Part shown: positions 1 through 64,000 of the stretch, piece after piece | Layout of the letters: each line of letters begins with the position of its first letter | Position numbering within the stretch: the first letter of the stretch is position 1 | Origin: Bugula neritina | Taxonomy: Eukaryota; Bryozoa; Gymnolaemata; Cheilostomatida; Bugulidae | Length of the DNA stretch: 64,000 nt | Direction of reading: 5' to 3' | NCBI GenBank assembly: GCA_964035545.1 | Contig: OZ037766.1 | Span: forward strand, 352,501 to 416,500 | Notes under the pieces: generated by a model | Database searches by the model: none | Seen by the model: only the letters and a program-made list of their open reading frames with translations | Told to the model about the DNA's origin: nothing | Program-made: the position numbers and the translations under genes

Positions 1-51
1 TCAACATGTCGTTCAGATTTGTTATTCTCAAGTTATTGATGCTATTTATAG

Positions 52-1647
52 AAAGTGTCGGTTCACATGAACATCACAGAACGTGAGAAAGTTCTCTGTG
101 AGCAGAGACCAGAAATTATTGCCACTATCAGGTTTTATTACGTTGACAATGTGATGAGACAACTCCTACAGAGGAAAGTGGCTGTACGACCAGAACTGTG
201 TGACCCTGACCTCCGGCCTCTGCTAGCTCATTGCGCTGACGACTGCCATGACCTCGGTATGTATTGAGTATTCTCTTAATGTTGTGGGTAGACGTTGGAG
301 TTATCTTCTCTCTCTATTAGTATGCAGATACGTGCTCCTTAGTCTACTCAGTATACTTACGTGTTCCATCCTGTGTCACATGTTCAGAGTTGTCTCTACC
401 TGACGAGGCCTGTCACTCCAGACTCTTTAGAAACAGCGTCAAGTCATTTACCATCAACATCCGCGGTCAGCCTGCCAGACCCTCCGTCCTGTCGCTGCCC
501 AACAATCCACTCATCACTCACTCGTCAGCGCCTCTCTCGCTGGCATCTAACCTACCCCCCGCGTCCCTCTCTGTGTCGGCCAAGTCTCTCACGTTCATAA
601 CTGGCGCTGTCGGAGAAGTGCGGGAGTTGTCTGTCCTTATTAGGAACAGGTCATCTGAAAATGTGCAGGTATTTCCCAGCTTATCGTCTCGTATTATGTT
701 TCACTGATGGTATTTTCCAACTTATTGTGTTTTAGTGATTCTCGTTTTAGTTGAGGTTAATTATAAAGATAGGGTGGGTCACAAAGGCACCCTGTAATCA
801 AGTGTGTTTATCTCTCTTTTTCTAGATTCAGTTCTCAAAGCTGGCTCCTCCTTTTTCCTGTAAAGTTAGAAAATCGACTTTGAAGTAAGTCTTTGGGCTA
901 CAAATATAAGTCTTTTGATTTATTATTGCTTACCTGTTTATTACCTGTATAACACCTACCTGTATAACACCTTACCTGTATTTTACCTATAGAACACTAC
1001 TCACCTGTATACTACTCACCTGTACACTACTTACCTGTATACTACTCACCTGTACACTACTCACCTGTATACTACTCACCTGTACACTACTCACCTGTAC
1101 ACTACTCACCTGTACACTACTCACCTGTACACTACTCACCTGTACACTACTCACCTGTACACTACTCACCTGTACACTACTCACCTGTACACTACTCACC
1201 TGTACACTACTCACCTGTACACTACTCACCTGTACACTACTCACCTGTACACTACTCACCTGTACACTACTCACCTGTACACTACTCACCTGTACACTAC
1301 TCACCTGTACACTACTCACCTGTACACTACTCACCTGTACACTACTCACCTGTACACTACTCACCTGTACACTACTCACCTGTACACTACTCACCTGTAC
1401 ACTACTCACCTGTACACTACTCACCTGTACACTACTCACCTGTACACTACTCACCTGTACACTACTCACCTGTATACTACTCACCTGTTAATATTTCAGA
1501 CACGGCAACAGAGGATCCATTAAGATCAACTTCTCAGCAGACAGCCCGGGCACCTGGGAGGAAATGTTAACCATCAGTAGTCCAGTCACCTCTTTCCACG
1601 TCACTCTGATCGGCAAATGTCTCGCCCAATCACCTCTCAAACTCTAA
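52..1647 (+). CDS. C-terminal exons of a CEP192/SPD-2-like protein (ASH/PapD-like domain), 5' partial
   Basis: I assemble four exons: 52-256, 388-668, 826-884 and 1500-1647. Each junction has AG/GT ends and matching phase (1, 0, 2), and the frame ends at TAA 1645-1647. The gene starts before the window. The last ~95 residues, from LSVSAKSLTF to ISSPVTSFHVTLIGKCLAQ, alternate hydrophobic strands around an RN-S and a PPF motif, as in the immunoglobulin-like ASH/MSP (PapD-like) fold. From memory, the spacing and the position at the extreme C terminus resemble CEP192/SPD-2, a pericentriolar scaffold. Other ASH proteins such as HYDIN, CFAP65 or DLEC1 are not excluded. The third intron is expanded by a 15-bp minisatellite. 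The exon models are firm; the family name is tentative. Confidence 0.6.
982..1489. repeat. 15-bp minisatellite in an intron of the CEP192-like gene
   Basis: About 33 nearly perfect copies of TGTACACTACTCACC, with a few units carrying TATAC. The array fills most of the intron at 885-1499 and ends only about 10 bases before the acceptor AG. Read on the minus strand every unit holds CAGGTGAGT, a perfect 5' splice-site consensus, in antisense to the gene. Long open frames across it are products of the 15-bp periodicity. Confidence 0.95.
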
Positions 1648-1832
1648 TGACACAAAATATTAACTCATCATGTGAATTCTTAGTATTTTCTTAGAATTGA
1701 TTGTCACTGAATCTTCTAACTCTGTTTTATATTCCCTTCTGTCCTCAAACCTTCCCATGACATGTTAGTTCTTTACATACAGTTGCTATTTATTGTTCAT
1801 AATTATTATCTTTTTAGTAAAGGAATTTAGCT

Positions 1833-1838
1833 AATAAA
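1833..1838 (+). terminator. Poly(A) signal of the CEP192-like gene
   Basis: AATAAA lies about 190 bases after the TAA stop of the gene ending at 1647. It is the first perfect hexamer downstream of that stop and fits a short 3' UTR. Confidence 0.45.
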
Positions 1839-1944
1839 TGCAGTTGCAATGCACAGGTAAACTTTTGCACTTATTTTAAATTGTGATTTCCCTCATTATT
1901 CTAACACTTCCAGTGAAATCTCATTTATCAGTCAAACAACATTA

Positions 1945-2330
1945 TATTATTATAGTGTAGGTATATATTATTATATTGTAGGTATATATTATTATAGTGT
2001 AGGTATATATTATTATAGTGTAGGTATATGTTATTATAGTGTAGGTATATATTATTATAGTGTAGGTATATGTTATAGTGTAGGTATATGTTATTATAGT
2101 ATAGGTATATATTATTCTAGTGTAGGTATATATTATTATAGTGTAGGTATATATTGTTATAGTGTAGGTATATATTATTATAGTGTAGGTATATATTATA
2201 GTGTAGGTATATGTTATTATAGTATAGGTATATATTATTCTAGTGTAGGTATATATTATTATAGTGTAGGTATATGTTATTATAGTGTAGGTATATATTA
2301 TTACAGTGTAGGTATATATTATTATAATAG
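1945..2330. repeat. About 20-bp AT-rich minisatellite (TATTATAGTGTAGGTATA)
   Basis: Roughly 20 imperfect copies of a unit close to TATTATAGTGTAGGTATA, some shortened by loss of the TTAT step. It lies downstream of the CEP192-like gene. No coding signal is seen. Confidence 0.9.
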
Positions 2331-2342
2331 AAGTATTTCATG

Positions 2343-2757
2343 TTTTAGCCTGTTACCTTCTTTACCTGCTATCTATATCATATGTTACTTTCTCTACCTG
2401 CTATCTATATCATATGTTACCTTCTTTACCTGCTATCTATATCATATGTTACTTTCTCTACCTGCTATCTATATCATATGTTACTTTCTCTACCTGCTAT
2501 CTATATCATATGTTACCTTCTTTACCTGCTATCTATATCATATGTTACCTTCTTTACCTGCTATCTATATCATATGTTACCTTCTTTACCTGCTATCTAT
2601 ATCATATGTTGCCTTCTTTGCCTGCTATCTATATCATATGTTACCTTCTTAACCTGCTATCTAATTCATATGTTACTTTCTTGACCTGCTATCTATATCA
2701 TATGTCACTTTCTTTACCTGCTATCTATATCATATGTTACTTTCTTTACCTGCTAAT
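2343..2757. repeat. 32-bp minisatellite (TTACCTTCTTTACCTGCTAT core)
   Basis: About 13 copies of a 32-bp unit combining CATATGTTACCTTCTTTACC and TGCTATCTATAT, varying mainly at CTT/TTT. Because 32 is not a multiple of three, all three frames give similar YLLYLL-type translations, which I treat as spurious. On the minus strand each unit contains CAGGTAAAG, close to a 5' splice-site consensus. Confidence 0.92.
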
Positions 2758-2779
2758 TGATACTTTGGTCTGCATTTGA

Positions 2780-4420
2780 CAAGCTTGTGCATCTTGAGAA
2801 CTGAATATCCATAAGCTGTGGTTATTCCTACAAATATATTTTATATTAAGTTTAAAATTGGTAAATTCAATTTGGCAAGTTAAGACAGCACACACATTAC
2901 AATATAAATACTGGTAAACTTATCTACTAAATGTGTTCACAGCTCAGTTTGCTGTCCACAACAGTTATGCAATGCTTGTCAGTTTATCATAATATATTTT
3001 CTTTCATGGCATCCAGTTTATTGACTGGCGAAATTTTCTAGAATAAATTTGCATAATAATTACTGGATCGCATCTTTGATTACTAATGTTGGTTTATTGC
3101 ATAAGTGATGGCTTTTAGGTCCACTTAATTCAATTCCAATTGAGACTAATTTATTGAGATTTATAACTGTGTTTACAGGATGCACTGAATAACTAGCCTA
3201 CCTCAGTTTATTTATAGATGTCTGGAATTTATTATTAGTTTGCAATATAAATAACATTATACTTTACATGACCTGTCACCTCTTACACAGGAAGTGTAGC
3301 TATGAGCTGCTCAAATATGAGCTTTTAATATCGAATTTTATAATTCAGACCTTCACAAGCACTTGGCACTTCAATAAACATTTACAGTTCAAATAGAGCT
3401 CAAGATATTAATATTTAAAAACTTGAGCTGATTGAAAACGTTCATTCTACTATACTTGAAACATTTTTCTTTGAAATTAACAAGTATAGAAAAATTCAAG
3501 GTTATCTGTTTACACTGTTCAGCAAAAAGCTCTGTATAATTTAGGAATATTTACCAGTTTGGTATTAAAGTACCTTGAAATACAAACTTTCTTTTTCTCA
3601 AGTTGTTTTCAGGTTTTTACACCAAAGTTTATGTCAAACCAAATCTTTTTCTAAATCTATTTGTTCAATATGGCATTTTCATTTTGTCCATTTTAGCTGA
3701 AAATCTGGCAACTCTTAGGGAAATAAATTGTTTCATATTTGTGTGTTGAATAGGGTGTCACATGAACAGGAAGTCACACAAAACAAAATGGCAGCTATTT
3801 CCTGCTTTATGCTGACTATCTTCCACTCCCGTTGATAGATATAGTCAAACTGCAGCTATATTCAGCTTTATAGTAATCTATTTTAACTAATACTGTATAT
3901 ATGCATATATAAGACTTTTAGTTAACATGTTGCTGTTAGATGTATCAGGTGAGGTTGAGTAAACAAACAGCACTCTACTCCAGTATAATAAGAAGGCAGT
4001 CTCAATGGTCTGCAATATGAAAACATTTTTTTAAATTATATATTCTACATCTCAAGTTTAAAGAGCATTACCACACAATGTCACATGCACTACAAGGGCT
4101 TCACCATTGGCAGCAAGAGATAATCCTGTAATAAACAAAGATGCTGCCATCTGACACTGGAATACTGAAACAGCGGCTGTGAAAATGTTTATTTACATTT
4201 TGTAAACAGAAACTATATTAGACTTGAAAAAAGTTTTCTTTAATAGGGCAAAATATTTAGCCTACAATTTACACCAACTTACAATATATTTAATATTTAT
4301 AGCTAATATATTCTCACCTTTTCTCACCTATAATATAGCTAAAATATCGTATATTATATATTCTGATCATTATTATATCAGATAATGCACATCCTATTTC
4401 AGTATAAAATATATTATAGA
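2780..4420. other. AT-rich intergenic stretch without a recognisable gene
   Basis: No long open frame, no convincing exon with paired splice sites and no repeat array. I see only AT-rich unique sequence with scattered AATAAA-like words. Confidence 0.6.
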
Positions 4421-4424
4421 TATG

Positions 4425-4665
4425 CTATTACAGTTTGTATTATATAAATATACCATAACAGTGCTTGTTATAATATAAATATACTATAATACAGTATTTG
4501 CTATAATATAGATATACTATAATACAGTATTTGTTATAATATAGATATACTATAATACAGTATTTCTTATAATATAGATATACTATAATACAGTATTTGT
4601 TATAATATAGATATACTATAATACAGTATTTGTTATAATATATATATACTATACAGTCTATACTA
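4425..4665. repeat. About 36-bp AT-rich minisatellite
   Basis: Six or seven copies of a unit built from CTATAATACAGTATTTGTTA and TAATATAGATA. Units are nearly self-complementary around TATAATACAGTATT, so the array could extrude hairpins. Confidence 0.85.
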
Positions 4666-4958
4666 CAGTATTACACAATGAAATTTCAACAAAGTCAAAT
4701 AGACAATAGACAATGCTGATCATGTCAAACTGGCTGAACAGACACTAATTTGATCAAAACATTCAAGGTAATTACATTTACATAAGATTACACGTGGAAT
4801 TGACACACAAATCATTCATCATTTCAGTTGATCAGAAGATTTATCATGTTTTGGTTGTTTCCTGATTAGTTTTCGTATTAATTGTTTCTATATATAATTA
4901 AGCTCCTGTGACCTGCTGTTACTTGTTTGTTTGCTTTCTGAATTGAAAAATATATCAG

Positions 4959-5094
<136 letters not shown>

Positions 5095-5109
5095 TGTATA
5101 TTTATTGCT

Positions 5110-6370
5110 TTAAAAAAAATTATTTTACTAATTTATGCCATTTATTATGCATCGAAGCATATATCTTTTTAGCTGATAGTATTTATATAGATTGTAGAAA
5201 CTGATCAAAATATTGTACACACTGCTACATATTGGGCTATTTATGCAACTCTCAACCTGAGAAAAGAAACTCTAAAATCAGTAGAAAAGTAATTTATTAT
5301 TGAGCAGAGGAAATGATATGCAACAGAAAAATGAGTTCCCGAAAGAAAATAATAAACCAAGTTGAGGTGAGTTTGTCTCTCAAAACCGGACCCGAAGCAC
5401 GCCAGAAGAGGTCCTGCATAGATTAAGCACTTCCCAAAACACTGCCAGTGATTTATTGATGGAAGATGGAGGGCAGAAGGTCTCGTAGTAAATTTTGTTT
5501 GGCTAACTCAATCAATCATCTGTGGAAATAGCTCGTAAAACAATAAATTAATTTGAGAGTTTCTATAACAGCAAGAGAATAGAATTGACGATGTCCATGT
5601 AATCTGTTGGTGTGATTAAAGAAAGCCGTGGAGAAAAAACAGATTTAAGCTCCAAAAAAAGTGAATTGAGTCATTTTAGCAAAATGAGACAATCTTAAGG
5701 TATTATCTACTATTAATACATTAAAAATAGCATTGGACCACAGATGCTAACCAATTATAAGTGTTTTTCTTTCCGATATTTTGACAAAGGTGTATGTTAA
5801 CTGTAAAGTTTTCTCATTGATTAAAGTTAATCAGGTTCACATTAAGCAAGTTGCTTATTTATAATAATTCTTCTATAAAGTTTAATAAAATTATGAATAA
5901 TTCACCCTTAAAAACAAATATCTTTGCATATACTATTATGTTTGGCTAATCACATTAAACACTCAGACTACGAGAAAAGGGTTATAAAGATCGTACAGTC
6001 TAAGGATGTGTGCAGTGCATTGTTATAGAAATGAGGTACGTTATTTGCTATTTCTCAGCACTTTGTATTATGGCTGTAATAAATTCCTAGTTTTATAAAT
6101 TTGCTCAAATCTCTCACTTCTTTAAGAGATTTACATTTTCATAGCTTGTATTTGTAAGCTAGACTTCTTTGTAACGTACAGATAAATTTAGAAGAAATAA
6201 TCCACTGCTATTTAAGTTAGCCACAAGGCTTTCTGAAATCAACAATTATTTTCAGCAATTTTTTACTAAAGCAAAGTGCAACAATTATATTGAAAAATGT
6301 ATAAACTAGCTCTTTTTAATTCTTTCTTCGCCAGCTGTCAAGAATTAGTTTACAAATTGTAATGTTGAGT
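5110..6370. other. Intergenic stretch, nothing recognised
   Basis: AT-rich unique sequence. A slightly GC-richer segment near 5380-5480 has no open frame of note. I find no exon pair, repeat array or RNA gene before the tRNA-like sequence at about 6381. Confidence 0.5.
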
Positions 6371-6380
6371 TTACCCAGTG

Positions 6381-6452
6381 GTCCAGTAGTGTAATGGTTA
6401 GCACACTTGCTTGCAAGCCAGAGGTCTCTGGTTCGATTCCCGGTGAGGGCAA
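6381..6452 (+). tRNA. tRNA-like sequence, probably a pseudogene or SINE head
   Basis: Both internal RNA polymerase III promoter boxes are visible: an A-box-like TAGTGTAATGG and a perfect B box GGTTCGATTCC. The anticodon arm folds as CTTGC/GCCAG with one mismatch around a loop of only six bases (TTGCAA), so it could have been Ala(TGC) or Cys(GCA). The acceptor stem pairs poorly and the T stem has one mismatch. These defects argue against a working tRNA. A tRNA scanning program would settle its class. Confidence 0.45.
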
Positions 6453-7190
6453 AATTATTTTTCACAAACTTACTTGGAGTTACAGATATTATTTAAGGCT
6501 AACAAATCATATTTAAAAAACATCTGCCTCTATTTCTGTGAGTGAGTTTTTCAAGCAGATCAGCACATGCTGGACTAAAGATGGCCGCAACAACAGATTG
6601 AATGGCGTAAGTAGTTACTTAAAGCAGTTAATAATAATATTACTTGAACTGCTTTTATAGCACTATATTTGAATATTCTTCTCAGAGGGAATTAAAGTTA
6701 CCATTAACTAATATGGAGATATTGCTTACATATTTCTGATGGTTTTGTTGGTGTCCTAAAGATTGCTACTTCGCACATGTGACTTGACATGTGCGACTTA
6801 AAATGTGACTTGACACGTGACTCATCACTATTCAAGGAATGTTCTAAACCTAATCCACTAATAACCATTCCCCAGGTAAAGTAGAGGAGATGTAAGTGTG
6901 TGAAGCATGAGCTGTAAAGAGGGGTATAACATACCTACATTTCTAATGTTTATTCAGAAGCAAAACAAAGCTTTAACTTGAGTTGGCAGGCGGCAAGCAT
7001 TGTGGTTTATAGTGGAAACGTATTGATTATAGGTTATTGATTATAGTTTATTGATGAGCCAATATCCAATCAATCAGTGTCACCTGGTAAACTCCTTACT
7101 TGGCAGTTTTCCTAATGACTTCCTATACTACGATGGAATGGCAAGTATTCTGCTAATTTACTGGCCTTTATGTAAGTTAATTACCTCAAG
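6453..7190. other. Upstream region of the small secreted peptide gene
   Basis: Unique AT-rich sequence. Around 6580-6610 an ATG followed by six codons and a stop lies just before a GTAAGT donor, which could be a non-coding first exon, but I cannot connect it to anything. Short direct repeats of GTGACTTGACA occur near 6780-6825. Confidence 0.35.
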
Positions 7191-7195
7191 AAAGG

Positions 7196-7272
7196 TATAA
7201 AAGCAAGAGCTGGCCGTTAAGCTGATCAGAGTCACTCTGAAGTCCAGTAAAGCAACTCTTCAACCACTCAAA
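7196..7272 (+). promoter_or_regulatory. TATA-type core promoter and first non-coding exon of the secreted peptide gene
   Basis: GGTATAAAAG at about 7196-7205 is a strong TATA box. A TCAGAGTC-type initiator sits about 30 bases downstream. A short leader exon then ends at the donor AAA|GTAAGT at 7272/7273. A second copy of the donor region (CTCAAAGTAAGTTGATATT) lies 46 bases downstream, so there are two tandem donors. Inferred from motif spacing only. Confidence 0.55.
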
Positions 7273-7548
7273 GTAAGTTGATATTATACCTATACCTGTA
7301 TATACCTGTACACTCAAAGTAAGTTGATATTATACCTACAGGTTCTACCTTGCAACTAATAATAAAATTCAACTTTGTTTTAGGTGAAAAAGTTGCTATC
7401 TCAATCTCGGCATGTCTTTGTGACTTTTAGAGCACAAAAACCATTTAATATTTTCACCTCATTAAATGAAGTTGTATATCCTAACTAATTTTTAATGTTG
7501 GAGATATTTTTTGAAGATATTATTTTTATTCTAGACTCCAAAAACAAC

Positions 7549-9277
7549 ATGAAGGTTCTTTTCTTTCTGCTGATTGCCCTTGTTGCCATGACAACAGCGC
7601 TGATATTTCCTCGTTATGGCCATGGTTATGGTCACAGATTTGGTTTTGGACTCAGGAGAAGTTTTATTAGACGAAGAGTTCATTTTGGATATGGCGGTGG
7701 CCTGTTCAGGTACTCTCAGTTTAACACAACTCAGTTGGTGTGTGCTCAATGTGAAGAGGGAAACTAGATTTACTCAGTATTTGAATTTTCCTCATCAAAT
7801 GTAGTTTTTCATTTGATTTATTTAGTGCTTCTCTCTTCTTGTCAAAATATTTACAAAACAATTTAAAAATTACAAGATAAGATAAAATATTTTATGTTTT
7901 CACAAGTTACACCAACACATGCAGGCAATGTGTAGCCTGTGAACCTTGCTTTAATATCTTCAATCCTGCGCTTAGTTCTCATAATATAAAATCTTATTCT
8001 TTCTTGTAGAGGTGGATTTGGCTTCCGAAAATATGGTGAGTTGAATTATTTGAAGATAAACTTTTTGTTTTCTTTAATAATAAAATAAATTGTTCATCAA
8101 TAAAACTAAATTGAAACAAATGTTAATAGTTTTCTTTTAACTAAAAAGACAGCTATTAATTTTCTATATTAAATCTATTGATGAATTTTCTTTGAAGTAC
8201 AAATTATTTGCTAGAATCTAGATGATATAATATGAACAGAGCATATTATATGTCTCATATGGTAGTAAACTACAGCATATTATATGTCTCATGTGGTAGT
8301 AAACTACAGTATATTATATGTCTCATATGGTAATAAACTATAGCATATTATATGTCTCATGTGGTAGTAAACTACAGCATATTATATGTCTCATATGGTA
8401 GTAAACTACAGCATATTATATGTCTCATGTTGTAGTAAACTATAGCATATTATATGTCTCATATGGTAGTAAACTACAGCATATTATATGTCTCATATGG
8501 TAGTAAACTACAGCATATTATATGTCTCATATGGTAGTAAACTACAGCATATTATATGTCTCATGTTGTAGTAAACTATAGCATATTATATGTCTCATAT
8601 GGTAGTAAACTACAGCATATTATATGTCTCATATGGTAGTAAACTACAGCATATTATATGTCTCATGTTGTAGTAAACTATAGCATATTATATGTCTCAT
8701 ATGGTAGTAAACTACAGCATATTATATGTCTCATATGGTAGTAAACTACAGCATATTATATGTCTCATGTGGTAGTAAACTACAGTATATTATATGTCTC
8801 ATATGGTAATAAACTATAGCATATTATATGTCTCATGTGGTAGTAAACTACAGCATATTATATGTCTCATATGGTAGTAAACTACAGCATATTATATGTC
8901 TCATGTTGTAGTAAACTATAGCATATTATATGTCTCATATGGTAGTAAACTACAGCATATTATATGTCTCATATGGTAGTAAACTACAGCATATTATATG
9001 TCTCATATGGTAGACAACTTGAGTTTGTGATGTTGCAGTTGGACATTAACTTTAATTAAACTTTCAGTTAAATTAGACAGATTAAATTTTCTTTATTTCA
9101 ATAACTTTACAATAATTGTATGAAGCTACTTACATGAACTATTTTGCATTAAACTTCAAATTCTCAACTAAAAACTGCAATCTGAACAAGAAGTTGAGTT
9201 AGGCTGGAGTTTGACAACAGCTAAGTCAGTAAGTGTGTGTTGAACATATTATTCTCTTTGCAGGTTCTTATTATTAA
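7549..9277 (+). CDS. Small secreted Gly/Tyr/Arg-rich peptide, 66 residues, three coding exons
   Basis: Coding exons are 7549-7709, 8010-8035 and 9264-9277, with phases 2 and 1 matching at the junctions and TAA at 9275. The acceptor before the ATG is at 7534. The product opens with a textbook signal peptide (MKVLFFLLIALVAMTTA), then a short mature part rich in G, Y, F, H and R (for example PRYGHGYGHRFGFG, SFIRRR) ending KYGSYY. It has no Cys. The composition recalls glycine-rich cationic secreted peptides, such as antimicrobial, adhesive or matrix peptides, but I cannot assign a family or function. AATAAA follows at 9442-9447. A strong TATA box suggests regulated, high-level expression. Confidence 0.75.
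8215..9013. repeat. 34-bp minisatellite in the last intron of the secreted peptide gene
   Basis: About 23 copies of a 34-bp unit made of GCATATTATATGTCTCATAT and GGTAGTAAACTACA. Variants (CATGTGG, CATGTTG, TATAGC) recur in blocks, indicating higher-order duplication of several units at once. It occupies most of the intron 8036-9263. Confidence 0.95.
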
Positions 9278-9326
9278 ACTGGACTGATATAGGATTGATA
9301 TTGGACTGATACTGGACTGATACTGG

Positions 9327-10310
9327 ACTGAGAGACAAATGGAATTTTGGGATACATTTCACCATATCTAAAGCTAGCTAATTACTAGTAATTGTTAATT
9401 TTTGTTGTTAATTTTTACCAGCTGTTTTGTTACAAAAGTTGAATAAAATATTGTTACAAATTAACACAATCATCTCATTTAAATTTAAATTCTTTTTGAT
9501 AAGCAGCTAGAAGTAGTTCTATAAAACAATAATTCAGCTGCGTCATTCTATCTACTCAGACGGAGCTATTTAAGCATTCTAACTAAATTATTTAAATAAC
9601 CAGTTGAGAGTGAAAGTTACTTAATGATAATCATCACATGCACATTTATTGTATTCATAAAACATAAAATCATGAATAAAATCTCTGATATATAAATACA
9701 AAATATGAAATAATTATTTTATGATCATAAGTCACTCAAATCAAAGTCAAAATTTGATAAAGATATAAAAATGTTTGTAAATAATAGAAACTACACATAG
9801 AAGCATCAACATTGCAATGTAAATATCATCTTATATGATTAGACATACGAGTCAGCATGTGAGTGAAGGTACGTACAAGTCAGCAGGTGAGTGAAGGTAT
9901 GAGTCAGCAGGTGAGTGAAGGTACGTACAAGTCAGCAGGTGAGTGAAGGTATAAGTCAGCAGGTGAGTGAAGGTATAAGTCAGCAGGTGAGTGAAGGTAC
10001 GAGTTAGCAGGTGAGTGAAGGTACGAGTTAGCATGTGAGTGAAGGTATAAGTCAGCAGGTGAGTGAAGGTGTAAGTCAGCAGGTGAGTGAAGGTACAAGT
10101 CAGCAGGTGAGTGAAGGTACAAGTCAGCAGGTGAGTGAAGGTACAAGTCAGCAGGTGAGTGAAGGTACACATCATCACTGGCAGCCGGTGTACTTCCTCC
10201 AGATACTGATCCACGTCCTGGCAGCATGTTTTACCTGTAGTCTCTGTAGAACTGAATGCTGGTTTATAACCTGATCTGATAGGTCCTTATTGTGTATGCT
10301 CATAAAATAC
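9327..10310. repeat. Copy 1 of a duplicated segment (3' end and flank of the secreted peptide gene)
   Basis: From GAGAGACAAATGGAATTTTG to about TTATTGTGTATGCTCAT the sequence recurs with substitutions and array-length differences at about 23690-24385. It contains the 3' UTR with its AATAAA and the 22-23-bp minisatellite at 9850-10170. The second copy lacks every coding exon. Confidence 0.8.
9850..10170. repeat. 22-26-bp minisatellite containing CAGGTGAGT
   Basis: About 14 units of the form AAGTCAGCAGGTGAGTGAAG plus GTA/TA, with two longer units containing GTACGTACAA. Each unit holds CAGGTGAGT, the ideal 5' splice donor, on the plus strand. Apparent proteins on both strands are periodic artefacts. 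The orthologous array at about 24150-24250 has only about four units. Confidence 0.92.
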
Positions 10311-10654
10311 TCCTTAAGGCCATCTGGTAATCTGTAGAGAATAAATCAGTTTTTAAAAGAACCTGTAATGACTTTATAATTAGAGAGTATGGCATAAAGT
10401 TACCACTATTTCACAGAGTACTTTCTAATATTAAACTTTATATAAGTTCTTTGTAACCAAAAAGCTCTTTCAGCTATCCTTAGAAAGTGTTAAAACTGTA
10501 TGTCAAACTTATTGAATAAAACCTTTTATTAACATTTAAAAACTATGATACAATATTGAAACAATTATTTGCTAATATTTTATATTCACTTTTTGTGCCA
10601 CTCATAGCAGAGCTAAGAGAATAATAGTCAAAGAACTAAGACGTGTACAATCTA

Positions 10655-10945
10655 GTAATATGGCAGGCTGTACTATTATATATTATAGTGTATATTATAA
10701 TAGTATGGCAGGCTGTACTATTTTATATTATAGTGTATATTATAATAGTATGACAGGCTGTACTATTATATATTATAGTGTATATTATAGTAGTATGGCA
10801 GGCTGTACTATTATATACTATAGTGTATATATTTTATATAGTATATATAGTGTATATATATAGTGTAGACAGTGTATATAGTATATATATAGTAGTATAG
10901 TAGTATATATTGTATACACTATATATAGTATATATAGTGTATGCT
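10655..10945. repeat. About 45-bp minisatellite running into a TATAG-rich tract
   Basis: Four copies of a unit beginning ATGGCAGGCTGTACTATTAT and ending TTATAATAGT, followed by degenerate TATAGTGTATATA repeats. Highly palindromic AT sequence. Confidence 0.85.
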
Positions 10946-10949
10946 ATAA

Positions 10950-12300
10950 AACAAATGTGAGGCTTTATAGAGTTTTCCCCCTGCATTTACTTATCAAGCT
11001 ACACTGTCTCAGGTCCCCCATTAAATTGGTAGCTGATGTGAAGAAAGGTAAATATTAGAGACTTATATATGATGGCTCGTTGTCACCTTTCTAAACATTT
11101 ATGTCCTACTGTACATTGTTAGCAGGGTATATAACTAGTTGATGTTAAAGACTCTAAAAGTTTCCAATTGGAAGTAAAGCAGTGCCTGGTTAGAGGACAA
11201 ATTGCTGTCAGTTTTGACTAAACCAATAATTGCAGGCTTTGACAAATCAGATTAAAATAAATATATTTTCGTTATTCATTTATCCTGTATTCATGAAATG
11301 TTTGCCTCTCTGTAATAGAGGACTGTCCTGGTTATGCACTATACTGTTTCTTTTACATAACAAAAAAAATTTAGCCTAAAAAGTTTAATGCATGGACATC
11401 CTGAACTATACGACCTTCAAAAGATTAGTTGATGATACAGAAACTTGTGTAGTGAGCTCAAAGAGTAGAATAATAAATGGTAATATTATATTGAAGGCTT
11501 TGTAAGTTGCAACACTCACTGCTTTATAGCACGTTACAACGCTCTACACATACCTGGAGAGTGTAGGTGATAGTGGATAATAATGAATAATAGTAGCTGT
11601 TTGAGTTATACATGACAACAGTAAGGACTAGTCTAAGGAATGTCAACGTACTTTACCTGATGGTATTAACAAATTACAGCGTTTTAGTTTTTGACTAAAT
11701 TCAAACTGTTTAAAACAGGTACTGTAGAGAATTAAACAAAGAGTTAACATGGCATTTCTACACATACCATTGGATCGTTACACTTTTATTTTTATCTAAA
11801 GAAGATATTTGTTGTTTTATTGGATAGTTTAGTTTCCTATGCAGCAGTCAGCTGCCTAATAATATATTTATTAGTTTTTACCATTTAGAAGATGCAATAA
11901 ATGTGAGAGAATGATTAAACCATCTCTTCTGAGTCTATACCAAAACAGTTTTTGTAACGAGACCTTGCTCAGCAAGTACAATATTCCCACTGCGAGTAAC
12001 TTTCAAAAGTTACGGATAAAAACTGAGCGATTCAATCCCTTAACTTCCAGTAGCATATGTTACTTATCTTCCTCTGATACTAAAAACTAAACAACCATGC
12101 AGCATATTTTTTGAAGTGTAATTTATTTATTTGATGCTATCAAAATCATAAAACACTCTTAAGCGTTATTTTAACTTATGTTAAGCAAATTCCAATGCAT
12201 TAGCAAAAAATATTTTGCATAGTTTCTTGGCTATATAAGATTTAATTTCCGGTAGGTACTGAATTGATAAAAAAATTTTTGAAACTTCAAAACTTATTAT
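10950..12300. other. Intergenic stretch downstream of the PA-clan-like gene
   Basis: Unique sequence without an open frame longer than a few dozen codons or a repeat array. It contains the 3' UTR of the minus-strand gene that stops at 12305; I could not fix its poly(A) site. Confidence 0.45.
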
Positions 12301-12304
12301 ACTG

Positions 12305-15300
12305 CTACTGAAATCTGAACCTCCTGATATTGCTGACTTTGTGAGGATACTCTTGCTCCATGTCTCGGAATGCCTGATGCAAGAGGACAGCTTCATATAT
12401 CGGTTTAGTAAAGCCACGTGTTGTCGTGCCCAGCTCCATCCTACTGACAAACATTGCCAGTGGTTGCCATTTGTTGGAATTTCGCTTCTTGATGTGCACA
12501 ATTGAGCCACAATCACCGTCCTCCAGTGTGCTATTAACAAAGCATTCAGTTTGACTTCTAATAACAATGAATTAACAAACTTTCTATAAGTTACACTAGC
12601 TAAATAAAAATTCATTAAAGATGGCAAATAACAAGCTTTTTAAATACAGACTACACACTATCTTTGACGAAAAATATATTTTCATGGCAGTTAGCTTTTT
12701 TAAATTATACTAACTTACACCAGATTTAATTTTTCCACATTTACCTAAATTATTATTCAAAAATATTTTTTATTAAAAATTCCATTTCACACTATTATAA
12801 TTAAAACTTGGTGAATAAAGTGGACTCACCGATTTGGTAGTACAAAAGTCACTCTCTTTGCAAGTGTCTTATTGTCCTGCAGCAATACATAAGATTCTAA
12901 CATCTGTCCTTCAGCATCTCCCACACGAATTGTCCGCTCTTGGGCATGAAGGCTCTCTAACTTTGTAATAGTGCTAATTGTTTTTTCTCCTCCATGAACA
13001 GCATTTTCTTCAGCCTCCAGAGCTTTTTGAAGACGTGTGGCATCATCATAGTTCATTGGAATGAGAGCAAGGTCATTCATGAACATGTGGCAGCAGCTAG
13101 TATTCTGGTCTAAAGAGCAGTTGCGGATGGGGCAGTGAGGGACATGAAATGATGAGTCGAGGATGATTTGTCGGAAGCAAATCAACATTGGATGATTCAT
13201 GTCCACTGGCTGTGGCATCCTTTTCTGGTCTCTTGTCTCTCTTGTCTCTAAAGCAGCAGAATATCTTCGATTTGATATTGTGGACTCACACATCTTCCGA
13301 GCTCTAGCAATCTCACGAGTGTCTTCGTTTTCATTTTCAATGTCATACACCACTTCATTGGCTCCGGCATTTAGCTGACGATCTCGGAGATGATAGAATG
13401 CCATGACGCTTTGGTGATGATCACAGTCCCTGCTGTCTACCTGCTCAACCTCTCTGTTTTCAGCCATATTATGGTCTCTAGACAACCTCAAAGCTTCATT
13501 GGCAGATCTGGTTTGACTCTCACTCAACACAAAATGTGCTGGTACTACGGCAAAAACAGCTCCATGGAGATGACAGTTGCCAGGATATTTATCTCGCTCT
13601 TTAGCTAAGACAAGAAATTCACATTTTGCTTTTCTAATTTTTTGCCAATCTCCATTCGCACCCCTCAACTTTTCTACAACCAGGCTTGAAGTGACACGTC
13701 TAACTGGACTTTCTTTGTCTTCTACAATGACATTAAATTTCTGTGATAAAAATTTGTTTTCGATAGCCTTTATCTCCTTCTGGATAGACGAAACATTAGG
13801 CCCGATCACCAAGACATCCCTTGGGTTCTCAGTGGACCTTGTGATGACAGCATGCTTTACATCTCTTTCTTGACACAACCTGAAGAAAAAATATGAACGA
13901 AATTACTTTTAACAACATGTTAACAATACTGCATACTGAACATAACACAACCAATGGAAAAACTTTTGGAGAGATAAAGCTAATTAGAATAAGTGTTATA
14001 ATTTCCAGAATTATAATAGTAAAGGGAATTCGTCTATATTGCACTTATTTAACTTGCATTACTCAACACAGGACGAGTAGTGAAAAAAGAAGAGAATTTA
14101 TTTATCACAATAGTGTTATGTTTTCCAGATTTAGGGTTGATGTGCCACCAAGAGAGTCTATTTATCACTAGAGAAACTTCACCGAGTTAAGTTGAGTAGA
14201 TATCGTTATATTTTAATACAAGAATACATAATAAAATCTAATGTACAACAGTAATGATACGCACGTCTATTTAATTTACAGCACTATCCTCAACTGAGCT
14301 AGTAGCGCGAAGCTGCTACTATTACTCATAAAACAGCCTAGCTAATTGGCTAATACATTGTTCCGGGTCAATACGCAACCTTGCGTATTGTGTTGCTGGT
14401 AGCTCCACGGGCCACCACAATAGTTACACGAGTAAAACTGGTACAATATTAGATTAACACATAAAATAAACATCTATCTTTTCGTATTCAATATTAGGCT
14501 CTAACTAACTATCTAAGTAAAAACTGTCCGGAAGCATTCTGCTTCGCGGGGGGGGGGGGGGGGGGGGAGGGGGGGTAATCGCGTGCTTAGCCGTAATTGG
14601 CTCGTAAGCACGTGGCGTTTATGCTTCACTGGCCACTACATAAGGCAATTTTAACAAAATACAATTTTTTAAAAATAACGTCATTTAACCTCAAAAAGGA
14701 TTTAAATTAAAATATAGATGATATTGCTTATGGGCTGGCCACTTGACTCTATTTTTGACAAACACTTTTTGAAAGTCTTCTTGCTGGTAATGCCCATCAT
14801 TAAAATTGATAAACTATATTTTTCAAAAAAGTATTGCAAATAATCTCGGAAAGTAAAACTATTGTAAGAGAAGTAAATGACAGAATGACATATCATATTA
14901 TATGTAACATGTACCGTAACAATAACTTGAATTCATACCTGTGAAGTGAGTTGAGCAGCTCATGTACTGGTGGTTTTCTACTTCTTTCTGTGTGAGACAA
15001 AACTTCTTCTTCTCCACTTTCTTCTGAACTGTCATCACTACTAGTGTGCGGTGCTTTAGGTCGTTCTGTGTTAGTCTCTTTTGTCTCAGTTATGAGCTCT
15101 GTGTTAGTCCCAGCCTCTCTAGTCTTAGCAAGAAGCTCTGGATTGGTCCTGTTCGCTGTGACCATAGCAATGAACCTATTTTTGGTTCTAGTCTTTTGCC
15201 TCTTAACAGTGACAATACTATTGTTGGACTTTTTAACTATACCTGTAATTTTATAGCAACAAATGTAATGTTACAGGCAAGCTAAGATGCTTAGAGTTGT

Positions 15301-15993
15301 ATATCATACAGATTGCCACTTGTACTATTTTTAACTCAATGATTTCAATATTTTGTGTCCAACTATAGTTAATTTTTACTACTGTGTCAATGTTTCATTT
15401 TATTGTAGCGAGTTATTTGAGAGTTGAATTATATGTTAAATACCTAATTCATGTAGATCCTGCAACACCAATTCCCAAATCACATGCATTGCTGAAGGTG
15501 ATACCAGTGGAAAAGCTGCTAAACTTGCAGCTACTACACCTGCAGCAGCTGCACCTACAGCAGCTACACCTACAACTACTTCACCTACAACTACTGCACC
15601 TGCAACTACTAATGCAGCTGGAACTGATACACTTGCAGATGTTCCAGCTGTTTGTTTGTTTGTTTGTTTTATTTTGTCGCAGACGAAAGAAATACATACA
15701 GTTGAGGAAAATAAACAAATTGACAAGACCCATGGCACAATAGCACTGTAGCTAGTTGAGGCACAGACTAGCTGCAGTGCTATTGCAACTACGGAGAGGT
15801 TTTTCCTTTTGGCACTTGCTACTGCACAAGTGTATCCTGCCAGGCTAGCTTCTGCGGTATTTCCTGAAAGTTCAGCCATTCATTGTATCTTTAATTACAT
15901 TTCCTGTAATAATAACAAGTTTGTCAGGTATATCACATTAAAGATTAAAAATGATTGCGATTTTCTATCACCTGATGATTGACACAAAATATT

Positions 15994-16089
<96 letters not shown>

Positions 16090-16380
16090 ACAGAAAGAGC
16101 AGAAGAAGAATTGACTAAACACAATACAATATAATACTCATACTTAAACTTACTTACTTACTTACTTACTTAAACTCCCAAACAGTGCAAGCAAAACATA
16201 TAAAACATAAACAGAGATATAATAACTGTATCACTATGACTTACCATAAAAAATTTTGCTGGCGTGGTAACGAATTGTAGGTATCAGTGTGGGTGCTATT
16301 TTATCAAGCATAGATTTATTTATATAGCTTCCAACTAAAGTGTCAAGAATTAGGTCAGCTGTAATGTATCTACGTTTGTA
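12305..16380 (-). CDS. Putative PA-clan (trypsin/3C-like fold) peptidase with Cys nucleophile, at least four exons
   Basis: I read exons on the minus strand at 16380-16245, 15242-14939, 13879-12830 and 12530-12305 (stop TAG 12305-12307). Splice sites are canonical and phases agree (1, 2, 2). The product is about 570 residues. A Ser/Glu/Thr-rich linker lies in the second exon. The 1050-nt exon has HGAVFAVVPAHFVLS, like the His region of chymotrypsin-type peptidases, then FMNDLALIPM, like the canonical Asp motif (DIALL). The last exon has LEDGDCGSIVH, equivalent to the GDSGG nucleophile loop but with Cys, as in 3C-like enzymes. The order His-Asp-Cys and the spacing fit the PA clan. The start codon is upstream and not found. 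A cassette exon near 15906 is possible. The fold and activity are inferences; no named family is recognised. Confidence 0.55.
14114..14419 (-). mobile_element. Solo LTR related to gypsy elements 1 and 3, in an intron of the PA-clan-like gene
   Basis: On the minus strand it begins TGTGGTGGCCCGTGGAGCTA and ends ACATAACA, matching both ends of the LTRs at 17783 and 54511. It is 306 bp, the same length class. It is flanked by the direct repeat ATAG at 14110-14113 and 14420-14423 (CTAT in LTR orientation). No internal sequence is present, so it is a recombination remnant. Many substitutions against the other LTRs point to an older insertion. Confidence 0.85.
14549..14577 (+). repeat. Poly(G) tract
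   Basis: About 21 consecutive G, an A, then seven more G. It could form a G-quadruplex on the plus strand, or be partly a homopolymer length error. It lies in the same intron as the solo LTR. Confidence 0.85.
15440..15751 (+). other. Open frame with a Thr/Ala/Pro-rich repeat, coding status unclear
   Basis: On the plus strand an ATG-less frame of about 100 codons contains four early Cys (CRSC...ITC) and then a run of TTPAAAAPTAATPTTTSP type, as in mucin-like stalks, ending at TAG 15749. On the minus strand the same bases give a Val/Ala/Gly-rich frame. It lies inside the intron 15243-16244 of the minus-strand gene. The triplet periodicity (ACCTACAACTACTGC) may simply be a repeat. I cannot decide between an exon and a microsatellite. 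Confidence 0.25.
15999..16077. repeat. (GA)n microsatellite
   Basis: A nearly perfect GA run of about 78 bases. A short (TTAC)n run follows at about 16147-16175. Both lie in the intron between the first two recognised exons of the PA-clan-like gene. Confidence 0.95.
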
Positions 16381-16399
16381 CTGCACGTCCACAAAAGTT

Positions 16400-16990
16400 A
16401 ATTGTAGCAGTTTAAAGTGTTATCTAATCATTATCAGAATTGATTTATAGATTTATACTTTAATCACAGTGTAAATAAGGATGCGAATTATCTAAAAGAC
16501 AACTACTTGAAAAGTGCTCTAAAAATTTCAACCCCATGTATCCTTTGTAAATATGTAGCATTCAGAACAAATCATGTTTGTGCTATTTAGATGCTAGTCA
16601 CAAAATTGGTCCATATATTTGCTTTTCTATTTAAATTCATATTTACCTACATAAACAAGTTAACTATATTATTATACTGTTTACAAGCAATATTCTGTAT
16701 GATTACTAGCAGCTGGTGGAGAAATACAAGCATTAGGTAGTCCATATTTTACATACTTGATAAACAACTATATAATATAATATAATATAATATTATAGTG
16801 ACAAACAGTCTAGCATATAACATGTGCTTTATTTCTGATGTCACACTTGGCTCTTTTAATTTTAGGTTCAGGTTACAAACACAATTACCAATGTTTTGTA
16901 ATGGATTTTAGATTATGTTATTATCGAAAGGATAACTCTTCGTGGCTTGCTCTCTATACGCTTGGCATAATGGCTATAAGTATTAAAGAT
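16400..16990. other. Upstream flank of the PA-clan-like gene, nothing firm
   Basis: AT-rich sequence with a short (ATATA)n run near 16770-16795. Earlier exons of the minus-strand gene may lie here, but I find no candidate with paired splice sites. Confidence 0.35.
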
Positions 16991-16999
16991 CAATTATCA

Positions 17000-17455
17000 T
17001 AATAGCTGACAATTGGAATGCGTACAATCTCTCTTGTACTTTGCTGGACAAGTATTGCTAGCTACTAATGCACTGGCAGTTAGCTGCTTAGTAGCAGATG
17101 CTAGTGTTATGCTTATGGTGATGGAGTTAATTAGTATCGACAGAGACGACTCGGCGTAGACTGTTATCCGACAATATCTTACAGTCGACAGTGGCACCAC
17201 TAACGCTAGCCAATCAGGACAGGCACACTAATTGATAGCAGGTGGAGCTAGCTACTCGTAGTTGCAGTGCGTTGAATAGCTAGCCGGCAGAGCAGCTTGG
17301 GACTTCATCTAGAGTAGTTGTGTATTAAAGCTCACTAATTATGTAATCTTTTTCTATTCATGTTAGCAGTAAATACCCTTCTTGTATTTGTGTAAATAAT
17401 AAAGTTATCTTAGCGTAAATAACCTGGTGTAGTGGCTTTGATTAAGTCGACCCAC
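17000..17455 (+). mobile_element. Possible degenerate solo LTR of another family
   Basis: The segment looks like an LTR: it has AATAAAG near 17398, and AACCTGGTGTAG near 17421, which is identical to a 12-base string near the 3' end of the LTR at 17783-18088 and is followed in both by a GATTAAG/GAAGTAATT-like stretch. I could not define TG...CA ends or a target duplication, so the boundaries are approximate. Confidence 0.3.
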
Positions 17456-17782
17456 ACATAATAATAGTGAACTGGCAAAATTCACTACAGTTTGCATCAG
17501 TGTAAAACATTCAATTGTAGTGACTTTGTGCAGGATCTTTTATCCAAATAACAAAACTGACCTGAAGTGTTGTTATGCATTATAAAGTATTCTACATTAA
17601 CACTATTTAGCTGATAAATGAACTTAAAGAAGATTACAAACCAAAGGTGAAGAGGGGGTGTTTTATAAAAAAGATGTGGCAATGTGCCAGCAATAAACAT
17701 GCAGTGAAAATACCTAAACAAAACACTCTTTGGTGCTCGTCGCTGTGTATATTCTTCACTTTCGATTGACTCATAGTGGTAT

Positions 17783-18088
17783 TGTGGTGGCTCGTGGAGC
17801 TACCAGCAGCACAACATGTGGGGTCGCGTAATTGACCCGGAACAATTGATAGCCAATTAGCGTGTTTAATAGTTAGCAGCAAGTATAGTTGCCCGCTGCT
17901 AACTCAGTCGAAGTTAGAGTGCTGAATAGACTAGATGTGTAACTTGTCAGATGTATTTGTATCGTTTTTGTAATGTATTGTTGTGTGTAAAATATATACT
18001 CGTTCACTCGACTTAACCTGGTGTAGTTCTATCGAAGTAATTAGACTCTCTGGATAGCATATCAACCCTAAATCTGAAAATCATAACA
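17783..18088 (+). repeat. 5' LTR of element 1
   Basis: It begins TGTGGTGGCTCGTGGAGC and ends AATCATAACA (TG...CA). It contains AAAATATATACTC as a possible TATA region. 306 bp; the partner is at 23372-23678. Confidence 0.93.
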
Positions 18089-18119
18089 GTGGTGGCAGCG
18101 GTGGGATAGTGCATCCAAG

Positions 18120-19073
18120 ATGGAGACTGAAAATGCTGGAACTCAACCACCGGCAGTAGAAGGTGAGCGTAAAGACAATGCTGTAGAGACAATGCCTGTT
18201 AACCATGTAGTAGAGGAGCGAAGGGTTCCGCGAGAACTAACTGAAGACCGCTACCGGTTAGAGGCGCCCACCTTCACGGGTGAAGAGGAGGTGGAACAAT
18301 TTATTCAAGAGTTTAGCGACGTAATGGACGTCGCCCAGTGGCCCCCTAGGGTGGCATTGCTGAAGCTTAGAATGGCATTGATGGACAAAGCCAAGCCTTA
18401 TGGGCTGGGCGTAGACATTGATAATATCTTTGCTTCTCTGCGGGCCCGCTTCGGCCTCTCTGCTACAGATGCCAGGGCCCGATTGCAGAGGTTGCGGCGT
18501 GATCCCCGCACTCCGCTGCGGGAGCACGCCGCCGCGGTCATGAAGCTGGCACAGATCACGTACAGCGACTTGCCCCCAGTCAACTGCGAGAGGTATACCC
18601 TCGACGCTTTCATAGCATCTGTCGACGATTTGGGTCTCCACCACCAGTTTCTAGCTAGGGGAGTCACCACCGTCGAAGATGCTCTGACTGAGGGGGAAGC
18701 TTACCTCCTAGCTAATCAAATGCATAAAAGTCGCGGGAGCTCCCGTCAAATGGAGGTAGACCGCGCGGACACGGCCGCGGGACAAGGGGAGGAAACCCCC
18801 GCCGCGGCTGCCGTGTCCCAGTTGGCGACGGCATCGAAAGTCACTCAACTGACAGACATGCTGGCCAAACTGATAGCAACACTGACACCCCAAACCCCAG
18901 TGAGTACCGCCACTGAGCCCGTGCGGCCACCGGCGCCGCCACCGGGAGAAACAGTCAGTTTTTGCTGGGAGTGCGGAAATCAAGGACATTTCCGCCGGTA
19001 CTGTCCCTTCCTAAATCAGGGGTTAAACTACCGCGGCCCGCAGATGTTCCCACCTCCTGCGGGCCGACGATGA
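18120..19073 (+). CDS. gag: Gag of element 1 (capsid and CCHC zinc knuckle)
   Basis: 317 residues from the first ATG after the primer-binding site. The middle (EEEVEQFIQEFSDVMDVAQW onward, then TPLREHAAAVMKLA) has the helical look of Ty3/gypsy capsid. A CCHC nucleic-acid-binding knuckle, CWECGNQGHFRRYC, is near the end. Gag would package the RNA into virus-like particles. The start is fixed by conservation with element 3. A GTGAGC donor 43 bases after the A of ATG (codon 15, phase 1) fits the splicing proposed for ORF3. It overlaps pol by about 110 bases in another frame. Confidence 0.92.
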   Translation: METENAGTQPPAVEGERKDNAVETMPVNHVVEERRVPRELTEDRYRLEAPTFTGEEEVEQFIQEFSDVMDVAQWPPRVALLKLRMALMDKAKPYGLGVDIDNIFASLRARFGLSATDARARLQRLRRDPRTPLREHAAAVMKLAQITYSDLPPVNCERYTLDAFIASVDDLGLHHQFLARGVTTVEDALTEGEAYLLANQMHKSRGSSRQMEVDRADTAAGQGEETPAAAAVSQLATASKVTQLTDMLAKLIATLTPQTPVSTATEPVRPPAPPPGETVSFCWECGNQGHFRRYCPFLNQGLNYRGPQMFPPPAGRR

Positions 19074-22000
19074 AACCTCCAGGAAAGAAGAAACGCGGGT
19101 CACCCAGACGGGTACCGCGTACTGGTAACCAACCGTGGCAACAGCCACGACGGACCAGCAAGGGGCTCCGCCCCGCCGCTACCTTTTCCATGCCCCTTCA
19201 CAACAGATTCACAGGGCTACAAGCTCAAGAATCTGGATGGGAGCCCACAAAGGTAGCCGGAAATCTAGCCTCGGCACCTCCGAGGCCTGCTTACCACCGC
19301 CCCAAGAGACCTCCTTCGCGACCCAAAGCGAGGGAGGTACTCCCTGCGAGAGTAAGGCCTGAAGGGAGAGTTCAGGTGCAGCCCCATGGGAACAGCTATT
19401 TCTTGCCCGGTAAACTGGAAGGCAAAGCTGTTACTTTCCTCATTGATTCGGGCTGCACCACGAACCTCTTGAGCCGCCGACTCTTCGACACCCTCAGTGC
19501 TAGGGTCAGGGGCGAGATGGAATCATACGAAGGGGAATACGGCACCCTAGCTGACGGGTCGTGCCTTCCCTTCTATGGTATAATTGAGCTGACGGGGCGA
19601 GTCCGTGATCAAACGATCCAAGAGACGTTCATCGTCAGTCAGCTCAAGGAGGACGCCATCCTCGGGATGCCATTCCTAAAACGGCACGGATGTCACATGG
19701 ATTTTAGCAAATCTGCGATGATGATGTCCGGGCGAGAACTCGCCTGCGTCGACAAGTTCGGCCGCCCTTTAGTGGGAGGTGTGCAAGTGGTACGCAACCG
19801 TACCATACCAGGCCGCTCCCGGGCTACCATTCACTGCAGGGTGAACAATAGCCGGATCTCTGGACTCGGGGTAGTTGAAGGCGCGCACGAAAAGATCCAA
19901 CTTGCCAGCAGTCTGAATCAGCTGACTGAGCAAGGGGAGATCTTAGTGCAGTGCGTCAACCCCTTTACCGAGTCTGTCAAGCTTCCGGCTGGGTCGATGC
20001 TGGGCCGTTTTCACTCTGTTCAGGAGGAAGACATAGGCCCGTCGCTGGGTAATGCGACAGAGGCACGTCCTCAGTGCCCTACTCAAGGGCGAGGGGCAGT
20101 CCCAGCACATCTCCGGGAGTTGTATGACACAGCCTGTAGCGGCTGCGCGAGTAACAAAGAATGCCAAGTTATGGCGAAGTCACTACGCAACTACGGTGAT
20201 GTGTTCAGCAGCGGAGAGCATGACATGGGACTGACTGGAATTGTCAGACACGAAATACCGCTGACTGCAGGGACAGTCCCTGTCCGGCAGCCCACACGCA
20301 GGCTGGGGCCGGAGAAAGAGAAGGAGGTTAGCCGACAAGTACGGGATCTTCTGGACCGGGGACTGATAGAGCCCGCCCATAGTGCGTGGAGCTCGCCAGT
20401 CGTACTGGTCCGGAAGAAAGACGGCAGTTGGCGGTTCTGTGTGGATTACCGCAAGCTCAATAGCGTAACCATACAGGACGCCTACCCTCTACCTCGTATT
20501 GACGAGTCATTGGACGCCCTAGCTGGCAGCAAGTACTTCAGTACGTTAGACTTGCTAAGCGGCTATTGGCAAGTTCCTCTGAGTCCCGACGCCCAGGAGA
20601 AAGCGGCGTTTATCACACGGGACGGTTTGTGGAAGTGGAAGGTGCTGCCTTTCGGGTTGACCTCCGCCCCAGCCACCTTCCAGAGGCTGATGGAGCAAGT
20701 CCTCAGCGGGCTCTATTGGAAGACACTGCTGATCTACCTCGATGATGTCATCGTGATCTCCCCAGACTTCGAGGCGCATGTCAGTCGTCTGCAGGAGGTC
20801 TTTGAGAGACTCCGAGGTGCCGGTCTTAAGCTCAAACCTTCTAAGTGCGCTCTATTGCAGCCAGAGGTTAAGTACCTGGGGCACGTTGTCGGTCGAAACG
20901 GCGTGGCAACGGATCCCGAGAAGGTACGGGCAATAGAAGACTGGGTCACCCCCCAAGATTTGACTGGACTCCGGGCTTTCTTGGGGCTGGTAGGGTATTA
21001 CAGGCAATACATACCAGACTTTGCGGGCATAGCACAGCCGTTAAACCGGCTCACCGCAAAGGGAGTGACGTGGCAGTGGACCCCAGTCGAACAAGGAGCG
21101 TTCGACCGCCTCAAGGGCTGCCTACTAACGGCGCCCATCTTGGCCTACCCAGACCCCACTCTGGAGTACATCCTCGACACTGACGCCAGTGACCAAAATG
21201 TTGGCGCTGTGCTTTCACAAGTGCAGGAAGGCCGAGAGGTAGTAGTAGCCTACTACAGCAAGTCTCTCTCACCCACTGAACGGAACTACTGCACTACCCG
21301 CAAGGAGCTGCTGGCAGTAATCAAGTCAGTGAAGCACTTCAGACCATACCTATATGGCAGGAAGTTCCGGCTGCGTACGGATCATGCCTCGCTGATCTGG
21401 TTGTGCAAGAGAGCAGAGCCCTCTAGTCAGGTCGCCCGGTGGCTCGAAATCCTAGCTGAATTCTCATACCGGATCGAACATCGACCGGGCAAGAGACACA
21501 GCAATGCGGATGGGTTGAGTCGCCGACCTGACAGAGGTTGCAAACAGTGTCTCAACATCGAGAGGAGAGATGGAGGTCCCCCGCGATGCGAGTTGGAGAC
21601 GCTGGCTCACCACGGAGCACCGTTTGACTGGGACCAGGGTCAACTCAGGCAGGGAGTTGACGAGTCCCCGGAGGATGTACAAAACCTCCGCGCCAACCCT
21701 GTACTGGCCGGTAATGTTCGAGAGCTGAAGAAGCTCCAAGAAGAGCTGCCTGGAGTCGTGGCAGACATATATCGGGCCAAAAGGGAAGGGCGACGACCCA
21801 GCGAGGAACGCATACGACAGGGATGCGCCGAGTTCCGGCTATACTGTCAGCGTTGGGACTCGCTGCGGATCGGGCAGGATGGGTTACTAACCATCTCTCT
21901 AGCCGCCAGTGGCAGACACCCGGAGAGGAAGAGGGTAGTCTGCCCCACGGCCATCCGCCGTGAGTTGATTTGGGATACTCACAAACAGGCCCACGCAGGG

Positions 22001-23083
22001 GTCAAGAGAGTGATATCCAAATTACGACTCCGGTGGTATTGGCCTCAAATGGAGCGTGACGTCCGACTCAGAGTCAAACAGTGTGAGATTTGCCAGGCCA
22101 GTAAGCATAGCCGCCCCCTTGGTGAAGCAGGACGGCGGAGGCTATATGCTGGTAGGCCCTGGCAAGTAGTCGCTGTAGACCTGGTCGGACCCCTGCCCCT
22201 GACCCCCAGAGGCAATAATTGGATCCTAGTACTAACCGACCACTTTACTAGGTGGGCGGATGCTCTGGCTATCCCAGACGCGCCAGCTGAAACTTTTTCA
22301 GATTACACTCGACCCGCAACAACCAGGGTACGGGATAGAGCACTTCCCGCTCCGCATCCGGAGGAGTATGCTAGTGGTGACCGGCCCGAGCCACTGCGCC
22401 GCCGTTGGCGGTGGGTGTCTCCAGAAACAGAGGAAGAAATAGAAACGGCCTGGGGGTCCAGAGGACGGACGAGATGCCAGATTTGTGGCGAAGAATGTGC
22501 CTCTCACCGCTCCTTGAAGCTACACGTCAACGCCCATCTCTTACTAACATTCTGCCCCTGCGGATACAATGATGTCTACCCCTACCCCGTCACCAGACAT
22601 CGAGCGGCGGGCTGTTTCCCTGGAGAGAACTACGTGGTCGACGCTAAGCTCTACCCGGAATTCCTCACCCTGATACGACCCCTAGTAAAGAAGGCAATGC
22701 TGTTAGCCGTCCTGACCTCGGGTTTCCAACGTGTACTAGACAATGCCAGGCAGCAATCCCCATTAGTATCTGACCGTCCTCAGATTACGTACACCCCCGA
22801 AGAGTTTGCCTACCCAGAAGAAGGAGAGATCTCCCCTATCCCGACGAAGAGACGAACCAGGTCTCCCAGTCCCCCTTTACGCCGCAGACGGACACCGTCC
22901 CCAGACCCAGTTCGCCTGGCCACAGTAGAGGAACGCCTCCTCCGACTACAAGAAGAATTCACCCAGTTGGCACCGGATCTACTTAATACTACAACAGGGC
23001 TCTTCCAACTAAAAGGATCCGTATGCCGGATGAAACGGAAACTGCGTACATGCCAAGCCAAGCACCGGCGTGCACAACAATGA
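18962..23083 (+). CDS. pol: Pol of element 1: protease, RT, RNase H and truncated integrase fused to ORF3
   Basis: The open frame spans 1373 codons and overlaps the end of gag, so expression probably needs a ribosomal frameshift; its true first residue is unknown. In order: aspartic protease FLIDSGCTTNL (Asp near 19445), reverse transcriptase with YLDD at 20735-20746, RNase H (LDTDASDQN), then the integrase His/Cys zinc-binding domain (HKQAH...CEIC) and the first core Asp (VAVDLVGP). The frame leaves integrase after WADALAIPDA at about 22285 and continues as ORF3 (ETFSDYTRP). The second Asp and the Glu of the D,D35E triad are absent, so this integrase should be inactive. Both halves stay in frame, giving an unbroken chimera. 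Confidence 0.9.
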   Translation: MLGVRKSRTFPPVLSLPKSGVKLPRPADVPTSCGPTMKPPGKKKRGSPRRVPRTGNQPWQQPRRTSKGLRPAATFSMPLHNRFTGLQAQESGWEPTKVAGNLASAPPRPAYHRPKRPPSRPKAREVLPARVRPEGRVQVQPHGNSYFLPGKLEGKAVTFLIDSGCTTNLLSRRLFDTLSARVRGEMESYEGEYGTLADGSCLPFYGIIELTGRVRDQTIQETFIVSQLKEDAILGMPFLKRHGCHMDFSKSAMMMSGRELACVDKFGRPLVGGVQVVRNRTIPGRSRATIHCRVNNSRISGLGVVEGAHEKIQLASSLNQLTEQGEILVQCVNPFTESVKLPAGSMLGRFHSVQEEDIGPSLGNATEARPQCPTQGRGAVPAHLRELYDTACSGCASNKECQVMAKSLRNYGDVFSSGEHDMGLTGIVRHEIPLTAGTVPVRQPTRRLGPEKEKEVSRQVRDLLDRGLIEPAHSAWSSPVVLVRKKDGSWRFCVDYRKLNSVTIQDAYPLPRIDESLDALAGSKYFSTLDLLSGYWQVPLSPDAQEKAAFITRDGLWKWKVLPFGLTSAPATFQRLMEQVLSGLYWKTLLIYLDDVIVISPDFEAHVSRLQEVFERLRGAGLKLKPSKCALLQPEVKYLGHVVGRNGVATDPEKVRAIEDWVTPQDLTGLRAFLGLVGYYRQYIPDFAGIAQPLNRLTAKGVTWQWTPVEQGAFDRLKGCLLTAPILAYPDPTLEYILDTDASDQNVGAVLSQVQEGREVVVAYYSKSLSPTERNYCTTRKELLAVIKSVKHFRPYLYGRKFRLRTDHASLIWLCKRAEPSSQVARWLEILAEFSYRIEHRPGKRHSNADGLSRRPDRGCKQCLNIERRDGGPPRCELETLAHHGAPFDWDQGQLRQGVDESPEDVQNLRANPVLAGNVRELKKLQEELPGVVADIYRAKREGRRPSEERIRQGCAEFRLYCQRWDSLRIGQDGLLTISLAASGRHPERKRVVCPTAIRRELIWDTHKQAHAGVKRVISKLRLRWYWPQMERDVRLRVKQCEICQASKHSRPLGEAGRRRLYAGRPWQVVAVDLVGPLPLTPRGNNWILVLTDHFTRWADALAIPDAPAETFSDYTRPATTRVRDRALPAPHPEEYASGDRPEPLRRRWRWVSPETEEEIETAWGSRGRTRCQICGEECASHRSLKLHVNAHLLLTFCPCGYNDVYPYPVTRHRAAGCFPGENYVVDAKLYPEFLTLIRPLVKKAMLLAVLTSGFQRVLDNARQQSPLVSDRPQITYTPEEFAYPEEGEISPIPTKRRTRSPSPPLRRRRTPSPDPVRLATVEERLLRLQEEFTQLAPDLLNTTTGLFQLKGSVCRMKRKLRTCQAKHRRAQQ
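22301..23083 (+). CDS. ORF3 of element 1: zinc-finger/RS-rich/coiled-coil accessory protein (3' part of the fused frame)
   Basis: Equivalent to the separate ORF3 of element 3 (60581-61368) and closely similar to it. It has a C2H2-like finger (CQIC...LHVNAH), a second Cys/His cluster (FCPCGYND...RHRAAGC), a basic RTRSPSPPLRRRRTPSPDP stretch, a Leu/Glu heptad-like segment and a KRKLRTCQAKHRRAQQ tail. The acceptor AACTTTTTCAG|AT is kept just before it (AG at 22300-22301), so a spliced mRNA from the gag start could still produce ORF3 alone. No signal peptide or membrane segment is seen, so it is not an envelope protein. Confidence 0.7.
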   Translation, partial: DYTRPATTRVRDRALPAPHPEEYASGDRPEPLRRRWRWVSPETEEEIETAWGSRGRTRCQICGEECASHRSLKLHVNAHLLLTFCPCGYNDVYPYPVTRHRAAGCFPGENYVVDAKLYPEFLTLIRPLVKKAMLLAVLTSGFQRVLDNARQQSPLVSDRPQITYTPEEFAYPEEGEISPIPTKRRTRSPSPPLRRRRTPSPDPVRLATVEERLLRLQEEFTQLAPDLLNTTTGLFQLKGSVCRMKRKLRTCQAKHRRAQQ

Positions 23084-23371
23084 CTCTGGTTCTGCTACCC
23101 GGAATAATCCGCAACCTCGTCCTCCTGGGGGAAACCAGGATATCGTGTAAATGCTTGACTGCTCGACAGGCCTATTCCTTGTCTAATACCACAGCTAGCC
23201 GGTATTCCTCCTCTATAGCTGGTCAATTGTATGTAACTGGCTGTTATAATGACTCTGTCTGTTATTACGTATCTTTATCTGTGTTATGTATTATTTTGGT
23301 CTACTGATGTATGTGGTTAGTAATGAACGTTTTTTTATATCAGAAAGAGGGCTTTCTGCTGGTGGGGGCGG

Positions 23372-23678
23372 TGTGGTGGCTCGTGGAGCTACCAGCAGCA
23401 CAACATGTGGGGTCGCGTAATTGACCCGGAACAATTGATAGCCAATTAGCGTGTTTAATAGTTAGCAGCAAGTATAGTTTCCCCGCTGCTAACTCAGTCG
23501 AAGTTAGAGTGCTGAATAGACTAGATGTGTAACTTGTCAGATGTATTTGTATCGTTTTTGTAATGTATTGTTGTGTGTAAAATATATACTCGTTCACTCG
23601 ACTTAACCTGGTGTAGTTCTATCGAAGTAATTAGACTCTCTGGATAGCATATCAACCCTAAATCTGAAAATCATAACA
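23372..23678 (+). repeat. 3' LTR of element 1
   Basis: 307 bp, TG...CA, virtually identical to 17783-18088. It is preceded by the polypurine tract at 23361-23371 and followed by the GTAT duplication. Confidence 0.93.
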
Positions 23679-23689
23679 GTATTAAAATG

Positions 23690-24385
23690 AGAGACAGATG
23701 GAATTGTGGGATACATTTAACTGTAGTATCTAAAGCTAGCTAATTACTAGTAATTGTTAATTTTTGTTGTTAATTCTTACCAGCTGTTTTGTTACAAAAG
23801 TTGAATAAATTGTTACAAATTAATACAACCATCTCATTCACATCTAAATTCTTTTTGATATAAGCAGCTAGAAGTAGTTCTATAAAGCAATCATTATTTA
23901 TCAATCAGCTGTATCATTCTAGCTACTCAGACTGAGCTATTTGAGCATTCTAACTAAACTATTTAAATAACCAGTTGAGAGTGAAAGTTACTTAACGATA
24001 ATCATCACATGCATATTTAATATATTCATAAAACATAAAATCATAGATAAAGTTTTTGGTATAAAAACACAAAATATGGAATAATTCTTTTATAAACAAA
24101 TAGAAATATTAGCATTGAGTATGTAAAAATCAGCATATATGATTAAACACACAAGTCAGCAGGTGAGTGAAGGTATAAGCCAGCAGGTGAGTGAAGGTGT
24201 GAGTCAGCAGGTGAGTGAAGGTATAAGTTAGCAGGTGAGTGAAGGTACACATCCTCATTGGCAGCCAGTGTACTTCCTACAGATACTGATCCACGTCCTG
24301 GCAGCATGTTTTATCTGTAGTCTCTGTAGAACTGAATGCTGGGCTATAACCTGATCTGATAGGTCCTTATTGTGTATGCTCATGA
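23690..24385. repeat. Copy 2 of the duplicated 3' flank of the secreted peptide gene
   Basis: Matches about 9327-10310 from GAGAGACAGATGGAATTGTG onward, including the AATAAA region, the CAGGTGAGT minisatellite (about four units) and the segment up to TTATTGTGTATGCTCATG. No peptide exons precede it; element 1 sits within about 10 bases of its left edge. It is either a partial duplication or what remains of a second gene copy. Confidence 0.8.
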
Positions 24386-24482
24386 AATCTGTCAACTATG
24401 TAGATAGGAACTGATAACTAGCTGCCACCCTAAATCTCAACTTAGTTGCTTCCAATAGCAGAACTGCAGGTTCACAGGTTTC

Positions 24483-24550
24483 AGGCAGGCTGTGGCCGTA
24501 GCAGCAGGCTGTGGCCGTAACAGCAGGCTGTGGCCGTAGCAGCAGGCTGA
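24483..24550. repeat. 20-bp triplicate (GCAGGCTGTGGCCGTAGCA)
   Basis: Three to four copies of a GC-rich 19-20-base unit, standing out from its AT-rich surroundings. A minus-strand frame of 78 codons crosses it; I do not regard it as a gene. Confidence 0.8.
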
Positions 24551-24673
24551 GAGTTTCTTTCTGCACCATTTTGTGCTTAACAAATACTCTCAAAAACTCA
24601 TTTAGGCGCCAGCCTCTATCCCTTGAGGACACCTAATGAGAAGAGCAGGACTAAAGACGGTGATAAAAAAGAT

Positions 24674-24674
<1 letters not shown>

Positions 24675-24748
<74 letters not shown>
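24675..24748. repeat. (AT)n microsatellite
   Basis: About 36 AT steps without interruption. Confidence 0.95.
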
Positions 24749-24749
<1 letters not shown>

Positions 24750-25540
24750 TTATACTGCACTATCACTAACAGTAAGCACACACTGTAGGATTAGCAGCCA
24801 CCCATTCTCCATCTAACAGATGAGTCCAGCCAGTGTGATTGTGTCTTCAGGCTGATTTGCCTGTACAAACCTCACTAATTGGAAACTGCTGACACAGCAA
24901 TGTCCTGGCATTCAATAAGGGGGGGGGGGTGATTTACAAGGGTAAACAGAATTCATGTAACCCTTAAGTGCCGTTTCTTCTGAATTATTCCATGAGCTTT
25001 AAAACTAGAAAAAAGTGCACGAGTGCTGTTATATAATAATAAATGTAACCCAACACTATGTATATCAAGTACTTTTACAGCTGTTTAACACAGAGAGCTA
25101 TTAGATGACAACAGCTCTGTATGTACCGGGATTTCCTTTTTACTAAGATTTTATTCCACAAAATTCCAGGAGCTGAAAAGCTATGACAAGGGTCAAGATG
25201 TCAACATATATAATAATAAATGTAATACAACACTATGTCCATAGAAGGCATTAAGTTTCAAATTACCAGATATTTTAGTAATGAAGGAATCACTAGGTTG
25301 TTTATCAAGAGAAGATAACTAAATTTGATGAGTTACAAAGTTTCATATGTGTTTATTACTTTCATACATTATTGCTTTGAACATGTTTACATTCTACTGT
25401 TAATAAAGTGGGTAGTTGTCTTGCCATGAATCTCTTGAAAGGAAGTTTACTAAATACCCAGAATGCAACAGATGTGTTACACAAAGTCATAGCAACCAAT
25501 CATAACAACTCTAGAATACAGCTGCATGTAGAATAGACAC
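24750..25540. other. Intergenic stretch before the SDR array
   Basis: Unique sequence with a run of ten G near 24920. No exons or arrays recognised. The duplicated SDR units begin at about 25540-25600. Confidence 0.45.
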
Positions 25541-25736
25541 ATAAAAGCTACCAACTAAACCAACTGCCTACACAAGGAACAGGAAGTAACTTACACAACC
25601 AATTAATGGATCTGTCAAACATTAATACAGTTTATCAGCCAATAAAATCAAATAGTAAAACTCAGAGCTTCAGAAAGAAGGAGGAGCTGAGAGAAAGTAT
25701 AAACAGAAGTCAGTGTGTCTTGAAGTTAATAAGGAG

Positions 25737-28700
25737 TTACTCCCACTTGACAATCTGTCTCTTGGACACATGTTGACCTCTGATCTCTGTGTTTGGAGGT
25801 AAGACAGCGAGGTAGTAGGGTGTGTCAGCACCTACAGTATAACACAGAATATGAGCTGTAAGACAGCGAGGTAGTAAGGTGTGTCAGCACCTACAGTATA
25901 ACACAGAATATGAGCTGTAAGACAGCGAGGTAGTAGGGTGTGTCAGCACCTACAGTATAACACAGAATATGAGCTGTAAGACAGCGAGGTAGTAGGGTGT
26001 GTCAGCACCTACAGTATAACACAGAATATGAGTTGTAAGACAGCGAGGTAGTAGGGTGTGTCAGCACCTACAGTATAACGCAGAATATGAGCTGTAAGAC
26101 AGCGAGGTAGTAGGGTGTGTCAGCACCTACAGTATAACACAGAATATGAGCTGTAAGACAGCGAGGTAGTAGGGTGTGTCAGCACCTACAGTATAACACA
26201 GAATATGAGCTGTAAGACAGCGAGGTAGTAAGGTGTGTCAGCACCTACAGTATAACACAGAATATGAGCTGTAAGACAGCGAGGTAGTAAGGTGTGTCAG
26301 CACCTACAGTATAACACAGAATATGAGCTGTAAGACAGCGAGGTAGTAAGGTGTGTCAGCACCTACAGTATAACACAGAATATGAGCTGTAAGACAGCGA
26401 GGTAGTAAGGTGTGTCAGCACCTACAGTATAACACAGAATATGAGTTGTATTTTGGAGTTGTCATATTACTAGTATATATAGTTTACACTACAATGTCTC
26501 TCACTATATACTACATACCTTCATCTGTAGTCAGATTTCCTTTGTAACTGCTCATACTGGTCATTACATATCCTGGGCAGGCCTAAAATAGTATATAATA
26601 AATTATCTATATTATACATAATCACAATGGAAACACAACTCCTATTATCACTAAAATGAAAATATAAACTACAACTTACACTGTTAACTATAATATATCT
26701 GTATAATATACTTAGACTGTCCACTATAATATATCATATACTTACACTATAATATATCATATACTTACACCACAATATATCATATACTTACACTATAATA
26801 TATCATATACTTACACTATAATATATCATATACTTACACTATAATATATCATATACTTACACTATAATATATCATATACTTACACTATAATATATCATAT
26901 ACTTACACTATAATATATCATATACTTACACCACAATATATCATATACTTACAGCATTCACGACAATGTCCCTCTCGGACACAGAGTTAAACTCCTGCTG
27001 ATAGGCTCTGGCTAGGAGAGTATCTCCCAGTTTAGAGACTGAATAGGCAGCGTCATCAGGCCAACCTTTCTCAGCAAAATCTCCAGCCTTCACGGCTCTA
27101 CAAGACATGAGAGAGAATATTGTGTAAGAGAATGAAACTCTTATATTCAGAATGATTGGAGGTCTGTACCTCTCCAAAAATATGTATTCTACGTGTCGAG
27201 TGAAGCAATACAAACATCCCAGTTGACATCCCCTCTCCTCTTGTTACATCCACCTCATCCTACGCGACGCTACATCCATCTTTTCCCTCCCCACTTTACA
27301 TCCGCCCCCTACTTCCCTGAGCTACATCCACTCCCTCCCTTTCTATGTTACTATTACCAGTTTAAAATCTCAGCTCAACGCCAGCATATCTGGTCAATCC
27401 TTATTATGTCATACTTTTGGCCTTGAAAAGTTGCCTCCTCCTATGTCAGTGAGATACGGTAGATTTGGTTCTGTACATGTATTTAGGTCATCAGTCTATT
27501 AATAAGTTGCTTCATCAAATGAATATAGCAGCACACTTGTGTCTTTCTTTGTTTGATTGAGTAAAACTATTTGGTTGAGCAAATTTATAAAATTGATAAC
27601 TTCTTAAAATAATTTTTATAAACCTGGACCAGTCAAAGCCCTAAATTACCCAGTCAAGTTTCTAGCGTGTACAACAGCATCCAAATAACTTTTTAAAACC
27701 CAATTATTTAATAGAACGGAGAGTATATGCTAGTAGAATGGAGAGTATATACTAGTAGAATGGAGAGCATATGCTAGTAGAATGGAGAGTATATGTTAGT
27801 AAAATGGAGAGTATATGTTAGTAGAATGGAGAGTATATGTTAGTAGAATGGAGAGTATATGTTAGTAGAACGGAGAGTATATGTTAGTAGAATGGAGAGT
27901 ATATGTTAGTAGAATGGAGAGTATCTGCTAGTAGAATGGAGAGTATATGTTAGTAGAATGAATCCAATGAATAAGCAGATGGTTGACTGACTGAATGAAC
28001 CCAAGGGAGAAGTTTAGTCTACCAGATCCATTTGATGATCTTGTCAGGAAAAGATATGATAATGGCACACAGAGACTGCCATCTTAATAAACACTCACGA
28101 GACGAAGTCAGTCATTGCCTGAAGGACTTGAGTCCTGGTCAGGGGAGGATCATTCTCGATAAATGAAGCGTATCTCTCGGGGTTCAACTTCTTAACCTTA
28201 TGAAGGGCCATGGGAGCCAGCATGCCGGAGAGAACCACAACTCTAAAACCAATCAGCAAATCAGCTGATGACCAATTAACTATAATAGTTCAATATTCAG
28301 GTGGACTTATTAGCTAGAAGGTGGAGGAAAACATTAAATAAAATACTTTATTACAGAACTGGATGTTTCAGAGTGAAAATCATACAAACTTCCAACTTGA
28401 TAATGAAACAATATCCTAGAGAAGACAACTTCTTAACATGTACAAATGTCAGGGTAAAGCAGAGTACACAGTTTATAGAAAGGCATACAGTGTGTATACT
28501 TGGTCTTAGTTACAGAAAACCATTAACTATTAAAGTAAAGTTAAGTATAAACCCAGGAATGCTGCCAAAAACCAACATGTGTTAGAACACTGACCTTGCT
28601 CTGTCCTTGAGAATAGGAAATAGAGTGTCACACACCATATTAGTACCAAACACATTTGTAGCCAGAGTAACCTCAGCTTTCACAGCGTATGGGTCGGTGG

Positions 28701-29320
28701 AAGCACTCTAAACAACAGAGCAACTCTACTTGTGAGAAAGGACCTCAAGTTACATAATAATAGATCAATTGATAAAAAACAGTTCAGCTACAATTTTTTC
28801 AGCAACCGTTCATTTGATTTTATTTTCACAAATATTTTACTCCTGGCCAGCAAAACGGACCTTGAAAGCCATGCCGGCATTATTAATCAGGATATCCAGT
28901 CCACCGTGATCTTTAGTCAGCTTCTCTTTGACAGCAGCAAAGGTTTCAGGTTTTGTGAGATCAGCCTCTAAGAACTGAGCTTTCAGACCCTCTGACTGCA
29001 GTTTCTTCGCTGCCTCTTCCCCATTGGCAGCGCTTCGTGCTGTAAATTATGACAACACAGAGGGCTTGGAGAGAAGTACAGACATCCTAACATGTTGAAG
29101 GTAATGTGCAGAGTAGGTAATATAAATAACTTGAAATCTTAGTGGGTTATTCCTGCCAAAGGACTTCAGCTGGCCATAATAGTTATGTAGGTCACAGTAG
29201 TTATGTACGTCAAAGTAACGGCACACAACACTCACATGTTCCATAAATTGTCCAATCAGGATGCTCCTTACAAAGTCTTCTAACTATGCCATAACCAATA
29301 CCTTGATTTGCTCCAGTAAC
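25737..29320 (-). CDS. SDR copy A: carbonyl-reductase-like short-chain dehydrogenase
   Basis: Minus-strand exons: 29320-29236, 29039-28861, 28707-28595, 28242-28099, 27097-26953, 26582-26519 and 25831-25737 (stop TAA 25737-25739). All have GT-AG borders and matching phases. The product has the Rossmann cofactor motif VTGANQGIG, then LDILINNAG, Ser in VVVLSGM, catalytic YSVSK and NAACPGYVMTSM, and ends RQIVKWE. From memory this follows the CBR1/CBR3 family closely (NADPH-dependent carbonyl reduction, cytosolic). The start is unresolved: candidate exons 30762-30746 (MAENSR) and 29886-29866 (DGDYKLA) look exon-like but miss the frame of VTG by one base. It is the only copy in the window keeping these 5' pieces. 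The last intron and exon are altered by repeats. Confidence 0.85.
25799..26447. repeat. 59-bp minisatellite, 11 units, carrying the last-exon 3' splice site of SDR copy A
   Basis: Units start at 25799, 25858 and every 59 bases to 26389. On the gene strand each unit holds TTATACTGTAG followed by the first 33 bases of the last exon (GTGCTGACACACCC...). The same unit occurs 2, 1 and 3 times in copies B, C and D. Only the unit nearest the stop codon leads into the full-length C terminus. An upstream acceptor would read 11 normal codons, then eight new codons and a TAG supplied by the next unit. Confidence 0.95.
26725..26952. repeat. 23-bp minisatellite carrying a 5' splice site, SDR copy A
   Basis: About nine or ten units of CTTACACTATAATATATCAT plus ATA. 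On the gene strand each begins GTAAGTATATGATATATT, the same sequence as the real donor directly after the YSVSK exon at 26952. A shorter array of about six units sits at the same place in copy C (42285-42418), while copies B and D have a single donor. Confidence 0.93.
27715..27958. repeat. 22-bp minisatellite (AGAATGGAGAGTATATGTTAGT) in an SDR copy A intron
   Basis: About 11 units in the intron between exons 28242-28099 and 27097-26953. Not seen at the same place in copies B and C, where a C-rich repeat of TTACATCCACCCCTTCCC type is prominent instead (37262-37475 and 42705-42790). Confidence 0.9.
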
Positions 29321-29340
29321 CTGGTTATAGAATACTGAGT

Positions 29341-30740
29341 ATATACTAGTATGTAATGTGTTCTTATGTATGTTGAGTCAGTGTATATGGTAGTCATGTT
29401 CACTTTGCTAGCCACATATGAGTTTCACAGCATGAATTGAACACCAGGAAAACCATGGCAGTTTTGCCATTTTAAAGAGAAATGTGCGATTTGAACCAAA
29501 CTAAACTTACTCTGCATTACTCTCCTTTCAAACTAGTAAGCCAAGTGTGGTTTTAGTTTGAATCAATGAGTTGAAGTACATTCTAACTTTATATTATTTC
29601 ACTTTCTGCAGCCTGTCTCAATGTATTGTCTGTGTCAATGTAGACCATAGAAGACACAAGATATTCATTTTGATTTTAATTTGCAAATTTTACAGACACT
29701 AAAGAGCATTTTTTTAAAGATATTAATTTATGTAGTGAGTTAGTTAATTAGAATGCTAATACAGATTAACTAATGATGAATGTAACTGATTCAGAGTGCA
29801 ATGTGTGTTCTAAGGACACAATGGTTATTGATAAACTTATACTTGGATATTAATAAAAAACTCACGCAAGTTTATAGTCACCATCCCTGTGAGAAACGCT
29901 TGATGGAAGGGGTTTTTGTTAAATTGGGGTAAGAACTTAATCAGATAGTTTCAAACATAATTAGCTATGATAACCAGCATTTCTGGTGACTATCAATACC
30001 TTCGGTCACACATATATGTAGTGCAGCGAGTAATGAAATGTACACCTACTACTATATATAGTGCTTCCTTTTCTATAAATTTCATGACATATTTCACTGC
30101 ATACAAGTCGCGTGTATTTCAGCAGAACTTTATGAGACTTAGAAAATAGTCTGCATGCAGTGCCATCATGTTGTTATAAATTATTAAACACAGTAAATTA
30201 TCTAACTTGCTAAAGACAGGACTCAGGAGTCTGTATAAAATGTCACACCAAATGTCAACAACTGCCTTAAAATGAATAAGCAGTTTAATTTAACTAAAAC
30301 AAAGTGTACTACACAATGTTTGTTATTGTAAAAACACAAATATAGTTATTAATTACTTTTGTATCAGTACCTGTACCACTGTAAGTTTTATGCTATATAA
30401 TGTTCTAATAAAGTATACTAAACCAATAGACTCTGAGTGAGATAGTATTTGTAGAAATTCAACGTAACAAAACCATCACTAAATCTTAGAGTGCATATTC
30501 GATATTTATATGACCGAATATCAGATTATAAAGATCAGCAAGTCATGACAAATGACTATTATATTGATTGTCATATCAATTATTTGTTTATAGTAATAAA
30601 AGTTAAACTTTAGAAAACGCAAAAATGCAAGATTAAACAAGGCAACACCGTCTTGCCTCAAATATAAGTTTCAAATTATAAAATGATACGAATTATCACT
30701 ATGGGATGAAATACTAATCGATATAATTAAATACAAACAT
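29341..30740. other. Putative 5' region of SDR copy A
   Basis: AT-rich sequence holding two exon-like pieces on the minus strand: 29886-29866 (acceptor TTTCTCACAG, donor GTGAGT) and 30762-30746 (ATG, donor GTGAAA). Homologous but shorter sequence follows copies B and C without these pieces. No TATA box was convincingly placed. Confidence 0.4.
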
Positions 30741-30799
30741 TTCACCTGCTATTTTCAGCCATGGTTAAAGCTGCACTATATTAATATGGGCTAGCCATA

Positions 30800-31310
30800 T
30801 TTTGATTTCTATTTTACATCAACTTTTCACTACACTCTACAGCTTTTAGGATGAGTATTAGATTAGATTGCTATTACACTTACATTTACAGTTCTACGAC
30901 TAGTAATAGTAATACTTTTAGTATTTATTTAATCTAAGTTTTAATAATTACAATTAGAATTAGTACTAGTAACTCTTAATTCATCAAAAGCATTATATTT
31001 ATCATCAACATAATTTTATTGAATGATCAAAATCAGAAAATGAAAATTACTGAATACTATTAGTATTTGGTAGTTAAACGTTTTATTTACCATCAGTATT
31101 TCAGTATTTGGTATCCGGAATAGTAATTTACTAATATTAATAACAATAACAGTAACACTACTCAATTACTATTACTGTTAGTATTACAATTACTATTAGT
31201 ATTACTTATTAGTATTACTATTAGTGTTAGAGTTGGCCATTTAATTTTATTGACATTACAAACTTGTGATTACAATTAGTTTTACTATAAATTTTGTAAC
31301 TACTATTGCA
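30800..31310. repeat. Degenerate (ATTACTATTAGT)n tract, unit A
   Basis: Irregular mixtures of TTACTATT, AGTATTAC and ACTAGTAAT. Equivalent tracts occur at about 34760-35215, 39890-40010, 40380-40570 and 61975-62170. The LINE in unit A and element 2 in unit C inserted inside such tracts. Confidence 0.8.
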
Positions 31311-31378
31311 TTACCATGAGTATTACCAAATTTAATAGTAATAATATTAATAATGATTCTTATTATAATAATGAATGC

Positions 31379-31461
31379 GTCGGAATAGCTCAGTTGGTAG
31401 AACACATTATTCTAAACCCAGAGTTCCGAGCATGTTCCGGGTACGATTCCCAACTGCTGCA
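31379..31461 (+). tRNA. Degenerate tRNA-like sequence (tRNA pseudogene or SINE head)
   Basis: A clear A box (TAGCTCAGTTGGTAGAACA) and a recognisable B box (GGTACGATTCCC) are present. The distance between them is expanded and neither anticodon nor acceptor stem pairs properly. It lies directly before the LINE remnant, inside the ATTAGT-type tract. Confidence 0.5.
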
Positions 31462-31544
31462 TTTTTCCGGCAAAAAGCTTTGCACATTACCTTGCTGGGT
31501 CCTACTAGGATTAAGACATAAAAATTAGTTCCTAAAAACTCAAG

Positions 31545-34500
31545 ATGATGAATTACAATAGAAAGAATAAAGCTAACGGCAGGATGTCTAGCCGAGCAAG
31601 GCATGTCTCGTCCGGCAGTGGGTATGTGGAGGACCAGGCAACCTACGGTCGTCAACCTGTTACTGGCACAACTAGAAGATATTCAAGAGCAGACAACAAA
31701 GCTGTCATGGAATGCTACTTCAAAAGTAGACCTGGAGTGAGGGCTTATAGAAAAAGAATGTATGAACTCTGGATGGAAAGAGGAGGGTTTGACATCAGCG
31801 AACAGAGACTAGCAGATCAAGCAAGAACTATAAAGAAACACAAGCATTTCACAGAGGAAGAACTCCATTAGACTGAAGAAGGAACTTTGCAAGAACTAGG
31901 CACAACAATTGATGAAGAAGGTCATGAAGAGCTAGATCGACACATAGAAGAGGATATAATAGTTCAGCATGAGATAGCAGATGTACCAACGATAAGAATT
32001 TTAAGATTATCTAGTTCAGAGGCAGAAAAAGTACTAGTTGAAAAAAATTATAGATGAGCGTAGCAGACTAATGCTCGACCAAGCGCCTTTACGCACATTG
32101 AGAGGGTCAAATTACTACAGGTAGTAAGACAGATTAACGAAGTGCTAGACTGTGTTGAGATTATTAATATCACCGAGCTCAATGACACCATCATGGCTTG
32201 TGCAATAATAGTAACAGAACAAGTATGTAACAATACGGAAAGAAGAAAACCTGACAATGTACCAGCATGGAAAGTACGACTACAGAACAAATCAAGAGAA
32301 ATTAGATCAGACTTGAGTAAAGTAGTAGAGTGAAAAGAAGACCTTACAATGATCCATTGAGAAGAAGGCTTGAAGGAAAGTATAGGTTAAAAAATGAAGG
32401 ATATTATGTAGTGATTGAAGAACTGAAGCAAAATCTGAGGGCTGTAAGTCAGAAGATAAACAGATATACAGAACGAGTCGAACAATATAACCAGAACAGG
32501 ATGTTTACAAACAATAAAAAGCGCTTCTATCAAGAATTACAAGGAACTGAATGTACATCTAAAGAGGCACCTGACAAGGAAGAGTTAAAAACGTTCGAGC
32601 AAAATATCTGGGATCAGCCAACTAAACATAATACCAACGCAGAATGGCTAAATAAAGTAAGTAACAAGTTGGAGCATATAGAAAAACAACAGAATTTATG
32701 CATCACAGTGACTGATGTGAAGAAGATGACAAGCAAAATGCCCAATTGGAAATCACCAGGACCAGATGGAGTTCAAGGATATCGGGTTAAGCACCTGACA
32801 AAGCTGCATACACTGATGGCTGACCACCTGCAGAAGTCCTTGGATAACGGGGATGTCCCAGAATGGATGACATCAGGCAAAACAGCATTGATAATGAATA
32901 ATCCAGCTGAAGGAAAGTAACCGGGAAGCTATAGAACAAATACCTGCTTGCCACTTATGTGGAAAACATTGACAGGCATATTAGCTGACAAGCTGTATGA
33001 TCATCTCTCAGAGCAAAATGTCATTGGAGAAGAACAAAAAGGCTGCATTAGAAAGTCAAGATCATCTCATGTTTGACAAGGAAATCATGTGTGACTTGAA
33101 AAAGAGAAGTACCAATCTAGCAATGTGTTGGATAGACTATCAAAAGGCATATGACATGGTACCACACTCATGGATCTTCGAAACAATGCAACTAACTGGA
33201 AGGACTAGTAATGTGATAAGGTAGATAAGAAAAAGCATGAGGTCTTGGTAAACACAACTGGAGTACCTTGGAGAAAAGATCAGAGAAAAAGACATCAAGC
33301 GAGGAATTTTCCAAGGAGACTCTCTATCTCCACTCCTCCTTGTGACTGCTCTTATCCCTCCATCAGTTCTAATGAGAGAAGCGGCTCAAGGATACAAGTT
33401 TCGACAGGGCCGAAAAATAAACCATCTTCTATATATGGATTGACTTGAAGCTATACGAGAAATCGAAGCCAGAACTGGAAGCTTTGGTGAACACTGCCAG
33501 GATCTTCACAAGAGATGTAGAAATGAAATTTGGGTTACAGAAATGTGCCACACTTGTTATAAAAAGAGGAAAGAAAATTGAAGGCACAGGAATCACTATG
33601 CCTGATGAACAGGTAATCAAACATCTAGACGAGGAGCCGTATAAGCACCTAGGAGTTCTTGAGACAGATAGATAGAGTTCTTGGCTGCGCAAGAGCAAGC
33701 ATTCCCTACTAGAAAGTATAACGTAGCTATAATGAAAGGACAAGGTGATTGATTGATTTATTGCATATCACAAACATGACAACACGTTGGGAAATTCAGT
33801 GTAAATACTGGCTGTAATATAAGTAGGAATGAACAAAAATGAGAGAAAAAGTCAAAACTCCGTTGCATTATTTAAAACAAAAGCTCATTTAAAGTATTTG
33901 CAAGATATCGCAAGAAGTAGCAAGAAGTGTCGATGTGTAATGCAAAGGACGAAACTATGATGCATATACTGAGCGAATATGAGAAGTTAGCACAAGGAGA
34001 ATATAAGAAAAGACACGACCGTGTGGCATCGATAATTCACTGGGAGTTGTGTGAACTTCATGAATTTCAGAGAAGCAAAAATTGGTACGACCACTGCGCA
34101 GAATCAGTACTGGAGAATGACAATGTAAAAATCTTGTGAGACTTCAACATACACACCGACAGAGTCATCGAAGCTAAGAGGCCTGATATGGTAGTAGTTG
34201 ACAAGCGTAATGCTGAAACAATGATTATCGATATTTTTATGTTGTGTTAGTTGCAGTTATTATATTTATGCTGTAGAGACTACACTCGGTTGAGGGCTAA
34301 AAACTATATGTTTATTTGTAAATCTACATCTTATATATGTACAGAACATGACGTCATACAGTTGTAATCATCATCTGATTCACGCAGTAATAACAAACAA
34401 CACCATTGCATGCTGTAAACATTCAAAACATTACAGATCTCGCAGTGGCTGGTGAGTACAGAGGGAAAGAAAAAGAATCGGAGAAGATAGGAAAATATCA

Positions 34501-34720
34501 GGATTTAGCACTAGAGTTAACCCACTTCTGGAAAACATCAACAAAAGTCATCACCAATGTAATTGGAGCCCTTGGAGTTTCATACAAGACTGCAGACTGG
34601 ATGGCACTACTTGCCCTTGGTGCAGCTGAAAACAAATACTAACTGATTCAGCAGATAGCCTTACTAGGATCAGCTCACATCATGAGGAAAGTTCTATCCA
34701 TCCCAGCTTAGTGGAACTAG
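31545..34720 (+). pseudogene. Dead non-LTR retrotransposon (LINE) with reverse transcriptase fragments
   Basis: Several frames together make one LINE. The N-terminal piece is at 31545-31871 (YRKRMYELW...EQRLADQARTI). RT starts in 32330-32920 (WKSPGPDGVQGYRVKHL), continues in 32997-33224 (DYQKAYDMVPHSWI), then 33445-33675 (FGLQKCATLVIKRGKK). The C-terminal parts are at 33927-34139 and 34406-34642 (EKIGKYQDLALELTHFWK). The catalytic YMDD box near 33435-33442 is itself disrupted by a one-base frameshift. There are many other stops. Unrelated sequence interrupts it at about 33745-33905 and 34230-34400. The C-terminal region resembles LINE families common in cnidarians and molluscs, from memory; the clade is not assigned. 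Confidence 0.82.
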
Positions 34721-34754
34721 GCCGAAGGTAGAAGGTTACACCAGCTAAAAAGCT

Positions 34755-35220
34755 GTGATACAATCAATAATAATAATAATATCACTATTAGTATTACTAC
34801 TAGTAGTACTAGTAGTAATACTATTAGTATTACTATTAGTATTATTTAAACTTAATGTCATTAGTATTACTATTACTAATAGTAATACTCTAATAGTAAT
34901 ACTAATACTCATAGTGATAGTAATACTTATACTAAGAGTTAGAGTAATAGTATTAGACCATTACTATTAGTATTAAAAATACTAATTATTACTAGTAACT
35001 AATAGTAATAGTAATACTGATACATTTACTAATACTAATAGTAATACTAATATTAAAATTTAATGTACTTAATACTAATAGTAATAGCTATAACTATAAG
35101 TATAAGACTAAGTAATACTATTACTAATACTAATAGTAATAGTAATACTATTAGTATTAGTATTACTATTAGTATTAGAGTATTACTATTAGTATTAGTA
35201 TTAGTATTAGTAAAACTAAA
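34755..35220. repeat. Degenerate (ATTAGTATTACT)n tract after the LINE
   Basis: Right-hand continuation of the tract interrupted by the LINE. Ile/Val/Leu-rich open frames here are artefacts of the repeat. Confidence 0.85.
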
Positions 35221-36510
35221 TGTAATACTTTGATTTAAACTTTAAATTCAAACAACATGATTGAAAATACAGACCAGTGCAACTTTTGCCATTTCTGCTC
35301 TTTAAATCGCAAGCAAACTCAATAAATAGATAATAAATGTGAAATCACAGAAATGCTCAGCCTGCACGTCGGAGCTCCTAAGTACTGCGTCCAAGACTAA
35401 TGGTACTAGTGCAAGGTAAAGTGAAACTGAACGAGATAAAAGTTGATTTATCTGAAACGAAACCAACTTAGCTTAAAATAGACATACTGGAACCGTTGAT
35501 GACTTGACTTGGAATCTTATAATATTTTACAAGTAATAATCGATAGATGTAATACGTTTGCAGGCTTTGAGGCTATACATTTTGCGTGATTTAATAGCAC
35601 TCGACCAATGAAATTAACATTCTCATCATGGCACGTGTTATCAGCTAACTTTATAATGATATTTGATTCCCCACCTTGAAACCGTTTGTTGTCAGCTAGT
35701 AAATCCAAGCTTGTATTGCTACATAAAATCTAAGAGTTATATCACGCTGCATAATGATTGTCACAAAATAGCAAACGTTCTATAACCAGAGTTTCTTAGT
35801 GAATATTGCTAGCAGACAACTCCTATGCATAGCTATTGCCAGCTGGACGTGCCAGCAATTGAAATAAGTATATTAGCAGAATTAATGCAAGAACGGGATG
35901 CTTTGTGAAGCTCTAGCGTCTAAATTCTATTGGACTCTCAAAATGGATACAGTGGTATCGGAAATATAAGTTTGCTTTATTTATTTATGTACATAACGTA
36001 GTAAATAAAACAATATTTCTCATTTATACACTTTTATTGAAAATATATGAATTTAGAACATAGTAACACGTATATCCAACGCAAATAGAAATTATAGCTG
36101 TGATCACAGAACGCTGACACAAGAAATAGCTGAATTCTGACAGAGAAAAAGTAAAGTTACAGAAATTTATCTACTAGTCAAGAGTGGTACACAGAAAGGA
36201 TCACCTTCAACACAACGTATCTCTTTGCCATGAAAACTTGAAGCAATCAATTTCTATCAGCAATATAAAAACTAAGCGAGTAAACTTGAGTATACAAATA
36301 GTAAAAATAAAAATCAGAATAAACGAATATGCTGATGAAAAGTATAAAAGTTCAGTCAAAACAATGAAAAGTAACTTACACAACCAACTAATGGGTATGT
36401 CAAACATCAATACAGTTTATCAGTCAATAAAATCAAATAGTAAAACTCAGAGCTTCAAAAAGAAGGACGAGCTGAGAGAAAGTATAAACATAAGTCAGTG
36501 TCTTGAAGTT
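35221..36510. other. Spacer between SDR units A and B
   Basis: Unique within a unit but repeated between units (for example 40600-41700 and 62200-63250). No gene recognised. The plus-strand open frame at 36184-36585 overlaps the 3' end of SDR copy B in antisense and is not conserved as a protein. Confidence 0.5.
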
Positions 36511-36519
36511 AATAAGGAG

Positions 36520-38736
36520 TTACTCCCACTTGACAATCTGTCTCTTGGACACATGTTGTCCTCTGATCTCTGTGTTTGGAGGTAAGACAGCGAGGTAGTA
36601 GGGTGTGTCAGCACCTACAGTATAACACAGAATATGAGTTGTAAGACAGCGAGGTAGTAGGGTGCGTCAGCACCTACAGTATAACACAGAATATGAGCTG
36701 TATTTTGGAGTTGTCATATTACTAGTATATATATAGTTTACACTAGACTGTCTTTCACTATATACTACATACCTTCATCTATGGTCAGATGTCCCTTGTG
36801 ACTGCTCATACTGGTGCTTACATACCCTGGGCAGACCTGAAAATATAAACAAAATCATAATGGAAACACAACTCCTGTTATCATCAAACTCAAAATACCA
36901 ATTATAATCAATACATATGGAAATTCATTAGCACAAAATTTCCAACTGTTCACCACAATGTATCATATACTTACAGCATTCACGACAATGTCCCTCTCGG
37001 ACACAGAGTTAAACTCCTGCTGATAGGCTCTGGCTAGGAGAGTATCTCCCAGTTTAGAGACGGAATAGGCAGCGTCATCAGGCCAACCTTTCTCAGCAAA
37101 ATCTCCAGCCTTCACGGCTCTGCAACACATGAGAGAGAATATTGTGTAATAGAATGAAACTCTGATATTCCGAATAATTGGAGGTCTGTACCTCTCCACA
37201 AACATGTATGCTACGTGTCGAGTGAATCAACACAAACATCCCAGTTGACATCCCCTCTCCCCACGTTACATTCACCCCTCCCTCCTCACATTACATCCAC
37301 CCCTCCCTCCTCACATTACATCCACCCCTTCCCTCCCTACATTACATCCACCCCTTCCCTCCCTACATTACATCCACTTCTTCCCTCCCTACATTACATT
37401 CACCCCTTCCCTCCCCCGCGTTACATCCACCCTCTCCTCCTCACATTACATCCACCCCTTCCTGCCCCAAGTTATAAACACTCACGAGACGAAGTCAGTC
37501 ATTGCCTGAAGGACTTGAGTCCTGGTCAGGGGAGGATCATTCTTAATAAATGAAGCGTATCTCTCGGGGTTCAACTTCTTAACCTTATGAAGGGCCATTG
37601 GAGCCACCAGGCTGGAGAGAACTACAACTCTAAAACAATCAGCAAATCAGCTCATGATCAATTAACAATAATAGTTCAATATTCAGGTGGACTTACTAGC
37701 TAGAAGGTGGAGGAAAACATTAAATAAAATACTTTATCACAGAACTGGATGTTTACGAGTGAAAATCATACAAACTTTCAACTTGATAACAAAACAATAT
37801 CCCAGAGAAGACAACTTCTTAACAAGTTCAAATGTTAAGGTAAAGCAGAGTACACAGTTTATAGAAAGGCATACAGTGTGTATACTTGGTCTGAATTACA
37901 GATAACCATTAACTATATTAAAGCAAAGTTAAGTATTAACCCAGGAATGCTGCCATAAACCAACATGTGTTAGAGCACTGACCTTGCTCCGTCCTTGAGA
38001 ATAGGAAATAGAGTGTCACACACCATATTAGTACCAAACACATTTGTAGCCAGAGTAACCTCAGCTTTCACAGCGTATGGGTCGGTGGAAGCACTCTAAA
38101 CAACAGAGCAACTCTACTTGTGAGAAAGGATCCCAAGTTACATAATAATGGACCAATCGATAAAAAACAGTTCAGCTACAGTTTTCTTTTCAGCAACCGT
38201 TCAATTTATTTTACTGTCACAAATACTTTACTCCCAGCCAGCAAAACGGACCTTGAAAGCCATGCCGGCATTATTAATCAGGATATCTAGTCCTCCGTGA
38301 TCTTTGGTCAGCTTCTCTTTAACGGCAGCAAAGGTTTCGGGTTTAGTGAGGTCAGCCTCTAAGAACTGAGCTTTCAGACCCTCTGACTGCAGCTTCTTCG
38401 CTGCCTCCTCCCCATTGGCAGCGCTTCGTGCTGTAAATTATGACAACACAGAGGGCTTGGAGACACAGTAGTTATGTAGGTCACAGTAGTTATGTAGGTC
38501 ACAGTAGTTATGTAGGTCACAGTAGTTATGTACGTTACAGTAGTTATGTAGGTCACAGTAGATATGTAGGTCACAGTAGTAATGTAGTTCACAGTAGTTA
38601 TGTGGGTCACAATGCACAATGTAAGTCAAAGTAACGGCACACAACACTCACATGTCCCATAAATTGTCCAATCAGGATGCTCCTTACAAAGTCTTCTGAC
38701 TATGCCATAACCAATACCTTGATTTGCTCCAGTGAC
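36520..38736 (-). CDS. SDR copy B: carbonyl-reductase-like, 5' end missing
   Basis: Exons 38736-38652, 38430-38252, 38095-37983, 37629-37486, 37119-36975, 36836-36773 and 36614-36520, the same lengths as copy A (85, 179, 113, 144, 145, 64, 95). All splice sites and catalytic motifs are kept: TGANQGIG, NNAG, Ser in VVVLSSL, YSVSK, CPGYV. The two candidate 5' exons of copy A and about 450 bases around the first of them are absent upstream. The copy is thus either truncated and silent or uses another first exon. The last-exon repeat has two units. Confidence 0.8.
36582..36699. repeat. 59-bp last-exon repeat, two units, SDR copy B
   Basis: Units at 36582 and 36641, homologous to the 11-unit array of copy A, each carrying the 3' splice site and the first 33 bases of the last exon. 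Confidence 0.93.
37262..37475. repeat. About 26-bp C-rich minisatellite in an SDR copy B intron
   Basis: Units of the form TTACATCCACCCCTTCCCTC plus CTACA. Shorter arrays at the same intron position in copies C and A. Confidence 0.9.
38459..38625. repeat. 18-bp minisatellite (GTCACAGTAGTTATGTAG), SDR copy B intron
   Basis: About nine units between exons 38736-38652 and 38430-38252. The same repeat has about 15 units in copy C (44768-45030) and two in copy A (near 29190). Open frames across it on both strands are artefacts. Confidence 0.92.
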
Positions 38737-38739
38737 CTG

Positions 38740-41700
38740 ATTATAGAATAGTAAGATACTGAGTATATACTAGTATGTAATGTGTTCTTATGTATGTTGA
38801 GTCAGTGTATATGTTATGTTCACTTTGTGAGTCTCACAGCATGAAGTCAACACCAGGAAAACCATGGAAATTTTGCCATTTTAAAGAGAAATGTGTGATT
38901 TGAACCGAACTAAACTGTACATTTTAACTTTATAGTGCTTTCAATTTTACAAATTTTACTGATATATAAGAGCAATTTTCCTTATCATACTTTGTTTATA
39001 CCAATACACTATTTCATTACTGAATGATTCTAATAGATATTAGGCATGCTGTATATACCATGACTTGCAAAAACTCAATAGAGTCTCCCACAGGTGAGAA
39101 TATAGGATTAGTGGATAAAATAACAACAATCAAATATTTGCAGAAGATAGATGAATGAGAGCTGTTTGTTTAATTGAGGAGTCACACAGTAAAGCTTAAG
39201 TTTGAATGTTTTCAAACCTAATTGGTTATGATAACCACTATGTGATGACTGAGTAGACCTTTGGTGACATATAGATGTAGTACAGCAAGTAATGAAATGT
39301 ACACTCATCACTATATTATAACGTTTTATATAAATCATATGACACATTTCAGGGCATACAAGTTGCATGTATTTCAGCATAACTTTGACAGACTTAGGAA
39401 ATAGTTTACATGCAGTGCCAACGTGTTATTATAAATAATTAAACGAAGTAAATTCTCTAACTTGCTAAAGACGGGATACAGGATTCTGTATAGAGTGACA
39501 CACCAAATGTCAATAACTGCCTTAAAATGAATAAACATTAGTTACATTTAACTAAAACAAAGTGTACTACACAATGTTTGTTATTGTAAAAACATGAACA
39601 TCTTTATAATAATCACTTTGTATTACAGTACTTGTACCACTGTAAGTTTTATGCTATACAATATTCTAATAAAGTATATTAAACCAATAGACTCTGAGTA
39701 AAATAGTAATTGCAGTAAGTTAATATAACAAAACCATCACTAAATCTTACAGTGCATATTCAATATTGATATTATAAATATAAGAATATGAAGATCAGCA
39801 GCTCATGACAGATGACTGTTATGTTGATTGTCATATCAAATATTTGATTATAGTAAGAAAGATCAACACTAAAATTGGTAATTAAATTCTTTTATTTACT
39901 ATTAGTATTTCAGTATTTGGTACCCAGAGTAATTATTTACTAATAGTAATACTAATCATAACACTACTTAATTACTATCAGTATTACTATTAATATTAGT
40001 ATTACCCATCCTATAAGTTTTAATTTCATGAGTATTCCTACTATTGCATTATTATGACTCATGAACATCAGTATTACCAAATTGAAAATTAACAAGAATG
40101 GATATCTTTATAGTTTTCTCCCAAGAACGATAAGAGATATGAGGATCAGTACTGATTGAATGACTTCCAGAACAGTCCATGATTGTAAACCACACACAGG
40201 CAGGCTAGTTAAGTTAGCCTGTTAAGTTAATCTTCACAAAAATGTTAACATTGTTTAGACTACTGCCCAAGTACTGACAACTTATTTTCTATATGCGGCA
40301 CACCTCTTTTTCCTTCTAGGTAGGTCTAAGGTGAAAATAACATTGACAGGTATCGACAGGTAATTCCAATAGTAACAAATACAATTGTCATAAGATAATA
40401 ATACTAACACTAACAGCAATACTATGTCTATTGTATTACTATTAGTATTAGCATTACTACTACTACTAGTACTACTATTAGTATTACTATTACTATTAAT
40501 ATTACTATTAGTATTACTATTAGTATTACTATTACTATTAGTATTAGTATTAATTAGTATTAGTACCTAATACTTTGAGTTTGACTTAAACTTTAAAATT
40601 AAACAGTATGAATATAATGGAAAATACAGACCAGTGCAACTTTTGCCATTTCTACTCTTTGAATCGCAAGCAAACTCAATCAATAGATAATAAATGTGAA
40701 ATCACAGAAATGGTCAGCCTGCACGTCGGAGCTCCTAAGTACTACGTCGATACTACTAAAACAAGGTGAAGTGAAACTACGCGGCATATACTTGATTTAT
40801 TCGAAACGAAACCAACTTAGCTTAAAATAGACATACTGGAGTCGTTGATAATTTTACTTGGACCTTATCATTTTAAAAATACCATTTCAATGTAATAATC
40901 TAAATAATATGTTATACGTCTTCAGCGTTTGCAAGTTCAAAGGCTATATATTTTATGCTATCCAATAACACTTGACCAATGAAATTAACATCATTCTCAT
41001 CATGGCACGTGTTATCAGCTACGCGAGAAATATAAACTAGTAATTTATTGTCAGCGAGTAACTCCATGTTGTTAGCAGACAACTCCTATGCATATCTATT
41101 GCCAGCTGAAAGTGCCAGTAAGTCCAAGACAGTTGAAATAAGTATATTAGCAGAGTTAATGTAAGAATGGGTCGGTTTGTAAAACTCTAGCGTCTAAATT
41201 CTATTGAAGTCTCAAAATAGATACAGCGGTATCGGAAATATGAGTTTACTTTATTTAATAATGTAAATAGTGTAGTAAATAAAACAATATTTCTCATTTA
41301 TACACTTTTATTGAAAGTACATGAAGTTAGAACATAGTAACACGTATATCAATCATAAATAGAAATTATAGCTGTCATCACAAAACGCTGACAGAGGAAA
41401 TGGCTGAATTCTGACAAAGTAGAAGCAAAGTTACAGAAATATATCTACTAGCCAAGAGTGGGACACAGAAAGCATCACCTTCAACACAAAGTATCTCTTT
41501 GCCATGAAAAGTTAAAGCAATTTCTATCGGCAATATAAAAACTAAGCGAGTAAACTTGAGTATACACATAGTAAAAATGAAAATCAGAATAAACGAATAT
41601 GCTGATGAAAAGTATAAAAGTTAAAAAAAAACAACAGAAAGTAACTCACACAACCAACTAATGGATTTGTCAAACATCAATACAGATTATCAGTCAATAA

Positions 41701-41790
41701 AATCAAATAGTAAAACTCAGAGCTTCAGAAAGAAGGAAGAGCTGAGAGAAAGTATAAACATAAGTCAGTGTATCTTGAAGTTAATAAGGA
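38740..41790. other. Spacer between SDR units B and C
   Basis: Holds the sequence upstream of copy B, ATTAGT-type tracts (39890-40010, 40380-40570) and the block near 40170-40400 that recurs at 46735-46975 and there received element 2. This copy is the empty counterpart of that insertion site. No gene recognised. Confidence 0.55.
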
Positions 41791-41791
41791 G

Positions 41792-44700
41792 TTACTCCCA
41801 CTTGAAAATCTGTCTCTTGCACACATGTTGACCTCTGATCTCTGTGTTTAGAGGTAAGACAGCGAGGTAGTAGGGTGTGTCAGCACCTACAGTATAACAC
41901 AGAATATGAGTTGTATTTTGGAGTTGTCATATTACTAGTATATATAGTTTACACTACACTGTCTCTGTCACTACTCACTATATACTACATACCTTCATCT
42001 GGAGTCAGATTTCCCTTGTGACTGCTCATACTAGTCATTACATATCCTGGGCAGGCCTAAGATAATATACAAAATCATAATGAAAGCACAACTCCTACTG
42101 TCTCCTTACTAGCTTCAAGCTATCAGACGGTAGGTAAGCTTTTGCTTCTTCTTATTGTGCTCCTTAGCTTACCTTAAGATCCTTAATTTTTCCCCCTTTT
42201 TTTAGAAGCAATAAATCGAAAATAACAACAACTATAAATTGTCATCAAAATGAAAATATTAACTAAAACTTACGCTGTTAACTATAATATATCATATACT
42301 TACATTATAATATATCACATACTTACACTATAATATATCATATACTTACACTATAATATATCCTATACTTACATTATAATATACCACATACTTACACTAT
42401 AATATACCATATACTCACAGCATTCACGACAATGTCCCTCTCGGACACAGAGTTAAACTCTTGCTGATATGCTCTGGCTAGGAGAGTATCTCCCAGGTTA
42501 GAGACTGAATAAGCTTCGTCATCAGGCCAACCTTTCTCAGCAAAATCTCCAGCCTTCACGGCTCTACAATACATGAGAGAGAATATTGTGTAATAGAATG
42601 AAACTCTGATATTCAGAATGATTAGAGGTATGTACCTCTTCAAAAACATGTATTCTACGTGTCGAGTGAAGCAACACAAACATCCCAGTTGACATCCTCT
42701 CTCCCTACATTACATCCACCCCTTCCCTCCTCACATTACATCCACCCCTTCCCTCCTCACATTACATCCACCCCTTCCTGCCCCAAGTTATAAACACTCA
42801 CGAGACGAAGTCAGTCATTGCCTGAAGGACTTGAGTCCTGGTCAGGGGAGGATCACTCTTGATAAATGAAGCGTATCTCTCGGGGTTCAACTTCTTAACC
42901 TTATGAAGGGCCATTGGGGCCCTCATGCTTGAGAGAACTACAACTCTAAAACCAATCAGCAAATCAGCTCATGATCAATTAACAATAATAGTTCAATATT
43001 CAGATGGACTAATTAGCTAGCAGGTGGAGGAACACATTAAATAAAATACTTTATCACAGAACTGGATGTTTAGGAGTGAAAATCATACAAACTTCCAACT
43101 TGATAACGAAACAATATCCTAGAGAAGACAACTTCTTAACAAGTACAAATGTCAGGGTAAAGCAGAGTACACAGTTTATAGAAAGGCATACAGTGTTTAC
43201 ACTTGGTCTGTATTACAGATATTGTTGCAGGAGCTTTTTCGTAGTTTTCAGAAAACCATTGTGTATCGAAAGCTTTTTGTGAAAGCTTTCGCGATAGCTA
43301 TTTACTGACAGTTTTTGTCCAATGAGTCAGTGTAGCTCAATTTTCCTCCTGCTAAAGATGCAGGCAATCTATACTTAATTGTCAAAATAATTGTAAGTAT
43401 CAAGTATTATATTATCCTTCGTTTTGATCTTCCTTAACTAAATGTTTTGTCAGCTGTGTAATTAATGTTAAGTTAACAATATGTTTTCAATTTTCATGGT
43501 TATAGGTTACAGCATGAGTATGAGTTCGAGTCTAAGTCTATCTTAGAAAATATACCGTTGGCAATAGACAAAACATAGAGTTGTGGCCTGCATCTGTGTC
43601 CTCCATCCATTCACCCTTCATTAAGTGAATCACAATACATGGGCATCCGTGCCAAACAGCACCCGTGCTGACGCAGCAATAATCATCAGCTGATACAGTA
43701 ACCATTATCAGCTGTCACAAATATTCATAAACTACATTAAAGTAAAGCTAAGAATAAACCCATGAATACTGCCAAACACCAGTATGTGTTAGAACACCAA
43801 CCTTGCTCCGTCCTTGAGAATAGGAAATAGAGTGTCACACACCATATTAGTACCAAACACATTTGTAGCCAGAGTAACCTCAGCTTTCACCGCGTATGGG
43901 TCGGTGGAAGCATTCTAAACAACAGAGCAACTCTAATTGTGAGACAGGATCCCAAGTTACATAATAATGGACCAATTGATAAAAAACTGGTCAGCTACAA
44001 TTTTCTTTTCAGCAACCGTTCAATTTACTTTACTTTCACAAATATTTTACTCCCGGCCAGCAAAACGGACCTTGAAAGCCATGCCGGCATTATTAATCAG
44101 GATATCCAGTCCACCGTGATCTTTGGTCAGCTTCTCTTTGACGGCAGCAAAGGTTTCGGGTTTAGTGAGGTCAGCCTCTAAGAACTGAGCTTTCAGACCC
44201 TCTGACTGCAATTTCTTCGCTGCCTCCTCCCCATTGCCAGCGCCTCGTGCTGTAAATTATGACAACACAGAAGGCTTGGAGAGAAGTATAGACATCCTAA
44301 CATGTTGAATGTAATGTGCAGAGTAGGTCACAGTAGTTATGTAGGTCAGAGTATTTATGTAGGTCAGAGGATGTAGTGAACTAGGCTGTGATTTAGGCAA
44401 TAAATCCTCACTGATGTCCTTTATTGTATTATTATTCTAACATTACACTGACTGACATCCTTTGACAGTGATTGACATCGTCAAGACTACACTTGCAATT
44501 CAAAACTTGCATAATCTCAGCATAAACCTAAATAAACAATATGAAAAATACAAACAGTTGTAATCCACTAAAAGAAACAATATAATTAATATAAAATATG
44601 ACTTACTTATTTTTGCTCTCAACAAATATCAACTAGTTCACTAGCTCCTGCTATTATCAAGTGCCAGATATTTGTTAGGTAGCACGGACTAGGCTGTAGA

Positions 44701-45146
44701 GAGCTTTTCTATAAAGGTGCTCAATATAGCTAAGATAGCTTAGCAAACTAGCGCTAATTTCACTACAGAGTAGTTATGTAGGTCACAATAGTTATGTAGG
44801 TCACAGCAGTTATGTAGGTTACAGTAGATATGTAGGTCACAGTAGATATGTAGGCCACAGTAGATATGTAGGTCACAGTAGCTATGTAGGTCACAGTAGT
44901 TATGTAGGCCACAGTAGATATGTAGGTCACAGTAGTAATGTAGGTCACAGTAGCTATGTAAGTCACAGTAGTTATGTAGGCCACAGTAGATATGTAGGTC
45001 ACAGTAGTTATGTAGGTCACATTGCACAATGTAGGTCAAAGTAACGGCACACAACACTCACATGTCCCATAAATTGTCCAATTAGGATGCTCCTTACAAA
45101 GCCTTCTGACTATACCATAACCAATACCTTGATTTGCTCCAGTGAC
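41792..45146 (-). CDS. SDR copy C: carbonyl-reductase-like, catalytic Lys replaced by Asn
   Basis: Exons 45146-45062, 44249-44071, 43914-43802, 42945-42802, 42563-42419, 42056-41993 and 41886-41792, same lengths as copy A. The frame is open with intact splice sites. The active-site motif reads YSVSN instead of YSVSK in this window's other copies, so the Lys that lowers the Tyr pKa and binds the cofactor ribose is lost; reductase activity is doubtful. Other changes near the C terminus include HVCKRQIFKWE. No 5' exon was found. Introns carry extra insertions (42104-42237, 43219-43727, 44372-44767). Confidence 0.8.
41854..41912. repeat. 59-bp last-exon unit, single copy, SDR copy C
   Basis: The unexpanded state of the repeat found 11, 2 and 3 times in copies A, B and D. 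It shows the ancestral 3' splice site and exon start. Confidence 0.9.
43219..43727. mobile_element. About 500-bp insertion in an SDR copy C intron, unclassified
   Basis: Copies A and B run directly from GGTCT..ATTACAGATA into the conserved intron. Copy C has extra sequence here, with an internal palindromic core around CGAAAGCTTTTTGTGAAAGC. No clear terminal repeats or target duplication. Its presence in a single copy suggests a small transposon. Confidence 0.4.
44372..44767. mobile_element. Solo-LTR-like or TIR insertion in an SDR copy C intron
   Basis: 396 bp bounded by the inverted repeat TGTAGTGAA ... TTCACTACA, absent from the same intron in copies A and B. TG...CA ends and an AATAAA word suit an LTR, and the LTRs of element 2 also start TGTAGTG on their own strand. 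No clean target duplication is seen, so a terminal-inverted-repeat transposon is also possible. Confidence 0.45.
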
Positions 45147-45311
45147 CTGATTATAGAATAGTAAGATGCTGAGTATATACTAGTATGTAATGTGTTCTTA
45201 TGTATGTTGAGTCAGTGTATAGGTTATGTTCACTTTGTGAGTCTCACAGCATGAACTCAACACCAGGACAACCACAGAAGTTGCTAAAGACGGGATTCAG
45301 GATTCTGTATA

Positions 45312-45400
45312 GAGTAGTGGTTCCCAATCTTTTTCATACTATTCCCCCTTTCATAAATGTTTACTATTAATTTCCCCCCTTTTGAAAAGCGAAAAGATTC
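45312..45400 (+). mobile_element. Possible hAT-type terminal sequence
   Basis: TAGTGGTTCCCAATCTTTTT followed by CCCCTTTCATAAATG resembles the well-known ends of hAT DNA transposons (CAGTGGTTCCCAA type). No transposase and no matching second end were found; it interrupts the spacer upstream of SDR copy C. Confidence 0.35.
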
Positions 45401-45706
45401 TTGGCTGATATGATGCAAATATGTATTTTGTTACATTATATTAGCTATATCATCTTTATTACTATGCTATGGAACACAGAGCAGTTCAATTATGTTATGA
45501 ATGCAGTTGATGCTTTAGTGAAAGTTTGTTTTAAGCCTGGCTCTGTGTTTGACCAGGCCCATCTTAAGTCACTCTGCAGGTTAAGGCAGTGTCTCTTCAC
45601 TTTGAATTAATGAGAATTATGCCTCACATGGATAGGTGGTGTTGGATGGCACCAACGTTCTGCTTTGTCAGCTATATGTGGGTTGCTTGTTGAAAATGTA
45701 AAAATG

Positions 45707-46395
45707 GAACAGGTAATAATGGTACAAATGAATAAGTAGGTAGAAATGGCGCACTGATGTTAAATTTTCCCAACCCCCAACCCTTGAACCCCAAATCTCC
45801 ACCTCTTAACTCAAACCCCCAAACTCCAGAACTCAAAATACAAATTCAAAATCCTCACCTCAAACCCCATCTCCAAACTCCAAACCTCTACCCTAATATT
45901 GCAAATGTGCCAGTTTTACCTGCTTTTCCATTAGTGCCATTATTATCTGTGCCATTTCTACTGGACACCACCCACAACACATCAATTGGAACAGATTTCA
46001 AATTACCCTTCTTTGCTATTTTGTGAACCAACTCAACGAAATCCTCTTGTATTTCCTCTAAAATCTTTTTAACAAAGCGATGCAATGGCTTCACATGTCA
46101 AGTTAAGAATTCAAAGCTCTTTCTTTTTGAGAGGTAGCTAAGAGAAATACCATTAAAACTCCATTAAGAGTTCTGAGAGGTGCCCTGAAGTTCTTTTTGA
46201 AAAAGGATCTGGAACAGGTGGTGTCTGGTAAAAATGGTATAAGTAATAATAGGACAAATGGAAAATTAGATAAACATGGCACATTTTCAATATCAGGGTT
46301 GAAGATTTGCATGGGTTGGAGGTTAGGACGCATCTGGGTTCAAGATGGGAGTTTGGAGGTTTGGGAAAAATTTTAACACTAGTGTGCGTTTTTTA
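45707..46395. mobile_element. Long imperfect inverted repeat (foldback element or MITE)
   Basis: The arm at about 45707-45980 and the reverse complement of about 46205-46395 share a sequence running from a GCACACTAGTGTTAAAATTT-like end through CCAACCC/CTCCAAAC stretches to GCAAATGTGCC, ATTATTA and GACACCACC. The arms differ in length because a CCCCAA-type repeat is expanded in the first. The centre at 45980-46200 is unique. Small open frames in it look spurious. Confidence 0.55.
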
Positions 46396-46976
46396 CCTGT
46401 CATATTTGCCTAAAATTGAAACAGATTTTTCTCTTATAAAAGTTCACTGAGTGTGGGGAAAAACACCATATTTTGATAGAGACGCCACCATTTTAGTGCA
46501 ACTTTAAAAACATTGATGCTGCTATGAAAAGCAATGAAATAATGATTGCACTCCTGCATTTTTAGGTTCAGAATATTTAGTGTAGCAAATATATTTACTA
46601 GGTATGTAGTATACAGTTCATAGAGATTGACTTGCATGGCTGCTAAAAGTTTCACCTCCATTCAAAGTAGCACAGAAGGCAGTTAAGATAGAGTAATTAA
46701 TAAACACATTCATGTAGAAGTAAACTGAGATTGCATTAGTCCATGATTGTAAACCACACACAGGCAGGCTAGTTAGCCTGTTAAGTTAATCTTCACAAGA
46801 ATGTTAACATTGTTTAGACTACTGCCCAAGTACTGACAACTTATTTTATATATGCAGCACACCTCTTTTTCCCTCTAGGTAGGTCTAGTGTGAAGATAAC
46901 ATTGACAGGTATCGACAGGTAATTCTAATACTAATGGTAATAGTAATAGTTATAGTAACAAAAACAATTGTCATAA
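46396..46976. other. Spacer between the foldback element and element 2
   Basis: Nothing coding. 46735-46975 is a paralogue of 40170-40400, and the match continues on the far side of element 2 at 61972, which gives the exact insertion point. Confidence 0.6.
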
Positions 46977-47249
46977 TGTAGTAAATTGTGTAACTACTAT
47001 GCGTGGGTTCCTAGCTTGTAATTATAGTCTATTTATCTACACCAATAAAGCATTTAAGTAAGAGTTTCCAAAGTTTATTTACTACTAATTATATAAAAGA
47101 TACAGCACGTACACAGGTTAGAGATTACATCTTCGCTTAGTTAACACGCTCTCTCCACTGCAAAACTACTACTAGCTGAGGGTTATCACGTGACGCACTC
47201 GGATAGGCTGAAGGAATACGGGGGACGCGCGTATTACGTCCTCACTACA
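46977..47249 (-). repeat. 3' LTR of element 2
   Basis: 273 bp; on the element strand it starts TGTAGTGAGGACGTAATACG and ends AATTTACTACA. It contains TTTTATATAAT and an AATAAA, suitable as promoter and poly(A) signals. It retains the uninterrupted form of the site where element 3 entered the other LTR. Confidence 0.92.
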
Positions 47250-47601
47250 TCACCCCCCCCAGCAGAAAGCCCTACTTTCTGATAACACAGATACAATAAA
47301 TTCGAACATAAAATGTTATAAAACTAAAAAAAACCGAGAGCGTGTGGCACATAAAAGAAAAACATGGCTATGTACAGTAATAAGAAAACATATACATATA
47401 AAAAAATATAACAGTAAATACACAATGGCACCGGCGGGAGGCACTTATAAAGGAATAGTTTATAGAGGTAGAGCTGTATACTGGTAGGTTACTATACACT
47501 GTTACACTGAGTAATTGTTTGTGAGCACCGGCGTGAGAAGGGTCTGGAATGGGGCACCACCTGCTGTACCATCACGGATAGGGAGAGGAGGGACATCATC
47601 T

Positions 47602-48690
47602 TCAAGCACTTCCTTTCATTCGGGCTACAGAGGCAGAGAGGGCCCGGAGTTCTGATGCGGCGGCGGAGATTCTCGGTGTCAGTCTTTGCACCTCTTTCTC
47701 TAATTCTCGTATCTGCTCTTCTGCCTCGCCTAGATTCCGGGCAGGGGCAGAGTGTCGGTTGGGGGATGAAGATGGCCAACGCCGTTTACGAGAAGGCCTT
47801 GGGGAGACAGGGGGGGAGGGACGCCATCGCTGTGGTATATCAATGCGTCGTAACACGACTCTTGGTATAGTCGGGGCGGGGCACTGTGCGTGCGGGGGGT
47901 GAGGGACGGGATACGCGTGGTTTCCTATATCCGGGTGGTTTAGGGCAGGGTCCCTGTGTGATGGTCCTGGGTGCGGGGAATTCCTGACGCAGCCGTTCAT
48001 ATCGAGCTGGGTCTGATATGAACGGTCGGATGAGATTAAGGAATTGTGGAAAGGAGGGTTCGTCGACTTCGAACAGGTGTCCAACATGGCATCCCATAGT
48101 TCGCTGGTGACGGAGGATGTAGTCCCTGTGGTAACTATATTCACCACAGGGACAGAAGGTGGTGAAATAATGTTGGGGAATATGAACTCAAAGTCTTCGT
48201 GGAGTAGTGAAGTGAAGCTGGCATAAACGGCAGGTGAAGCATTGGTCGTCTCCCTTGTGCTCTCGTATCAGTGTTTCTGTATCTGGTGTAACCCAGCATG
48301 ACTGCTGTAAGAGTGCCTCCGGAAGAGTAGTGGGAACGGGTTCCTCGTTCCAAGCCATTTCTAGTGACGGCATGTCACCAGAGAGAGGAGAGAGAGCGGT
48401 ATCTAAAAGAGCAGAATTACTGTTAGATCGAGTATGATCTTTACACCATAATTCTGATGACAACCGACTGTTACTAGTCTGGGAGTCATACATCTTTTCA
48501 GATAGCACTCGAGGGACTGAGTCGTGTCGTGTAGACTGACAGAGAGACATAGTGTCAAGCTCCAGATCTAGTAGATCGTCGGCCATCTTTATGTTCTCGT
48601 CGCCTTTCACGTAGGACTCAGTCCCCAGTAGTTGTGATTCAATCAAGGCGATTAAATCAGAACTGACTGATGGTAGACTGGTTTCCATGA
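47602..48690 (-). pseudogene. ORF3 of element 2: zinc-finger/RS-rich/coiled-coil accessory protein, broken
   Basis: It opens right after an acceptor (CATTTCCAG, exon from 48690) and reads METSLPSVSSDL. Order: acidic/Ser-rich N-terminal part of about 150 residues, half finger CRLC...F, an in-frame TGA at 48188-48190, then TTFCPCGEYSYHRDYILRH and a Cys, FPQFLNLIRPF, a frameshift near 47850-47900, a basic SPRPSRKRRWPSSSP stretch and a coiled coil (AEEQIRELEKEVQRL). The order equals ORF3 of elements 1 and 3 although sequence identity is low, which shows long-term conservation of the architecture. The N-terminal extension is specific to this element. Confidence 0.75.
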
Positions 48691-48753
48691 CTGGAAATGT
48701 TAGCTCAGAGCAAGCTTACCTGAGAACCCGGTATTTGTAATCATACTCAGCGT

Positions 48754-51700
48754 TCAAGCTTGGATGTCCATGGATTGAGTTTGAATGCGTCTTCCCTTGA
48801 CAACGTCAGCGTACGAAAAGACTAGGCAGCGTGGTTGTTGCGCACGGCTGGAACTATTTGCCCCGGGCGTAGTAGTTTTGTTTACTACTCCGCCTTCGCA
48901 AAAGTTGAGATTTCCGTGGTGTTCACAACTCCCACGCTTTGTTGCCAGTCCTTCCGTACGGCGCCCAGCTAGACTTTCATAACTGCCGTTTGTAACACGG
49001 TCACATATGAAATCTTTAAGGTATGCTGGGGGTTGTCTAGTACGCTGTCCCCGTTCCAGGGGAGGTGACGTATCAGCTGGAGAGGGAGTTGTAGCTGTTG
49101 GTTGGGGCGGCGTACTCACTGGTGGGCTATTTTGCTCCACCTGTGGTGTTTCTGGCCCGCCGTTGGTGGTGGTGTTCCCCTCTCCGCTGTTGTCTCTAGA
49201 TGGAGCCCCTCCCACGGGGGGGTTTTGCACTTCCGGACGCGGATGCGGAACCGGAAGTGGTGGGGGTAGACTTGGTAATGGGGGCGGTGGGCGCACTCCC
49301 GTTGGTGGGAGTGGCGTCTCCTGCCTCACCAAGTCCTCTCCCCGCGGCACAACCACTTCGTATTCTGGCCCATGCCGTTGCTGCCCACGCGTTACTGTCT
49401 GCCTCCTGGGCTCCAACAACGGGGGGCTGCTCCTGCTGCTCCTGGGCTAGCCCAATACGGTTTCAAGCGGACTTCGTTCTGGACAGAGACCTGTCCAGAT
49501 CGCTCCAACTTGTACGTATGATTGCGCATAGCCTATACTACTACGTAGGGTCCCACAAACTTAGGCTGGAGCTTAGCCGCTTGTCCTCGACGCCTACGGT
49601 AGTTGACCATCCACACCCAGTCCCCAGTTTGATAGAGAGGTGGTTCCTGAGAGTCCTCTCGCCGTACCTGCCACTGCTTCGCCCGCAGTATTTCGTGTGC
49701 GGCCCTCAGGTCCTCTATCAATTTACTGGCATACTCGTGGATGGTATAGTCCTGCTCTGGGATGTGGTATGTGAGGTGGTCAGGCACTCGCGTCTCTCGA
49801 CCGAGCATCAGGAGGTTAGGGGTTTCCCCCGTACTGGTGTGTGGTGTACTACGGTAGGCCCGCATGACTTGCGGCAGTACCGTATCCCACTCCTCCTGAC
49901 CCCGGCCGAGGAGCAGACTGCGCAGTGCATCGCCCAACATGCGATTGTTGCGTTCCACCACCCCGTTGCCCTGAGGATGGTACGGGGTGGTCCTGCTTTG
50001 GTTTACTCCCCAGAGGCGGCAGAGGTCGCTCAACAGTTGGGACTGGAATTGAGCCCCCTGGTCCGAATGTATTTGCTCAGGTAGTCCAAGATAGCAGAAT
50101 ACATTTTGGTCCAGCACCCTGGCCACCGTGGGGGCGGACGCATCTGGAATAGCCAGGGCGTCCGCCCACCGTGTAAAGTGGTCGGTTAATACTAGGATCC
50201 AACTGTTTCCTCTGGGGGTGACGGGCATGGGTCCGACTAGGTCGATAGCTACCACCTGCCATGGCCTCCCAGCATATAGCCTACGCCGTCCCGCTTCACC
50301 AGGGAGACGGCCATGCTTGCTGGCCTGGCAGATTTCGCATTGTTTGACTCTACGCCGCACCTCACGCTCCATGCCGGGCCAGTACCACCGGAGTTGTAAC
50401 TTGGAGAGCACCCTGCTCACCCCGGCGTGGGCTTGCTTGTGGGTGTCCCATACTAACTCCCGGCGTATGGCGGCTGGGCAGATCACCCTCTTCCTGCCGT
50501 ACTGGTTGTTGTGAGCAGCCACTGTGATGGTCAGCAGACCATCTGGCCCGATCCGCAGGGAGTCCCAACGTTGGCAGTACGACCGTAACTCGGTGCATCC
50601 CTGCCGCAGTTGTTCTTCACTGGGTCGTCGCCCCTCCTTTTTGGCACGATATACGTCGGCTACCACTCCAGGGAGGTCCTCCTGGAGTCTTCGTAGCTCC
50701 CTAACGTTATCAGCCAAGACAGGATTGGCACGGAGGCGTTGGATAGCCTCCGGGGGCGTAGCGGCCTTCTGTAGGAGTTGACCCTGGTCCTAGTCATACT
50801 CCGTTTCAGAGTGGTTCAGCGCTCTCAACTCGGATTTTGGGGGACCTCCGTCCCTCTTCTCGATGTTGAGGCACTGTTTACACCCCTCGTCCGGTCGCCG
50901 GCTCAGTCCATCAGCATTGCCGTGTTTCTTACCGGGTCAGTGCTCGATCCGGTAAGAGAACTCGGCCAGGACCTCGAGCCATCGGGCGACTTGGCTGGAC
51001 GGTTCTGCTCTCTTACATAACCAAATCAAGGAGGCGTGGTCGGTCCGCAAGCGGAACTTCCTGCCGTATAGATAAGGTCTGAAATGCTTCACTGACTTGA
51101 TTACTGCCAGTAATTCCTTTCGGGTAGTGCAGTAATTTCGTTCAGTGGGCGAGAGAGACTTACTGTAGTAGGCCACGACTACTTCGCGGCCCTCCTGCAC
51201 CTGGGACAGCACAGCGCCGGCATTTTGGTCACTGGCGTCAGTATCGAGGATGTACTCCAGGGCAGGGTCTGGATAGGCCAGGATAGGGGCCTCCAGCAGG
51301 CGGCCCTTGAGGCAGTCGAACGCTCTCTGTTCGACGGGAGTCCACTGCCAGGTCACCCCCTTTGCGGTGAGCCGGTTTAATGGCTGCGCTACCCCCGCAA
51401 AGTCTGGTATGTATTGCCTGTAATACCCTACCAGCCCCAGGAAAGCCCGTAGCCCGGTCAAATCCTGGGGGGTTACCCAATCTTCTATAGCTCGTACCTT
51501 TTCAGGATCCGTCGCCACACCGTGACGGCCGACGATGTGCCCCAGGTACTTCACCTCCGGCTGCAAGAGAGCGCACTTGGAGGGTTTGAGCTTCAGATTG
51601 GCGCCTCGGAGTCGATCGAAGACCTCCCGCAGACGGCTGACGTGTGTCTGAAAGTCTGGGGAGATCACGATGACGTCGTCGAGGTATACTAGCAGTGTCT

Positions 51701-53462
51701 TCCAGTGGAGTCCACTGAGGACCTGTTCCATGAGCCACTGGAACATGGCGGGGGCAAAAGTCAGTCCGAAGGGGAGGACTTTCCACTTCCATAAGCCGTC
51801 CCGCGTGATGAACGCCGCCTTCTCCTGGGCGTCTGGGCTGAGGGGGACCTGCCAATAGCCGCTCAACAAGTCTAGCGTACTGAAGTACTTGCTGCCGGCT
51901 AAGGCATCCAGAGATTCGTCGATCCTGGGTAAGGGGTAGGCGTCCTGTATGGTCACGCTATTGAGCTTGCAATAATCTACACAGAACCGCCAACTGCCGT
52001 CTTTCTTTCGGACCAGAACGACCGGTGAACTCCACGCACTATGTGCTGGCTCGATGAGGCCGCGGTCCAAAAGATCCCGGACTTGTTGGCTGACCTCCTT
52101 TTCCTTCTCGGGTCCCAGCCTCCTAGTGGGCTGCCTAATAGGGGTAGTCCCTGCAGCTAGCGGTATCTCATGACGGACGGCCGTGGTCAGGCCGACGTCA
52201 TGGTCCCCACTGCTGAACACGTCGCTATAATCACGCAGCAACTGAGCCATAGTCTGGCGTTCCACGTTGCCCGTGCAGCCGTCACACGCTGCCTGGTATA
52301 GCTCTTTGACGTGTTTTGGGACGGTCCCCCGCCTAACTGACGGGCTCTGTTGGGGACCTTCCGTCGCAGCTCCCAGCGACGGCCCTATATCCTCCTCCTG
52401 GATGGAGTGGAAGCGACCCAGCATGGATCCTGACGGTAATTGTACCGCTTCGGAGAAGGGGTTGACATACTGCACCAAGATCTCTCCTCGGTCAGTCAGC
52501 CGGTTAAGACTGCTGGCGAGTTGGATTCTAGTGTGCGCACCTTCGACAACCCCTAGCCCCGAGAGTTGGCTATTGTTCACTCTGCAGTGAACGGTAGCCC
52601 GGGAGCGGCCGGGTATAGTACAGTTGCGTACTACCTGCACACCTCCCGCTAGAGGACGACCGAACTTGTCGACACAGGTGAGCCCTTTGCCGCCCATTAG
52701 CATGGCTGACTTGCTAAAGTCAATATGGCACCCGTGTCTCTTCAAGAACGGCATCCCCAGTATGGCATCTTCCTCCAGTGGGCTGATGACGAAGGTTTCC
52801 GGAATGGCCTGGTCGCGGACGCGCCCAGCCAATTCTATGATACCGTAGAAAGGAATCCGTGACCCGTCAGCTAGGGTGCCCGGTTCCCCGGTATAGGGAG
52901 CTAAGGCTCCCCTCTACTTGAGAGGGAGGGTGTCGAAGACCCGACGGCTGAGAAGATTAGTGGTACACCCGGAGTCTAACAGGAAGGTGACAGCTTTACC
53001 GGCCACCTTCCCTGGCAAGAAGTAGCTGCCTCCGTGAGGTTGTACCCGTACTCCCCCAGCGTGCTCGGTCTCGGCCGAACGGGGCTGTGCCCGTTTGTTC
53101 CGCGGTTTGCGGGGCCGGTGAGAGTTTCCTTGCGGGGAGGTGTTTTGATCCTCCCCGATGCCCTGAGGGGCCTCGCTGGTCTGTTCTATTACTGGTAACG
53201 GACTGAAGCGGTTGGTGAGAGGCAGAGAGAAGGGGTCTCGTGGTCGACCCGGTTGGCTGGTTCGGCGAGGTGTTTGCCATTGACGGGGGGTGTGCTGCTG
53301 GGCCCGTACGGGCTCCTGGCGACATCCACCCCGTTTTCCTCTCGGTGTGGGCCCGCGGAGCTCTGGGGGTCTCCGGGGAGGTTGTGGGTTCTGCTGCCGT
53401 TTGAATCGTGGGCCGCTCAGGTGGCGGTGCCCCTGGTTGCTGCTTTCCCAGCGTCGCATCAT
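48754..53462 (-). pseudogene. pol: Pol of element 2: protease, RT, RNase H, integrase and C-terminal tail, broken
   Basis: Protease FLLDSGCTTNL is followed by a TAG at 52914. The long piece 52832-50937 has RT (YLDDVIV) and RNase H (DTDASDQN) and ends in TGA. Another TAG lies at 50790-50792. Integrase is in 50717-49533 with zinc-binding residues, core Asp, HSDQGAQF and VVERNNR, so its D,D35E is visible; it ends in TAG at 49533. A frameshift near 49430 leads to the tail 49419-48754. Four stops and one frameshift make it non-functional. The tail has PPLERGQRTRQPPAYLKDF and a conserved Cys-rich end. Confidence 0.88.
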
Positions 53463-54190
53463 AGGTCTGGGGGTTTTGCTGCCGTCCTCTTACTCTTCCT
53501 TGAGTGGTTGTATGTTATCGTCGCCACCAATTGTCCCAGTCTAGTCATCAAGCGGCTTATCTCCATCTCTATGGGGGGTTTAGTGGTCGCGGCAGCTATG
53601 CGGGCCGGATGGTCTGGTTCCCTAGAGGTCTGGGGAGTGGCCTCTTCCGTCTTATAGAGTCGCTCGGCTCCAGCGTAGGCCTTGTTCTCCTGGATTGCAG
53701 CCTCGATTGTGGTCACTCCCTTGGCTTGTAACTGGTGGGAAGTCCAAAGAGTTGAGAGACTGTACAAAGGCTTCGAATGTGTAGTGCCGTCTGTGTGTTT
53801 CTGGCAGATCGCTATACGCGGTCCGTGCCAGTCTCTGCACCAGAGTGGCGTGGTCAGAGAGCGGTGTACATGTCTTGCGGAGTAATCCTCGCAGCCTGGA
53901 CTTGGCGACGGCAACGGGCATGCCAAAATGGGCCCGTAGTGTAGCAATGATCCCGTTTACGCTAGGCTTCCACCCGTCAGTGCCATCCGCAGTTTTGTAA
54001 GAGTTACTCTTGGCGGCCATCTTGTAATGGCTGCAGCTTCACGGAACTCTTGAACGAATTGTTCAATATCCTCGCGGCCTGTGAACACGGGAACCTCTAA
54101 TGTGTTCCTATATACCTCCTCTCCAGCTCCGAGAGGGCCTATAATAATGTTCTGCTCACCTCCTTCCATTGAAGTTACTCCCTCGTCCAT
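53459..54190 (-). pseudogene. gag: Gag of element 2, frameshifted
   Basis: It begins MDEGVTSMEGGEQN and continues through capsid-like FTGREDIEQFVQEFREAA. The frame shifts at about 54000 and back again at about 53730, ending at 53459. A typical zinc knuckle is not intact in this frame. A GTGAGC donor at 54159-54154 follows codon 10 plus one base (phase 1), the same layout as in elements 1 and 3. Confidence 0.8.
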
Positions 54191-54251
54191 GATGTTCTAA
54201 TACTTCTCATTGTTCTCATACAGTAGCTAGAAATCCCACCGCTGCCACCAC

Positions 54252-54510
54252 TGTAGTAAATTGTGTAACTACTATGCGTGGGTTCCTAGCTTGTAATTAT
54301 AGTCTATTTATCTACACCAATAAAGCATTTAAGTAAGAGTTTCCAAAGTTTATTTACTACTAATTATATAAAAGATACAGCACGTACACAGGTTAGAGAT
54401 TACATCTTCGCTTAGTTAACACGCTCTCTCCACTGCAAAACTACTACTAGCTGAGGGTTATCACGTGACGCACTCGGATAGGCTGAAGGAATAGGGGGGG
54501 ACGCGCGTAT
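54252..54510 (-). repeat. 5' LTR of element 2, main part (interrupted by element 3)
   Basis: Nearly identical to 46977-47249; the only difference I see is in a G run (GAATAGGGGGGG versus GAATACGGGGG). The remaining 15 bases are at 61957-61971, after element 3 and its GTAT duplication. Confidence 0.9.
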
Positions 54511-54814
54511 TGTGGTGGTTCGTGGAACTACCAGCAGCACAACATGCAGGGTCGCGTAATTGACCCGGAACAATGGATAGCCAATTAGCGTAGTTGATAG
54601 TTAGCAGCAATTGTAGTTCCCGCTGCTAACTCAGTCGAAGCTAGAGTGTTAAATAGATTAGATGTGTAACTTGTTAGAAATAATGTATCGTGTTTTTATG
54701 ATGTATAGTTGTGTATAAAATATACTCGTTCACTCGACTTAGCCTGGTGCAGTTCTATACTAGATAAATAGACTCTCTGGATAGCATATCAACCCTAATC
54801 TGAAAATTATAACA
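54511..54814 (+). repeat. 5' LTR of element 3
   Basis: 304 bp, TGTGGTGGTTCGTGGAAC ... AAATTATAACA. It shares the structure of the element 1 LTR but with many substitutions, so elements 1 and 3 are different subfamilies. Confidence 0.93.
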
Positions 54815-54845
54815 GTGGTGGCAGCGGTGGGATAGTGCATCCAAG

Positions 54846-55799
54846 ATGGAGACTGAAAATGCTGAAATTCAACCACCGGCAATCGAAGGTGAGCGTAGAG
54901 ACAATGCTGTAGAGACAATGCCTGTTAACCATGTAGTAGAAGAGCGAAGGGTTCCGCGGGAACTAGCTGAAGACCGCTACAGGTTAAAGGCGCCCACCTT
55001 CACGGGTGAAGAGGAGGTGGAACAATTTATTCAAGAGTTTAGCGACGTAATGGACGTCGCTCAGTGGCCCCCTAGGGTGGCCCTGCTGAAGCTTAGAATG
55101 GCATTGATGGACAAAGCCAAGCCCTATGGGCTGGGCGTAGACATTGATAATATCTTTGCTTCTCTGCGGGCCCGCTTTGGCCTCTCGGCTACAGATGCCA
55201 GGGCCCGATTACAGAGGTTGCGGCGTGATCCCCGCACCCCGCTGCGGGAGCATGCCGCCGCGGTCATGAAGCTGGCACAGATCGCGTACAGCGACTTGCC
55301 CCCAGTCAACCGCGAGAGGTACACCCTCGACGCTTTCATAGCATCTGTCGACGATCTGGGTCTCCACCACCAGTTTCTAGCTAGGGGAGTCACCACCGTT
55401 GAAGATGCTCTGACTGAGGGGGAAGCTTACCTCCTAGCTAACCAAATGCATAAAAGTCGCGGAAGCTCCCGCCAAGTGGAGATAGACCGCGCAGACACGG
55501 CCGCGGGACAAGGGGAGGAAACCCCCGCCGCGGCTGCCGTGTCCCAGTTGGCGACGGCATCAAAAGTCACTCAACTGACGGACATGCTAGCCAAGCTGAT
55601 AGCAACACTGACACCACAAAACCCAGTGAGTACCGCCCCTGAGCCCATGCGGCCATCGGCGCCGCCACAGGGAGAAACAGTCAGTTTTTGCTGGGAGTGC
55701 GGAAATCAAGGACATTTCCGCCGATATTGTCCCTTCCTAAATCAGGGGTTAAACTACCGCGGCCCGCAGATGTTCCCACCTTCCGCGGGCCGACGATGA
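54846..55799 (+). CDS. gag: Gag of element 3
   Basis: 317 residues, same length as in element 1 and highly similar. It has a capsid region and a CCHC knuckle (CWECGNQGHFRRYC). The ATG 54846 follows the primer-binding region by about 15 bases. Overlaps the pol frame from 55688. It contains the proposed splice donor GAAG|GTGAGC at 54888/54889. Confidence 0.93.
   Translation: METENAEIQPPAIEGERRDNAVETMPVNHVVEERRVPRELAEDRYRLKAPTFTGEEEVEQFIQEFSDVMDVAQWPPRVALLKLRMALMDKAKPYGLGVDIDNIFASLRARFGLSATDARARLQRLRRDPRTPLREHAAAVMKLAQIAYSDLPPVNRERYTLDAFIASVDDLGLHHQFLARGVTTVEDALTEGEAYLLANQMHKSRGSSRQVEIDRADTAAGQGEETPAAAAVSQLATASKVTQLTDMLAKLIATLTPQNPVSTAPEPMRPSAPPQGETVSFCWECGNQGHFRRYCPFLNQGLNYRGPQMFPPSAGRR
54885..54894 (+). 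promoter_or_regulatory. Proposed 5' splice site inside gag of element 3
   Basis: GAAG|GTGAGC, with the exon ending on the first base of codon 15. The equivalent sites in element 1 (near 18162) and element 2 (54160/54159, minus) keep GTGAGC and the same phase. Predicted partner: the acceptor at 60571-60580. Confidence 0.55.
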
Positions 55800-58700
55800 A
55801 ACCTCTAGGGAAGAAGAAACGCAGGTCACCCAGACGGGTACCGCGTACTGGCAACCAACAGTGGCAACAGCCACGACGGACCAGCAAGGGGCTTCGCCCC
55901 GCGGCTGCCTTTTCTATGCCCCTTCACAACAGATTCACAGGGCTGCAAGTCCAAGAATCTGGATGGGAGCACACAAAGGTAGCTGAGGATCTAGCCTCGG
56001 CACCCCCGAGGCCTACCCATCACCGCCCCAAGAGACCTCCTTCGCGACCCAAAGCGAGGGAGGTACTCCCTGCGAGAGTAAGGCCTGAAGGGAGAGTTCA
56101 GGTGCAGCCCCATGGGAACAGCTATTTCTTGCCCGGTAAACTGGAAGGCAAAGCTGTTACTTTTCTCATTGATTCGGGCTGTACCACAAACCTCTTAAGC
56201 CGCCAACTCTTCGACACCCTCAGTGCTAGGGTCAGGGGCGAGATGGAAGCATACGAAGGGGAATACGGCACCCTAGCTGACGGGTCGTGCCTTCCCTTCT
56301 ATGGTATAATTGAGCTGACGGGACGAGTCCGCGATCAAACGATCCAAGAGACGTTCATCGTCAGTCAGCTCAAGGAGGATGCTATCCTCGGGATGCCGTT
56401 CCTTAAACGGCACGGATGTCACATAGATTTTAGCAGATCTGCAATGATGATGTCCGGGCGGGAACTCGCCTGCGTCGACAAGTTCGGCTGCCCTTTAGTG
56501 GGAGGTGTGCAAGTGGTACGCAACCGTACCATACCAGGCCGCTCCCGGGCTACCATTCACTGCAGGGTGAATAGTAGCCGGATCTCTGGACTCGGGGTGG
56601 TTGAAGGCGCGCACGAAAAGATCCAACTTGCCAGCAGTCTGAACCAGCTGACTGAGCAAGGGGAGATCTTAGTGCAGTGCGTCAACCCCTTTACCGAGCC
56701 TATCAAGCTCCCGGCTGGGTCGATGCTGGGCCGTTTTCACTCTGTTCAAGAGGGAGACGTAGGCCCGTCGCTGGGTGATGCGACAGAGGCACTCCCTCGA
56801 CACCCTATTCAGGGACGAGGGGCAGTCCCAACACATCTCCGGGAGTTATACGAGACGGCCAGTAACGGCTGCGCGAGTAACAGAGAGCGCCAGGCTATGG
56901 CCAAGTTACTACGCGACTACGGTGATGTGTTCAGCAGCGGAGAGCATGACGTGGGACTGACTGGAATTGTCAGACACGAAATACCGGAGAAAGAGAAGGA
57001 GGTTAGCCGACAAGTACGGGATCTTCTGGACCGGGGACTGATAGAGCCCGCCCATAGTGCGTGGAGCTCGCCAGTCGTACTGGTCCGGAAGAAAGACGGC
57101 AGTTGGCGGTTCTGTGTGGACTACCGCAAACTCAATAGCGTAACCATACAGGACGCCTACCCTCTACCTCGTATTGACGAGTCATTGGACGCCCTAGCCG
57201 GCAGCAAGTACTTCAGTACGTTAGACTTGCTAAGCGGCTATTGGCAGGTTCCTCTGAGTCCCGACGCCCAAGAGAAAGCGGCGTTTATCACACGGGACGG
57301 TTTGTGGAAGTGGAAGGTGCTGCCCTTCGGGTTAACCTCCGCCCCAGCCACCTTCCAGAGGCTGATGGAACAAGTCCTTAGCGGACTCCATTGGAAGACA
57401 CTGCTGGTCTACCTCGATGATGTCATCGTAATCTCTCCAGACTTCGAGACACATGTCAGTCGTCTGCAGGAGGTTTTCGAGAGACTCCGAGGTGCCGGTC
57501 TTAAGCTCAAACCTTCCAAGTGCGCTCTGTTGCAGCCGTAGGTCAAGTACCTGGGGCACGTTGTCGGTCGAAACGGCGTGGCAACGGATCCCGAAAAGGT
57601 ACGGGCAGTAGAAGACTGGGTCACCCCCCAAGACTTGACCGGACTCCGGGCTTTCTTGGGGCTGGTAGGGTATTACAGGCAATACATACCAGACTTTGCG
57701 GGCATAGCCCAGCCGTTAAACCGGCTTACCGCAAAGGGAGTGACGTGGCAGTGGACTCTAGTCGAACAAGAAGCGTTCGACCGCCTCAAGGGCTGCCTCC
57801 TAACGGCGCCCATCTTGGCCTACCCAGACCCCACTCTGGAGTACATCCTAGACACGGACGCCAGTGACCAGAATGTTGGCGCTGTGCTGTCGCAAGTGCA
57901 GGAAGGCCGAGAGGTAGTAGTAGCCTACTACAGCAAGTCTCTCTCTCCCGCTGAACGAAATTACTGCACTACCCGCAAGGAGCTGCTGGCAGTAATCAAG
58001 TCAGTGAAGCACTTCAGACCATACCTATATGGCAGGAAGTTCCGGCTGCGTACGGATCATGCCTCGCTGATCTGGTTGTGCAGGAGAGCAGAGCCCTCTA
58101 GTCAGGTCGCCCGGTGGCTCGAAATCCTAGCTGAATTCTCGTACCGGATCGAACACCGGCCGGGCAAGAGACACAGCAATGCGGATGGGTTGAGTCGCCG
58201 ACCTGAGGGAGGTTGCAAACAGTGTCTCAACATCGAGAGGAGGGATGGAGGTCCCCCACGATGCGAGTTGGAGACGCTGGCTCATCACGGAGCACCGTTT
58301 GACTGGGATCAAGGTCAACTCAGGCAAAGAGTTGATGAGTCCCCGGAGGATGTACAAAACCTCCGCGCCAACCCTGTACTGGCCGGTAATGTTCGAGAGC
58401 TGAAGAAGCTCCAAGAAGAGCTGCCTGGAGTCGTGGCAGACATCTACCGGGCCAAAAGGGAAGGGCGACGACCCAGCGAGGAACGCATAAGACAGGGATG
58501 CGCCGAGTTCCGGCTATACTGTCAGCGTTGGGACTCGCTGCGGATCGGGCAGGATGGATTGCTAACCATCTCTCTAGCTGCCAGCGGCAGACACCCGGAA
58601 AGGAAGAGGGTAGTCTGCCCCACAGCCATCCGCCGTGAGTTGATTTGGGATACTCACAAGCGGGCCCACGCAGGGGTCAAGCGAGTGATGTCCAAATTAC

Positions 58701-59911
58701 GACTCCGGTGGTATTGGCCACAGATGGAGCGTGACGTCCGGCTCAGAGTCAAACAGTGTGAGATCTGCCAGGCCAGTAAGCATAGCCGTCCCCCTGGTGA
58801 AGCAGGACGGCGGAGGCTATATGCTGGCAGGCCCTGGCAAGTAGTCGCTGTAGACCTGGTCGGACCCATGCCCCTGACCCCCAGAGGCAATAATTGGATC
58901 CTAGTACTAACCGACCACTTTACTAGGTGGGCGGATGCTCTGGCTATCCCAGATGCATCAGCCCCAACGGTGGCCAGGGCACTAGACCAACATGTATTCT
59001 GTTATTTTGGGCTCCCCGAACAGATACACTCTGATCAAGGCGCTCAATTCCAGTCTCAACTGATGAGCGACCTTTGCCACCTCTGGGGAGTAAATCAGAG
59101 CAGGACCACCCCCTACCACCCTCAAGGTAACGGGGTGGTGGAGCGCAACAACCGGATGCTAGGTGATGCACTCCGGAGTCTCCTCCTTGGACGAGGTCAA
59201 GAGGAATGGGATACGGTGTTGCCGCAAGTCATGCGTGCATACCGTAGCACCCCACACACCAGTACTGGTGAGACCCCAAACCTCTTGATGCTCGGGAGGG
59301 AGACTCGTGTCCCTGACCATCTCACCTATCACGTTCCAGAGCAGGATAACTCAGTCCATGAGTATGCCAGTGAACTAGTGGAACGGATGAAGGCCGCACA
59401 CGAGATACTGCGTCAACAGCAGTGGAAGGTGCGGCACGAAGATTCCGATGAACCACCCCTCTATCAAAGAAAAGATAAGGTGTGGATGGTCAATTACCGT
59501 AGGCGCCGCGGACAGGCTGATAAGCTGAAGCCTAAGTTCGTAGGCCCCTACGTGGTCGTCGAGGCTATGCCCAATCATACGTACAAGATTGAGCGCTCAG
59601 GACAGGTGTCTATCCAGAATGAGTCTCGCTTGAAACCGTATTGGGCTAGCCCCGGCGGAGTGGGAGAAGCCTCCCCGTTGTTAGAGCCCAGGAGGCAGAC
59701 AACAACGCGCGGGCGACGGCGGCATGGACCTGAATACGAAGTGGTCATACCGCGGGAAGAAAACTTGGTGAGAGAGGAGCGGCAGCTTTTGTCAACAGAA
59801 GCGTGTCCGCCACCGCCGAGTCTAATTCCATCACTTCCAGAAACCGAGCCGGTTCCGGAAGTGCAAACCCCCACGGAGGGAGGGCTCCATCCGGAGAACA
59901 AGAAGAGGTGA
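55688..59911 (+). pseudogene. pol: Pol of element 3: protease, RT, RNase H and complete integrase, with one nonsense codon
   Basis: One frame runs 55688-57541, meets TAG at 57539-57541 (a GAG Glu codon in element 1), and continues in the same frame to 59911. Domains: protease IDSGCTTNL, RT with YLDD at 57410-57421, RNase H DTDASDQN, integrase zinc domain (HKRAH...CEIC) and core with Asp 58853, Asp 59033 and Glu 59141, a D,D35E spacing. About 17 codons just before RT (kept in elements 1 and 2) are deleted without changing frame, near 56986. A frameshift near 59880 separates the C-terminal tail. The single stop may be read through or may be a private mutation. Confidence 0.9.
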
Positions 59912-60267
59912 CCGGGGACGGTGAAGTAGAGACGCCATTAGAGGCCCCTACTAACGAACCGGCAAGCGTGTCACCCCCCCTAGAAAGGGGACAGCGTACG
60001 AGGCAACCCCCCGCATACTTGAAAGACTTCGTATGTGACTGCGTTAAAAGCGGCACACATGAAAGTCTAGGGGAAAACCGTACGAGAAAAGAATCGAGCA
60101 AATGTGGGAGTTGTCAACACCACGGAAATATCAACTTTTGTATCGGCGGAAATAGAAACAAAATTCATCCGCCGGGTGCACAAAGTCTTAATCACGCACC
60201 CCAACCACGTTGCTCGATCTTTTCATACGCTGATGCAGTCAAGAGTAGACGTGTTTCTAAGCAGTAG
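59803..60267 (+). CDS. C-terminal tail of Pol in element 3 (frame-shifted)
   Basis: Carries PPLERGQRTRQPPAYLKDF, a chromo-like or linker end typical of gypsy Pol C termini, then KCGSCQHHGNINFC and PRCSIFSYADAVKSRR. Element 2 keeps the same order in line with integrase, so in element 3 this frame is the displaced end of Pol and not an independent gene. The Cys/His cluster and the SYADAV motif are of unknown function. Confidence 0.65.
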   Translation: MSATAESNSITSRNRAGSGSANPHGGRAPSGEQEEVTGDGEVETPLEAPTNEPASVSPPLERGQRTRQPPAYLKDFVCDCVKSGTHESLGENRTRKESSKCGSCQHHGNINFCIGGNRNKIHPPGAQSLNHAPQPRCSIFSYADAVKSRRVSKQ

Positions 60268-60570
60268 TTCAAACCATTTCACATATTCAGTATGTCTTAC
60301 GACAACAGATCGTGGGGTGAGTTAACTATATCTTAATACGAAACTAGATTGCATCGCTCAGCTCTGACTCACTGAGTCAATCGAGCTGGAGATAGGTTAG
60401 TGAAATACCGTAGTAAGAACTCAGTTTGACTTAGAGATTTTTATAATCTCATTGCAATACGGTTCTATCTGACTATTCACTATCATTAATCTCTACGAGG
60501 TAACTGAATTAGGAGTTGCCAAGCTGTTCAAGCTGACAACACAGCAGTGTACTGTACTAACACTGTTGAA
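60268..60570 (+). other. Spacer between pol and ORF3 in element 3
   Basis: About 300 bases without an open frame or obvious repeat. It is missing from element 1, where the deletion runs from integrase to the ORF3 acceptor. It would be intronic in the spliced ORF3 mRNA. Confidence 0.5.
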
Positions 60571-60580
60571 ACTTTTTCAG
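60571..60580 (+). promoter_or_regulatory. Proposed 3' splice site of the ORF3 mRNA
   Basis: ACTTTTTCAG|ATTACACTCG: a pyrimidine tract plus AG, identical in element 1 at about 22292-22301. The exon starts in phase 1, complementary to the gag donor. In element 2 the corresponding site is AACATTTCCAG at 48691-48701 (minus), again phase 1. Confidence 0.55.
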
Positions 60581-61368
60581 ATTACACTCGACCCGCTACA
60601 ACCAGGGTACGGGATAGAACACTTCCCGCTCCGTATCCGGAGGACTATGCTAGTGGTGACCGGCCTGAGCCACTACGCCGCCGTTGGCGGTGGGTGTCTC
60701 CACAAACCGAAGAAGAAATAGAAACAGCCTGGGGGTCCAGAGGACGGACGAGATGCCAGATCTGTGGTGAAGATTGCGCCTCTCACCGCTCCCTTAAACT
60801 ACACGTCAATGCTCATCTCCTACTGACCTTCTGCCCCTGCGGGTACAATGATGTGTATCCCTACCCCGTCACCAGACACAGAGCGGCGGGCTGTTTCCCT
60901 GGAGAAAACTATGTGGTCGACGCTAAGCTATACCCGGAGTTCCTCACGTATATACGACCTCTGGTAAAGAAGGCCATGCTATTAGCCGTTCTATCCTCGG
61001 GGTTCCAACGTGTGTTAGACAACGCCCGCCAACAATCCCCGTTGGTGTCTGACCGCCCTCAAATTACATACACCCCCGAGGAAACTACATATCCAGAAGA
61101 AGGAGAGATCTCCCCTACCCCGGCGAAGAGACGGACCAGGTCCCCCAGTCCACCCTTACGCCGCAGACGGACACCGTCCCCAGACCCAGTACGACTAGCT
61201 ACAGTAGAAGAACGCCTCCTACGATTACAAGAAGAGTTCACCCAGCTGGCGCCAGATCTACTTAACACTACCACAGGACTCTTCCAGCTGAAGGGATCCG
61301 TATGCCGTATGAAACGGAAACTGCGTACATGCCAAGCCAAGCACCGGCGTGCCCAACAAGGACTCTAG
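60581..61368 (+). CDS. ORF3 of element 3: zinc-finger/RS-rich/coiled-coil accessory protein
   Basis: The intact open frame reaches upstream to 60547 and lacks an ATG for most of its length. If spliced from gag codon 14 plus one base, the product is about 276 residues starting METENAEIQPPAIED. Domains: basic RRRWRW region, C2H2-like finger CQIC...LHVNAH (first Cys at 60754), second cluster FCPCGYND...RHRAAGC, a helical YPEFLTYIRPLVKKAMLLAV segment, RTRSPSPPLRRRRTPSPDP (RS/SP-rich, nuclear-signal-like), a coiled-coil VEERLLRLQEEF and a basic KRKLRTCQAKHRRAQQ end. It has no signal peptide or membrane span, so it is not Env. Likely nucleic-acid binding and nuclear, by inference. I recognise no family. 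Confidence 0.75.
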
Positions 61369-61648
61369 TATGCTACCCAGAATACTCCACATTTGGTGAG
61401 GAACCAAAATCGTGCAAATGCTTAACTGCTAGACAGGTTATTCCTTGTCTAATACCACAGCTAGCTAGTATTCCTCGTCTATCTACAGCTGGCCAATTGT
61501 ATGCAACGGATCGTTATAACGACTCTGTCTATTATTATGTCTCTTCCTGTATATTATGTATTATTTTTGTCCACTGATGTATGCAATTACTATTGAATGT
61601 TTTTTTTATATATATATCAGAAAGATGGCTTTCTGCTGGTGGGGGCGG

Positions 61649-61952
61649 TGTGGTGGTTCGTGGAACTACCAGCAGCACAACATGCAGGGTCGCGTAATTG
61701 ACCCGGAACAATGGATAGCCAATTAGCGTAGTTGATAGTTAGCAGCAATTGTAGTTCCCGCTGCTAACTCAGTCGAAGCTAGAGTGTGAAATAGATTAGA
61801 TGTGTAACTTGTTAGAAATAATGTATCGTGTTTTTATGATGTATAGTTGTGTATAAAATATACTCGTTCACTCGACTTAGCCTGGTGCAGTTCTATACTA
61901 GATAAATAGACTCTCTGGATAGCATATCAACCCTAATCTGAAAATTATAACA
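61649..61952 (+). repeat. 3' LTR of element 3
   Basis: 304 bp, one-base difference from 54511-54814, preceded by the polypurine tract and followed by GTAT. Confidence 0.93.
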
Positions 61953-61956
61953 GTAT

Positions 61957-61971
61957 TACGTCCTCACTACA
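61957..61971 (-). repeat. Severed end of the 5' LTR of element 2
   Basis: TACGTCCTCACTACA continues the LTR broken at 54510 and is identical to the end of 46977-47249. The ATAA duplication of element 2 follows. Confidence 0.9.
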
Positions 61972-63280
61972 ATAAGATGATAATACTAATACTATTAGCA
62001 ATACTATTACTATTAGTATTAGTACTACGTCTACTACTAGTACTACTATGAGTATGTCTATTACTATTACTATTAGTATTAGTATTACTATTAGTACTAC
62101 TACTAGTATTACTATTACTATTAGTATTAGTATTAGTATTAGTATTAGTATTAGTATTAGTAATACTTATACTTTGACTTAAACTTTGAAATTAAACAAT
62201 ATGAATATGAGTATAATGGAAAATACAGACCAGTGCAACTTTTGCCATTTCTACTCTTTGAATCGCAAGCAAACTCAATAAATAGATAATAAATGTGAAA
62301 TCACAGAAATGGTCAGCCTGCACGTTGGAGCTCCTAGGTGCTACGTCGATACTACTAGTACAAGGGGAAGTGAAACTACACGGGATATAACCACTGAACT
62401 GAAACTATAACCTAGTTATAGTTCAATGGATATGACCACTGAGCTGGAATAGATAATTATAATAATAATTATAATTATAATAATAATTATTGAGTTCATT
62501 GGATATAACATTATAACTAGTAGTTTATTGTCAGCCTTTAACTTTTGTTGCCAGCTAGTAATGTAACTCCATGTTGCTAGCAGACAACTCCTATGCATAA
62601 CTATTGCCAGCTGAAAGTGCAAGTAAGTCCAAGACAGTTGAAATAAGTATATTAGCAGAGTTAATGTAAGAATGGGTCGGTTTGTAAAACTCTAGCGTCT
62701 AAATTCTATTGAAGTCTCACAATGGATACAGTGGTATCGGAAATATGAGTTTATTTTATTTAATAATGTAAATAAAACAATATTTTCAATCATAATCTTT
62801 ATTGAAAATATATGAATTTAGAACACAGTAACACGTAAATCCAACACAAATAGAAATTATAGCTGTGATCACAGAACGCTGACACAAGAAATAGCTGAAT
62901 TCTGACAGAGAAAAAGTAAAGTTACAGAAATTTATCTACTAGTCAAGAGTGGTACACAGAAAGGATCACCTTCAACACAAAGTATCTCTTTGCCATGAAA
63001 AGTTAAAGCAATTTCTATCGGCAATATAAAAACTAAGCGAGTAAACTTGAGTATACACATAGTAAAAATTAAAATCAGAATAAACGAATATGCTGATGAA
63101 AAGTATAAAAGTTCAACAAAAACAACAGAAAGTAACTTACAGGAACCAACTAATGGATTTGTCAAACACCAATACAGATTATCAGTCAATAAAATCAAAT
63201 AGTAAAACTCAGAGCTTCAGAAAGAAGGAAGAGCTGAGAGAAAGTATAAACAGAAGTCAGTGTCTTGAAGTTAATAAGGA
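61972..63280. other. Spacer between element 2 and SDR copy D
   Basis: ATTAGT-type tract (61975-62170), the shared spacer block near 62298 and an (ATA/ATT)n run at about 62455-62490. The match to the spacers of units A and B resumes from about 62540. No gene recognised. Confidence 0.55.
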
Positions 63281-63281
63281 G

Positions 63282-63938
63282 TTACTCCCACTTGACAATC
63301 TGTCTCTTGGACACATGTTGACCTCTGATCTCTGTGTTTGGAGGTAAGACAGCGAGATAGTAGGGTGTGTCAGCACCTACAGTATAACACAGAATATGAG
63401 CTGTAAGACAGCGAGGTAGTAAGGTGTGTCAGCACCTACAGTATAACACAGAATATGAGCTGTAAGACAGCGAGGTAGTAAGGTGTGTCAGCACCTACAG
63501 TATAACACAGAATATGAGTTGTATTTTGGAGTTGTCATATTACTAGTATATATAGTTTACACTACACTGTCTCTCACTATATACTACATACCTTCATCTA
63601 TAGTCAGATGTCCCTTGTGACTGCTCATACTAGTGCTTACATACCCTGGGCAGACCTGAAAATATATACAAACTCATAATGGAAACACAACTCCTGTTAT
63701 CATCAAACTCAAAATATCAATTATAATCAATACATATGGAAATTCATTAGCACAAAATTTCCAACTGTTCACCACAATGTATCATATACTCACAGCATTC
63801 ACGACAATGTCCCTCTCGGACACAGAGTTAAACTCCTGCTGATAGGCTCTGGCTAGGAGAGTATCTCCCAGTTTAGAGACGGAATAGGCAGCGTCATCAG
63901 GCCAACCTTTCTCAGCAAAATCTCCAGCCTTCACGGCT
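63282..63938 (-). CDS. SDR copy D: carbonyl-reductase-like, only the last three exons in the window
   Basis: Exons 63938-63794 (with GDFAEKGWPDDAAYSVSKLG), 63655-63592 (CPGYV) and 63376-63282 (ending KWE, stop 63282-63284). Catalytic YSVSK is intact. Phases and lengths equal the other copies. The remaining exons lie beyond 64000. Three 59-bp last-exon units are present (63344, 63403, 63462). Confidence 0.82.
63344..63520. repeat. 59-bp last-exon repeat, three units, SDR copy D
   Basis: Same unit as in copy A; the first unit has one change (GAGATAG) that is synonymous in the exon. Confidence 0.93.
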
Positions 63939-64000
63939 CTGCAACACATGAGAGAGAATATTGTGTAATAGAATGAAACTCTGATATTCAGAATGATTGG

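Follow-up and report, generated by a model that had tools for sequence, protein, structure and literature searches.

A third open reading frame of Ty3/gypsy retrotransposons in Bugula neritina is probably expressed by splicing from the gag start codon

The third open reading frame (ORF3) of a group of Ty3/gypsy elements, situated between pol and the 3' LTR, very probably encodes an accessory protein translated from a spliced subgenomic RNA, as judged from sequence comparison, and the splice itself appears near-certain. Elements 1, 2 and 3 of the window (the whole analysed stretch of 64,000 nucleotides) are listed in Table 1. A putative mitochondrial cox1 of the host (L134) has TGA for Trp and, in the best fit, AGR for Ser, which points to an invertebrate bilaterian. 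Element 3 was identified as a Ty3/gypsy (Metaviridae) LTR retrotransposon by its LTRs, its gag and the pol order PR-RT-RH-IN. The sequence-only reading had proposed that its ORF3 is reached by splicing from the beginning of gag, and the features it described were all seen in the sequence: the donor and the acceptor, both in phase 1, and an ORF3 in frame, residues 1-131 of which contain no ATG.

Table 1. Positions in the window of the features of elements 1, 2 and 3 (a slash marks an exon-intron boundary).
Feature	Position	Strand	Remarks
Element 3 5' LTR	54511..54816	+	306 nt as matched; 99.67% identity to 61649-61954
Element 3 gag ORF	54846..55799	+	CCHC zinc-knuckle match weak, below cut-off
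Element 3 exon 1 (proposed)	54846..54888	+	gag ATG at 54846; 43 nt; phase 1; donor GAAG/GTGAGC at 54888/54889
Element 3 intron (proposed)	54889..60580	+	5692 nt; GTGAGC ... CTTTTTCAG; holds nearly all of gag and pol
Element 3 pol	55643..59911	+	protease, RT, RNase H, integrase; interrupted by a stop at 57539-57541 in the window copy
Element 3 TACTAAC (branch-point-like)	60555..60561	+	A at 60560, 20 nt upstream of the intron end
Element 3 ORF3 exon	60581..61368	+	acceptor CTTTTTCAG/AT at 60580/60581; open to 61368; C2H2 and C2HC-like region, linker, C-terminal helix
Element 3 3' LTR	61649..61954	+	pair to 5' LTR 54511..54816
Element 1 exon 1	18120..18162	+	43 nt; donor as in element 3, 18162/18163
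Element 1 ORF3 exon	22302..23086	+	extent of match, TGA included; acceptor 22301/22302; pol frame fused by upstream deletion
Element 2 exon 1	54160..54190	-	31 nt (10 codons and 1 nt), phase 1; donor GGAG/GTGAGC
Element 2 mini-exon-like ATG, conserved	48720..48744	-	8 codons and G/GTAAGC, phase 1
Element 2 ORF3 N-terminal extension	48403..48688	-	begins at own conserved ATG
Element 2 ORF3 past conserved acceptor	48191..48402	-	TTTTAG/AT at 48403/48402, phase 1; ends at first stop

Direct evidence that the splice occurs is provided by an LTR-flanked copy of subfamily C (L109, G000:C4:11844309), from which the intron is gone, in frame, exactly at the donor and acceptor corresponding to those of element 3. 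Its order is LTR, PBS-like leader, ATG, 43 nt, ORF3 and LTR, and the frame is open for 261 aa. When 176 bases around its junction were searched by BLAST, L109 alone among the 40 matches spanned the junction; of the others, 36 start at query position 46 or 49 and one starts at 91, and the two that match exon 1 stop at 50. Furthermore, the metagenome protein P0023 begins with 14 residues of the gag protein P0127 and continues with DHTRL of ORF3, so that in both L109 and P0023 a donor within gag is joined in frame to the third ORF. A chance deletion in L109 is extremely improbable as an alternative to a spliced retrocopy: only one copy was found and no clear target-site duplication was recognised when looked for, but both breakpoints lie precisely at the predicted GT and AG sites with the frame kept, and P0023, which belongs to a different family, has the same join.

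By probing spliced junctions, no spliced retrocopy of the A, B or element 2-like families was found, the sole one being that of subfamily C. The A probe (up to three mismatches) gave 57 matches, each with at least two mismatches, vs 77 for the reversed-pattern control; the B and C probes (up to one mismatch) gave 6 vs 16, the one exact match being L109, and the family J probe gave none. The element 2-like CAG/GTAAGC probe (up to one mismatch) yielded 48 matches vs 7 in the control, none of them exact; GTAAG donors are common. From these matches 20 loci were fetched (10 of the 57, 6 of the 6 and 4 of the 48), and ORF3 relatives were present only in L109 and L113. We rejected L113 as a spliced copy and attribute its match to chance, because the site is a B-type acceptor in unspliced form and the match is to its opposite strand. 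Scans of IMG/VR with P0023 and A1 as queries revealed no relatives.

Related elements retain the sites. Among 32 copies of subfamilies A, B and C read by hand, the GTGAG donor was present in 30 and the acceptor in 31, with phase 1 on both sides in the subfamilies checked and an ORF3 identity between subfamilies of 54-64%. The best-scoring 30 A-family loci, which are near-identical copies and include element 3, all carry the acceptor, 26 of them with TACTAAC within 40 nt; none has an upstream in-frame ATG, in agreement with the earlier claim that ORF3 of element 3 has no early ATG of its own, and the first M was residue 132 in the five A-family sequences inspected. When 64 gag N-termini from metagenomes were aligned, the three columns encoding the donor, E-G-E (E in 53/59, G in 53/60, E in 60/60), had entropies of 0.67, 0.68 and 0.00, vs 1.8-2.8 in neighbouring columns; in L126, where the second E is replaced by K, the donor is still present as GGAG/GTAAGC. 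ORF3 is under purifying selection (dN/dS 0.12-0.21 in the four pairs with estimable dS), and it stays open in family B, the single copy of which that was read through has no RT domain. L109, P0023, phase 1, a donor conserved within a variable gag N-terminus and selection on ORF3 together support the dedicated spliced accessory protein proposed for this lineage. Element 1 indeed shares the site pair, but it is a damaged copy and not an independent second example, because a deletion joins its integrase to ORF3 and removes TACTAAC.

ORF3 might instead be made without the splice, from an ATG of its own on another transcript or by read-through or frameshifting from pol, the splice sites being incidental. 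Its conserved ATG in element 2-like families would suit such expression, as would the in-frame ATGs located 18, 24 and 42 codons past the acceptor in B, C and D, respectively, ahead of the zinc region. Intact relatives with an ATG-initiated ORF3, which the sequence-only reading had held to speak against splicing, were thus found in part. Yet A lacks such an ATG, L109 and P0023 show that the splice is used, and donor and acceptor are retained through wide divergence, which makes splice-free expression improbable. Spliced initiation is compulsory in A only, since B, C, D and the element 2-like families have in-frame or own ATGs.

The position of ORF3 between pol and the 3' LTR would also suit an Env (entry) protein made by splicing, as in insect errantiviruses, but this is highly improbable, and by sequence ORF3 does not qualify as a recognisable Env. 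No Env family was among its curated matches, and the match of one of 28 ORF3 members to a poxvirus envelope model (E 0.15) was put down to the chance resemblance of a helical stretch. The best 19-residue hydropathy of the element 3 ORF3 is 1.24, with 6 of 72 relatives above 1.6. A membrane fusion glycoprotein of errantivirus or retrovirus type was therefore rejected for want of an Env family and of a strong membrane span in element 3. Further features against Env are a long C-terminal helix (in a poor structure model, pLDDT 56.6) and a region in which C2H2- and C2HC-like units lie in tandem; 30 of 72 relatives, and none of the shuffles, combine Cys/His spacings of the two kinds, and the pattern C-x2-C-x12-H-x3-H (11-13 spacing) occurs in 33 of these 72, many of them fragments, and likewise in no shuffle. 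The C2H2 Pfam match (13.3 bits) lies below the cut-off of 25.2, coil features are similarly weak by Pfam, and the fold search (best E 0.72) and PDB profile gave weak matches only, zinc fingers foremost.

In element 2 the GTGAGC donor 10 codons into gag, in phase 1, was confirmed, but the acceptor that had been placed at 48691/48690 was not: its AG is private to the window copy, reading CCAC in five close relatives (L120-L124), and is absent also from L126-L129. The conserved acceptor is TTTTAG/ATACC at 48403/48402, found in 6/6 close copies, element 2 included, with TTTTAG or TTGTAG in phase 1 at the equivalent site of L126-L129. ORF3 of this type has its own conserved ATG (48688) upstream of that acceptor, and the element 2 leader has an additional out-of-frame ATG ahead of the gag ATG. 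Because ORF3 has this ATG and the acceptor had been misplaced, a short spliced form can only be inferred in the element 2-like group. Production of two isoforms, the long one initiated at the ATG of ORF3 and the short one spliced from gag or from the mini-exon ending in G/GTAAGC, is conceivable but rather doubtful, and would supplement the explanation of element 3, not rival it. The conserved ATG followed by 8 codons and G/GTAAGC and the conserved internal acceptor, all in phase 1, point to them, as does the N-terminal extension, which is coding with gaps in threes and in pair H-I has a synonymous divergence about nine times below that downstream (0.22 vs 1.96), the drop coinciding with the acceptor. 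However, recombination between families could also explain the low dS, the mini-exon of L128 closes with AAG instead of CAG, and the junctions probed gave no spliced retrocopy.

For these elements we propose that transcription would start in the 5' LTR and that a donor lying 43 nt inside gag, or 31 nt inside it in the element 2-like families, would be joined to the acceptor ahead of ORF3, so that ORF3 would be initiated at the gag AUG and carry 14 (or 10) gag residues. The unspliced RNA would serve as gag-pol mRNA and genome, and the ORF3 protein may help it to persist or to exit the nucleus. By analogy with CERV of Cer1, ORF3 could tentatively be a nuclear, self-associating, nucleic-acid-binding regulator with this most likely role; we thus hypothesise a CERV- or Rev-like function. 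A still broader picture is unlikely to hold in full: a hitherto undescribed family of zinc-binding, self-associating retroelement regulators, made from spliced RNA only, that would control splicing or export of the unspliced genome across numerous gypsy families within a single invertebrate lineage and be retained even by an RT-less family; in the element 2-like families a second start would be added, and a CAG/GTAAGC site with two uses would switch between long and short isoforms.

To our knowledge, few env-less LTR retrotransposons have a spliced regulatory gene. A limited literature search for a gypsy ORF3 zinc-finger protein gave CERV of Cer1, the only such gene with tested function found, and otherwise only a rice QTL paper. 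In the present genome a gene of this kind is carried by hundreds of copies, which belong to several divergent and partly very young families, and comparisons can therefore draw on its conservation, on a spliced retrocopy and on mutants that arose naturally. These copies make a testable case that a dedicated protein balancing spliced and unspliced RNA arose more than once outside retroviruses or is older than thought.

In avian sarcoma/leukosis virus the gag AUG lies just upstream of the donor and provides a six-codon leader. As in its env mRNA, the donor is placed here just within gag and the gag AUG would begin the downstream protein; the avian product is Env, whereas ORF3 is zinc-finger-like with no evident membrane span. 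In RSV the donor is given at nt 397 (PMC5035971). According to PMC12992720, errantiviruses of the idefix subclade, also Metaviridae, splice the third ORF from inside gag, but their product is an F-type Env, the features of which ORF3 lacks. CERV of the C. elegans Ty3/gypsy element Cer1 is described as a spliced regulator of genomic-RNA export with a Cys-rich finger-like region and predicted oligomerisation, and by that description it resembles ORF3 in being a non-Env ORF between pol and the 3' LTR of a gypsy-type element, expressed by way of a spliced mRNA, the first exons of which are in the gag frame (PMC10309623). Unlike CERV, which has 517 aa, 5 exons and a G domain (PMC10309623), ORF3 would be expressed across one large intron with 14 or 10 gag codons and has the C2H2/C2HC-like region and C-terminal helix. 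With HIV-1 Rev and similar export regulators it would share the proposed role alone. Cer1 CERV, avian retrovirus env and idefix-type insect env thus appear to be the closest analogues of the spliced ORF3.

The LTRs of element 3 (306 nt each) are 99.67% identical and enclose gag, a pol with protease, RT, RNase H and integrase domains, and the third ORF (ORF3). Donor and acceptor both read as phase 1, in agreement with the sequence-only reading, which had proposed that ORF3 is expressed by a splice from the gag start codon. As it had also stated for elements 1 and 3, which belong to subfamily A, ORF3 lacks an early ATG, the first Met being residue 132 in the five A loci displayed. Among the 30 best-scoring A loci of the ORF3 search, which are near-identical and include element 3, the acceptor is present in all, TACTAAC lies within 40 nt in 26, and none has an ATG in frame between the acceptor and the stop codon upstream of it. 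The pol of element 3 carries an in-frame stop at 57539-57541, and a pol-tail-like stretch (SYADAVKSRR, 59734-60267) lies in a frame different from that of the main pol ORF of this copy. In element 1 (18120-23086), a deletion puts integrase in frame with ORF3, forming a 1396-aa open frame. Tandem arrays of 15-, 32-, 34- and 59-bp units occupy 859-1533, 2255-2830, 8104-9185 and 25799-26570.

Features of elements 2 and 3, with positions in the window; slashes mark splice junctions.
Feature	Position	Strand	Remark
Element 2, ATG + eight codons + G/GTAAGC, conserved	48744-48719	-	upstream of extension
Element 2, N-terminal coding extension of ORF3	48403-48688	-	own ATG at 48688; also in L126-L129
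Element 2, conserved acceptor CTAAC...CTCTTTTAG/AT	48403/48402	-	288 nt beyond earlier proposed acceptor
Element 3	54511-61954	+	LTR comparison and domain matches
Element 3, gag ATG	54846	+	sequence read
Element 3, donor GAAG/GTGAGC	54888/54889	+	43 nt into gag frame
Element 3, TACTAAC	60555-60561	+	before ORF3
Element 3, acceptor CTTTTTCAG	60580/60581	+	before ORF3
Element 3, ORF3, open	to 61368	+	after acceptor

Probing the source assembly of the window (216 Mb, 295 contigs) with 17 letters of the expected join gave a single exact match, at C4:11844309 on the minus strand; with up to one mismatch, the probe yielded 6 matches versus 16 for a reversed-pattern control. The fetched locus L109, a subfamily C copy, is a short element consisting of an LTR of about 350 nt, a leader in which GTGGCAGCGGTGGG resembles a primer-binding site, a 43-nt exon 1 that opens with the gag ATG, ORF3 to its stop and a second LTR 98.6% identical to the first; a clear target-site duplication was sought at this locus and none was seen. 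BLAST with the 176 bases around the join gave 40 matches, of which only L109 spans it; 36 begin at base 46 or 49 of the query and another begins at 91, and two exon-1 matches end at 50. Thus, spliced RNA has been copied into DNA by reverse transcription and inserted. The other fetched probe locus with an ORF3 relative, L113, holds it on the opposite strand and unspliced. Among 72 metagenome relatives of ORF3 (63 inspected by eye, all scanned for a gag-like start), one, P0023, starts with MAEEGTELPIPRNE, the first 14 residues of the gag protein P0127, and continues with DHTRL of ORF3, a join that needs a splice whether the source contig is RNA or DNA. The proposed in-frame joining of ORF3 to the gag start is seen in both the retrocopy and P0023, and we judge splicing from the gag codon to be all but established. 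Several contigs of the assembly (C196, C65, C17, C295) bear differing cox1 genes, matched in two pieces each on C196 and C65 and free of TGA codons on C17 alone, suggesting mitochondrial DNA from more than one source, or contaminants.

Three ORF3 queries of the assembly returned at least 146, 150 and 150 matches in overlapping sets, which group as subfamilies A, B and C and single copies (D). Using a gag search (126 matches) to pair donor and acceptor ends, we compared 30 non-randomly chosen copies having both ends and two window copies. The donor GTGAG was found in 30 of these 32 (copy C1 reads GTGAA, that of A4 is lost) and the acceptor CAG in 31, being lost in the old copy E3. The scripted count, with the start fixed at 43 nt, gave 28 exact donors; two more were read by hand, in one copy with the ATG three bases earlier and one with the ATG mutated, and in two copies the script chose a wrong AG although the right one is visible. 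Exon 1 measures 43 nt, with differing sequence, in A, B, C, L116 (D) and L127 (element 2-like family J), 46 nt in one C copy, and 31 nt in L126, L129, element 2 and, counted from the donor-nearest ATG, L125; the fetched stretches of L117, L118 and L128 contain no gag start. The acceptor of L118 is damaged, since TTTCAAG replaces the TTTCAGG of L116 and L117.

Of 120 metagenome gag proteins, 64 have a Met before the conserved core, and within their first 22 residues EGE occurs in 46 and GE in 53; the first E of EGE is residue 14 in 24 proteins, residue 10 in 18 and another residue in 4, and the phase follows. The donor-encoding alignment columns have entropies of 0.67 (E, 53/59), 0.68 (G, 53/60) and 0.00 (E, 60/60), and the four to five columns on each side 1.8-2.8. 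Fair conservation (0.87-1.25) also of a few more distant columns shows that the donor is not the sole constraint near the gag N-terminus. The G is replaced by S in some proteins, where GT can remain, and by D in two, where the GT would be lost. L126 carries K in place of the second E, and its donor, GTAAGC, is still good. This pattern, including the K of L126, favours constraint on the RNA. ORF3 itself is under constraint, with dN/dS of 0.12 (A-D), 0.21 (A-C), 0.12 (B-C) and 0.15 (H-I, element 2-like families) at near-saturated dS of 1.5-2.1, the other 17 pairs being saturated.

For element 2, the acceptor proposed earlier at 48691/48690 did not hold, its base being private to the window copy, with C in L120-L124 and no AG in L126-L129. 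The conserved acceptor has the layout and phase found in element 3. It is followed by D-T-T-R in L128 and by D-A-T-R in L126, both close to the D-[YH]-T-R of subfamilies A to C, by D-T-A-L in element 2 and by D-T-L-A in L127. The conserved ATG-led unit, whose CAG/GTAAGC recurs in L120-L124 and L126-L129 (AAG in L128), may act as an alternative first exon or as a site of recursive splicing. Synonymous divergence between H and I is 0.22 in the extension versus 1.96 past the acceptor, where sliding identity falls; either extra RNA constraint or recombination could account for the low value. ORF3 of this type is free of stops across the 174 residues searched in most of at least 150 scored matches. 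In the leader (54190-54230, minus strand), a second, out-of-frame ATG just ahead of the gag ATG could affect translation of gag and gag-ORF3.

The ORF3 protein is basic and finger-like, and probably self-associating. Pfam gave only weak matches, to zinc fingers. Among the 72 relatives, many of them fragments, C-x2-C-x(11-13)-H-x3-H occurs in 33, C-x-C-x(11-13)-H-x(3-5)-C in 46, and the two together in 30; shuffled sequences contain neither. AlphaFold (28 sequences, mean pLDDT 56.6) placed helices around the finger region as well as a single helix at 208-260; the top three Foldseek matches contain zinc-finger domains, none significant (E at least 0.72). In element 3 the net charge is +15 and the maximum 19-residue hydropathy 1.24, a value exceeding 1.6 in 6 of the 72. 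On these features the protein is not Env-like.

Only in A does ORF3 have to rely on splicing, since B, C and D hold an in-frame ATG 18, 24 and 42 codons past the acceptor. With gag-pol inside the intron, unspliced RNA would have to leave the nucleus, and the ORF3 protein might aid this export much like CERV in Cer1. The only B copy read, L115 (C1:29190600-29196300, LTRs 99.4% identical), showed no RT domain in its pol ORF between the protease and the integrase zinc domain and is apparently non-autonomous; its gag and ORF3 are open, as is ORF3 in most B matches. That both stay open in an apparently RT-less copy fits a product on which the RNA or particle of the element itself depends.

In the portions of the literature available to our search, we found no account of the ORF3 protein family or its spread over many families, of an RT-less family keeping ORF3 or of a spliced retrocopy. 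Avian retroviruses are a classical case of splicing from the gag start. Their donor position is described in PMC5035971, and env of the idefix subclade is also spliced from the gag start (PMC12992720). A non-Env protein from such splicing is already known in the gypsy-type Cer1, where unspliced RNA leaves the nucleus via CERV, the product of a spliced mRNA with its first exons in the gag frame (PMC10309623). CERV and ORF3 are alike in place and mode of expression.
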